From positions 1-43,987 of the forward strand of contig JACPPM010000035.1 in the NCBI GenBank assembly GCA_016191015.1: 43,987 nucleotides of DNA, given 5' to 3'. This document shows, in pieces, positions 1 through 43,987 of this stretch. The stretch is from Acidobacteriota bacterium. GTDB taxonomy: Bacteria; Acidobacteriota; CAIWXX01. Position 1 is the stretch's first letter. The number at the start of each line of letters is the position of its first letter. The translations under genes and the position numbers were made by a program. Below the pieces are notes generated by a model. The model had not been told where the DNA came from. It ran no database searches and saw only the letters and a program-made list of their open reading frames with translations.

Positions 1-114
1 ATCGAACAGACCCCTTCCTGCCTTCCTAACTTCCTGCCTTCCTGAGAGGTGCTCGGAAGGGTCTTGCAGAGTGCCTGGGTCTTGCCTGTTTGGTTGCGGC
101 TCCGCCGCGTTAGG
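1..114 (+). repeat. Dispersed repeat R1, copy 1 (window edge)
   Basis: This 114-bp block recurs at 4062-4175 in the same orientation with about four mismatches, and again inverted at 43915-43987 where the window ends. It starts with an 8-nt periodic CCTTCCTG-type tract and ends with a G/C-rich palindromic stretch around GCGGCTCCGCCGC. No coding sequence is visible in it. The left end coincides with the window edge, so the element may extend further. Confidence 0.85.
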
Positions 115-137
115 CCCGTCACTCAGGCTCCCCCCGC

Positions 138-200
138 TTTTGCATTTTTGGTTTTGCATTTTTAATTCCTGAATCCGCGCGTCTTACGCGCGGATTCAGG
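138..200. repeat. Heptamer-periodic tract plus perfect 14-bp hairpin
   Basis: Positions 138-165 read as four 7-nt words (TTTTGCA, TTTTTGG, TTTTGCA, TTTTTAA). They are followed by a perfect inverted repeat, CCTGAATCCGCGCG at 168-181 and its complement at 187-200, with a 5-nt loop. Neither side has a U-tract suited to an intrinsic terminator, so it looks like a REP-type palindrome just upstream of the promoter of the first gene. Confidence 0.7.
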
Positions 201-220
201 CAGCTCCGCCGACATCCGCC

Positions 221-249
221 TTGACACTCTCCGCCCCCATTGCTAGCCT
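221..249 (+). promoter_or_regulatory. Candidate sigma70 promoter of the radical SAM cluster
   Basis: A consensus -35 hexamer TTGACA (221-226) is followed after exactly 17 bases by TAGCCT (244-249), which keeps the first T, second A and last T of the -10 consensus. The expected start of transcription is near 256, giving a short leader before the ATG at 271. The -10 match is weak, so this is a candidate only. Confidence 0.45.
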
Positions 250-270
250 CTCCCCTTCGTCAGGCAGAAA

Positions 271-1236
271 ATGGAGATCAGTGACAGCGAGTTTGTACGC
301 CGCCTGTACTACTCTGTCCTGAAGCGCCCGCCGGACGAGGCGGGGCTCAGCCACCATGTGGCGTTGCTCGCAAGCGGTGCGCTCAGTCGAGAAAAGCTAC
401 AGGATGCGTTCGAGCAGTCCCCGGAAGCCGTCGAGCTGCTGCGCAAGTACGAGGCAGCCTTCGGGGGAGAGGCGGAGATAGCCCGAAAGCTCGCGGCGGC
501 GACGGGGCGCTGGGGATCGGGGCGAACCCTTGGACCGCGCGTGATCGAGATCGAGGTCAGCTCGAGATGCAACATCACCCCCGCATGTGTGATGTGCGAT
601 ATCGACCTTGCGGGGAAAGCTTTCGACATCCCGCTGACGGTGGTCGAGAAGCTGGCCCCGCTTTTTCCGGGCGCGACCCAGATTCTCCTGCACGGCATCG
701 GTGAGCCGCTCATGAACCGAGACCTCATGTCGATCATCGCGCTGGTCCCGGATCGATCAAAGACCGGCTTCAACACCAACGCCCTGATGCTGACTCGCTC
801 GGTCGCCGCCCGGCTGGTCGATCTCGGCCTCGGGTGGCTCAATGTCTCGATCGACGCCGCCACGCCCGAAACCTATCGGAAAATCCGACGCAACGATTTC
901 TTACGCGTGATGGCGAACATTCGAGGCCTCATCGAGGCGCGCGGCGATCGAAAGATCCCTGAGGTGTTCATCAACATGACATTGATGAAGGAGAACATCG
1001 CGGAAGCGCCGGCCTTCGTCAGGCTCGGCGCCGAGCTCGGCGTGAACCAGATCATCTTCCAGCAGATGAACCTCCAGACTGCCATCGCCGCACCGATCGA
1101 GAGCAATGGCTGGGTGTTCGACTATCGAAGCCAGCTTCTGCAGAACTACCCGGAGCTGCATCGAGACGCCATCGAAGCCGCGTATGCCGCCGCGGCTGAG
1201 GCAGGCATACCGCTCGTCTACAGGCAACACTACTGA
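271..1236 (+). CDS. DUF4214 / radical SAM protein, N-terminal part of a disrupted gene
   Basis: Residues ~6-55 match the DUF4214 pattern (FVRRLYYSVLKRPPDEAGL and a later FEQSPEA), a domain often attached to glycan-related or surface proteins. A radical SAM core follows: the cluster cysteines are C100, C106 and C109, a CX5CX2C spacing instead of the usual CX3CX2C, followed by GIGEPL and NVSIDAATPETY, typical core strands. The frame stops at 1236, just where the SPASM domain should begin. That domain is found in another frame at 1390-1630, after a hairpin repeat. The paralog at 2167-3339 is intact across this junction. I read this as one ~610-residue enzyme split by a repeat insertion, though two separate polypeptides that associate cannot be excluded. 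The ATG is preceded by only a weak Shine-Dalgarno (AGGCAG). Confidence 0.75.
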   Translation: MEISDSEFVRRLYYSVLKRPPDEAGLSHHVALLASGALSREKLQDAFEQSPEAVELLRKYEAAFGGEAEIARKLAAATGRWGSGRTLGPRVIEIEVSSRCNITPACVMCDIDLAGKAFDIPLTVVEKLAPLFPGATQILLHGIGEPLMNRDLMSIIALVPDRSKTGFNTNALMLTRSVAARLVDLGLGWLNVSIDAATPETYRKIRRNDFLRVMANIRGLIEARGDRKIPEVFINMTLMKENIAEAPAFVRLGAELGVNQIIFQQMNLQTAIAAPIESNGWVFDYRSQLLQNYPELHRDAIEAAYAAAAEAGIPLVYRQHY

Positions 1237-1309
1237 GAGGATAGTTCAGAGTGCGATTGTCAGCCGTGTATTCCATGCTGCCGCATAACCCTGATCTGAT
1301 CGAAGCAGT

Positions 1310-2101
1310 GTGCTGGGTGCTGAGTGCTGGGTGCTGCCCGGGGATGGCAGCGCGAGAGCGCGCAGCACCCAGTACTCAGCACGGGCATTCGTCGTGATCT
1401 GCAACAAACCCTTCAACAATCTGCTCGTGAAAGAAGACGGCACCGTCTACCTTTGCTGCTATCTGGCCGAGCCGCATCTGGCTCTCGGGAACCTCAATGT
1501 GAACACATTTGACGAGGTTTGGAATTCCGAGCCAGCCCGCTTGCTCCGCACTGAGATGATGGAGGACGTTTTGCCGCGCGCCTGCAGTCACTGTCCTTAC
1601 TACTCGCAAAGCACCACGGTCCAGAATGCAATTCGGGATCCGAAGAGGTGGGGAGGCGGCGAGGCCCGGATCGAGAATGTTTTCATCACGGCGGGCGACC
1701 GATCCGCGTGTGGCAGGTTCACACGCGGCGAGGACGTCTTCATCACACTGGCATGCAGGTCCTGGACGCGCATCTCCCATCCCGTCGTCGGCATCGCGCT
1801 CTACCATGACTCGGGCCGCCGGCTCTTCGGGACCAATACGGCCTTGGACGGCCGCGATATTCAGTCCCTCGACGGGGAAGGAGTCGTCACCATAGAGCTG
1901 CCGACGGACTTCCTTCCGCCGGGACACTACGCGATGGATCTTGCCATTCATTCCCCAGCGCAGTATCACTACGACTACCTGCAATGCATGCACGGCTTTG
2001 ATATAATCCCCGCTCCGGTCGACGGAGTGACGGTCCCTGAGCCGCGCGTCCTCTGGCAGTTCGCCGGGGGGATCGGCGAAGGCAGCCGGCAGGAGAGGTA
2101 G
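1310..2101 (+). CDS. SPASM domain + Wzt C-terminal-like glycan-binding domain, C-terminal part of the disrupted radical SAM gene
   Basis: The first ~25 codons of the open frame are translated repeat, so the GTG at 1310 is probably not a real start. From about 1390 the protein shows a SPASM domain (VICNKPFNNLLVKEDG, then YLCC, GNLNVNTFDEVWNS and CSHC), the auxiliary cluster module that normally follows the radical SAM core. Residues from ~120 onward (RIENVFITAGDR, then PVVGIALYHDSGRRLFGTNT, then LPPGHYAMDLAIHS) look like the Wzt C-terminal domain, the beta-sandwich that recognises modified ends of O-antigen or capsule chains in ABC exporters. A SPASM enzyme carrying a glycan-recognition domain suggests action on a polysaccharide or glycolipid, which is inference. 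There is no convincing ribosome binding site; a frameshifted pseudogene is the simplest reading. Confidence 0.65.
   Translation: MLGAECWVLPGDGSARARSTQYSARAFVVICNKPFNNLLVKEDGTVYLCCYLAEPHLALGNLNVNTFDEVWNSEPARLLRTEMMEDVLPRACSHCPYYSQSTTVQNAIRDPKRWGGGEARIENVFITAGDRSACGRFTRGEDVFITLACRSWTRISHPVVGIALYHDSGRRLFGTNTALDGRDIQSLDGEGVVTIELPTDFLPPGHYAMDLAIHSPAQYHYDYLQCMHGFDIIPAPVDGVTVPEPRVLWQFAGGIGEGSRQER
1311..1382. repeat. Heptamer hairpin inserted in the radical SAM gene
   Basis: The left arm is a tandem of 7-nt words (TGCTGGG, TGCTGAG, TGCTGGG, TGCTGCC). Bases 1317-1336 are the reverse complement of 1363-1382 with one mismatch, enclosing a 26-nt loop. The element lies exactly between the radical SAM and SPASM coding parts and accompanies a change of reading frame. 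Confidence 0.85.
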
Positions 2102-2166
2102 AAACCGCGGGGGAGCGTCGAGCCTCCGCCGCATGTCGAGTTCACGGCACAGAACAAGGAACCCGG

Positions 2167-3339
2167 ATGTTCACTACGATCGTAGATAAAATAAAACACA
2201 CCGTTTTCCATCAGGCCGACGTCCCGAAGCCGGACCCGATCGAGGCAAACTACAAGCTGAACTACCAGGAACGGAATGCGGGCAAGGCAGTGTTGGCCTC
2301 CCGGCCTTACGCTCTCGAGCTCGAAACCACCACGCGCTGCAACCTGGATTGCCTCGAATGCCCGCGCCTGGATGACTTTGTCGAAGAAGAGCTCACCGAC
2401 GATGTCGTCGATCGGGTCGCGCCCTGGTTCGAGTCACTCAACCAGATCAGCCTCCATGGGTTCGGCGAGCCACTGTACTCACCGAGCACTTTCAAAGTGA
2501 TCAGCATGCTGCCCGAGGGCACCCAGATCCACTTCAGCTCGAACCTGACGCCGCTCAAGCCCGAGCACCTCGTGCTGTTCAAAGAGAAGAAGGGGCTCAT
2601 CAACGTGTCTCTGGACGCCGCCACGGCCCAGACTTACAAGCTGATTCGCGGCGCGAATTTTGAAAAAGTCGTCGAGAACATGAGGAAGATCCGACAGCTC
2701 AGCCACATGGACCTTTACATGAACATGACCGTCATGCAGATGAACAAGCATGAGGTGCGGGCGTTCCTCGAGTTGGCCGAGAGCGTCGGTGCGTCGCGGG
2801 TGATCTTCATCAAGCTCTCCGAGAGCTACGACTTCGTCAAGACGCGGAAGGATTTTCGGTTCGTCTACAAGGAGCAGCACCTGGGGGCGGACGACGTCGC
2901 ACGGATGATTGAACAGATCGAGGCGAGGAAGTGGCCGTTTGCGATCGACAACTATGTGGGGTTGAAGTTCTATCCTGCGCATGTCGAGACGCCGGCCGCG
3001 GCGGCCCCGGCAGTGCCGGCCCCGGCAGTGCCGACCCCGGCAGTGCCGGCCCCGGCCGCGCCTGCTCGGGCGGCGCAGACCTCGAACGAGCCCATCTGCG
3101 CGTATCCGTGGGTGAACCTGTTCGTCAAGATCGATGGTTCCGTGCGGAACTGTTGCCACCAGGAACCGATCGGGAATCTGAAGACGCAATCGCTCGATGA
3201 GATCTGGAACAGCGATCTCGAGCAGGAGATCCGGGCGGGGGTCGCGTCGAAGAACCTCCATGCGGCCTGCCAGCGGGTGAACTGCCCGGTGTGGCGCCAG
3301 GTGCGCCAGGAGGCTCAGGTGGCCGGGTTCGCTGTCTGA
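2167..3339 (+). CDS. Radical SAM/SPASM protein
   Basis: This 390-residue protein is an intact relative of the preceding broken gene. The canonical [4Fe-4S] motif is C58-X3-C62-X2-C65 (TTRCNLDCLEC), followed by SLHGFGEPL and NVSLDAATAQTY of the radical SAM barrel. Between core and C-terminal domain (about residues 278-305) is a low-complexity linker of Pro, Ala and Val encoded by a 15-nt tandem repeat. The SPASM domain follows (ICAYPWVNLFVKIDG, then CCHQEP, GNLKTQSLDEIWNS and CQRVNC). The ATG has an AAGGA ribosome binding site. The gene sits 3 bp upstream of the isomerase gene, so the two are likely cotranscribed. The substrate is unknown. SPASM enzymes modify peptides, proteins or sugars, and the neighbouring GmhA-type isomerase and Wzt-like domain make a sugar or glycoconjugate substrate plausible. 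Confidence 0.8.
   Translation: MFTTIVDKIKHTVFHQADVPKPDPIEANYKLNYQERNAGKAVLASRPYALELETTTRCNLDCLECPRLDDFVEEELTDDVVDRVAPWFESLNQISLHGFGEPLYSPSTFKVISMLPEGTQIHFSSNLTPLKPEHLVLFKEKKGLINVSLDAATAQTYKLIRGANFEKVVENMRKIRQLSHMDLYMNMTVMQMNKHEVRAFLELAESVGASRVIFIKLSESYDFVKTRKDFRFVYKEQHLGADDVARMIEQIEARKWPFAIDNYVGLKFYPAHVETPAAAAPAVPAPAVPTPAVPAPAAPARAAQTSNEPICAYPWVNLFVKIDGSVRNCCHQEPIGNLKTQSLDEIWNSDLEQEIRAGVASKNLHAACQRVNCPVWRQVRQEAQVAGFAV
3002..3061 (+). repeat. 15-nt tandem repeat encoding a Pro-Ala-Val linker
   Basis: Four copies of a 15-nt unit (CGGCCCCGGCAGTGC, third and fourth copies slightly changed) lie in frame within the radical SAM gene and encode the hinge between its core and SPASM domain. The unit length keeps the frame whatever the copy number. 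Confidence 0.8.
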
Positions 3340-3342
3340 GGC

Positions 3343-3915
3343 ATGGACGCCAGGGATTCGCAGAAGATCGCCGGGGCCGCCTCGGAGCTGAGCCGGATCC
3401 TTGGCGGAATCGATCGCCTCGAACCTCTCGTGCTGGAGGCGGCTTCGCGGATCGAGCAGGCGATCAGACACGGCGGCAAGCTGATGCTCTTCGGGAACGG
3501 CGGATCGAGCAGCCAGGCTCAACACATCGCATCGGAGTTCGTGAACCGTTTCATGAAGGACCGCGTGGCGCTTCCGGCGCTCGCCCTGACAACGGACCAG
3601 TCGATCCTCACCTCCGTATCCAACGACACCAGCTACGAGTCGGTATTCTCAAGACAGGTCGAAGCACTCGGGAAGCCTGGAGATGTTGTCATCGGGCTCT
3701 CCACCAGCGGCAACTCCGGCAACGTTCGCGCCGCCTTCATAACGGCCCGCTCGCTGCGCATCTCCACGATCGGGATGACGGGGCGGGGCGGCGGCGAGCT
3801 CGCGCGATGCGCCGACCTCCTCATCGCCGTTGAATCCACGAGTACGCCACGGATACAGGAAATCCACCTCCTGATCGGGCACTTGATCGCGGAGATTGTT
3901 GAGTCGCGATTCTGA
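3343..3915 (+). CDS. gmhA: Phosphoheptose isomerase family protein (SIS domain)
   Basis: The 190-residue product has the length and motifs of GmhA, the sedoheptulose-7-phosphate isomerase that makes D-glycero-D-manno-heptose 7-phosphate, first step of ADP- and GDP-heptose synthesis. The SIS fold is clear: LFGNGGSSSQAQHIASEF at residues ~49-66, GLSTSGNSGNV for phosphate binding, and a C-terminal RIQEIHLLIGHLIAEIVE that carries the Glu/His catalytic helix of the family. The ATG follows the previous stop by 3 bp, with a GAGG ribosome binding site overlapping that stop, so translation is probably coupled. No heptose kinase (hldE/hddA) or gmhB lies nearby, although the APH-type domain encoded at 5346-7661 could supply a sugar kinase activity; this is speculative. 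Confidence 0.85.
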   Translation: MDARDSQKIAGAASELSRILGGIDRLEPLVLEAASRIEQAIRHGGKLMLFGNGGSSSQAQHIASEFVNRFMKDRVALPALALTTDQSILTSVSNDTSYESVFSRQVEALGKPGDVVIGLSTSGNSGNVRAAFITARSLRISTIGMTGRGGGELARCADLLIAVESTSTPRIQEIHLLIGHLIAEIVESRF

Positions 3916-3938
3916 TGGGGAGGGATTAGTGTCTTGGA

Positions 3939-4061
3939 AGTTGCGTGTTGACACGAAATGGCAAGACTCTCGAGAGCGCGAGATCCTCCGAACCCCCTCT
4001 CAGGAAAGCAGGAAGGGAGGAATGCAGGAACGGGGCAGTCATCTCCGGAGCTCAGGGTGGC
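3939..4061 (+). repeat. Dispersed repeat R3, copy 1
   Basis: The block begins AAGTTGCGTGTTGACACG, continues with AAATGGCAAGA, and recurs at 18744-18846 in the same orientation; a diverged inverted copy lies at 16581-16656. It runs directly into repeat R1 at 4062. The gap 3916-4372 holds only these repeats and the promoter region of the next gene. Confidence 0.8.
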
Positions 4062-4195
4062 ATCGAACAGACCCCTTCCTGCCTTCCTAACTTCCTGCGT
4101 TCCTGAGAGGTGCTCGGAAAGGTCTTGCAGCGTGCCTGGGTCTTGCCTGTTTGGTTGCGGCTCTGCCGCGTTAGGGACTATGGACTAGGGGCTCG
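4062..4195 (+). repeat. Dispersed repeat R1, copy 2, with trailing heptamer words
   Basis: Bases 4062-4175 match 1-114 with about four mismatches. They are followed by GGACTAT (4175-4181), GGACTAG (4182-4188) and GGGCTCG (4189-4195), another 7-nt periodic word family. Confidence 0.85.
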
Positions 4196-4311
4196 GAGAT
4201 CTGTGAATGCGCGTGGTCCGGGACATTCAGGGTTGTGGGTAGACTGGGCGAGTCCGGACCAGAGTTGCTTTCGTCCAGATTGAGATGGGGAACGTTCCCC
4301 GGCAATCCCCA

Positions 4312-4341
4312 TTGGCGAGTTTGCGCGCTCTCCTGTATTGT
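4312..4341 (+). promoter_or_regulatory. Candidate promoter of the DHS-like gene
   Basis: TTGGCG (4312-4317) and TATTGT (4336-4341) are separated by 18 bases, each with four of six consensus positions. The spacing to the GTG at 4373 is suitable. This is a weak call based only on motif and position. Confidence 0.3.
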
Positions 4342-4372
4342 GTCGTCTCCATTCTTTGCTTAGAGGTGATCC

Positions 4373-5329
4373 GTGCGAAAGAAGCGCATCTCATCGGAGC
4401 CCGTGGCGGTCAGGACGGTTCCGTTTTCCCGCAAGCGGTTCAAAGTTGGTTTGAAGGCGATGGGCCGGCCGATCCGGAGCCTGACGCTGGGAGAGTTTTT
4501 CGAATCGCTGCCGCATCTTCAGAGCTCGAACGATCTTCGTGAGGTGGCGCAGCGCGTCGGGCGCGCCCATCGCCGGCACAAGCCGGTGATTTTCGCGATG
4601 GGGGCTCATGTCATCAAGTGCGGCCTGCAACCGGTCATCAAGGACCTGATCGACCATGGAATCGTCACGGCGCTCGCCCTGAACGGCGCCGGGGTGATCC
4701 ACGATTTCGAGCTGGCATATGGCGGGGGCACGTCCGAGTGGGTCGAGGAGGGGATCAAGGACGGATCATTCGGCATGACGAGAGAGACCGGGCAGATCCT
4801 CAACAGCGTCGCAAAGCAGTGCCTGGCCACCGGTGCGGGTCTCGGCGAGACGATCGCCGAACATTTGGACGAATCGAGCTACCCTTACAAGGAGTACAGC
4901 CTGCTGGCCGCGGCCCACGCGATGGGGATTCCCGTGACGGTTCACGTGGCGATCGGATGTGACACGATTCACATGCATCCGCAGGCGAGCGGGCAGGCGC
5001 TGGGTGAAGGGTCGTTGCGTGATTTCAGGATCTTCTCTCACATCGTCAGGACGCTCGGCGACGGCGGCGTGTTCTTCAATATAGGCTCCTCGGTGATGAT
5101 GCCCGAGGTGTTTCTCAAGGCGGTGTCGCTCGCGCGCAATCAGGGCGTGCGGCTGCGGAACTTCACGACCGTCAACATGGATTTTCTCACGCACTACCGG
5201 CCGCTCGAAAACGTCCTGCGCCGTCCTCACCTGCGCTCAGGTGATGCGTTCAACATCGTCGGGGCGCACGAGATCATGCTTCCGCTCATGGCCGCCGCCA
5301 TCAAGGTCGCCCTCAAGAGCAGGAAGTAG
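4373..5329 (+). CDS. Deoxyhypusine synthase-like protein of unknown function
   Basis: The 318-residue product has the layout of the deoxyhypusine-synthase-like Rossmann family: a first segment around VIFAMGAHVIKCGLQPVIKD, then a nucleotide-binding-like LALNGAGVIHDFELAYGG, and later IGCDTIHMHPQ and GGVFFNIGSSVMMPEVFLKA. True deoxyhypusine synthase modifies eIF5A, which bacteria lack, so a different NAD-dependent or structural role is likely here. The N-terminal ~25 residues are basic. The GTG start is supported by a good ribosome binding site (AGAGGTGAT, 4362-4370). The next gene starts 16 bp downstream, so the two are probably cotranscribed. The family call rests on motif resemblance and is moderate; the reaction is unknown. 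Confidence 0.5.
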   Translation: MRKKRISSEPVAVRTVPFSRKRFKVGLKAMGRPIRSLTLGEFFESLPHLQSSNDLREVAQRVGRAHRRHKPVIFAMGAHVIKCGLQPVIKDLIDHGIVTALALNGAGVIHDFELAYGGGTSEWVEEGIKDGSFGMTRETGQILNSVAKQCLATGAGLGETIAEHLDESSYPYKEYSLLAAAHAMGIPVTVHVAIGCDTIHMHPQASGQALGEGSLRDFRIFSHIVRTLGDGGVFFNIGSSVMMPEVFLKAVSLARNQGVRLRNFTTVNMDFLTHYRPLENVLRRPHLRSGDAFNIVGAHEIMLPLMAAAIKVALKSRK

Positions 5330-5345
5330 CCGGGACCTCCGTCGC

Positions 5346-7661
5346 ATGCATCGGTCGATCCTGATCACGCAGTGCCTCCAGAACGATTTCGTCAAGCCCA
5401 TCGGCAAGTACGATCCGCTCCCGAATCTGCTGCACGTGGGCTACGAGGAGTCCCGGCGGCTCATGGGCGAGGACTCGGCCAACGGCGCGGTTGCGCGTGT
5501 GATGCGGTGGGCCTACCAGCAACCGGACGACGAGCTTCATCTGGTTCACATCAGGGACTGGCACAGTCCCGACGACATCTCGCAGGCCTCGCATCTGCGG
5601 CAGTTCGGTGAGCATTGCGTGGAGGACACTCCAGGGGCCTCGTTCGTGTTCCCCGAGCCTCCGAACAATCCAAAACGTATCGATGTCGTCGATTCGCTCA
5701 CTCTCAACGACTTCGTCGGCACCAGACTCGAGACCGTCCTCGAGCCTTACAGAGGTACAAGAACGAGAGTCGGAATCATCGGCGTCTGGACGGAGGCCAA
5801 AGTAACGTTTCTCTCGTACGACCTGCGGACGCGGTTTCCGGATTTCGAGATCGCCGTCTGTTCGGCCTTGACGGCAAGCTCCTCGCGCGCGCACCATTTC
5901 CAGGCGCTCGACCAGCTCGCCAAGCTCCTCGGCGTCGTCGTCTTCTCATCTGTCGGCGAGTTCGTCGAGCTCCTCGGCGGAGCGCATGAGCAGGTGCCTC
6001 TCCCGATCCCTGCCGACATCACCCACCCCGAGATCACGATCGAAGGAGCCGGCGAGCTCGGCGGCACGGATCACCACCTGATCCGGTATCTTTTCCGGGA
6101 CGCTCGCAGCGTGAAGCTCCGATGCCTCGACGGCGGCTTTTCCGGCAACCTGGTTCTAGGGAGCAACAGTGTCGATCTCTACGGCCACCCGCAGGTTCCG
6201 TACGTCGTCAAGATCGGGTCGCAGGCTCCGATCGGGAAAGAGCGGGCGTCGTTCGAGAGGGTCGAGTCCGTCCTGGGAAACAACGCGCCCCAGATCACCG
6301 ACTTTGCCGACTACCGGGATCGCGGCGGGATCAAGTATCGATACGCTGCGATGGGCGGCGGGTTTTCCACCACGTTTCAGAAGCGATACTGTGCCGGCCT
6401 CTCGCACGAGAAAATCGAAAGGTATCTCAAATCGGTGTTCATCGAGCAGCTCGGAAAGTTTTATCAGGCTGCACAGGTAGAGAAGTGCAACCTGATGGAG
6501 TACTACTGCTTCAACCCTCAGCTTGCCCTGGGCGTGCGCAAGCGAGTCGAGGAGCTGCTCGGCGAGCCGGCGGGACAGCCCGTCCTCTCCTTCCCGAGCG
6601 GGCGTCAGTTCCCGAATGTCTGCCACTTTTACGAGGAGGACTTGGCGCGAATCATGCCGACTGCCTCCGGCTCGGCCTGGTTCTCGTATGTCCATGGCGA
6701 TCTCAACGGCGCCAACATCATCATCGACGCTCAGGAGAATGTCTGGCTCATCGACTTCTTCCACACCCACCGCGGGCACGTTTTGAAAGACCTCGCGAAG
6801 CTCGAGAACGATCTGCTCTACATCTTCACACCGGTGGGCGATTCGGCGGAGCTCGACGAGGCGCTCCGGCTGACCGATCGCCTTCTCGGAGTCGAGGATC
6901 TCGCGGCACCGTTGTGTTCGGCGGGGGACACCGGTCTGGAAAGACCGGAGCTCCTGCGCGCTTGGCGGACAATCGCTCTGCTCCGGTCCTTCTACCCTTC
7001 CCTCCTCCAACACGATCGCGACCCGCTGCAGCTCCTGATCGCTCAGATGCGGTACGCGATGCACACGCTCTCGTTCGACGAATCCAACGAGTGGCAGAAG
7101 AAGTGGGCGCTGTACACAGGAGCGCGATGCGGAGCCATGATTGTCGAACGTCTGGCCCGGCGCGGTCCGCTGCGCCTCGACTGGTTTGACCCCCGGCACA
7201 CCTCCCCCGGGCGACTCGGTATCACGATCCTTCCGGGACGCCGGGACGGCGGTCGCGGTATCGCAGCCGACCTGGCAACACTCCGGAACCAGGGCGTGAG
7301 CCACATCGTCTGCCTCCTCTCCATGCCGGAATTCCACCGATATGGAGTCGACGCGCTGCTCGAAGAATACCGCAACGCCGGCATGACCGTGCACCACCTG
7401 CCCATCCTGGATCAATCGGTCAGCACCGCCGAAGAGATGCGCGATCTGACCGGGTGGATACGCGCGCGCCTCGCCGAAGGCGGCACAATCGCGATGCACT
7501 GCGTCGGCGGCCTCGGCCGCTCCGGCATGGCCGCCGCCTGCTGGCTGAAGAGCCTGGGCCTCTCCCCATCGGAGGCCATCGCCGAGGTCCGCCGCATCCG
7601 CACCCGCCGCGCGATCGAGACCACGGCGCAGGAAGCATTCGTGCGGTCGTACGAACCCTGA
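5346..7661 (+). CDS. Three-domain protein: degenerate isochorismatase-like, APH-type kinase, dual-specificity phosphatase-like
   Basis: The 771-residue product joins three folds. Residues 1-~225 resemble isochorismatase-like cysteine hydrolases (ILITQCLQNDFV and RVGIIGVWTEAKVTFLSYDL), but the nucleophilic Cys position is Lys (TEAKV for TDVCV) and the active-site Lys is also absent, so this part is probably a binding or scaffold domain. Residues ~235-600 form an APH-like kinase: VHGDLNGANIII near residue 448, then WLIDFFHTHRG with the metal-binding Asp. Residues ~620-771 are a tyrosine/dual-specificity phosphatase-like domain with the loop HCVGGLGRSG (C719) and a likely general acid in PILDQS. 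Kinase and phosphatase in one chain suggest reversible phosphorylation of one small molecule or partner. The start at 5346 is chosen because the frame further upstream only overlaps the previous gene; the ribosome binding site there (GGACC) is weak. Confidence 0.75.
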   Translation: MHRSILITQCLQNDFVKPIGKYDPLPNLLHVGYEESRRLMGEDSANGAVARVMRWAYQQPDDELHLVHIRDWHSPDDISQASHLRQFGEHCVEDTPGASFVFPEPPNNPKRIDVVDSLTLNDFVGTRLETVLEPYRGTRTRVGIIGVWTEAKVTFLSYDLRTRFPDFEIAVCSALTASSSRAHHFQALDQLAKLLGVVVFSSVGEFVELLGGAHEQVPLPIPADITHPEITIEGAGELGGTDHHLIRYLFRDARSVKLRCLDGGFSGNLVLGSNSVDLYGHPQVPYVVKIGSQAPIGKERASFERVESVLGNNAPQITDFADYRDRGGIKYRYAAMGGGFSTTFQKRYCAGLSHEKIERYLKSVFIEQLGKFYQAAQVEKCNLMEYYCFNPQLALGVRKRVEELLGEPAGQPVLSFPSGRQFPNVCHFYEEDLARIMPTASGSAWFSYVHGDLNGANIIIDAQENVWLIDFFHTHRGHVLKDLAKLENDLLYIFTPVGDSAELDEALRLTDRLLGVEDLAAPLCSAGDTGLERPELLRAWRTIALLRSFYPSLLQHDRDPLQLLIAQMRYAMHTLSFDESNEWQKKWALYTGARCGAMIVERLARRGPLRLDWFDPRHTSPGRLGITILPGRRDGGRGIAADLATLRNQGVSHIVCLLSMPEFHRYGVDALLEEYRNAGMTVHHLPILDQSVSTAEEMRDLTGWIRARLAEGGTIAMHCVGGLGRSGMAAACWLKSLGLSPSEAIAEVRRIRTRRAIETTAQEAFVRSYEP

Positions 7662-7682
7662 CGCGGGGCGGACAGTATCACG

Positions 7683-7862
7683 TCGAAGTCCCGAGCGAAC
7701 CGCAGATTTCACAGATTTCGTAGATGGCTTCGCGCCGACCTGGGAGTAAGGAGGAAGTGCCTCGTCGGCCTACAGCAAGATCAATCTGCCCAATCTTTGC
7801 AATCTGCGGTTCCGTGCGGAACGGTCTCGTCCGACTCGGCTCCTACATCCTGCCGCGACCAC
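7683..7862 (+). repeat. Dispersed repeat R2 (CAGATT family), copy 1, diverged
   Basis: The stretch carries the typical arms CCGCAGATTTCACAGATT and, inverted, AATCTGCGG, around a central part containing CTTCGCGCCGACC. It is a shorter and more diverged relative of the elements at 18977-19195 and 21037-21258. The gap 7662-7941 contains nothing else I recognise. Confidence 0.7.
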
Positions 7863-7941
7863 GCCCCAGCGCCGGATCGCCGGAAGTTGGTGCCGTGGAC
7901 CCGAGTTCTCGTGTAGACTAGTGCGAGTTCAGGAGATTGCC

Positions 7942-9879
7942 ATGACTAGGATCGAGACCCCGGTTGCCGATGTTGACCCCGCTCCGTCCGCCGACGACAT
8001 AACGGACAACTCCCCGGCGCGCTACATTGCTCGAGTCAGCTTGTCCACGGGCCAGGAGCTGGACGAACGAGTGGAACCCGACGAGCTGCTGGTCCATGCA
8101 CACCGCGACCATCACCCCATAGAAGTCGCTGCTCAGTTTCTCGCCAGCCGTCTGATTCAGATTACCGGTCGTGAGCAGGCCGTTCGAGGCGGGCTCCGAT
8201 TCGTGAACGATTTCGCAGGCTGGACGGCCGATACCGCCGGGTCGCTCCTCGGGAGTCCTTTGCTCACGCAGTATGCCAAGAAGGCCATGGGTGTGACCGC
8301 GCGCGACTACGGATTCCGTTTCCGGGAGACGACGCACTATTCGGAGCGTGAGGTACGGAGTCGCATCGAGAGGTTGCAGAAGCAGGCGTCGGCGGCTCTG
8401 AAGGCTCGCGGGAAGAGTCCGAAGCTCCGGGTTCTCCTGACCGGTGCCACCGGATTCCTGGGGAAGGAGCTGCTTTGCCAGGCCGCCGCCGATCGTCGAA
8501 TCGAGGAGTTGGTGGCGGTGGTCCGCCCCGAGACAGTGCGCGACCCGAAGACCAGGGAGGTCGTTCGGGTGCTGAGCCCGCAGGAGCGCGGAGAGATCCT
8601 GCTGGATCGCCTGTTCATTCCAAGCGCCAGTCGGAAGAAGTACCGGTTCGTGGCGGGAGACATCGAGCAGCCGCTCCTCGGGCTCGACCCTGGTGAGCTC
8701 GCGAAGCTCAGCAAGACCCTGACGAACGTGATTCACTGCGCCGCGAGCGTGTCTTTCGATGACCCCTACGACAAGTCCTTCCGGGCCAACGTGCTAGGCA
8801 GCCGCAACGCGCTGGCGTTCTCTCTCGCACTCCAGGAAGCGCCAGGATCGCCGTTCATTCATCACATCGCCATCGAGACGTCATACATCCACGGACGGAA
8901 GAAGGCATCATTCGCGCAAGAAGAATCCCTGGTCTTCCCGCGTCACTTCTACAACAATTTCTATGAGCTCACGAAGGCGATGGCGTCGATCGAGACCGAT
9001 CGCTTCATGATCGAGAAGGGGCTTCGCGTGTCTCAGCTCCTGCCATCAATCGTGATCGGCAACTCGCGGACGGGGAACAACCGCGGAGACACCAAGGTCG
9101 TCAACGCACCGATCAACGCGTTCGGTCGCTCGCACGAAGCCGCGCGCAAGGCCAGCCGCAGCCCGATCGACCAGGCGCGCACGCGCGCTGTCGCATTCGT
9201 GGCCCAGGGATTCCCGGGAGATCCATCGGCCGAGCTGAACCTGGTTCCCGTGGACCGGGTCGTCGCGGGCATCCTGGCCGCGCTCACCGCGCCCGACGCG
9301 ATCGGAAATCGCATCCACCTCGCCACCGACAACCGCATCCGGTCGATCGACATGGTCAGGATCTGCCGCGAAGAGCTCGGCGTGGCCGTGCGTCTCACCG
9401 ATCCTACGGTCTTCCGCAACCTCACCCTTCCGATCGTCAAGGCCGTTCTCGAGAAGTTGAACGAACCCAAGCTTGCCAACGCCATCGAGAAGCTCGGGAC
9501 GATCTTCGGCGGCTACAGCGAGTGGGGACAGCCGATCCACCGGGTCGGCAATGACGTCCGGATGCTCGGCCTGCCTCTGCGGAGGCCGAACACCGAGCAC
9601 GCGTTTCGTATGCTCTGTCGCCACAACCGATACGTGCAGGAGTTCGGCAAGATCCGTGATCTGGAGGAAATCGCCCGTCGCGAAAAGGTCTGGGACACTC
9701 TCGTCGACGACATCGAGCTCGAGACCGGGCACGAAGCCGGTGCGATCCCGCCCGAGGAATTCCGCCAGTTCCTCGAGGAGAAGATCGACCTGAGAGCGTT
9801 TCAGGCGCGACGCAAGAGTCCGGCATCGCTGGGCCGGCGGTCCGGTGCGGCAATCGAAAGAGCACGCGGCCGGGCCTAG
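7942..9879 (+). CDS. Fatty acyl-CoA reductase-like SDR protein (male sterility/NAD_binding_4 type)
   Basis: The 645-residue product carries an extended SDR domain: the Rossmann motif LLTGATGFLGKELL begins near residue 163, NVIHCAASVSFDDPYD follows, and the catalytic FYELTK (YxxxK) is near residue 340. This is the NAD_binding_4 type seen in fatty acyl-CoA reductases and thioester reductases, which reduce an acyl thioester with NAD(P)H. The first ~160 residues are an unrecognised helical region; the last ~150 may correspond to the helical C-terminal part of acyl reductases. The ATG at 7942 is preferred to the GTG at 7921 because CAGGAGA lies about 7 bases upstream of it. No ACP, acyl-CoA ligase or wax synthase gene is nearby, so the substrate is unknown. 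The gene stands alone between repeats. Confidence 0.7.
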   Translation: MTRIETPVADVDPAPSADDITDNSPARYIARVSLSTGQELDERVEPDELLVHAHRDHHPIEVAAQFLASRLIQITGREQAVRGGLRFVNDFAGWTADTAGSLLGSPLLTQYAKKAMGVTARDYGFRFRETTHYSEREVRSRIERLQKQASAALKARGKSPKLRVLLTGATGFLGKELLCQAAADRRIEELVAVVRPETVRDPKTREVVRVLSPQERGEILLDRLFIPSASRKKYRFVAGDIEQPLLGLDPGELAKLSKTLTNVIHCAASVSFDDPYDKSFRANVLGSRNALAFSLALQEAPGSPFIHHIAIETSYIHGRKKASFAQEESLVFPRHFYNNFYELTKAMASIETDRFMIEKGLRVSQLLPSIVIGNSRTGNNRGDTKVVNAPINAFGRSHEAARKASRSPIDQARTRAVAFVAQGFPGDPSAELNLVPVDRVVAGILAALTAPDAIGNRIHLATDNRIRSIDMVRICREELGVAVRLTDPTVFRNLTLPIVKAVLEKLNEPKLANAIEKLGTIFGGYSEWGQPIHRVGNDVRMLGLPLRRPNTEHAFRMLCRHNRYVQEFGKIRDLEEIARREKVWDTLVDDIELETGHEAGAIPPEEFRQFLEEKIDLRAFQARRKSPASLGRRSGAAIERARGRA

Positions 9880-10019
9880 CGCGGCGGATGAAGAGCCGAG
9901 GAGAGATCTGCGAGTGCGTCCGCGGTTACCGCCCCCTTTGCTCGAGCCTTCCGTAACCCGCGGCGGGGGAATCCCGTCTCTTGGCCGTGTGATACGATGA
10001 ACAAGGAGGACAAAGAGAG

Positions 10020-10622
10020 ATGATTACAAACGCAAGGATTGCTGCCGTATTGAGTTTCGTGATGTTGGTGGCCGCGCCGGTTTTGATGGCCGAACAGGCC
10101 CCGACGGGCACGTACACCGCGACAACCGGCGGAACCGCTGTCGGGGGCGGAGGCTCCACCAGCGGTGGATCGCATGGCCATGGTGGAACGAGCACAGGGA
10201 GCACGGCCGGAAAGACGCTCACGATGAACGTCGCCAGCTACACCACGCAGGAAGAGCTCCAGAAGCTTGCTGCGACGCAGGGCGATCCGAAGAAGTTCCT
10301 GGAAACGTTGAAGGGGTTCAATCACGGAACCGTCATGATCGGAAGCAAGTCCTATGTCATCAACGCGGCGGCGTCTGCGAAGGCAGGCTCCAGCTCCTAT
10401 GTGGTCATGCTCTCGGCCACTCCATTCGAAGCATCCGGCAGCTCGCGGAGCGCCAAGGGGGTCGCAGCCGGCTACATCAGACTGACCGTTGACGATGCCG
10501 GCGCGGGCACGGGGATGCTGTATACATCGACGCAAGTCGTCGTCAGCACCATCTCCGGTGATTTCACCGCGAAGGGTGGTGCATCGACCGCCACACAGCT
10601 TACAGCCGTCGCCCGCCAGTAA
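10020..10622 (+). CDS. Small exported Gly/Thr-rich protein of unknown function
   Basis: The 200-residue product starts with a clear signal peptide (hydrophobic core AAVLSFVMLVAAPVLMA, cleavage after ~residue 24). A low-complexity Gly, Thr, Ser and His segment follows at residues ~28-62 (TGGTAVGGGGSTSGGS and HGHGG). The rest (~residues 65-200) is a compact mixed domain with repeated short beta-prone stretches, and I do not recognise a family. The start is well supported by AAGGAGG 11 bases upstream. It precedes another exported protein and is followed by a long inverted repeat that may end its transcript. Confidence 0.65.
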   Translation: MITNARIAAVLSFVMLVAAPVLMAEQAPTGTYTATTGGTAVGGGGSTSGGSHGHGGTSTGSTAGKTLTMNVASYTTQEELQKLAATQGDPKKFLETLKGFNHGTVMIGSKSYVINAAASAKAGSSSYVVMLSATPFEASGSSRSAKGVAAGYIRLTVDDAGAGTGMLYTSTQVVVSTISGDFTAKGGASTATQLTAVARQ

Positions 10623-10641
10623 CGAAAGCCGCGGCGGCCAC

Positions 10642-10714
10642 GACCGCTCGCTCACGTTCGCGCGGCTCTGTGCGGATTCGTCCCACGGACCGGCGCGGCG
10701 CTGAGCGAGCGGTC
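10642..10714. repeat. 13-bp perfect inverted repeat between exported-protein genes
   Basis: GACCGCTCGCTCA (10642-10654) is exactly complementary to 10702-10714, with a 47-nt GC-rich loop. No clear U-tract follows, so a Rho-independent terminator is not certain; it could also be a dispersed palindrome. Confidence 0.6.
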
Positions 10715-10751
10715 TTCGCGCATTGTTGGCTCACCGATTGAGGAAACCCCG

Positions 10752-12038
10752 ATGATGAACAGATGCTGCTCACGTCTCTTGCTTCTCGCTCTGCTCCTCG
10801 CCTTCCCGATCCGATCGTTCGCCGACGGGGAATCGGCGCCGCCCCAGCAGGGAGTTGCCCTCCGCGACCTCCCGGCCGAAACTGCGCTGGGAGACTACGT
10901 CGTCGTCACGATCAACAACGAAAGCGGCGCGCACTTCAACCCGTGGCAGCTGGCGCACAAGCTCGAGTATGGCGCTCAGTCAGGGTCCGCGGCGATCAAG
11001 AGGGTCCACTGGCATGCGCTCACATCTGCGGTCAACTCGGCCCCTGAGACCCCGGCCGGGAAGGCGGTCGTTGTCCGGGTCGGAAAGCACGACGTGCTGC
11101 TGTGCAGGTCAACGCAGGCCGACGGCTCCCTCGTGGTGACTCTCTACTTGCCACACGGAATCATCAAGCCGCTCGAAGGCAAGTACACCCTCCAGATCGA
11201 CACGAACTTCTCCAGAAACCGCAACAGCACGCAAGAGATCACGACCTGGCCGATCACAGCTTCGTTCGGATTCGTGCATGAGCTGAATGAGGATCGCGCG
11301 TTCGAGCTGAACGCATCCTATGCCCATACGCGCATCAGCCAGAAGGCGCGCCCGGCGTTTCGCGACGAGGATGGCAACGTCATCAGCTTCAGCGACATCG
11401 AAGAGGTGACGATCCAGGACGGAAAGACCGCAACGGTCGATGCGGCGTACTCTTTCAATCTTGCTCACGAGACACGACTGGGTCGGATCGACGGCGCGAT
11501 CATCGGAGGGGTTGAGCTGGAACGGGACGAGGTCAATCTCCTCGACCGGCGAATCATGCCGTATGCCGGGGTCGAGCTGAGGTTGAACAGCGAGACGCGA
11601 GATGACCTGGGACTCGAAGTCAGCCTCGAGGTGGCGGGGAATCTCGAGAGATTCATCATCATCGACACAATAGAGGACGAAGCCGGGAACGTCGTTGGCA
11701 CGAGTCGGCGATTCGAGGAGAATCGGCTGCCAAGCCTCCACGGCGCACTGAGCGCCCGCGCGCCTCTCTACACGATGGACGACGTCACGATCATCCTGTT
11801 CGAAGGAATGATCACCGGTCTCCAGTCATTCCAAGCAGGAGGAGACGACGATGGTCTTCAAAGGACCGAACGGCTCGGCCACCTGCAAGCTGCCATCGTC
11901 TTTCAGACCCCGATCGGCGCGGCTATCCGGATCCAACAATCGCTCGATTGGCTCCGGCTCCCGGGCGAGGCATCGAACCGGATCGAGAATTTCCAGTGGA
12001 ATTCGGCGGTCTCGGCAAGCCTCAAGCTCGTGTTCTGA
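10752..12038 (+). CDS. Probable outer-membrane beta-barrel protein
   Basis: The 428-residue product has a signal peptide (LLLLALLLAFPIRSFA, cleavage near residue 24). From about residue 150 on it shows alternating hydrophobic/polar strands (e.g. WPITASFGFVHELNEDRAFE, AFELNASYAHTRIS, RIDGAIIGGVELERDEVN, LGLEVSLEVAGNLERF) typical of outer-membrane barrels. It ends in Phe (SASLKLVF), as expected for a BAM-recognised C-terminal strand. The first ~120 mature residues look like a separate periplasmic domain. A resemblance to the DUF481-type barrels is possible but not established. The ATG at 10752 has GAGGAAA upstream. Confidence 0.6.
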   Translation: MMNRCCSRLLLLALLLAFPIRSFADGESAPPQQGVALRDLPAETALGDYVVVTINNESGAHFNPWQLAHKLEYGAQSGSAAIKRVHWHALTSAVNSAPETPAGKAVVVRVGKHDVLLCRSTQADGSLVVTLYLPHGIIKPLEGKYTLQIDTNFSRNRNSTQEITTWPITASFGFVHELNEDRAFELNASYAHTRISQKARPAFRDEDGNVISFSDIEEVTIQDGKTATVDAAYSFNLAHETRLGRIDGAIIGGVELERDEVNLLDRRIMPYAGVELRLNSETRDDLGLEVSLEVAGNLERFIIIDTIEDEAGNVVGTSRRFEENRLPSLHGALSARAPLYTMDDVTIILFEGMITGLQSFQAGGDDDGLQRTERLGHLQAAIVFQTPIGAAIRIQQSLDWLRLPGEASNRIENFQWNSAVSASLKLVF

Positions 12039-12137
12039 CACTATCCTGGCGCGGCTAAGCGGCGCCTCGCCTTCGCCGCAGCCCTGTCGCATGCAGCTTC
12101 TCACCTGTGACCTTCGTCACATGGGTGGAATGATTCC

Positions 12138-12165
12138 TTGACGCCGGCGGGTATCTGAGTATCCT
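12138..12165 (+). promoter_or_regulatory. Candidate sigma70 promoter
   Basis: TTGACG (12138-12143, five of six consensus bases) and TATCCT (12160-12165, four of six) are 16 bases apart. They are suitably placed about 50 bases upstream of the gene starting at 12217. Confidence 0.45.
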
Positions 12166-12216
12166 CGGTACGGGCCGAAGATCCGGGGAAGGAAGAACTC
12201 GACGATGGAGGAGAGA

Positions 12217-13530
12217 GTGAGAAGAATATGTGTGTGTGCCGGTGTGGCGCTGATGGTGATCCCGGCGATTGAACTGAGCGCAGCCGTTTCGAAAACCACC
12301 GAGTATCATCAGCTCGGGACGCAGCTCGGCGCCGACAAGGTCTTGAATATCGTGCTCCCGGATGGCGTGTTCCTCTCGGGGTTCGTGAAGGATCAGAGCG
12401 GCAAGCCGGTTGTGCAAGCTTCCGTTGGGGCCGCCCTCACCGACAACATCGTACCGACCCTCGGCGGAGGCACGGATGCTACCGGGAAGTTCTCGATTCC
12501 GGTTCAACCCGGGACGTACGACATCTACGTGACGCCGCCCACGAGTGCATCGGTCACACCGTCGCAGTTTTCTCGTCTCCTGCCGACGAATCTGGATAGT
12601 GTTTCAGTCGCTGGTGACACGTCGGCCGGCACGATCACGATGCCATCGGGCAGCATCCTGAGCGGCAAAGTGCTGCCGCCATCCGGGAGCATGAGCCTTT
12701 TCGGCGGCGTGCTCTGGACGTTTCCCACAAGCGGCGGCATCAGCGGATACCATGCGGCGCAATTCGGCTCCGATGTCGCCACAAGCGCTCAATACGCCAT
12801 CGCCCTGTCCCCCGGCAGTTACAAGGCTGTTTTGATACCGATCCAGGTGTTCTCGAGCACCTTTCAGCCGCTGCCAGCGGGTTATACGACGAGCAAGTTC
12901 ACGATCAGTGGTGACAAGACCCTCAACCTGAAGCTGAAGAAGGGTTACAAGCTGTCTGGGACAGTCCGCGACAGCGCGGGCCGAGAGCTTGATGGAATCA
13001 TCTGGATCTTCCAGAAGACAGCCCAGTTTGTGGTGGACGTGTATGTCGGGTTTGGATTCGCCGCGGATGGAGGATACGAGACCTACATCCCGAACGGCAG
13101 CTACACCGTCGTGTTCGTGCCGCTCATGGATACCTCGTACAAGGGACGCGGGGCCTCAACGACGATGGATCTCGTGATGCCCGCCGGCGCGAAGACGCTC
13201 GATGTCGTTGCCGACGACGGGATCGTGCTCTCCGGGAAGGTGACGGACGCGAAGAAGAAGATCGCGAAAGAGGCTGGTGTTCTCCTGCGGGACACGACGG
13301 ATAATCCGTGGGGTGCGAACCAGGTGGTGTATGCGGCCCTGGCCTCGACGAATAGCAAGGGGCAGTATCGCGTCGCGGTTCCTTCGGGGACGTACGACAT
13401 CATGTCCTACCCGAACACGGGGGCGTCGAAACCGCTCGCCTCAACGGCGGCTGGCCTCATGATGGAGGCGCGGCGCCGGATACAGCAGATGAAGGCCGCA
13501 TCGGCGCGCCACGCGCGGGATTCCAGGTGA
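12217..13530 (+). CDS. Exported protein with repeated carboxypeptidase-regulatory-like beta domains
   Basis: The ~437-residue product has an N-terminal signal sequence (RRICVCAGVALMVIPAIELSAA). Several short Ig-like units of the carboxypeptidase regulatory-like type follow, visible as repeats of a strand ending LSGFVKDQSGKPVVQA, LSGKVLPPSGS, LSGTVRDSAGRE and LSGKVTDAKKK, each followed by a G-K-F/Y strand and an I/V-P-x-G-x-Y turn (FSIPVQPGTYDIYV, YRVAVPSGTYDIM). Such domains bind or stabilise surface structures; no enzyme domain is seen. The GTG at 12217 is preferred over the ATG at 12205 because GGAGGAGAGA sits directly before it and it gives a normal signal peptide; the choice is open. Confidence 0.65.
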   Translation: MRRICVCAGVALMVIPAIELSAAVSKTTEYHQLGTQLGADKVLNIVLPDGVFLSGFVKDQSGKPVVQASVGAALTDNIVPTLGGGTDATGKFSIPVQPGTYDIYVTPPTSASVTPSQFSRLLPTNLDSVSVAGDTSAGTITMPSGSILSGKVLPPSGSMSLFGGVLWTFPTSGGISGYHAAQFGSDVATSAQYAIALSPGSYKAVLIPIQVFSSTFQPLPAGYTTSKFTISGDKTLNLKLKKGYKLSGTVRDSAGRELDGIIWIFQKTAQFVVDVYVGFGFAADGGYETYIPNGSYTVVFVPLMDTSYKGRGASTTMDLVMPAGAKTLDVVADDGIVLSGKVTDAKKKIAKEAGVLLRDTTDNPWGANQVVYAALASTNSKGQYRVAVPSGTYDIMSYPNTGASKPLASTAAGLMMEARRRIQQMKAASARHARDSR

Positions 13531-13543
13531 GCGCCCGATTCCC

Positions 13544-13621
13544 GTCATCCTGAGGCGCGGCGCAGCCGGGCCGAAGGATCTCCTCCGTCACCGGGCGATT
13601 TGCCCGGCTCCCCGGGATGAC
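13544..13621. repeat. Dispersed palindromic element R4 between convergent genes
   Basis: The element is bounded by GTCATCC (13544-13550) and its complement GGATGAC (13615-13621). Inside is a second stem CCGGGC/GCCCGG around GATTT. It occupies nearly the whole gap between two convergent genes and may serve as a bidirectional terminator; that function is inference. Confidence 0.7.
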
Positions 13622-13626
13622 ACCTA

Positions 13627-14358
13627 CTAGCGGATGACCGCCTTGAACAGGCGTTCCGACTCCGCGACGAACTCCTTCTCGCTGTTCGTCGCCGCTCGCA
13701 CACGTGCCAGCAGAAGGGCGCGGAATTCGCGCCGGGCGGCGGCGAGGAAGTTCGTCACCTGCGTGACTGGGAGCTCCAACTGTCTGGCGAGATCATCGTA
13801 CTTCGGCCGATCTGAATCATCCGACTCCAAGTCGTACCTCTTGAAGATTTCCCAGTGCACGGTCTTGCCGGCCAGATCATACTTCCGTCGCAGGTCCTCG
13901 GCCGCGAGCCCGAGGATGTGCTTGACCCACTCCTGGTAGAAAATCTCGTCGGCATCGAAATCGACGGCGAGGTTACGCTCCAGTATCTCCCCTTCGGCCG
14001 TTTCGAAATCCAGCGACAGGTGGATGGCGTCCCCTCCCCTCTTGAGCCTCCTGGCGTTTCTGTTTTCTTTCGAGAGGAACCCCTTGAGGCAGCGCAGAAT
14101 GTAAGTACGGAAGCGGGCCTTCTCTTGCTCGTATCGCGCAAAGTACCCCTTCTCGAATGCGAGCGCGAAGAAGGCCTGGACAAGGTCCTCGGCCTCCTCG
14201 CGCGTCACGCGCCATTTCAGGCGGATGTACTTGTAGACGGGCTTCCAGTACGCGCTGATGATCTCTTCGAACGCATCCCGGCGTACTGACGTGTCCTTGC
14301 TGCCGCTTCGCAGCAGGACGGTGAACCGCGTCGTCGGGAAGCGATCTCCTCCAGACAT
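13627..14358 (-). CDS. ECF-type RNA polymerase sigma factor
   Basis: The 243-residue product opens with FPTTRFTVLLRSGSKD and continues with a sigma region 2 segment (YWKPVYKYIRLKW, EEAEDLVQAFFALAFEK) and FRTYILRCLKGFLSKENR. The C-terminal half has a region-4-like helix-turn-helix (YDDLARQLELPVTQVTNFLAAARREFRALLL). The TTRFTVLL opening and the inserted segment between regions 2 and 4 are typical of the long ECF-like sigma factors of Acidobacteria and Planctomycetes. No anti-sigma gene is adjacent, so its control is unknown; the neighbouring exported proteins could be targets. The 164-bp gap upstream (14359-14522) carries AT-rich promoter-like sequence (TAGAAT) but no convincing -35. Confidence 0.8.
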   Translation of the reverse strand: MSGGDRFPTTRFTVLLRSGSKDTSVRRDAFEEIISAYWKPVYKYIRLKWRVTREEAEDLVQAFFALAFEKGYFARYEQEKARFRTYILRCLKGFLSKENRNARRLKRGGDAIHLSLDFETAEGEILERNLAVDFDADEIFYQEWVKHILGLAAEDLRRKYDLAGKTVHWEIFKRYDLESDDSDRPKYDDLARQLELPVTQVTNFLAAARREFRALLLARVRAATNSEKEFVAESERLFKAVIR

Positions 14359-14522
14359 CGGGATTAAGGCCTGGGGAGGAAAGACCCCGTCAGAATATCG
14401 ATCATGTTCAATTGTGATTCATTCTACACTATTCGTTCTGCCTCGCCGCACCCAACGGAGTCGCGCTGGACCGAGGGTTCCCTCGGAACAGCGCGCTCCG
14501 CAGCGTTCGCCTCTTCAGCCGG

Positions 14523-16289
14523 TCACTGTTTCGCGAGCGCGAGATTGATGTTTCTCACCGTCTGGCCGGACCCAACAGCTATCGTCGTGCCCACGGTCCA
14601 GTCCCAGTCTCGATTGAGCCAATCGCATTCGTCGGCTGCGCACGGGACGTTGTTGTACATCTCGTCGACGTAGCCGAAATCGGCCCCGTTCTGGGTGTAG
14701 ACCCGGTAGTCGTCCTGCGGGGGGAGCCGGTTGTTCCCATAAGCTCCGTCCTGGTCCGTTTCGAAGAGCAGGAAGTAGGTAGCATCCCCTGCGACCGGTT
14801 TGTAAATGATCCCTGCGAGGATGCCCTCCAGCGGGCTCTTGGTCGCATTGTCTTTCACCTTACCCTCGATTCCTCCCCAGCGGTCGAGCTGGAAGTCGAG
14901 GCCCTTTTTCTCAGTTTCGGGAAGGATGGTCACCGCCGTGAATGATGACCCCCACCCTCGATTCTTGTAGATCTGCCAGGCGTATCCGAGGGACGGATCC
15001 GGCTTAGCCCACAGGCCGTAGATCCCTGTCCAGAACGGTCCCGCGCGATAGGCACCAGTCGAGTCCGTCGTCACCGATCCGACTTCGACGTAGCTGTAGA
15101 AATCGAGGATCTTCACCGGTATTCCCGCCAGCAGCTCACCAGTCGCTCTGTCGGTGACGACCCCCGTCAGGTACGCCGTCTGAGTATCGGGGATCAGCTC
15201 CATGGCGAAGTCGGCCGTTTGACCGGGCTGCAGATCGATCGGAGTGCAGCGGTTGTAACGGGGTCCCGGCCGCACGTAGACCTTGTCGTAACCTTCGTCG
15301 ACATACCCTTCTGGCGCGTAGATCCAGAGACGGTGCTCGATGGCGTTCAACGATCCGGCGAGTTGGGCACTCGTGAACCGGCCCTCGGAATCAGTCGAAG
15401 TAACGATGGTGAATTCTTGAGTCCTGGCGTCGGCAGGCATGTACATGTACACGGCGGCGCCGCTCACTGGCGCACCCGTCTTGGCATCGGTGACTGTGCC
15501 TGTGATCTGCGATGACAGGTCCAGACCGAAGTCGATGTTCGCGACTGGCTGCCCTGCCTGCACCGCGACCTCGGTTGCCGTGGTGAAGACCTTCCACGGG
15601 AGGTCGTCGTAGAACTCCGCCGCGTACGTGGCGTCTTTGGCCGTATCGACAGCCTCGATGTAGTAGTCGCCATCCGCAAGGTTTGTGAAGTTGTACTCGC
15701 CGTTGGCCCCCGTGCGAGCTCGCTTCACAACGTCAATGCCATCATCGTAGATCCAGGCGATCACGAGGATATCCTCGATCGGCGCGCCCGTGGCCGCCGC
15801 CGTCACTTGGCCTGAAATGCCGCCGGTTGCAGCCGGCCCGCTCGCGAAATCGCCGATCGCGCTCAAACCTCCGGCCGGCGCGAGGAGTGCCGAGCGAAGT
15901 GCGGTCGACCGCGTGCCCCCCAGCGTGCGAAACAGGGGTCCGTTTTGGTCGAGAGACATGTTCGCGGCAGCTCGCTCGAGCCTAGCGATCTGAGCGTCGA
16001 AACCGTGGATCTGATTCACAATCCATGCGGGACGTTCGACACCTTCCGAGTCCACCGCGCGTGCTAGGCCCGCCATGTGGTCCACCTGCGCCTTGAGCTG
16101 TTGCACCTCCTCCTTGAACGCCGGCAGGAGCGACGCGCTCCAATCTCCCACGTTCACGCTATTCCCGTCCTGATCGAACGCCACCACGGCAGAGACATCG
16201 TCCTCCGCAGAATCGGCCTCGACCACGACAACCCCACCTGACAACGCGACCGTCGCGGCCAGCGCATACGACAACCATTTCCTGTCCAT
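14523..16289 (-). CDS. Exported multidomain protein with carboxypeptidase-regulatory-like repeats, paralog 1
   Basis: The 588-residue product has a signal peptide (LSYALAATVALSGGVVVVEA) and a helical segment, possibly coiled coil, at residues ~45-115 (FKEEVQQLKAQVDHMAGLA). About four carboxypeptidase-regulatory-like beta domains follow (GISGQVTAAATGAPIEDILV, ITGTVTDAKTGAPVSGAAV, LTGVVTDRATGELLAGIPV, IEGKVKDNATKSPLEGILAG). Each unit carries a short aromatic motif such as EFYDDLPW, GYDKVYV, IYKNRGW or MYNNVPC. It ends in a Cys-containing segment (CAADECDWLNRDWDW) and INLALAK. The paralog at 16756-18528 has the same order. The start at 16289 is set by AGGAGG about 8 bases upstream and gives the signal peptide directly. 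The role is unknown; a surface or periplasmic structural protein is likely. Confidence 0.7.
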   Translation of the reverse strand: MDRKWLSYALAATVALSGGVVVVEADSAEDDVSAVVAFDQDGNSVNVGDWSASLLPAFKEEVQQLKAQVDHMAGLARAVDSEGVERPAWIVNQIHGFDAQIARLERAAANMSLDQNGPLFRTLGGTRSTALRSALLAPAGGLSAIGDFASGPAATGGISGQVTAAATGAPIEDILVIAWIYDDGIDVVKRARTGANGEYNFTNLADGDYYIEAVDTAKDATYAAEFYDDLPWKVFTTATEVAVQAGQPVANIDFGLDLSSQITGTVTDAKTGAPVSGAAVYMYMPADARTQEFTIVTSTDSEGRFTSAQLAGSLNAIEHRLWIYAPEGYVDEGYDKVYVRPGPRYNRCTPIDLQPGQTADFAMELIPDTQTAYLTGVVTDRATGELLAGIPVKILDFYSYVEVGSVTTDSTGAYRAGPFWTGIYGLWAKPDPSLGYAWQIYKNRGWGSSFTAVTILPETEKKGLDFQLDRWGGIEGKVKDNATKSPLEGILAGIIYKPVAGDATYFLLFETDQDGAYGNNRLPPQDDYRVYTQNGADFGYVDEMYNNVPCAADECDWLNRDWDWTVGTTIAVGSGQTVRNINLALAKQ

Positions 16290-16489
16290 TATTTCCTCCT
16301 GCTTTCTTCTTTCATCGGCGGCTGCCAGCGGGCCCTCTCTCGCAACCACCTGTCATCCTGTTACCCGTTTCGAGGAGGATCTTTATGGGGCGCCGGAGTC
16401 ATCGGCGCGCGGGCGAGGGCCCGGGACTGGACCCGCGGGCACCAAGTGAGGTTAAGAAGCTACCCCGGTCTCCATCGGGGCTCCGCCGC

Positions 16490-16656
16490 GCGTGGAGCGT
16501 CGAGCGTGGAGCCGCAGCCCTTGAGCGAAGCGAAGGGGTGAGAGCGTTCTTGCGAGTCCTTCTGATCATCTCAGGCGGCCGCTCCCTTCCTCCTTTCCTG
16601 AGAGGGGTACGGAAGGTCTCGCCCCCTCGGGGCTCTTACCATTTCGTGCCAGCAGT
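16490..16656. repeat. Repeat cluster in the gap between the paralogs
   Basis: The gap 16290-16755 holds no gene. Words GCGTGGA, GCGTCGA, GCGTGGA (16490-16510) form a 7-nt tandem. Bases around 16514-16545 (CCCTTGAGCGAAGCGAAGGG) recur inverted at 18886-18907. Bases 16581-16656 are a diverged inverted copy of repeat R3. The rest of the gap is unassigned. Confidence 0.65.
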
Positions 16657-16755
16657 CAACTCCGCAGACACTACGTCCACGACTGCGTCGGCGAGGTCGT
16701 CGGAGGGGCCTGACGACCTGTTGGCCAGCATTCCGCGACGATCGAAGCGCGACTA

Positions 16756-18528
16756 CTACTTTGCGAGGCCGATGTTGATGTTCCCGGTAGTCTCACCCGA
16801 GCGGACCGTGATCTTCGTGCCGACGCTCCAGTCCCAGTCCGGGTTGTTCATGTCGCAGCCGGTCTCTCCGCACGAGATGTTCTTGTACATCTCGTCGACG
16901 TACCCCGAGCCGGGATCAACTTGGGTGAACACACGATAGTCGTTCTGTGGGTTGAGATAGCTGTGGGTGAACCGCCCCTGCTCGTCGACATAGGCGGGCA
17001 GATAATACCTCTTCGGAGTGGCAATCGGAACGTAGATGATGAACAGGCCGGGTTGGATCGGGTTCTTGTTAGATTGATCATAGACCTTGCCCGCGATACC
17101 TCCCCACTTCTCGAGCGCGAAGTCGATTCCATCGATATCCTGATCGGCGATTGCAGTCACGGGCGTGTAGAGAGCGCCGACACCCCGGTTCTTGTATACC
17201 TGGGTCGCGTATCCTGTCACGGCGCTTGGTGTGGCAACGAGCCCGTACACGCCGCTCCAAAAGGGCCCGGCACTGTAGAATCCTCCGGCATCGGCTTGAA
17301 CTTGCGCTACACGCATCCGGTCGTATATGTCCCAGACTTCGACGATCACACCTGGGAGGGACGCACCACTGGCCCGCTCCGTGACCTTCCCCGAAATCAT
17401 CGCTGTCTCAGCGTCCCTGACGAGGGAGAAATCGATCCGGCGCGTCTCACCGGGCTGGAGGTCAATCGGCGTGAGGCTGCTGAAACCCGGACCTGGGTTC
17501 ACATAGACGCCGTCATACCCCATGTCTACGTATCCCTCGGTGGCGTAGCACCATAGCCGATACACGAGCGCGTTCAACGGCCCGGCCAGTCGCCGGTAGT
17601 CGTACTGGCCATTCGAATCTGTTGTGACGACGACCGTGAACTGGGTTCCGGGCTTGACGGCTGGGAAGGCTAGATACAACGCAGCGCCCCGCGCAGGCAG
17701 CCCGGTGTCCGCGTAGGTCACGGTGCCGAGGATCCTTCCTCCTCGCTCGAGCCCAAAATCGATGCCCGCCGTCGTGATGCCCTCTTTCACGATCACAGGT
17801 GTCGACCTGCTGAAGACATGCCATGGCAGGTCGTCGTAGAACTCGGCAGCGTAGACGGCAGTCTTGGCAGCATCGATCGCCTCGATGTAGTACTTGCCGG
17901 CCGCAAGGCCAGCGAGCTTGTAAGCGCCACTCGCATCGGTTCGGGCCTTCTTGATGATGACTAATCCGTCTTGGTACTGCCATGCCATGAGGAGAATGTT
18001 CTTGATCGGCTGCGCCGTGAGATCGTCTGTGACGGTACCCACGACCGTGCCGCCGGCAGCGGCGAGATCCATCCTCTCTTGAGCCGCGGGCACGACTGCG
18101 CGACGGGACTGAGCAGTGCCGAGGCGTCGCAGGGTCGATCTCGCATTGCTCAGGCGCAGAGCCGTGACACTGCCTGAATCGAGTGGAGTGTTTGCAGCGA
18201 GCCCAAAGAGCCGGGCGATCCGGATCTCAATCGAACGTACCTGTTCCCGAATCCAATCCGGGCGATCGAGTCCCTCGTCATCGACGGCCCATTCAACTCC
18301 AGCGATGTGCTGCATTCCCTCTTCGACTTGCTGCAGCTCGGTCCCGAGATCCGGCAGAAACGATGCCGAGGCATTGAGGTACAGCGGGTCTCCGTGCTCA
18401 TCCAATACCAGCAGGCCGGGAAGATCATCATCGAGATTCCCGTCCGTCTCGCCAGCCACCACCACAGTCGGGACGGCGATGCCGAGCCCCACAGCCAGGA
18501 GCAAACTCGGGAACCATTGCCTTCTCAT
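16756..18528 (-). CDS. Exported multidomain protein with carboxypeptidase-regulatory-like repeats, paralog 2
   Basis: The 590-residue product parallels 14523-16289 along its length: signal peptide (FPSLLLAVGLGIAVPTVVVA), helical segment (LGTELQQVEEGMQHIAG and EQVRSIEIRIARL), then four beta domains opening with TVVGTVTDDLTAQPIKNILL, ILGTVTYADTGLPARGAAL, ISGKVTERASGASLPGVIV and IAGKVYDQSNKNPIQPGLF. The same aromatic motifs recur (EFYDDLPW, GYDGVYV, VYKNRGV, MYKNISC), as does the terminal Cys pair in CGETGCD. The shared YAAEFYDDLPW and LTPIDLQPG/CTPIDLQPG segments show a tandem duplication that has diverged. The ATG has a strong GAGGAGGACC ribosome binding site. Its 5' region is followed upstream by the repeat-filled gap 18529-19233. 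Confidence 0.7.
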   Translation of the reverse strand: MRRQWFPSLLLAVGLGIAVPTVVVAGETDGNLDDDLPGLLVLDEHGDPLYLNASASFLPDLGTELQQVEEGMQHIAGVEWAVDDEGLDRPDWIREQVRSIEIRIARLFGLAANTPLDSGSVTALRLSNARSTLRRLGTAQSRRAVVPAAQERMDLAAAGGTVVGTVTDDLTAQPIKNILLMAWQYQDGLVIIKKARTDASGAYKLAGLAAGKYYIEAIDAAKTAVYAAEFYDDLPWHVFSRSTPVIVKEGITTAGIDFGLERGGRILGTVTYADTGLPARGAALYLAFPAVKPGTQFTVVVTTDSNGQYDYRRLAGPLNALVYRLWCYATEGYVDMGYDGVYVNPGPGFSSLTPIDLQPGETRRIDFSLVRDAETAMISGKVTERASGASLPGVIVEVWDIYDRMRVAQVQADAGGFYSAGPFWSGVYGLVATPSAVTGYATQVYKNRGVGALYTPVTAIADQDIDGIDFALEKWGGIAGKVYDQSNKNPIQPGLFIIYVPIATPKRYYLPAYVDEQGRFTHSYLNPQNDYRVFTQVDPGSGYVDEMYKNISCGETGCDMNNPDWDWSVGTKITVRSGETTGNINIGLAK

Positions 18529-18743
18529 GATGTTAGGTCCTCCTCGATCGGATCCTTGTCGGTCTCACAACCTTACATTACCCATCTCTCTGAGCTTCTT
18601 TAGTCTATCCAACCAACTGATTCGTCCGTCGCGGAGCGCCGCCCGGACCTCCCCGCACTTACGCATCTAGTATGCGTGAAGATTCTCCCGAGGTCGAGGA
18701 GTTTGTCCCACGGCCAATGCGTCGGCTCGCCTTGGTGTCCTAC

Positions 18744-18928
18744 AAGTTGCGTGTTGACACGAAATGGCAAGAATTTTGAGGCGGCTAGATCTTCCGAACT
18801 CCTCTCAGGAAATCAGGAAGGGAGGAATGCAGCAACGGGGCGGCTGTCTCGGACGATCCGGGTGTGGCTCGGAAGCACGCTCTCACCCCTTCGCTTCGCT
18901 CAAGGGCTCCACGCTCCACGCTCTCACG
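18744..18928 (+). repeat. Dispersed repeat R3, copy 2, with heptamer words
   Basis: Bases 18744-18846 match 3939-4045 (AAGTTGCGTGTTGACACG start). Downstream, TCCACGC, TCCACGC and TCTCACG (18908-18928) form a 7-nt tandem that is the complement of the word family at 16490-16510. A fragment like the end of R1 (TTTGGTTGCGGCTCCGCCG) lies near 18949-18967. The gap 18529-19233 has no gene. Confidence 0.75.
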
Positions 18929-18976
18929 GGCGGCGGAGACACAACCCCTTTGGTTGCGGCTCCGCCGGGTCGGGCG

Positions 18977-19195
18977 GGGCTGCGGCAAAGTCGAGGCGCC
19001 GACTCGGGCGAGGCCGTTCCGTGCGAAACCGCAGATGGCGCAGGTTCCCGCGCAGATTACGCAGATGTTTCCAGCGTTCAACCGACGAGCAACTTGCTCC
19101 TCACTCTCGGGTCGGCGCGAAGCAATCGGCGACATCTGCGAGTCAATCTGTGAAATCTGCGGTTTCCGGGACTTTGCCGTAGTCTTGCCGGGTTG
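18977..19195 (-). repeat. Dispersed repeat R2, copy 2 (inverted)
   Basis: This ~219-bp block is the reverse complement of 21037-21258 with roughly ten percent difference. The pair flanks the single gene 19234-21012. Its arms are CCGCAGATTTCACAGATT and AATCTGCGTAATCTGCG around a conserved middle with GAGCAAGTTGCTCGTCGG, so the element can fold on itself. Confidence 0.85.
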
Positions 19196-19233
19196 GGGTC
19201 GGGATCTTGTGAGGGGAGAGAGGCCGGGATAGA

Positions 19234-21012
19234 ATGCGTGGATGCTCTTCGCTTCGGATTGTGCGGCAGGTGACGTGTATTCGGATGGAGCCTGATCGGG
19301 TGAGGCGATTTGGGGTTGTCAGCCTCGTCGCGCTCGTGTACTCCATGTGTGCTCAGATCGCCGCGGCACAGCCGTGGGCCAACAGGTATTTCGATCCGGC
19401 AGGTGGCGAGCGGATCCCGAGCTGCGTGCGGGCGCTTGCGGGAGGCGAGTATATTGTGGTCGGTCAGGCGATCGACACGAAGAAGAAGGTCTCGAGTGGC
19501 TGGATCATGAGGGTCGGGCCTGACGAATCCAACTCTGGCGTGATGGAAGTCAAGTGGTCCCGTACCTACACCAATGACACGCAAGAAAGGCCGTCGTCAG
19601 CTCTCACGTGGGTCGAGCCGGCGAGCGACGGTGGGTTCGTCGCATGCGGATGGGTGCACGCGTCGAACAGCGCAGGAGATGGAGGGCAGGGCTGGATCGT
19701 GAAGCTTCGTGCCAGCGGAGAGAAGGTGTGGAGCTCGGCGATCGGCAGCAACGGCACGGGACAATTGCGCCGCGTCCGTGTCGCGGATGACGGCAGCTAT
19801 GTCGCGGCCGGGTACTACGCTGCAACCGTGACCGTCGTTGGTACCGATGGGTGGGCGGTGCGGATGAGCCGATCCGGTAGCCTGCGTTGGAGTGCCACAT
19901 ATGGCGAAGGTGGGATGGATGAGTTCTGGGATCTGAGGGAGACTTCACAGGGCGGTTGCATGGTCGTGGGATTCCTGACGCAGGTTCTCGGCGCTAGGAA
20001 GGTCGGGTGGGCCCTGGGCCTTTCCCGGTCAGGCAAGGTCCAGTGGCAGAAGACCTACGAGGGATCGGAAAACCGAGAGCTCACGGCAGTCAGCGCGAAG
20101 GCCGATGATCGGTTTGTCCTCGCCGGCAATATCGACACGCCTCCGTCAGGAAACATCGGATGGCTGCTCAAGACATCTCCAATAGGAGATATCGACTGGC
20201 AGTCGGGCTACTCTCCGGTCGACGGCTTTCCACTGTATTTCTCAGCCGTGGAACAGGCTCCGAATGGGGATATTCTTGTCGCGGGCCGAAAGCCAGATGG
20301 CGTGACAAATGCCGAGAAGGGCGGTGTGGCCGCGGGGATCAGCTCAGAGGGCACCACGGTTGAGTGGGCGGACGTGATGGTGGGGCCGTGGCTCGGCTCG
20401 GTCACAGCGCTGGATCTGTCTCAGGACGGTGTCGTCTGGGTGGGAGAGGTCGAAGGCTATCACCGACAGCCAGTGGGTGCGCGTGACTGCCTCATCCTCT
20501 CGACCACTCGGTCCGGCGAGGCGTGTCAGGACGTGAGTAGCGCACTGACCATAGGGCGATCTCCCAGCGCGAGCATAGTTACCGACACCTCGGTCAGGAG
20601 GGTCACCGGGATGAGCCCGACGCGACTGAATACACGAGTGTCGCTGGATCCAGTCGCGCCGGCGAAATACTGTACACGTCCGAGTTTGGACCAGAAACTG
20701 GTCCTGTCCAGGAGCCCGCAGAGTGATGGCGTGACTCTCAGCTACGTATGCCCGAATTCAGGACGGGACACCGCGCCATTCAAAGTACGAGTATTCTTCT
20801 CGCCTTCGAGCTCGATCCCCCCCGTCACTGGCTCGGAGCTCGTCCTCGAGGTTGACGTCAAGGACGGCTTGAAGTCCGGGCAGACGATTGGACCGCTGTA
20901 CTCGATCAATGCGAAGGAAGACCATATTTACGCGATCGCCCTCATCTATCCAGATGGCAAGGTTGACGATATCCCGGTTGGACAAATGATCCTCCGCGTG
21001 CCCCTGCCCTGA
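19234..21012 (+). CDS. Exported beta-propeller-like repeat protein
   Basis: The product (592 residues from the ATG at 19234) has an N-terminal hydrophobic signal (RRFGVVSLVALVYSMCAQIAAA). Repeats of ~45-60 residues follow with the pattern G-G-[FY]-[VI]-x-x-G ... GW-[IV]-[VM]-[RK]-[LM]-x-x-[SD]-G-x-[VL]-x-W, e.g. DGGFVACGWVHA, GWIVKLRASGEKVWSSAIG, GWAVRMSRSGSLRWSATYG, GWALGLSRSGKVQWQKTY. This is the style of extracellular beta-propellers. The C-terminal ~150 residues form another beta-rich part. Alternative starts at ATG 19285 and GTG 19300 would give a more compact signal peptide; GAGAGG before 19234 supports the longer form. The gene lies between two inverted copies of repeat R2. Function unknown. 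Confidence 0.65.
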   Translation: MRGCSSLRIVRQVTCIRMEPDRVRRFGVVSLVALVYSMCAQIAAAQPWANRYFDPAGGERIPSCVRALAGGEYIVVGQAIDTKKKVSSGWIMRVGPDESNSGVMEVKWSRTYTNDTQERPSSALTWVEPASDGGFVACGWVHASNSAGDGGQGWIVKLRASGEKVWSSAIGSNGTGQLRRVRVADDGSYVAAGYYAATVTVVGTDGWAVRMSRSGSLRWSATYGEGGMDEFWDLRETSQGGCMVVGFLTQVLGARKVGWALGLSRSGKVQWQKTYEGSENRELTAVSAKADDRFVLAGNIDTPPSGNIGWLLKTSPIGDIDWQSGYSPVDGFPLYFSAVEQAPNGDILVAGRKPDGVTNAEKGGVAAGISSEGTTVEWADVMVGPWLGSVTALDLSQDGVVWVGEVEGYHRQPVGARDCLILSTTRSGEACQDVSSALTIGRSPSASIVTDTSVRRVTGMSPTRLNTRVSLDPVAPAKYCTRPSLDQKLVLSRSPQSDGVTLSYVCPNSGRDTAPFKVRVFFSPSSSIPPVTGSELVLEVDVKDGLKSGQTIGPLYSINAKEDHIYAIALIYPDGKVDDIPVGQMILRVPLP

Positions 21013-21036
21013 ACACCACGGCCCCGGCACATGCAA

Positions 21037-21258
21037 TCAGGCAAGGCTACGGCAAAATCCCGGAAACCGCAGATTTCACAGATTGACTCGCAGATGTCGC
21101 CGATTGCTTCGCGTCGACCCGAGAGTGAGGAGCAAGTTGCTCGTCGGATGAATGCTGGAAGAATCTGCGTAATCTGCGCGGAAATCTGCGCCATCTGCGG
21201 TTCCGCACGGAACGGCCTCTCCCGAGTCGCCGCCTCGACTTTGCCGCAGTCCTGGCAA
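21037..21258 (+). repeat. Dispersed repeat R2, copy 3
   Basis: This is the + orientation partner of 18977-19195. The reading frame of the downstream barrel gene stays open through the whole element, so the apparent N-terminus from 21031 is translated repeat. The element fills most of the gap 21013-21291. Confidence 0.85.
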
Positions 21259-21291
21259 TCAGGATCCAAACTAGACAGTACGGTCCGGTGG

Positions 21292-22647
21292 ATGCTCTCC
21301 CTCATGGCGGCGACCTTCGTGCTATCAGCCTCGCCGAATACGAATGCCCAAACCAACAATGAGGGCCTCGCCAACCTGCAATTCAACTTCCTCAACCCCG
21401 GCGCGCGCGCGCTGGGAATGGGCGGGGCTTTTGTCGCGATGGCCGACGATGCGACCACGTCTCTGGCCAATCCAGCCGGTCTCCTGAATCTGACGCAGCC
21501 CGAGGCTGGGATCGAACTGACATCGACTCGATTCGAGAACGAGATCCCGTGGTTTGGCGGCACCGCGACGGCTGTCCTGGACACGGAACTGCACACCTTG
21601 CGGGAGTTTTCCTACGCCTTCAATCCTCGCTCATTTCCAACAACCCTCAGCGACCTCTCCTTCATCAGTTTCGTCTTTCCGATTCGGCCGCGGGAGATCG
21701 TCCTTTCCGTCTTTTACGACGGCCAGACGCGTTACGAACGCGAGTTCCACACCAGTGGCATCCCGGTTCTGGACAGACGCGATGGGGGGATCCTCGACAA
21801 GTTCTTCCCGGTCAGGAGCAATCTCGCCTACCAACAGCGCCTGTTCGGAATCTCCGCTTCGACGCGGCTGGGCGACCGCATTTCGATCGGCGGCACGGTG
21901 GCCCTCGCCGCCTTCTCAATCAGAAGTGGGACGATCCGCAAGCCCGACTCGAACGATGAGATCGAACAAAGACTCGACGGTGATGATAAGCGGATAGGCA
22001 CCACGCTGGGCGTGACAGTACGCGCCACGAATCGGCTTCGCATCGGTGCTGTCTACGCGCGGAGACCTGCCTTCCACCTCACCTTCGCTCCAGACGTGCG
22101 AGACCGTCCTGGTCAGGCTCTATTCAGTGGCCCGGTCAAACTCGATATCCCCGATCGCCTGGCGCTGGGGTTGTCGTGGCGCGCGCGTGAGCGGCTTTCG
22201 ATCAATGCCGACCTGGTCCGCGTCATGAACTCGGATCTTATGAGGGGCTATTTCAATGCCTTCCACCATCCAGACAGCCCTGATCCGTTCAGAAAGATCC
22301 CGGATGCGGGCAGGGAGTTCTACGAAGTGCGTGACGGATTCGAGCTGAGGGCGGGCATGGAGCTTGTCCGAATCGTTCACCTCCGACCGCTGGCCCTGCG
22401 CGCGGGCTACTGGCGTGAGCCTTTTCATCGCATGGTCCGAAAGGAACCGGACTCAAGTGTGGTCTACGACCTGGCCGCACCGGAGAACTGGCACTATGAG
22501 CCGTACACATCCAGGAGTTTCATCGAGTCAGCCCATCATGCCACGGTCGGGATCGGCATTGCATTTGCCAGTTTTTCGATCGATGCCGGCTACGACTATT
22601 CCAAACCCACTCGACGTCTCGTCCTTTCCGGTGTCTACTATTTCTGA
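21292..22647 (+). CDS. Outer-membrane beta-barrel protein (FadL/PorV-like)
   Basis: The ~451-residue product from the ATG at 21292 has a signal peptide (LSLMAATFVLSASPNTNAQ). The N-terminal segment FLNPGARALGMGGAFVAMAD followed by DATTSLANPAGL is characteristic of FadL/OmpP1-, PorV- and UPF0164-type outer-membrane barrels. Regular amphipathic strands continue to the C-terminus, which ends in RRLVLSGVYYF with the terminal aromatic residue expected for barrel assembly. FadL-type barrels carry hydrophobic compounds; PorV-type ones serve in secretion. The frame is open upstream to 21031 but only through repeat R2, so that extension is rejected. The stop lies 7 bp before the next gene, so this barrel probably belongs to one operon with the two ATPase genes. 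Confidence 0.7.
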   Translation: MLSLMAATFVLSASPNTNAQTNNEGLANLQFNFLNPGARALGMGGAFVAMADDATTSLANPAGLLNLTQPEAGIELTSTRFENEIPWFGGTATAVLDTELHTLREFSYAFNPRSFPTTLSDLSFISFVFPIRPREIVLSVFYDGQTRYEREFHTSGIPVLDRRDGGILDKFFPVRSNLAYQQRLFGISASTRLGDRISIGGTVALAAFSIRSGTIRKPDSNDEIEQRLDGDDKRIGTTLGVTVRATNRLRIGAVYARRPAFHLTFAPDVRDRPGQALFSGPVKLDIPDRLALGLSWRARERLSINADLVRVMNSDLMRGYFNAFHHPDSPDPFRKIPDAGREFYEVRDGFELRAGMELVRIVHLRPLALRAGYWREPFHRMVRKEPDSSVVYDLAAPENWHYEPYTSRSFIESAHHATVGIGIAFASFSIDAGYDYSKPTRRLVLSGVYYF

Positions 22648-22654
22648 GTCGACG

Positions 22655-25057
22655 GTGAACACACATCGCCAACCACTTTCAGGGTCACGAATCGCGGCTC
22701 TCCTCGTGTCTTTGATCCTCTGGCACACTCCACACGCCGCCCCCGCGCCCGCTCGCGAATGGTACGACTGCTATGAGAACGCCGAGAAGGCGTTGCGCGA
22801 ACAGAGGTGGAATGAGGCGGAGGCGATGATCCTCGCGGCCGCTCGTCTGAGACCTGATCCCGGGATCGCAGTCGCCACGTATGGAATGAAGTACGTGAAC
22901 TATTTTCCGTATCTCAAGCTGGGTATCATCTACTACAACCTCGGCAGATACGACGCAGCGCTCCAGGCATTCGAGCGCGAGCAGAAGGCGGGAGCTGTGC
23001 TGCGATCGGATGCCGACAGACGAAATCTCGAGACGTTTCGGCAGCTCGCACAAGATTCGAAGAAGAAAGCGGGGCTGGCCGAGAAGGAGCGGATTCAACA
23101 GGCCATCGCACAAAACCTCGAACAAGCTCGGAAGCTCGAACAGGAGGGCGCGTTCGACGGGGCGCTCGCTGCTGCCTCACGTGCCTCCGCGCTCGATCCC
23201 TCCAACAAAGAAGCCGAAGCGCTCCTCAAACGCGTGCGCGAGAAGCAGTCCGATTCCCAGCGAGCAACCGAAGCCGAGGCGCACCGCACGCAGCTCATCA
23301 CAGATGGCGTCGCGAAGCTTGACGCCGGCAACCTCGAAGAGGCGGCGACCCTCTTCAGCCAGGCGCAGGCGCTGAAGGCCGACTCGCGGGTCCTGGGCCT
23401 CCTGGAAGATGCCCGCCGCCGCCTCCGCGCCCTGGCCGAGGCGCGGACGGCCGAAGAGACGAAGCAGCTCATCACCGCAGCACTGGCGGATACTCGCCGG
23501 TTCCAGACTGAATCCCGATTCGCGGAGGCACTCGCGCGCATCCAAACCGTTCTCGCCCTCGACCCGCGCAACGCCGACGCACTCTCCCTCCAGGAGATGC
23601 TGAACAAGGCCGCATCCGACAAGAAGAAGCTCGAGGACATCGCGCGTGCTATGGACGAAGGCGTCGGCTACATACAGCGCGGCCTTCCGGAGAAAGCCGC
23701 CGCATCATTCAACTGGATTCTCGGCATCGACCCAGCCAACGCCGCCGCGAGTGCCAACTTCCTTCAGGCATTGCAGCAGATAAACAGCGCGATTACAGGT
23801 GGGGCACCTGCGGCCCCCAAGATCGTGCCGATCATCGTGCTCGCCAACGGCGAGGGCTCCGAGATTGTTCGCAGACCTGATGTCACCATGTCCGGGACGG
23901 TCCTCGACGACGGGCCGGAGCTCACGCTTTCGGTTTCGACCGGCTCTGCCGGCGTCACCGCCGCAGTACCGATCAAGGGTCAGAAGACGGGAAACCTCTA
24001 CCGGTTCGATTTCACACAAGGCGTCCACGTCCAGCCCGGACAGGCGACCCTGCGCGTGACCGCTGTCGATGGCGACAAGCTGACGGCCCAGGCCGAGCGG
24101 CGCGTCGTGTACGTGCGGCCGTGGAGCCGTTCGCCCTGGGTGCTCGGATCCCTCGCGATTGCGATCGCCTTGGCCGGTGGTGGTACGGTTGCATGGAAGG
24201 CGCGCGTGCGTGCTCGGGCTCTGAGGCGCCGCTACAACCCGTTTGTCGCCGGAACGCCGGTGATCAAGGAAGAGAGCTTCTTCGGCCGCGAGCCGCTCAT
24301 GCAGCGAATCCTGCAGTCGGTCCACAACAACAGCATCCTTCTCTACGGCGAGCGGCGGATAGGAAAGACGAGCATCCAGCACCATCTGCATAAGCGGATG
24401 CAGAAGCTGCAGGACCCCGAATACGAATTCATTCCGGTCTACGTCGACCTTCAGGGCGTGCCGCAGGAGAAGTTCTTTGCTACACTCGCCGCTGACGTCT
24501 TCCACGAGCTGTCCGACCGCATCGATCCAGCTTACGCCACGCGCGACCCTCGCCAGGAAGACGGCTACGGATACGAGACATTTGTCCGTGACCTGCGCGC
24601 GATCTTGAAATCCCTCAAGGCACGCGCCACCAAGCGGGTGAAGCTGGTGCTTCTGATCGACGAGGTGGACGAGCTCAACGACTACGATCCCCGTGTCAAT
24701 CAGAAGCTCCGCAGCCTTTTCATGAAGAGTTTTGCCGAAGACCTGAGCGCAGTCGTGTCAGGGGTGGCGATCAAGAAGCATTGGGAGAGCGAAGGAAGCC
24801 CGTGGTACAACTTCTTCGAGGAGATCGAAGTAGAACCGTTTACGCGGGCCGACGCCGTCGATCTGATCGAGAGACCTATCCGTGGCGTTTTCGACATCGA
24901 GCCCGGCGTCACGGACCGCATCATCGAGCTGACCAATTGCCGCCCGTACCTGATCCAGAAGATCTGCATGTCCATCGTCTCGCGACTGCACGAAGAGAAG
25001 CGCCGCCGGATCACACTCGACGATCTGGGGTCGGTGAAGCTGCCGGCGGAAGGTTGA
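22655..25057 (+). CDS. Membrane TPR protein with cytoplasmic STAND/AAA-type ATPase domain
   Basis: The 800-residue product starts at a GTG 7 bp after the barrel gene. A signal/anchor sequence (AALLVSLILWHTPHAAPAPA) is followed by TPR-like and coiled-coil repeats, residues ~30-375 (e.g. YYNLGRYDAALQAFEREQ and AASFNWILGIDPANAAA). An Ig-like beta domain lies at ~390-490, and one membrane helix (WVLGSLAIAIALAGGGTVAW) near 492-512, followed by the basic KARVRARALRRR. By the positive-inside rule the TPR part is periplasmic and the rest cytoplasmic. The C-terminal domain begins FFGREPLMQRIL, with Walker A GERRIGKTS near residue 566 and Walker B LVLLIDEVDEL near 665. The next gene encodes a related ATPase. 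It probably couples an envelope signal to a cytoplasmic partner; this is inference. The weak ribosome binding site suggests translational coupling. Confidence 0.7.
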   Translation: MNTHRQPLSGSRIAALLVSLILWHTPHAAPAPAREWYDCYENAEKALREQRWNEAEAMILAAARLRPDPGIAVATYGMKYVNYFPYLKLGIIYYNLGRYDAALQAFEREQKAGAVLRSDADRRNLETFRQLAQDSKKKAGLAEKERIQQAIAQNLEQARKLEQEGAFDGALAAASRASALDPSNKEAEALLKRVREKQSDSQRATEAEAHRTQLITDGVAKLDAGNLEEAATLFSQAQALKADSRVLGLLEDARRRLRALAEARTAEETKQLITAALADTRRFQTESRFAEALARIQTVLALDPRNADALSLQEMLNKAASDKKKLEDIARAMDEGVGYIQRGLPEKAAASFNWILGIDPANAAASANFLQALQQINSAITGGAPAAPKIVPIIVLANGEGSEIVRRPDVTMSGTVLDDGPELTLSVSTGSAGVTAAVPIKGQKTGNLYRFDFTQGVHVQPGQATLRVTAVDGDKLTAQAERRVVYVRPWSRSPWVLGSLAIAIALAGGGTVAWKARVRARALRRRYNPFVAGTPVIKEESFFGREPLMQRILQSVHNNSILLYGERRIGKTSIQHHLHKRMQKLQDPEYEFIPVYVDLQGVPQEKFFATLAADVFHELSDRIDPAYATRDPRQEDGYGYETFVRDLRAILKSLKARATKRVKLVLLIDEVDELNDYDPRVNQKLRSLFMKSFAEDLSAVVSGVAIKKHWESEGSPWYNFFEEIEVEPFTRADAVDLIERPIRGVFDIEPGVTDRIIELTNCRPYLIQKICMSIVSRLHEEKRRRITLDDLGSVKLPAEG

Positions 25058-25064
25058 AAACGGC

Positions 25065-27014
25065 ATGGCACCATCTCCCTACGTTGTCGGCCAGTGGGTG
25101 CGAGGTGAGCGGTTCTACGGCCGGAGTGCGCTGATCGACGAGGCGCTCGCGGGCAATCGCGACTGGGTCTGGGTGTGCGGAACCCGCCGAATCGGCAAGA
25201 CATCCTTGCTGAAGCAGCTCGAGTGGATCACGGAGCGCGACCTGGAGCGGGGCTTTCTCCCCCTCTTCTGGGATCTCCAGGGATCGGCGGATGCGGACGA
25301 GCTTCGGCGCTCATTCGACGAGGCCATTCTGGACGCGGAGGAGCTGCTCGAGGAGCGCGGGATCGCCATGGAAGAAGTCCAGAGCCCGGACCTGTTCGAC
25401 TCCATCTCGCGGCTGCGCCGGCGCGTGCGAGCTGCGGGGCTGCGGCTTCTGTTGCTCTGTGACGAGGTCGAGGAGCTGATCGTATTGAACCGCACCGACC
25501 CTGCGCTTCTCCGTAAGCTTCGCCGGGCTCTCCAGTCCAAGGACGACCTGAGGACGATCATGGCTTCTACGATCCGCTTGTGGGCGCTGGCGGAGCAGGG
25601 GGGCGAGACATCGCCGTTTCTTCACGGCTTTACTCCCCCACTCTATATCCAGCGCATGACCGACGATGATGCCCGTGCACTCCTCGATCAGGTCCAGGCT
25701 CCGGCAGGCAGACGGCCCGTCATCGATCCGGCGACGGCTGAATCGATCCGCCGTGATTGCGACAACCACCCGTACCTGATGCAGCTCGTGGCGAAGAGGT
25801 TCCTCGAACAGCAGGACCTCACCGCCGCCATCGAGAGCGTTGCCGCGGACGAGATGGTCAGCTACTTCTTCTCGGTCGACTTCGACATGCTCTCTCCCGG
25901 CGAGAAAAACATTCTCCGATCGCTGGCAGCGGGGTCGCCCGCGGACAGCGATTCGTTGGCACGGCATCTTTCTCTCGACCGCACTGAATTGGTCGGCCAC
26001 CTGCAGAGGCTCGAGCGGCTCGGCTATCTGCGCCGCACGGAAGAGCGGCGGCTCGAGCTCCCGAGCTACTTCTTCCGGCGATGGCTGACCGAGCGGCCGG
26101 TGCAAGACACGACACCACCCGCCCGTGTGCCGACGATGCCCGAGCAGCAGTCTGCGGGCGGCGAGATGCCGGTGCCGCCCGCGAGATTCGACGGCCGCTA
26201 CAGGCTCATCGCCGAGCTCGGCCGCGGCGCAACCGGTGTGGTCTACCGGGCGTTCGATGACGTAGTGGCGGGGACGATCGCCATCAAGATCATCCGGTCC
26301 GAGTACAGCGGCCATCCGGACGCGCTCGGACGACTCCGCCAGGAGATTACGCTCGCTCGCGATCTCGGCCACCCCAACATCCTGCGCGTCTACCATCTCG
26401 GTGAGGCGCAGGGACGCTACTACATCACGATGCAGATGGTCGAAGGCGAGACGCTGGCGCACCTGATGTCTCGGGGAGAGCCGGTGCCCCTGATGACCGT
26501 CCTCGAAATCGGGAGGAAGCTGGCCTCCGCGCTCGAGGCGGCCCACGGCAAGCGAATCCTGCACCGTGACATCAAACCACAGAATATACTGCTGGACGCC
26601 GGCCGGGAGCCCTATCTGACCGACTTCGGTCTGGCCAGGCTCGTCGACTCAGCGGGGTTGACCGAGAGTGGGGTCTTCGTCGGTACCCCGTCGTACGCGT
26701 CGCCCGAGCAGGCCAACCTGCGGCCCCTCGACGAGCGATCCGACATCTATTCGTTCGGCACCGTCCTCTACGAAATGGCATCGGGGATGAAGCCGTTCGA
26801 AGCCGACGATATCCGTCAGGTGCTCGAGATGCACCGCCACATCGCGCCACCCGACCCGACATCGATCAGAGCTGACATGCCACCCGGGCTGGCCCGGATC
26901 ATTGTGCGATGCCTGGAGAAGGATCCCGGCCACCGCTTCCAGACCGCGGCAGAGCTGAGAATGGCTCTGCAACAGTTGGAGCTTGTTCAGAAGACCATTC
27001 ACATCGGCCCGTGA
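25065..27014 (+). CDS. STAND/AAA-type ATPase fused to a Ser/Thr protein kinase
   Basis: The 649-residue cytoplasmic protein begins with an ATPase domain related to that of the preceding gene (RFYGRSALIDEAL, Walker A GTRRIGKTSLL near residue 40, Walker B LLLLCDEVEEL near 128). A winged-helix part follows at ~270-345 (DMLSPGEKNILRSLAAG and LVGHLQRLERLGYLRR). A complete Hanks-type kinase runs from ~378 to 645: glycine loop LGRGATGVVYRA, VAL-type lysine in IAIKII, catalytic HRDIKPQNILL near 500, and DFGLARL with the APE-like SPEQ. No membrane segment is seen. The ATG is 7 bp after the previous stop. The shared G-x-R-R-I-G-K-T-S P-loops suggest the two ATPases may co-assemble, with the kinase as output. 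Family calls are firm; the pathway is unknown. Confidence 0.8.
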   Translation: MAPSPYVVGQWVRGERFYGRSALIDEALAGNRDWVWVCGTRRIGKTSLLKQLEWITERDLERGFLPLFWDLQGSADADELRRSFDEAILDAEELLEERGIAMEEVQSPDLFDSISRLRRRVRAAGLRLLLLCDEVEELIVLNRTDPALLRKLRRALQSKDDLRTIMASTIRLWALAEQGGETSPFLHGFTPPLYIQRMTDDDARALLDQVQAPAGRRPVIDPATAESIRRDCDNHPYLMQLVAKRFLEQQDLTAAIESVAADEMVSYFFSVDFDMLSPGEKNILRSLAAGSPADSDSLARHLSLDRTELVGHLQRLERLGYLRRTEERRLELPSYFFRRWLTERPVQDTTPPARVPTMPEQQSAGGEMPVPPARFDGRYRLIAELGRGATGVVYRAFDDVVAGTIAIKIIRSEYSGHPDALGRLRQEITLARDLGHPNILRVYHLGEAQGRYYITMQMVEGETLAHLMSRGEPVPLMTVLEIGRKLASALEAAHGKRILHRDIKPQNILLDAGREPYLTDFGLARLVDSAGLTESGVFVGTPSYASPEQANLRPLDERSDIYSFGTVLYEMASGMKPFEADDIRQVLEMHRHIAPPDPTSIRADMPPGLARIIVRCLEKDPGHRFQTAAELRMALQQLELVQKTIHIGP

Positions 27015-27039
27015 CGCCGCGTGTCTCGCGCCCGGTTCT

Positions 27040-27127
27040 TTTGGAGTGCGCGAGCGAAGCTCCCGCTTTTTCGGTGCACAGCGATGTTGCCAACCCCAAA
27101 GCGGCAGCTCCGCTGCCGCACTCCAAA
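27040..27127. repeat. Dispersed palindromic element R5 between convergent genes
   Basis: TTTGGAGTGCG (27040-27050) is exactly complementary to 27117-27127. Inside are further paired pieces, for example CGGCAGCTCCGCTGCCG. It fills the gap between the kinase gene and the end of the aromatic operon and may act as a two-way terminator. Confidence 0.7.
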
Positions 27128-27137
27128 GGCACAGATA

Positions 27138-28190
27138 TCATGGTGTGCGCGCAGCCAAGGCATTCATGCGGCCGATGGCTTCACGCAGGAGATCTTCGGG
27201 CTGATTCAGGCAGAGCCGGATGTGGCGATCGTATCCGCCGAAGGCGCCGCCGGGAGCGACGACGACGCCCTCGTTGAGCAGTTCCATCGCGTACGCTCCG
27301 GAATCCTTGATCTCCGGGTGGGACGCGAAAAGGTAGATGCCGGCCTCAGGCCGCACAAAACTGAACCCGGAATCCGCGAGAGCCGCCTGAGCTAGCGTGG
27401 CTCGCTCGCGCCAGACGCCTCGGTTATCGCCCAGTATTTCCTCCTCGTGATCCAGGCAGGCCATGCCCGCCTCCTGCACGAACGGCGGCACGCACGTCGT
27501 GGTGATCTGGAGGAACGAAGTGAGCTGCCTGGCGATCTCCACGGGTGCGACGGCATAGCCCAACCGCCAGCCTTCCATGTTGAACTCCTTCGAAAAGGAC
27601 CTCACTCGGATGGCGTCGAATCGCGGGATCTCCCGGAACGCCAGCCCCTTGTACGCCTCGTCCAGAATGACGGCGACACGCTCCTGCCTCGCCTCATCCA
27701 ACGCGCGCCGGATCTGCGATTCCTCATAGATCGTGCTCGTGGGGTTGAGCGGGTTGCAGATGATCAAGACGGATGCGCCGGTCAGGGGGAGAGCGCCGAG
27801 CTGCCATCGATCCCCTGCGGAAGGGTTCACCCGTATCATCCCGAGGCCCAACTGTTCGCAGGCGAGCTCGTAGGCAGGCCAATACGGAGCCGGGACGACC
27901 ACCGGGCCTTTCCCCAGAACCGAGAGGAGTCCGTAGATGAGCTGCTTCGAGCCCGGACCGACGACGACCTGAGCGACGTCGCACCCCTCGCGGCGTGCGA
28001 TCCGGTCGCGCAGCTCCCTCAGGCCGGCCGCCGACCCGTAGCCTGACCTGCCTCTGGCCAGGCTGCGCGTGGCGGCATCAATTGCCCACCGTGGTGTGGG
28101 CAGGTTCGTGTCCCCCACGTTCAGCCGGATCAACCGCGTGCCTTCCCTCTCGAGCTCAAGAGCCCGTTCCGCAAGGTCGTAGAAGTTCAC
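27138..28190 (-). CDS. Class I/II PLP-dependent aminotransferase, probably aromatic
   Basis: The 350-residue product is a fold-type I aminotransferase. YGSAAGLRELRDRIA and NPLNPTSTIY bind cofactor and substrate. The PLP lysine is K201 in RSFSKEFNMEGWRLGY, and the C-terminal Arg of IRLCLNQPED would hold the substrate carboxylate. Being the last gene of an operon that ends with pheA and tyrA, it most likely transaminates phenylpyruvate, 4-hydroxyphenylpyruvate or prephenate; that specificity is inferred from context only. The GTG start overlaps the tyrA stop (GTGA), so translation is coupled. It is somewhat shorter than typical aspartate aminotransferases (~390-400). Confidence 0.8.
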   Translation of the reverse strand: MNFYDLAERALELEREGTRLIRLNVGDTNLPTPRWAIDAATRSLARGRSGYGSAAGLRELRDRIARREGCDVAQVVVGPGSKQLIYGLLSVLGKGPVVVPAPYWPAYELACEQLGLGMIRVNPSAGDRWQLGALPLTGASVLIICNPLNPTSTIYEESQIRRALDEARQERVAVILDEAYKGLAFREIPRFDAIRVRSFSKEFNMEGWRLGYAVAPVEIARQLTSFLQITTTCVPPFVQEAGMACLDHEEEILGDNRGVWRERATLAQAALADSGFSFVRPEAGIYLFASHPEIKDSGAYAMELLNEGVVVAPGGAFGGYDRHIRLCLNQPEDLLREAIGRMNALAARTP

Positions 28191-28960
28191 TGCACATTCT
28201 TCCGGAGAGTCGCGAAGAACCGTCGCGCCTCCTCCTGATCGCGGTCTGCAATCACGTGCTTGAGAAACTCGATCCGTGAGGTGATCTTTCTGAGCTGGTC
28301 GAGCGAGTGCGGATTGAACAGGACCTCGGCCAGCAGCTGATCGTCTTCGGAGAGCAACCCGCGCGCGATCGTGAGGTGCCGGGCGAAGGTTGTCCCCGGC
28401 ACCACGGTCTCGTCGACGCAGGCGGCAAAGACCAGCGAAGCCGCGAAGGGAGTCGTGAGTGAGTAGGCCATCATTCGATCGTGCTCGGCAAATGTGAGAT
28501 CGAACACCGTGACTCCGAGCCGACTGAAGAGGTTGCGGAAAAGTGCCGCGCCCTCCGCATCAGACTCCTTGATGACGATCGCGTTTTCGCGCCGGAGCGC
28601 ATCCATATCTGCGAATGTGGGGCCGAACATCGGGTGCACCGAGACGAATCTGCGCCCGCAGCTTTGGTAGTAGCGCGGCAGCTCTCCCTTGATCGAGGCA
28701 ACGTCGGCGAGCATGCAGGCCTGCGGGAGCTTCGGCACCACGGCCTCGAACGCCAGTACCGTTTCGCTGAGGCTCACGGCATTGATCAGCAGATCGGGTG
28801 CGAGCTCCGCGAGCTGCTCGACGCCGGCGACCGACGTCACCCCCGGCGCGCTCGTCGCTCTGGCCGGGTCCCTGTCGGCCAGTGTCACCTGGTGCTCGCG
28901 AGCGAACTCCCCGGCGAGCCAGCTGCCCATCTTGCCCGCACCGAGAATCGCGATCTTCAT
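28187..28960 (-). CDS. tyrA: Prephenate dehydrogenase
   Basis: The 257-residue product starts MKIAILGAGKMGSWLAGEF, the NAD(P)-binding Rossmann motif. It carries ADVASIKGELPRYYQ, VHPMFGP with a conserved His, and EHDRMMAYSLTTPF with the second family His. It converts prephenate to 4-hydroxyphenylpyruvate for tyrosine synthesis. There is no chorismate mutase or ACT domain, so mutase activity comes from pheA and no allosteric domain is visible. The ATG at 28960 overlaps the pheA stop by ATGA; the open frame further upstream is only pheA in another frame. Confidence 0.85.
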   Translation of the reverse strand: MKIAILGAGKMGSWLAGEFAREHQVTLADRDPARATSAPGVTSVAGVEQLAELAPDLLINAVSLSETVLAFEAVVPKLPQACMLADVASIKGELPRYYQSCGRRFVSVHPMFGPTFADMDALRRENAIVIKESDAEGAALFRNLFSRLGVTVFDLTFAEHDRMMAYSLTTPFAASLVFAACVDETVVPGTTFARHLTIARGLLSEDDQLLAEVLFNPHSLDQLRKITSRIEFLKHVIADRDQEEARRFFATLRKNVQ

Positions 28961-30018
28961 GATGCGGCCTCGGTGTAGCAGCCCAGGAACTTGAACCAGG
29001 CCGTCTCGCCCCTGGCCGCCTCGAGCGCCCTCCGCACGCGCACATCCGAGGATGAGCCCTGGAAGTCGAGCAGGAAGGCGTAGTTGCCCGGATCCTGCCG
29101 GATGGGCCGCGATTCGATCCGCGTCAGGTTGATCCCAGCGTCCGAGAAGATCTTCAGGACGGAGAACAGGGCGCCTGAGCGGTGGGCGGTTCGGAAGATG
29201 ATCGAGCATTTGTTGCCGTCCTGCTCGACGCCCTCCCCTCCTCTCAAGACGACAAATCGCGTCGAATTGGATTCGTGGTCCTCGATGTTCTCTTTGAGGA
29301 TCTCGAGGTCGTAGAGCTCGGCGCAGAGCCTGTTGGCGATCACGGCAGCAGCCTTCGGCCGTTCTCGCGAGAGCATCATTGCCGATCCCGCTGTGTCGTA
29401 GAATGGGCGCGGTTCGAGCTTGTTGCGTGCGAGGAATTCACGACATTGTGCCAGCGCCTGCGGGTGTGAGTAGACAACCTTGATGTCGCGGTAGTCGGAA
29501 TCGGGGAGAGCCAACAGGCAGTGATGAATCGGCACCCGGATCTCTCCGGTGATCCTGACGTCAACCTCGACAAGCAGATCGTTCACCTGAGTCACGCCCC
29601 CTTCGATCGAGTTTTCGACCGGGACGACACCGCCGTCGAGCTGCCCTTTTCTCACACATTCGAACACGTCGACGAACTCGACGCAAGGAATTGGTACCCA
29701 CGACGGATCGAGGCTTCTTACGGCCAGCTCACTGTTCGCCCCATGCTCGCCCTGGAACCCGACAAGCGTCAGATCCTGAGCCTGGAGTTGCCTCGACTCG
29801 TCGATGATCCCGGCGAACAGCTTTTCGGAGAACTCCGGCCGCACGACGCTCTGCGAGTGCTTCCGGGCGGCCGAGAGAACGTCCATCTCGCGCGCCGGAT
29901 CCTGCACCGACGGCTTCAGCTTGCGAGCCCGCAGGGCCAGCTCCATCCGCATGTTCAGAAGCTTCACGATCTCGAAGTCGATCCTGTCGATCTGCCGCCG
30001 TGTCTCATTCAGATCCAT
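28957..30018 (-). CDS. pheA: Bifunctional chorismate mutase / prephenate dehydratase
   Basis: The 353-residue protein has three parts. Residues 1-~85 are an AroQ-type chorismate mutase (RRQIDRIDFEIVKLLNMRME). Residues ~95-270 are prephenate dehydratase (GFQGEHGANSELAV, VVPVENSIEGGV, and the catalytic STRFVVL threonine motif near the end). Residues ~275-350 are an ACT domain (KCSIIFRTAHRSGALFSVLK and LTRIESRPIR), the usual phenylalanine sensor. It supplies prephenate for tyrA and phenylpyruvate for Phe. The layout is the common P-protein one. It starts 9 bp after aroC and overlaps tyrA by 4 nt. Confidence 0.92.
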   Translation of the reverse strand: MDLNETRRQIDRIDFEIVKLLNMRMELALRARKLKPSVQDPAREMDVLSAARKHSQSVVRPEFSEKLFAGIIDESRQLQAQDLTLVGFQGEHGANSELAVRSLDPSWVPIPCVEFVDVFECVRKGQLDGGVVPVENSIEGGVTQVNDLLVEVDVRITGEIRVPIHHCLLALPDSDYRDIKVVYSHPQALAQCREFLARNKLEPRPFYDTAGSAMMLSRERPKAAAVIANRLCAELYDLEILKENIEDHESNSTRFVVLRGGEGVEQDGNKCSIIFRTAHRSGALFSVLKIFSDAGINLTRIESRPIRQDPGNYAFLLDFQGSSSDVRVRRALEAARGETAWFKFLGCYTEAAS

Positions 30019-30027
30019 GTCGTCACC

Positions 30028-31026
30028 TCACCCGCGCCTGGCCACTCGTGGCACTTTCTGTTCCAGCAGCAACAGGTCTGCAAACACAATCGCCGCGACC
30101 GCTTCCACGACAACCGGAACACGGAGCGCGATGCAGGCATCATGTCTTCCTTCAACTCGAATCTCCGCATGCTGTCCCGTCGCCATATCAACCGTCTGTC
30201 GCCCCTTCTTGATGCTCGATGTCGGTTTCACCGCCACCTTCAACAAAACCTCATTCCCGTTGGTGATCCCCGCGTTGATCCCCCCCTCATGATTGGTCCG
30301 GGTGCGGCCATCGACGTCGATGATGTCGTCACTGAGCTCGCTCCCGCGCATCCTGCTCCCCGCGAACCCTGCCCCGAATTCGATGCCCTTGATCGCCGGG
30401 ATCGCGAAGATCGCGTGCGCAAGCAGCGACTCGGCCGAGTCGAAAAACGGCTCTCCCAGCCCCGCGGGGAGCCCATTCACCCGGCATTCCACGACTCCAC
30501 CAACTGAATCGCCCTCGTTCATCGCCATCTCGACCGCGGCGGCCACGTCACCGCTCCCGCCGGCCTCGACAAGCTTCGCATCCGCGACAGCGGGCGCGAT
30601 CACCTTCTTCGCGACCACTCCGGCCGCAACGATCCCTGCCGTCAGCCGTCCCGAGAAATGCCCACCACCGCGATAGTCGCTGAAACCCCCGAATTTCTTC
30701 AGAGCCACGAAATCGGCATGCCCCGGCCGGGGTGTGGTCCGGAGCCGCTCATAGGCCGCCGAATCCGTGTCGGTATTTGCGAAGACGATGAGAACAGGGG
30801 CGCCGGTCGCCTTCCCCTCGAAGACCCCGCTCCTGATCTGCGGAACGTCGGATTCCTTGCGCGGCGTCGTTCCTCTCGCCCCGCTCCGCCTCCTTTCGAG
30901 ATCGCCGTCGAAATCAGCTGGCGACAACGGGATCCCGGCCGGAACGCCGTCGATCAACACGCCGACACACTCCCCGTGCGACTCGCCCAACATCGATACG
31001 CGGAAAATCCTGCCGAATGTGTTCAT
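30028..31026 (-). CDS. aroC: Chorismate synthase
   Basis: The 332-residue product carries the family signatures GESHGECVGVLIDGVPAGI at the N-terminus, RRRSGARGTTPRKESD, and HADFVALKKFGGFSDYRGGG with HFSGRLTAGIVAAG, which bind FMN and EPSP. It removes phosphate from EPSP to give chorismate and needs reduced FMN. It is a little shorter than the 350-390 usual in the family, with a short C-terminus. The ATG at 31026 overlaps the aroA stop (ATGA), which settles the start against a longer open frame. Confidence 0.92.
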   Translation of the reverse strand: MNTFGRIFRVSMLGESHGECVGVLIDGVPAGIPLSPADFDGDLERRRSGARGTTPRKESDVPQIRSGVFEGKATGAPVLIVFANTDTDSAAYERLRTTPRPGHADFVALKKFGGFSDYRGGGHFSGRLTAGIVAAGVVAKKVIAPAVADAKLVEAGGSGDVAAAVEMAMNEGDSVGGVVECRVNGLPAGLGEPFFDSAESLLAHAIFAIPAIKGIEFGAGFAGSRMRGSELSDDIIDVDGRTRTNHEGGINAGITNGNEVLLKVAVKPTSSIKKGRQTVDMATGQHAEIRVEGRHDACIALRVPVVVEAVAAIVFADLLLLEQKVPRVARRG

Positions 31027-32270
31027 CCTCGCCTCAAACTCTCCAGATCCTCGAAAAAGCCCGGATATGACTTGCGCACACACTCCGATGATTGTAGGAG
31101 AACCCCGTCGCGCGAAACGAGACCGGCCACGGCCGCCGCCATGGCGATCCTGTGGTCGCCACGAGGATCAACCGTTCCGCCGGCCAGCGTCCCTCCCGTC
31201 ACCTCCATCACATCACCCGTCACGGCGATCGTGCCACCGAGTCGCCTGAACACATCGCTCAGAGACGCCGCCCGATCGCTCTCCTTGTGGCGGAGCCTTC
31301 CGGCTCCGGAGAGCCGGCTCGTGCCGGTGCAGGCGGAGGCGAGCGCCACGAGCGGCGGAAACAGATCCGGACAGTCGGACGCATCGAATGCGAACGGCGC
31401 CAGGACCCTGCCCGATACATCGATCGCATCGCATTCGCATCGAACGCCTGCCCCGCACGCCCGCAAGACATCCAGGATGGCTCGGTCCGCCTGCCTCGAG
31501 TCCCCTCGCAGGTTCGACACACGAGCGCGCCCCGCCAACGCCCCCGCCACGAGAAGGAACGCTGCCCCGGACCAGTCACCTTCGACCTGATACTCGCGAG
31601 CTCCATATCGCTGCCCGCCCCGAATGTGGAATTGCGTGAGCGACTCGTCGTGGACGACCCGAACGCCGAAGTCGGCAAGGACGTCGATCGTCATCCTCAC
31701 GTACGGATGGCTCTTCAGCTCGCTTACTACTAACGTAGTATCATTGCCGCATGCCGGGGCCGCAATCAGCAGTCCCGTGAGGAGCTGGGAGCTGGTCGAC
31801 CCGTCCACCTGTGCCGTTCCTCCTCGCAGCGGGCCCCTCACCACAATCGGTGGCAGCCCGTTGGCCGTGGTGCAAGCTGCCCCCAACGCCTTCAGCGGAG
31901 CCTCGACCATCCCCACCGGGCGCGACGCAAGCGACCCACGGGCGGTCAGCGTGCTCTCCCCTGCAAAGAGCGCGGCGATGGGTGTGAACATCCGCATGCA
32001 CAGACCGGATTCGCCACAGTCGATGAGCGAACCATCAGGTGCCGCTCCGCCGCCCTCCACCCTGACCTGACCCGTATCGAGATCGACGTGGGCGCCGAGC
32101 GCTCGGGCGGCCTGAAAGGCCGCATGCGCGTCCTCGCAGAGCGAGGGAGTCAGAATCGTCGACGTCCCCCTGGCCAGCATCGCCGCGGCAACGGCACGCT
32201 GAGTCATGCTCTTCGACGGAGGCGCGATCACGCACCCCTCCACGCGAGCGGGACGGATCTCCCTGTTCAT
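31023..32270 (-). CDS. aroA: 3-phosphoshikimate 1-carboxyvinyltransferase (EPSP synthase)
   Basis: The 415-residue product has the EPSP synthase hallmarks: PPSKSMTQRAVAAAMLARG near the N-terminus, GESGLCMRMFTPIAALFAG in place of the usual GNAGTAMR loop, and RGDHRIAMAAAVAGLVS near the C-terminus. It joins shikimate 3-phosphate with PEP. The GESGLCMR loop departs from the class I GNAGTAMR pattern and resembles variants in non-proteobacterial enzymes. Four-nt overlaps join it to aroB upstream and aroC downstream. Confidence 0.9.
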   Translation of the reverse strand: MNREIRPARVEGCVIAPPSKSMTQRAVAAAMLARGTSTILTPSLCEDAHAAFQAARALGAHVDLDTGQVRVEGGGAAPDGSLIDCGESGLCMRMFTPIAALFAGESTLTARGSLASRPVGMVEAPLKALGAACTTANGLPPIVVRGPLRGGTAQVDGSTSSQLLTGLLIAAPACGNDTTLVVSELKSHPYVRMTIDVLADFGVRVVHDESLTQFHIRGGQRYGAREYQVEGDWSGAAFLLVAGALAGRARVSNLRGDSRQADRAILDVLRACGAGVRCECDAIDVSGRVLAPFAFDASDCPDLFPPLVALASACTGTSRLSGAGRLRHKESDRAASLSDVFRRLGGTIAVTGDVMEVTGGTLAGGTVDPRGDHRIAMAAAVAGLVSRDGVLLQSSECVRKSYPGFFEDLESLRRG

Positions 32271-33304
32271 CTACCCGGACTCCGCTGAGGCGTCACGGCC
32301 GCCGCATCCATCAGTTCCTCGACCGTTACCTCCTCAACGACGGCATGGCCGATCCTGTCGAGGAGCGTCATCCGGAGCCTACCGCCGGCTCGCTTCTTGT
32401 CCTTCCCGATCGCATCGATGATCGGGACCTCATCCCATTCGATTCGGGTCGGCAGGCCGAATCGCGTGAGCAGCGTCGCGAGTCGCTTCGCGGCCGAGTC
32501 GGGCAGACGGCCTCGTCCCACGGAGACCCTGGCGGCGGCCACCATTCCGACGCTGACGGCTTCGCCGTGGGGCAGTCCTACGGCCTTCTCGATCGAGTGC
32601 CCGAGAGTGTGGCCGAAGTTCAGCTTCATGCGCGCCGCCTGATCCGATTCGTCCTCTTCGACCACCGCCGCCTTCACAGCGACAGACCGGCTGACCGCCG
32701 TGTGCACGGCGCCGCGTTCCAGTGCCAGGAGCGCATCGGGGTCGACCTCCAACATGCCGAAGAGCTCTTCGTCCCCCACCGCGGCGCTCTTCACGATCTC
32801 GGCGATCCCGCATCGGACGGCACGCGTCGGGAGCGTCCTCAGCAGATCGTAGTCGAGCAGACAGAACCTCGGCTGCCTGATTGTCCCGACGAGGTTTTTG
32901 TAGGCCCGCAGGTTGACGCCATTCTTTCCCCCCAGGCTCGCGTCCACCTGAGCCAGCATTGTGGTCGGAACGAAGCCGAAAGGAAGACCCCGACAGAATG
33001 TCGACGCCGCGAAACCGGTCACGTCGCAGACGACGCCCCCGCCGATGCCGAGAACGAATGAGGTACGATCGAGCTCCAATTCCAGGAACCGCTCGTAGAT
33101 TCTGGAGACGGTCTCGAGCGTCTTTGATTCCTCGCCCTCGCCGATCTCCACAACTGGAGCCGACGGGAAGCCGGCTCCGTGCAACCGCCGGACGGTCGGA
33201 TCGGTGACCACGACGACCCGATCTGAGCAGCAGTGTTCGGAGACGTCTCCGAGCTTCCCTCCCAGGATGATCTCGCACTCCCCGGTGACTCCGCGAATCC
33301 TCAT
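32267..33304 (-). CDS. aroB: 3-dehydroquinate synthase
   Basis: The 345-residue product shows the NAD- and metal-binding signatures of Aro[42 protein letters not shown], and the metal-binding [24 protein letters not shown]. It cyclises DAHP to 3-dehydroquinate, step two of the shikimate pathway. Its start overlaps the DAHP synthase stop and its stop overlaps the aroA start (4 nt each). Genes for the next three steps (dehydroquinase, shikimate dehydrogenase, shikimate kinase) are not in this window. Confidence 0.92.
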
Positions 33305-34122
33305 GATGTCTTTTCCACGCCCTCCATGAACCCCTGAAGCTCACGCACCTTCTTCATCATAGTTGAGAATTGGGCCGGTGTCAGAGCCTGTTCTTTATCG
33401 CTCAACGCCTCCGCCGGGTTCCGATGCACTTCGACGATGATTCCGTGCGCTCCGCAGGCGACCGCCGCCATGCTCATTGGCGGAATGAGACTCACCCTTC
33501 CCGTCCCATGCGTCGGGTCCGCAATCACAGGTAGATGACTCAGCTCTTTGATCGCCGGGATCGAACTGAGGTCGAGGGTGTTTCTGGTGTAGGTCTCGAA
33601 GGTTCTGATCCCCCTCTCGCAGAGAATCACGTCGGGGTTCCCTTCGTTGAGGATGTACTCGGCGCAGTTGAGCCATTCCTGGATTGTGGAGTGCATGCCT
33701 CGTTTGAGCAACACCGGCTTTGCCGCGCGCCCGACCTCCTTGAGCAGTGAGAAGTTCTGCATGTTGCGCGCGCCGACCTGCAGGACGTCGGCGTACTCGC
33801 AGACCCACGTGACATCCCGCGTATCGATCACCTCGGTCACAACCGGCAAGCCGGTCACGCTTCGCGCCTTCTCGAGGAGCTTCAGCCCCTTGAGGCCGAG
33901 CCCCTGGAAGGCATAGGGGGAAGTGCGAGGCTTGAAGGCGCCTCCCCGCAGCATGTCCGCACCCGCAGCCTTCACGGCGATGGCCGTTTCGAGGAGCTGA
34001 TCCTCGCTCTCGACCCCGCACGGGCCGGCGATCACCGTGAACCCAACACCGATACTCACCCCCGCAACCTGGACGACGGTCCGTTCGGCCCCGTTCAATG
34101 ATGCGAGCTTGCACTCAGTCAT
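33301..34122 (-). CDS. aroF: 3-deoxy-7-phosphoheptulonate (DAHP) synthase, class I-beta
   Basis: The 273-residue product is a bare class I-beta DAHP synthase barrel: [71 protein letters not shown] and [15 protein letters not shown]. It condenses PEP and erythrose 4-phosphate to start the shikimate pathway. Only ~28 residues precede the barrel, so the N-terminal ferredoxin-like/ACT regulatory domain of, for example, Thermotoga enzymes is missing. No fused chorismate mutase is present either. The enzyme is therefore probably not feedback-inhibited through an added domain, which makes the attenuator upstream of trpE more important (inference). Confidence 0.92.
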
Positions 34123-34949
34123 ACGGCCTCCTGTGCGCGGGGTCTCCGCGCCTGCTTGAGCTTGCGCACGGTCTCCTGCGCGAGCTCACCGATTCGCCGG
34201 CCGGCTTCGGCCGGATCGTACTCCTCGATAAACCGTACCAGGACGCTCCCCATCACGACCGCATCCGCGTCCACCGCTACCGCGGCCGCCTGATCCGCTG
34301 TCGAGATCCCGAATCCCACGGCGATGGGATTGCTCACGTGACTGCGAAGCCTCCGGATCTCCACCCCGAGAGATACCGGGAGCTGATCGCGCATCCCGGT
34401 GACTCCGAGTCGCGAGACGTAGTAAACGAACGCTGTCGACCGCTGGTCGATCGCCTGCAACCGTTCGGGCGTGCTCGTCGGTGCCGCCAGGAAGACGGTA
34501 TCCAGCCGCGACTCCCGCATCGCCGCACGGTAGGCATCGGCTTCCTCCACGGGCAGATCCAGAACGAGCGCTCCATCGGCACCCGCGTGTGATGCACGCC
34601 GGGCGAAGGTCGCGACGCCGGTGCGTAGCAGCGGGTTGTAATAGGTGAAAAGCACAATGGGAATCACGCAACCGCCGGAACGCACGCGCGCGACGAGATC
34701 GAGGACGGCCCGCAGTGTGACCCCGTTGCGCAGCGCCCGCTCGGATGACCGCTGATTCACCGGCCCGTCTGCGACAGGATCAGAGAATGGCACACCAATC
34801 TCGACCACATCGGCACCGGCCTCTGCGAGGATGCGTATGTATTCTTCTGTCCACTCAATGGAAGGATCGCCCGCCGTCAGGTACGGAATAAACCCCGCGC
34901 GATCGCTGTCGCGCAGCGCTTTCATAGTTGATCTCAAGCGTGTGTTCAT
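34119..34949 (-). CDS. trpA: Tryptophan synthase alpha subunit
   Basis: The 276-residue TIM-barrel protein carries [11 protein letters not shown] with the catalytic Asp region, [20 protein letters not shown] with the catalytic Glu and Asp, and a C-terminal [11 protein letters not shown] and [10 protein letters not shown] phosphate-binding part. It cleaves indole-3-glycerol phosphate and passes indole to TrpB. It overlaps trpB upstream and the DAHP synthase gene downstream by 4 nt. Confidence 0.92.
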
Positions 34950-36181
34950 GCACCCCCCACGATCTCAGCCTCCGCGCCTGGAACTTTGCACTTTGAACTT
35001 TGAACTGCTCCCCGCATGGTCTCTACGTCCTTGTCTCCCCGCCCCGAGACATTGACGATGACGACCGAGCCGGATGGCATCGCGGGGGCGCGCTTGCAGG
35101 CATAGGCGATTGCGTGAGCGCTCTCGAGAGCAGGGATGATTCCCTCGGTCCGGCTCAGCATCTGGAAGGCCTCGATCGCCTCATCGTCCGTAACGCTCAC
35201 GTACCTCACCCGGCCTCGTGCGAACAGGTCCGCGTGCTCCGGGCCCACCGCAGGATAGTCGAGTCCGGCTGACACGCTATGGGTCTCCCTGATTTGGCCG
35301 TCGTCGTCCTGGAGCAGGTATGTATAGGTCCCGTGCAGAACCCCGGGCGAACCCCAACCAGGTGCGAAACGCGCCGCATGGCGACCCGAGTCGATCCCCT
35401 CGCCGCCAGCCTCGACCCCCGTCATCGCGACCCGGGCATCGTCCAGGAAGCCCGAGAAGATCCCGATCGCGTTGCTGCCACCGCCGACGCATGCGATCAC
35501 GGCCTCCGGCATCCTCCCCTCGGCGGCGAGTATCTGTCCACGCGCCTCCTCCCCGATCACTCTCTGGAAGTCGCGAACCATCGTCGGGTACGGATGCGGT
35601 CCCAGCACCGAGCCCAGAACATAGTGAGTCGTATCGACACGTCCAACCCAGTCGCGCATCGCCGCGTTGATGGCGTCCTTCAGCGTGCGGCTCCCCGATC
35701 CAACCGGGATGACCTCCGCACCCAGGAGTTTCATCCGGAACACGTTCAGCGCCTGCCGCTCCATGTCCCGTTCGCCCATGTAGACGGCACACTCCATTCC
35801 GAGGCACGCCGCTGCTGTGGCCGTCGCAACGCCGTGCTGACCGGCGCCGGTTTCGGCGATGAGCCGTCTCTTCCCCATGCGCATCGCCAGTAGAGCCTGT
35901 CCGATCGTGTTGTTGATCTTGTGCGCGCCCGTGTGGGCGAGGTCTTCACGCTTCAGATAGATCCGGACGCCCCCGAGAGTCGCACTCAACCGTCGCGCAT
36001 ACGTCAGCGGCGTCGGACGCCCCGCGTACTCGCGCAGCCGTCCCCGGACTTCTTCCTGAAACCCGGCATCGTTTCTGATGCGCCCGTACATGAGTGTAAG
36101 CTCGGCGAGAGGTGCCATCAGGGTCTCTGGAACGTAACTGCCTCCGAACTCACCGAACCTGCCCTCCACTCTCCCGCTCAT
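34946..36181 (-). CDS. trpB: Tryptophan synthase beta subunit
   Basis: The 411-residue PLP enzyme shows [14 protein letters not shown], the PLP lysine in [20 protein letters not shown], and the phosphate loop [14 protein letters not shown]. It condenses indole with serine. The conserved part ends at [11 protein letters not shown]. The last ~20 residues, including QSSKCKVPG, are encoded by a heptamer tandem repeat (34983-35006) and are not part of the family fold. It overlaps trpF and trpA by 4 nt. Confidence 0.93.
34983..35006. repeat. Heptamer tandem repeat inside the 3' end of trpB
   Basis: On the + strand the words are ACTTTGC, ACTTTGA, ACTTTGA and ACTGC. Three 7-nt units equal seven codons, so the frame survives and the repeat is translated as a TrpB tail. 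Confidence 0.8.
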
Positions 36182-36807
36182 ACCTTACCCCCTTTCACCC
36201 GGTGCGTGCTGCGCACCGCGTCACAAAAGGCCTTCAATTGCGCCGGGTCCTTGATCCCGGGAGCGCTCTCGATCCCGCTCGAGACGTCCACCCCCCACGG
36301 TTGCACGAATCGTACTGCGTGTGCCACGTTGGCAGGCGTGAGCCCGCCCGCCAGAATTGCCCGGCGGCGCCGAGCCACATCCCGAGCGAGCGCGAAGTCG
36401 ACCGGGCTTTCCTGCGTCTTCGGGCGATCCGCGAGGAGAAGGACGGAATCGAACCCTACGGCTCGCTCGACGCTCTCCCTGCCCGTCAGCTCAACCGCCT
36501 TGATGCATCTCCAGAGACCGATTTTCCGGCAGACGTCGCCCGGTTCCGCTCCGTGAAGCTGGACCAGGTCCAACGGGACCTGCCGGCAAACGGCGAGGAT
36601 TGCCTCGACGGGTGCGTCGATGAACACGCCGACACGCTGAACCGTGGCAGGCAGAGCGCCGGCGATTCCCATGGCTCGGTCGACCGTGACGCAGCGTGGG
36701 CTTTCGGCAGCGAAAACGAACCCCACGGCCCACGCACCGCACTCGGCTGCCAGCACCGCATCACGCTCGCGAGTCACGCCACAGATCTTCACGGCAACCA
36801 TCGTCAT
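36178..36807 (-). CDS. trpF: Phosphoribosylanthranilate isomerase
   Basis: The 209-residue barrel starts [18 protein letters not shown], with the catalytic Cys in [15 protein letters not shown] is followed by [14 protein letters not shown] and [16 protein letters not shown], which contribute the catalytic Asp and the phosphate site. It isomerises phosphoribosylanthranilate in tryptophan synthesis. It overlaps trpC upstream and trpB downstream by 4 nt. Confidence 0.92.
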
Positions 36808-37586
36808 GCCCTCACGCCACGCGCGAGCAGGCCGGCCAGTGCGGCGCCCGGCCCGCCGGTTCTGATGAAATGCGTTCCTATCAGGAAGCCGGCGTAACCG
36901 AGTGCGGAGAGCTCGGCGATCTGCTCTCCTCTCGTGATGCCACTCTCGCTGATCAGCACGGTCCCCTCAGGCCGGGGGACGCGGGCGAGCCGGCGGGAGA
37001 CCTCCAGGTCCACTTCGAGGCTCTTCAGGTCACGATTATTCACGCCGATCATCGTCGCGCCGCACTGAATGGCGATGTCCATCTCCTCCTCCGAGTGCAC
37101 CTCGATCAAAGTGTCCAGCCCGAGACCTGCTGCCGCGCGACGAAGGCGGGCCAGGGTGTCGGACCCGAGCAACGCAACGATGAGCAGGATGCAATCCGCC
37201 CCGTTCAAACGGCCGAGCTGCACCTGTGACTCGTCGACGATGAAGTCCTTCATGAGAAGCGGCAGGTCGACGGCATTCCGGATTGCCGAGAGGTGCTGGA
37301 TGCTCCCGCCGAAGAAGTCGGGTTCGGTGAGGACGGAAATCGCCGACGCACCGTTGGCTGCGTACTGCCGCGCGACGTCGACTGGATCGAGCCCGTGGCC
37401 GAGGCAACCGGCAGAAGGCGATCGCATCTTCACCTCGGCGATGATGCCAGGTCCGCCGAGGATGGCAGTGCGGAACTCCCTGGGCGGTGGGAGGGTCGCG
37501 AGTCTGTCGCGCAACGTCGCCGGATCGGAACACAGCGGTTCCCGGGCGATTCGCTCCCGCGTTGCCCGTGCGATCGTTTCAAGCAT
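36804..37586 (-). CDS. trpC: Indole-3-glycerol phosphate synthase
   Basis: The 260-residue barrel carries IIAEVKMRSPSAG, LTEPDFFGGSIQHL, LLMKDFIVDESQVQ, IGVNNRDLKSLEVDL and LISESGITRG, which together provide the catalytic Lys and Glu residues. It closes the indole ring from CdRP. It is the first gene of the second block of the operon: 440 bp of repeats separate it from trpD, so either read-through or an unseen promoter must supply its transcript. Confidence 0.92.
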   Translation of the reverse strand: MLETIARATRERIAREPLCSDPATLRDRLATLPPPREFRTAILGGPGIIAEVKMRSPSAGCLGHGLDPVDVARQYAANGASAISVLTEPDFFGGSIQHLSAIRNAVDLPLLMKDFIVDESQVQLGRLNGADCILLIVALLGSDTLARLRRAAAGLGLDTLIEVHSEEEMDIAIQCGATMIGVNNRDLKSLEVDLEVSRRLARVPRPEGTVLISESGITRGEQIAELSALGYAGFLIGTHFIRTGGPGAALAGLLARGVRA

Positions 37587-37620
37587 CGTGAATACTCAGC
37601 TGGCGTGGATGCCGAAGTGA

Positions 37621-37998
37621 AGTCCACCGCAGAGGCGCAGAGCACGCAGAGGAGGGAAGAAATGGTGGATGGACCACCGCCCTTTGCTGCCTCGATTGGA
37701 TGTCCAGGTTTTCAAGAATGCAGCCGAACCGGACGTCACCGCCGTAGCGCCTCAGCGGTCTGGGGCATCCGTCCATCATCGAACCGAATGTAGGCGTGTC
37801 TCTTTCCGCTCTAACGCAAAGGCGCAAAAACGCAAAGCCACAGGATTGGGCCGGAGATTCTTTCCGCCTTTGCGGCTTTGTGTTTGAAACGGTCTCGATC
37901 GAAGCCGGTCTGCCTTTCTCATCAGAAGCCGTGCGACAAATCCCACAAGAATGACGCATTGCATCTCCGCGCTCTCTGCGTCTCTGCGGTGAGACGAA
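37621..37998. repeat. Nested palindromic repeats R6 between trpD and trpC
   Basis: An outer pair (CCGCAGAGGCGCAGAGCACG near 37628 and, inverted, CTCTCTGCGTCTCTGCGG near 37974) encloses an inner pair (ACGCAAAGGCGCAAAAACGC near 37814 and, inverted, CCTTTGCGGCTTTGTG near 37867). The gap 37587-38026 holds no gene and no clear terminator. Confidence 0.75.
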
Positions 37999-38026
37999 TG
38001 GCTCTCGTTGCACGGCGGCCGAGTAG

Positions 38027-39061
38027 TTACAAAGCATCGCTGTGATCCCTGTTCAATCGGCGCAGCTCCTCAAGCAGCACGGCGGCCCGCCCGGACCTGA
38101 TGCACTCGCGCGCGATCTCGACGCCATCGCGGAGAGTCGGGACGGAGCCTGCGACCAGAAGCGCCGCTGAGGCGTTGAGGAGTGTGCCATCGAGGAGGGG
38201 GCCTCCTTCGCCGTGACAAATGTGCTCGAGAGCGCGGGCGTTGGCTGCAGCGTCCCCACCGACCAGGGCGCGCGGATCGGCGCGTGGCAACCCCAGCTCC
38301 TCGGGGGTCACGACCCCGTTCCGAATCCCGCCCCATTCGTCGATCTGACAGATGAAGGTCGCCCCGGCCACGCTCAGCTCGTCCATCCCGTCCTCGCCGT
38401 GGACGATCATTACGCGATCCACCCCCAACTCCAGAAGTGTAGCGGCATAGATCGTCACCAGGGAGAGGTCGCGGACCCCCATGACCTGGCGCCTCACGCG
38501 CGCCGGGTTCGTGAGCGGGCCGAGGAGGTTGAAGACGGTCGGAAGCCCGATGGCTTTGCGCGCACGGGCCACGTGCTTCATCGCGGGATGATAGAGAGGG
38601 GCGAATAGAAAGCCGAAGCCGGTCTGCTCGATGGAGCGCTGCGTCAGAGACGGCGCGCAATCGACGGCGACACCGAGCGCCTCGAGCACATCGGCGCTCC
38701 CCGCGCGACTCGACACCGCCCGGTTTCCGTGCTTCGCGACCGCGGCTCCGGCGCCGGCTGCAACCAGAGCTGCCGCGGTGGAGAAGTTGAACGTCGAGAG
38801 CCCGTCGCCGCCTGTCCCGCAGGTGTCGATGAGCGGCGTGCGGCGGATGGGGATGGTGACCGCCCGATCGCGCATCGCTTCGGCGAATCCGGCGAGCTCA
38901 TCCGCGCGCACCCCCCGCGGCTGAATCGCCCCCAGAAGGGCGCACACCTGCGCCTCATCCACGTCGCCCGACATCATCATGCCCATGGCATCGCGCGCGG
39001 CGGAACGCTCCAGCGGCCTCCCGTCGAAGAGGGTATGGAGGAACGGCTTGATGTCCGGCAT
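38027..39061 (-). CDS. trpD: Anthranilate phosphoribosyltransferase
   Basis: The 344-residue product has the PRPP-binding DTCGTGGDGLSTFNFSTAAA, then KHGNRAVSSRAGSADVLEAL, FAPLYHPAMKHV and FNLLGPLTNPARV, all TrpD hallmarks. It transfers phosphoribose to anthranilate. It starts 3 bp after the trpG stop, and its 3' end abuts the repeat block before trpC. It is a standalone TrpD, not fused to TrpG. Confidence 0.92.
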   Translation of the reverse strand: MPDIKPFLHTLFDGRPLERSAARDAMGMMMSGDVDEAQVCALLGAIQPRGVRADELAGFAEAMRDRAVTIPIRRTPLIDTCGTGGDGLSTFNFSTAAALVAAGAGAAVAKHGNRAVSSRAGSADVLEALGVAVDCAPSLTQRSIEQTGFGFLFAPLYHPAMKHVARARKAIGLPTVFNLLGPLTNPARVRRQVMGVRDLSLVTIYAATLLELGVDRVMIVHGEDGMDELSVAGATFICQIDEWGGIRNGVVTPEELGLPRADPRALVGGDAAANARALEHICHGEGGPLLDGTLLNASAALLVAGSVPTLRDGVEIARECIRSGRAAVLLEELRRLNRDHSDAL

Positions 39062-39064
39062 GCT

Positions 39065-39628
39065 TTACGCCTCCAAGAAATTCCGCAGGATCGCTTTTCC
39101 ATCAGCAGTCAGGACGGATTCTGGGTGGAACTGAACGCCTTCGACACGGTATCGCTTGTGGCGGATTCCCATCACGGTTCCGTCGCTGGTGGTCGCGGTG
39201 ACCGTCAGACACGATGGCAGCGTCGCGCGCTCGACCACCAGTGAGTGGTACCGTGTCGCTACGAATGGATTGGCGACACGCCGGTAGATTCTGTGACCGT
39301 CATGACTCACCTCGCTCGTCTTGCCGTGGCAGAGCCTTCTCGCGCGCACCACGCGCCCGCCGAAAGCACGCGCCACTGCCTGGTGCCCGAGGCACACACC
39401 GAGAATCGGAATCGAAGGCGCGAGGACCCGAATGAGATCGACGCATATCCCGGCCTGGTCGGGATGGCCCGGCCCCGGCGAGATGACGATGGCCCTGGAC
39501 CGAAAACCCGCCACGTCGGAGACCGCCAGAACATCGTTGCGCCGCACGATCACGCGCGCCCCAAGCTCGGAGAGATACTGGTACAGGTTGTAGGTGAAGG
39601 AATCGTAGTTGTCGATGAGCAGAATCAT
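39065..39628 (-). CDS. trpG: Anthranilate synthase glutamine amidotransferase subunit
   Basis: The 187-residue class I glutamine amidotransferase starts ILLIDNYDSFTYNLYQYL. It has the nucleophile Cys in ILGVCLGHQAVARAFGG and the His/Glu pair in VEGVQFHPESVLT. It supplies ammonia to TrpE. In some bacteria such a subunit also serves PabB; no pabB is visible here. The start overlaps the trpE stop by 4 nt. Confidence 0.92.
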   Translation of the reverse strand: MILLIDNYDSFTYNLYQYLSELGARVIVRRNDVLAVSDVAGFRSRAIVISPGPGHPDQAGICVDLIRVLAPSIPILGVCLGHQAVARAFGGRVVRARRLCHGKTSEVSHDGHRIYRRVANPFVATRYHSLVVERATLPSCLTVTATTSDGTVMGIRHKRYRVEGVQFHPESVLTADGKAILRNFLEA

Positions 39629-41211
39629 GATGCACCCCGCGAGACACCCAATGCATGAGTCCCGCCGCCGACCTTGCGACCTGGGAAATCGGACTTCGGA
39701 CCTCGGCCGACAGAATGCGCGATGCGCACCGCTTCAAGGACAGCTCGTGCCTTGTGGCGCGTCTCGTTGAGCTCCCTCATCGGTTGCGAATCGGCCACGA
39801 TCCCCGCTCCGGCGAGGATCGTGGCGAGCTGCCCGCATCCGTCCTGCCTGATCTCGGTGCACCGGATGGCGATCGCGGAATCCAGGTTGCCGCGGAAATC
39901 GTGGTACACCACGGCGCCGCCGTAGAGACCGCGCGGCGAGGCTTCGATGTCTGACACGAGCTGCATGGCGCGGATCTTCGGAGCGCCCGTCACCGTGCCC
40001 GCCGGGAAGCATGCAGCAAAGGCGTCCCATGGCGACAGGCCCCGCTTCAGTCGGCCGCGGACCGACGACACAAGGTGCATGACGTGGCTGTAGCGCTCGA
40101 TTTGCATGAACGACCCGACGCGGACGCTGCCCGCGCGCGCCACGCGCCCGACATCATTGCGGCTCAGATCGACGAGCATCACGTGTTCCGCGCGCTCCTT
40201 GACGCTCTTCAGCAATGCCTCTTCGCGCCTGAGATCCTGTGCTTCGGTCGCGCCGCGGGGGCGCGTGCCCGCGATCGGTCGTGTCTCGAGCCAACCATTC
40301 TCGACGCGCACGAGCATCTCCGGGCTGGCCCCCAATGCCGTCGCGCCATCCATCCGCACGAAGAACATGTACGGGCTCGGATTAATCATCCTGAGCGCAC
40401 GATAGACGTCGAAGGGGTCGGCTCTGAGTTGGACCCGAACGCCATTCGCGAGAACGGCCTGGAAGATGTCACCCTGTCGGATGTGCCGCTTCAGCCGGAG
40501 CACCCCATCGAGAAAGATGTCGTCGCCGCTCACGGACGAGACCGAGCGCGGTCGCAGACGGTGTGGCCGCGCAATCGGCGCCGATACCGCCCGAGGGTGG
40601 CTCAGTCTGGCCTCCATCGCATCCAGAGAATCGCGGGCGCTGTCATAAGCTTTCCGGGAGGATGCGCGGCCGTCCGCGATCAGATTGGCGATGAGCAGCA
40701 TGCGGTGCTTCAGCCGGTCAAATGCGATGATGTCTCGAAAGAGCATGAACATGGCTTCGTCGCAGTCTCGGGGGCAGAGCCCGGTGCTCGGTTCGAGATG
40801 CCGCATCATCTCGTACCCCACGTACCCGACCGCGCCCCCACAGAAGCGCGGAAGTCCCGGCTCGTCGAGCGCTCGGAAGCGCGTCATCGCATCGCCGATC
40901 GCGGCAAACGGATTGCTGCCGCACCCGCCACCGTCCGTTCGGATCTCCTCGCCCGAGGGCAGCTTGCGCAGAAGCCTCCCGGCCACGACTGTCCATGTCT
41001 CGAATGGACGGGCGCCCAGGAAAGAGTACCGTGCCATGCGGTCTCCCCCTTCGACGCTCTCAAGCAAGAAGGCGGGCTCATCAGGTCCGGCTACGTCCAA
41101 GAATGCCGACACGGCCGTGTGGAGATCCCCAGGGACTTCGCGCACAAGCGGGACCACGTTGGCGCCATCCCGGACCGCCTCGAGCACCTGCCGATATGTT
41201 TTTTCCGCCAT
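39625..41211 (-). CDS. trpE: Anthranilate synthase component I
   Basis: The 528-residue product has an N-terminal part with the Trp feedback motif FLLESVEGGDR and the chorismate-binding domain (IFQAVLANGVRVQL, MINPSPYMFFVRM, RPIAGTRPRGAT, DLSRNDVGRVA, FPAGTVTGAPKIRAMQLV, AGAGIVADSQPMRELNET). It makes anthranilate from chorismate with TrpG. The last ~25 residues (from GRGPKSDFPGRK) are encoded partly by a heptamer repeat and lie beyond the family fold. The ATG has GGAGA six bases upstream and follows directly on the attenuator U-tract. Control is thus likely double: transcription attenuation plus feedback at the LLES site. Confidence 0.93.
   Translation of the reverse strand: MAEKTYRQVLEAVRDGANVVPLVREVPGDLHTAVSAFLDVAGPDEPAFLLESVEGGDRMARYSFLGARPFETWTVVAGRLLRKLPSGEEIRTDGGGCGSNPFAAIGDAMTRFRALDEPGLPRFCGGAVGYVGYEMMRHLEPSTGLCPRDCDEAMFMLFRDIIAFDRLKHRMLLIANLIADGRASSRKAYDSARDSLDAMEARLSHPRAVSAPIARPHRLRPRSVSSVSGDDIFLDGVLRLKRHIRQGDIFQAVLANGVRVQLRADPFDVYRALRMINPSPYMFFVRMDGATALGASPEMLVRVENGWLETRPIAGTRPRGATEAQDLRREEALLKSVKERAEHVMLVDLSRNDVGRVARAGSVRVGSFMQIERYSHVMHLVSSVRGRLKRGLSPWDAFAACFPAGTVTGAPKIRAMQLVSDIEASPRGLYGGAVVYHDFRGNLDSAIAIRCTEIRQDGCGQLATILAGAGIVADSQPMRELNETRHKARAVLEAVRIAHSVGRGPKSDFPGRKVGGGTHALGVSRGAS
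39689..39709. repeat. Heptamer tandem repeat inside the 3' end of trpE
   Basis: On the + strand the words are TCGGACT, TCGGACC and TCGGCCG. It lies in frame in the non-conserved C-terminal tail of TrpE. Confidence 0.7.
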
Positions 41212-41228
41212 TTGATTCTCCGCGGGAC

Positions 41229-41259
41229 AAAAAAAAACCCACTTCTTTCGAAGTGGGTT
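41229..41259 (-). terminator. Attenuator terminator before trpE
   Basis: On the - strand AACCCACTTC, loop GAAA and GAAGTGGGTT form a perfect 10-bp stem (41259-41250 with 41245-41236). A run of T down to 41229 follows, nine T in all. It is a textbook intrinsic terminator placed 18 bases before the trpE start, where it can only act conditionally. Confidence 0.93.
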
Positions 41260-41304
41260 GCTTGCTGCTCTCGCCTATCGTCGCGTCAGCTCACAGCCCA
41301 CCTC
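41229..41304 (-). promoter_or_regulatory. Transcription attenuator: antiterminator segment and terminator
   Basis: The segment GAGGTGGG (41304-41297 on the - strand), lying over the last leader codons, can pair with CCCACTTC of the terminator's 5' arm: eight pairs, one of them G-U. A ribosome stalled on the aromatic codons just upstream would leave GAGGTGGG free and so prevent the terminator. A ribosome reaching the stop codon (41288-41286) would cover it and allow termination. I see only a weak candidate for a pause hairpin (CAGC with GCTG). Confidence 0.8.
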
Positions 41305-41462
41305 GTGCTGGAATACCAACGCCACGCATAGTTGTAGCCGAACACGAAAAACACGTTGGCGTCCAGAGAAATCACTGTCGAAGCCGCAGCCCATCCGCTC
41401 CGATTGCGGAAGCCGCTATCGATTTGCATCGGGCTCGCTGCAGCGGTCATCGGGGTACTCAT
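41286..41462 (-). CDS. Aromatic leader peptide of the trp/aro/phe/tyr operon
   Basis: The frame ends in FFVFGYNYAWRWYSSTRW plus AVS: within its last 21 residues are three Phe, three Tyr and three Trp. It stops 26 bases before the attenuator stem and overlaps the antiterminator segment. Three starts are possible: ATG 41462 (58 residues), ATG 41450 (54 residues, GAG 7 bases upstream) and ATG 41429. With the promoter at 41473-41501 the first would be almost leaderless, so 41450 may be the real one. It resembles trpL/pheL leaders in role but is longer and carries all three aromatic residues. No function as a protein is expected. Confidence 0.8.
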   Translation of the reverse strand: MSTPMTAAASPMQIDSGFRNRSGWAAASTVISLDANVFFVFGYNYAWRWYSSTRWAVS

Positions 41463-41472
41463 TGGTCCACAG

Positions 41473-41501
41473 ACCTTACACGAGCGGTCCCGCCCTGTCA
41501 A
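41473..41501 (-). promoter_or_regulatory. Promoter of the aromatic supra-operon
   Basis: On the - strand TTGACA (41501-41496) is followed after 17 bases by TAAGGT (41478-41473). The -35 is perfect; the -10 keeps T, A and the last T. Transcription would start near 41466, just before the leader peptide. I see no clear operator palindrome. Confidence 0.6.
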
Positions 41502-41808
41502 TACCACCGGCGGCGAGGTGTGATGGGCAGCACGTTGCAACCCCCCCCGGCAGCGGTGGAGCAGCCCGGGCCTGGGGCGCACGAAACCAATCGGATCTCG
41601 GATGCATCGTCGGCGTCAACCGGGGACCAAATGACCCACATATCCGAGGAAGGATGACTCAGTGGTGTGTAGTATCTATACGCCCCAATCCATCCTAATT
41701 AAACCTTTCGCGCCGGACATTCGTCTAACCCCTTGATTGTTGGAAGTGCTGTGATATGTGAGTGTGGCATGAAGCTTGCTTAAGAAATCAACTCGAAAGG
41801 AGTGTACG
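41502..41808. other. Intergenic region between divergent transcription units
   Basis: Apart from the promoter and leader on the - strand, this stretch has an AT-rich part around 41660-41710 and a weak + strand promoter-like pair (TTGATT near 41734 and TATGTG 16 bases on) that could serve the gene at 41809. I see no gene or repeat here. Confidence 0.4.
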
Positions 41809-42294
41809 ATGGCGAAGGTCAGAATCGTGAAATGCCAATTGGTGAAAAACGGGGGGGCACCTTCCGTGATGGATCTCCGCTACGTACCCTTGAGCGAGTT
41901 CACCCTCTGGGAATATTTCATGCAGCACAAGTACGGGTGGAAGGTGCTTGTACTACAGACGTCGTATTGGATGGACCAGGAGCAGGTGCGGTGGGAGATG
42001 GGTGAGGTCGCGGCGGAGAGGTTGGAGCGCGTCGATCGAGTCGTCGTGGAGTGGCTTGCTGACGACAACCTGATCATCCCGCAAGAGCGGTTCTTTCCGG
42101 AGGATAGGTACGACTATCGGAAGGAACAGTTCCTCAAACATTATCCGACCCACAAGACCGTCAATGAGATGGCGATGATCGCCAGGCGGGTCGAAGAGAC
42201 TGTCGGCTATTTCATCAAGTCGCGCGCCGCCGAGAACCCCAACGACCACTCGAACGGTGATAGTAAGTCGAACAAGCTTCGCGCATCGGCTTGA
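41809..42294 (+). CDS. Protein of unknown function, 161 residues
   Basis: I do not recognise a family. The product starts MAKVRIVKCQLVKNGGAPSV, has a Trp- and Tyr-rich middle (FTLWEYFMQHKYGWKVLVL and TSYWMDQEQVRWEMGEVA), then a long helical-looking, charged segment (AAERLERVDRVVVEWLADDN). It ends in a polar, probably disordered tail (ENPNDHSNGDSKSNK). There is no signal peptide or membrane segment, so it is probably cytoplasmic. The start at 41809 is fixed by AAAGGAG about 7 bases upstream; the in-frame ATG at 41776 lacks this. It is divergent from the aromatic operon and convergent with the candidate RNA at 42550-42849. Confidence 0.6.
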   Translation: MAKVRIVKCQLVKNGGAPSVMDLRYVPLSEFTLWEYFMQHKYGWKVLVLQTSYWMDQEQVRWEMGEVAAERLERVDRVVVEWLADDNLIIPQERFFPEDRYDYRKEQFLKHYPTHKTVNEMAMIARRVEETVGYFIKSRAAENPNDHSNGDSKSNKLRASA

Positions 42295-42549
42295 GGTGCA
42301 ATCGTCGCCCGCGGGAAGGGGTACCGGTCTTCGGCAGCCGTTCGGAACCGTGCGCGGTGGATCCCGGGATTTCGCTGCGGCCTTGACGCGGCGGCGTTCC
42401 GTACAGACTTGACCACCATCGCTCACAGGCACTCACGGCGAAGCCTCACCCGACGAACGCTACGGGGCCACACAGAGAAAGGTCTCAATTGACCTGGTGA
42501 CTTCTGGCGCCACCGCGGAGCTCTCGAGCGCCGGCTTTGATGCCCGGTG
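42295..42549. other. Gene-free stretch downstream of the 161-residue protein
   Basis: No convincing open frame, RNA or repeat is visible. It contains GC-rich sequence only and separates the + strand gene from the - strand RNA candidate. Confidence 0.4.
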
Positions 42550-42595
42550 AAACGAAAACCGCCAGAGACTCCGCGTGTGCCGGTGCCTCTGGCGG
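42550..42595 (-). terminator. Intrinsic terminator of the candidate RNA
   Basis: On the - strand CCGCCAGAG (42595-42587) pairs perfectly with CTCTGGCGG (42567-42559). The 19-nt loop contains an inner CCG/CGG stem. TTTTCGTTTC follows (42558 down). Confidence 0.75.
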
Positions 42596-42849
42596 ATTGG
42601 CTCGACGCCACCTCAGATGGCTGACGTGCCCGGTGACCTGTGGCCGCCGGCTGTGCTCAGTTTTTACTGAGTCCCCGATCGGACCACTTATCGTCGCGGC
42701 CGGGCCTAGCTCATCAGTCCGATTAATGTCGGACTCTTGTTTGTCGATCGCGTTCGGCCCGCGCCCTCCATCGCTCGGGAGGGCGCCGCTTCGAGATCTT
42801 CAATCGTGTCGATGTTAGCTGCCTAGCTCCTCTCCTTTGCTGGATCTCT
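42550..42849 (-). ncRNA. Candidate structured small RNA, about 300 nt
   Basis: A near-consensus promoter (42856-42884) and an intrinsic terminator (42550-42595) bracket ~300 nt with no credible coding frame. Three compact stems lie inside: GCGCCCTCC with GGAGGGCGC (42761-42769, 42778-42786), AGTCCGA with TCGGACT (42716-42722, 42729-42735) and CTCAGT with ACTGAG (42656-42661, 42666-42671). I could not match it to tmRNA, RNase P, SRP RNA or a riboswitch by eye: the conserved RNase P and SRP core words are absent. Short frames of 10-26 codons exist but without well-placed ribosome binding sites. It could be a 6S-like or a new regulatory RNA. Confidence 0.5.
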
Positions 42850-42855
42850 GTACAT

Positions 42856-42884
42856 AATATAGGCAGCGCTCCGGCCCTTGTCAA
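42856..42884 (-). promoter_or_regulatory. Strong sigma70-type promoter of the candidate RNA
   Basis: On the - strand TTGACA (42884-42879), 17-base spacer, TATATT (42861-42856): eleven of twelve consensus positions. It is the best promoter match in the window and no protein gene lies in its path for more than 500 bases. Confidence 0.75.
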
Positions 42885-42916
42885 GGCCATGGGGAAGACA
42901 TAAACTGCCTTTTATT

Positions 42917-43687
42917 GTGGGACGCTTGACTGGCAGGATGTGTGTGGTCACCGGCGCCGGGCGTGACCTGGGACAGGCGATCGCCGGGGCAGTCGCATCG
43001 GAAGGCGCTGAAGTGGTGCTGCACTACAATCGTAGTAAAGGTGGAGCCGCGAAGCTCAGCCGGCGAATCCATCGCGGCGGCGGCAAGGCACATCTCCTGA
43101 GCGCCGACCTCAGATCCGAATCCTCCTGCCGTTGGCTCATTCGTACCTCCGCGAGACTTCTCGGCCGCATCGACATTCTGATCAACAGCGCCGGGCTCTT
43201 CGAGCGTACTGACGTCTCCTCGCTGACCGAGCGGCAATTCGACCGCCTCCTCGCACTCAATCTGAAGGCGCCTGTCTTCTGCGCGATCGAGGCCGCGAAG
43301 GTGATGACGCGGCGAGGGGGCGTCGGCGGCCGCTGTGTCGGCGCCCGCAGTGGCGGCGGCCGCATCGTGAACATCTCCTCGCTCGGGGCCTTCCAGGCAT
43401 GGCCTGCCTACCTCGCCTACTGTGCTTCGAAGGCGGCGCTGGTGTCGGCCACGCGGTCATTGGCTCGCGCGACGGCCCCCATCGTGATGGTGAACTCCGT
43501 GGCGCCCGGACTGATCGATCTGCCGGAGGGCATGAGCGAATCCGAGCGCGACCGGCTTGTGTCGGCGATTCCCGCAGGACGGATCGGGACATACGACGAT
43601 GTGATCGACGCGGTCCTCTATTTCTGTACTGCGGAGTACGTCACCGGTCAGGTGCTTCTCGTCGATGGTGGCGCGTCGCTCCGATGA
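42917..43687 (+). CDS. SDR-family oxidoreductase (FabG- or pteridine reductase-like)
   Basis: The ~256-residue product is a classical short-chain dehydrogenase: cofactor motif VTGAGRDLGQAIAGAVA (with D in place of the usual middle Gly), DILINSAGLFERTD, catalytic Ser in IVNISSLGAFQAW, YLAYCASKAAL (YxxxK), and a C-terminal YVTGQVLLVDGG. The substrate could be a 3-oxoacyl-ACP, a pterin or another carbonyl compound. A Gly/Arg-rich insertion (TRRGGVGGRCVGARSGGG) precedes the catalytic Ser strand. The GTG at 42917 gives the normal SDR N-terminus (GRLTGRMCVVTG); ATG 42938 is the alternative and TTG 42878 is unlikely since it falls in the promoter on the other strand. No ribosome binding site is clear. 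Confidence 0.8.
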   Translation: MGRLTGRMCVVTGAGRDLGQAIAGAVASEGAEVVLHYNRSKGGAAKLSRRIHRGGGKAHLLSADLRSESSCRWLIRTSARLLGRIDILINSAGLFERTDVSSLTERQFDRLLALNLKAPVFCAIEAAKVMTRRGGVGGRCVGARSGGGRIVNISSLGAFQAWPAYLAYCASKAALVSATRSLARATAPIVMVNSVAPGLIDLPEGMSESERDRLVSAIPAGRIGTYDDVIDAVLYFCTAEYVTGQVLLVDGGASLR

Positions 43688-43732
43688 TCGCCCGGCATCC
43701 TTGGCGGCACCGAATGCGCCGGAGTCGCAACC

Positions 43733-43890
43733 GAACTGGCTGCGTTGTGGCAAGGTGGAGGACCGGAAGGGGAAACCACAGATCGCGCAGATTACACAGA
43801 TTCCCCGGAGCAACGATCTCGCGGCCATCAATACACCGAGGTTGAATCTGCGAAATCGGCGGTTGTTCGACAACGGCCTCGTTTGATCTG
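43733..43890 (-). repeat. Dispersed repeat R2, copy 4, diverged
   Basis: The stretch holds GCGCAGATTACACAGATT and, further on, inverted GAATCTGCGAAATCGGCGG around a shorter middle. Its flank TTGTGGCAAGGTGGAGG resembles the CTGCGGCAAAGTCGAGG flank of the copy at 18977. Confidence 0.65.
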
Positions 43891-43914
43891 GCAACAGGTT
43901 GGTAAGGAATGCGC

Positions 43915-43987
43915 CCTAACGCGGCCGAGCCGCAACCAAACAGGCAAGACCCAGGCACGCTGCAAGACCCTTCCGAGCACCTCTCAG
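43915..43987 (-). repeat. Dispersed repeat R1, copy 3 (inverted, cut by the window end)
   Basis: The reverse complement of this end (beginning CTGAGAGGTGCTCGGAAGGG) matches 41-114 almost exactly. The region 43688-43987 contains only repeats. Confidence 0.85.

Follow-up and report, generated by a model that had tools for sequence, protein, structure and literature searches.

Upstream of trpE, the first gene of an operon for the common aromatic pathway and all three of its terminal branches, the window (the whole 43,987-nt stretch analysed here) appears to hold a ribosome-mediated transcription attenuator whose leader peptide carries Phe, Tyr and Trp codons and whose input would be of the OR type. 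We put the probability of this reading, which draws on RNA folding and on comparison with relatives, at a little over three in four. Of the three inputs to such an OR gate, Trp and Tyr are likely ones, and Phe, for which sensing is argued from one operon, is plausible. What the analysis shows is how the leader region is built, that its two hairpins exclude each other, where stalls free the antiterminator in silico, that relatives have the same device and that Tyr codons go with operon content; the start site, the leaderless initiation, the kinetics and the response to starvation are features that we infer.

On the minus strand, the leader region separates trpE (39625-41211) from a divergent ORF (41776-42294). 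Both the TTGACA promoter and the leader frame of the original prediction are present there, on that strand. The -35 box TTGACA (41496-41501), in an arrangement that recurs before the leaders of relatives, is separated by a 17-nt spacer from a weak -10 box, TAAGGT (41473-41478, 3 of 6 matches). This pair is the top-scoring promoter within 260 nt, and a strict-consensus scan misses it because of the weak -10 box. The leader ORF, previously unannotated, spans 58 codons (41286-41462; MSTPMT...SLDANVFFVFGYNYAWRWYSSTRWAVS*), with its ATG at 41462-41460, its tail reading ...FFVFGYNYAWRWYSSTRWAVS and its TGA at 41288-41286. A second, out-of-frame ORF (41394-41275, 39 aa, with GGAG near its ATG) was considered as the sensing frame and rejected, since its peptide contains neither Trp nor Tyr.

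The leader ATG lies only about 3-4 nt past the inferred transcription start, which would make the leader leaderless or nearly so. For 36 leaders the best promoter within 260 nt was chosen with start codons ignored, and an in-frame ATG then fell 0-5 nt past the predicted start in 13 of them, against 1.4 expected (P=6e-10), while the other two frames together gave one such ATG. The 13 are spread across families and comprise the leader studied here and those at loci L058, L063, L064, L065, L071, L074, L101, L146, L157, L238, L241 and L248. Leaderless translation thus looks usual for these leaders, and it may be common for attenuator leaders of this kind; the trpL RNA of S. meliloti likewise begins at its ATG (PMC7298713).

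At the other end of the region stands the perfect terminator that had been predicted before trpE, which starts just downstream at 41211. Recovered both by a terminator scan and by folding, this intrinsic hairpin (41236-41259, minus strand) has 10 perfect pairs and a 4-nt loop, with a folding energy of -15.6 kcal/mol (z -6.6), and it runs into a tract of nine U (41229-41237), the first two of which are paired in the stem. The antiterminator segment complementary to the terminator arm is also present, as part of a hairpin longer than first described (41249-41305, minus strand), in which the 5' arm CGAGGTGGG (41305-41297) pairs with the 3' arm CCCACTTCG (41257-41249). Including its inner helices it reaches -28.2 kcal/mol (z -5.2), a value equalled by 0 of 200 shuffled sequences. 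Its 5' arm includes GAGGTGGG (41304-41297), which can pair with the 5' arm of the terminator, CCCACTTC; antiterminator and terminator are mutually exclusive, as positions 41257-41250 are common to both. A further hairpin around the control codons (41308-41366, minus strand; CUGGA.GCCAACGU..GCGUUGGU..UCCAG) is predicted at -19.1 kcal/mol, with a z of -1.5 that does not set it clearly apart from shuffles; as a candidate pause hairpin, it could hold RNA polymerase over these codons.

How a stalled ribosome would act on these structures was simulated by folding the RNA upstream of the second terminator arm with a ribosome set at each codon in turn and given a 14-nt downstream footprint. In silico, stalls from codon 20 to W48 leave the antiterminator with a probability near 1; it is lost from Y49 onwards and blocked when the ribosome stands at the stop codon. 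Varying the footprint over 10-18 nt shifts the cutoff by at most 2 codons. The antiterminator arm has no competing segment upstream, and its hairpin has a predicted probability of 0.999 when the ribosome is left out; termination should thus depend on translation, in contrast to E. coli trpL. The complete RNA at equilibrium prefers the terminator in every case, even with an early stall (about 0.95), which means that antitermination must be kinetic and decided during transcription, as is the outcome in known attenuators.

The following course of events is proposed as a model. RNA polymerase would initiate from the TTGACA promoter, and ribosomes would find the leader AUG practically at the 5' terminus of the transcript. 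With Phe-, Tyr- and Trp-tRNAs all charged, the ribosome would reach the stop codon and cover GAGGTGGG, whereupon the terminator could form and trpE would remain untranscribed. Were any one of these charged tRNAs short, the ribosome would stall at F37/F38/F40, Y42/Y44 or W46/W48 and leave GAGGTGGG free to pair with CCCACTTC before the second terminator arm is made; the resulting antiterminator would let transcription into the operon, supplying the common pathway and all three branches, by the logic of an OR gate. The first reading of this DNA had proposed that stalling at Phe, Tyr or Trp codons opens the operon, and in the simulation the control codons do lie upstream of the last permissive stall, apart from Trp54 and with the case for Phe confined to one operon. 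It had also suggested inputs of unequal strength, and here the folding disagrees, since the antiterminator probability is near 1 throughout codons 20-48; kinetics could still make the inputs differ.

The sensing codons themselves form a dense block. In FFVFGYNYAWRWYSSTRW, 9 of 18 residues are Phe, Tyr or Trp, a content found in no other of the 62,986 stop-free 18-codon windows that the 44 kb yield when read in all six frames. Among 5000 dinucleotide shuffles, none reached nine such residues or three of each, and the binomial probability relative to the proteins of the operon itself is 1.4e-7. The predicted count of three Phe, three Tyr and three Trp is right, yet not all nine would sense: the antiterminator arm takes in Trp54 and has Tyr49 at its border, which leaves 7 to 8 usable codons, namely F37, F38, F40, Y42, Y44, W46 and W48 (41313-41351, minus strand, from the stall simulation), with Y49 borderline. 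These figures bear on the possibility of a plain Trp attenuator, in which sensing would fall solely to the WRW codons adjoining the antiterminator and the Phe and Tyr codons would be incidental neighbours. It gains something from the relatives, most of which keep 2-4 Trp codons nearest the cutoff, several having Trp codons only. Three Phe and three Tyr codons in one block are nonetheless beyond chance, and they fall inside the permissive zone.

The operon that such a leader would control runs in closely packed order on the minus strand as trpE-trpG-trpD-ORF152-trpC-trpF-trpB-trpA-aroF-aroB-aroA-aroC-pheA(CM-PDT-ACT)-tyrA-aminotransferase. It holds the 14 aromatic genes originally counted, all of which can be named, plus one ORF without a family match. 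The trp genes comprise trpE, encoding anthranilate synthase component I (39625-41211; TIGR00564 the best match, below cut-off), trpG/pabA (39065-39628; TIGR00566, above cut-off), trpD (38027-39061; TIGR01245), trpC (36804-37586; NF001377, just below cut-off), trpF (36178-36807; NF002298, below cut-off), trpB (34946-36181; TIGR00263) and trpA (34119-34949; TIGR00262). Between trpD and trpC, and slightly overlapping both, the ORF call gives a 152-aa frame (37579-38037) with no match in NCBIfam or Pfam. The common pathway is represented by aroF, a DAHP synthase of the B. subtilis type (33301-34122; TIGR01361, PF00793), aroB (32267-33304; TIGR01357), aroA (31023-32270; TIGR01356) and aroC (30028-31083; TIGR00033). 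These are followed by pheA, with CM_2, PDT and ACT domains for a chorismate mutase-prephenate dehydratase-ACT protein (28957-30018), by the prephenate dehydrogenase gene tyrA (28187-29032; PF02153, over cut-off) and by a PLP aminotransferase, presumably aromatic (27138-28190; NF004770 and related models, all below cut-offs). The operon pheA is the sole prephenate dehydratase detected in the 6.4-Mb genome (a single PF00800 match), and the operon tyrA the sole prephenate dehydrogenase detected there. Three genes of the genome match the DAHP-synthase family model, the operon copy included; one of the others may be a KDO8P synthase, an enzyme that also matches such models. Convergent with the operon end, 22364-27014 on the plus strand carry genes for a TPR/AAA (STAND-like) ATPase and, after it, for a protein with a Ser/Thr kinase domain.

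For comparison, trpE loci were collected through TrpE from hundreds of genomes of the phylum (probably Acidobacteriota) and from 80 named records. The phylum is suggested by loose DNA matching, in which Acidobacteria records came nearest to most relatives; no named record was near-identical to any of them. The source genome has no close relatives among the compared genomes, so relatives were compared by anatomy; the only compared genome from its own family, G001, has a TrpE that is 44% identical. An aromatic leader and a terminator stand at about 35 of the relatives' trpE loci. In many relatives a similar three-way complementarity links the antiterminator with the 5' and 3' arms of the terminator, in differing sequences; in many, too, the last permissive codon marks the end of the aromatic cluster. 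The original prediction had named as contrary evidence a terminator kept by relatives that had lost the frame or its aromatic codons; the opposite is seen, as relatives keep the frame. As a separate observation, G002 (L013/L066) and G017 (L017/L067) have Tyr/Trp-rich frames before trpE with no detectable intrinsic terminator; these may act through a different output, for example Rho-dependent termination or control of translation.

The relatives' choice of aromatic codons broadly follows the genes of the operon. Which genes each operon holds was tabulated by hand from tblastn and HMM results, with some contigs ending early; tyrA was sought with a custom HMM and Pfam because tblastn with the proteins of the source operon misses divergent tyrA genes, and a second trpE of G281 (on the short contig 27, where no trp genes were detected downstream) was excluded from the statistics. 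All seven operons with a downstream tyrA have leaders with Tyr codons: the one studied here (FFVFGYNYAWRWY), G010 (NNYFWCWY), G059 (RYYYWWY), G006 (PYYTYYWWF, its operon apparently split between contigs C4 and C44), G187, G202 and G281. At least two Tyr codons occur in six of seven leaders with a downstream tyrA and in 6 of 23 without (Fisher p=0.009), and in 12 of 19 operons extended by aroF and/or tyrA as against 0 of 12 trp-only operons (p=0.0004); these p values are indicative and overstate independence, the sequences being related and the operon content hand-compiled. The Tyr trend holds when the data are collapsed by family (Mann-Whitney p=0.003 and 0.006).

This association is visible within a single family with alignable leaders, where three members with tyrA behind trpA read GY-YWYW, GYDYWYW and GY-RWCW, and six without tyrA read LWCW, LWCW, MWCW, NWHW, QWRW and FCSW. 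Similarly, the genome with the closest TrpE (G184, 59%) has the Trp-only leader RWWWNSH, and neither tyrA nor pheA was found behind its trp genes. That Tyr codons accompany extended operons and vanish in the trp-only operons of the same family argues further against a plain Trp attenuator, even though Tyr or Phe codons also stand in some leaders whose operons lack tyrA or pheA, and we regard that alternative as quite unlikely. Six operons without tyrA, all with aroF (G001, G003, G031, G037, G100 and G118), carry Tyr codons, so the match is to an operon that serves more than Trp and not strictly to tyrA. G001, G010, G006 and G059 have two DAHP/KDO8P-family genes per genome, one of them in the operon; with only two such genes, these operons may supply the common pathway for all aromatics.

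Some of the same data fit an attenuator for Tyr and Trp, in which Tyr would report on chorismate/DAHP-synthase supply and the Phe codons would lie kinetically too far upstream. Leaders with both Tyr and Trp codons turn up in many families, as strong Phe blocks do not, and aroF operons without tyrA often bear Tyr codons; Phe37-40 stand 8-11 codons before the cutoff. On the other side, stalls at the Phe codons fold to the same antiterminator, and the sole operon with pheA among the leader-bearing ones examined, the present one, is also the only one to combine that gene with a Phe-Phe-Val-Phe block, although the block of G249 also has three Phe and its operon no pheA. We judge a sensor of Tyr and Trp alone to be improbable, and keep to the reading in which all three amino acids are sensed. 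A tblastn match at L060 that had suggested another pheA was rejected as a free chorismate mutase and not a prephenate dehydratase.

Two observations concern prephenate dehydrogenases elsewhere. The enzyme of the G010 operon carries a DAHP-synthase ferredoxin-like domain fused at its N-terminus (PF18152 + PDH; L058 9904-11181, minus strand), an unusual arrangement that could carry feedback control. In the f27 genomes G084, G121, G179 and G273 the prephenate dehydrogenase lies on other contigs than the trp operon, and in G084, G179 and G273 it is near prephenate dehydratase and DAHP synthase matches, which suggests that, alongside a Trp-only trp leader, the Phe and Tyr genes form a cluster of their own.

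Control of the terminator by an RNA-binding protein, a T-box or a riboswitch, with the frame a chance ORF, is highly improbable: a lone terminator fits any sensor and the untranslated RNA is predicted to antiterminate, but no Rfam T-box or riboswitch matches the leader even at E<=10, and the aromatic frame recurs in position and with leaderless starts. Other Rfam matches at E<=10 look like chance only, and the Trp_leader model RF00513 scores 19.1 bits, below its gathering cut-off of 41. The locus is like the B. subtilis aro-trp supraoperon in having trp genes within an aromatic supraoperon under terminator/antiterminator control. The sensor in B. subtilis is, however, the TRAP protein, which binds 11 (G/U)AG repeats (PMC4027176), whereas counting by eye gives about four such triplets before the terminator here (41305-41250).

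For a long time leader-peptide attenuators were known mainly from Proteobacteria and Actinobacteria, and classical Trp leaders carry Trp codons. The present leader shares with those of E. coli trpL, S. meliloti trpL/rnTrpL, Corynebacterium and Streptomyces the succession of pathway codons before an antiterminator, an intrinsic terminator and trpE. It differs in placing Phe, Tyr and Trp codons before trp, common-pathway, pheA and tyrA genes, where those leaders control trp genes and have Trp codons described as the regulatory ones, and in lacking a protector hairpin that overlaps the antiterminator arm. Actinobacterial trp leaders show a conserved three-way complementarity, with double or triple UGG as the regulatory codons (PMC1262725).

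The original contrast with classical leaders that sense one amino acid does not hold in general, because ilv leaders carry codons for several (PMC6123439, PMC11857589). The E. coli ilvGMEDA leader has 15 branched-chain residues among its 32 aa (PMC6123439), and the C. glutamicum ilvL contains Ile, Val and Leu codons (MTIIRLVVVTARRLP) and starts one nucleotide from +1 (PMC11857589). Like the leaders of ilvGMEDA and ilvBNC, the one studied here is a single leader with codons for three amino acids made by its operon; the amino acids are others and the sequence is unrelated. Moreover, Ile, Val and Leu share enzymes, whereas the terminal branches to Phe, Tyr and Trp are separate and are gathered here in one transcript. 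A database-derived proposal of 2005 placed attenuator-like structures before large aromatic supraoperons with tyrA, for example pheA-aroF-tyrA-[trp] of Desulfovibrio vulgaris (PMC1173090, Table 7). The present locus likewise has a putative attenuator before a large aromatic supraoperon; that paper makes no mention of leader peptides, whereas here the leader codons are read and compared across genomes. In the open-licence literature, where silence is weak evidence of absence, we came upon no description of a leader that combines codons for Phe, Tyr and Trp, and the present leader apparently reads all three of these amino acids.

We lean slightly towards the broader view that the trp leader of this phylum is a rapidly re-coded leaderless sensor fitted to the branches that its operon serves, with the full three-input version occurring here and turning on the common pathway and all three branches at once whenever one aromatic tRNA lacks its amino acid. 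The change of sensing codons with the controlled genes offers a natural experiment on how sensor specificity evolves by point changes. If this view is true, the codon content of a leader could specify what an operon of an uncultured lineage is for.
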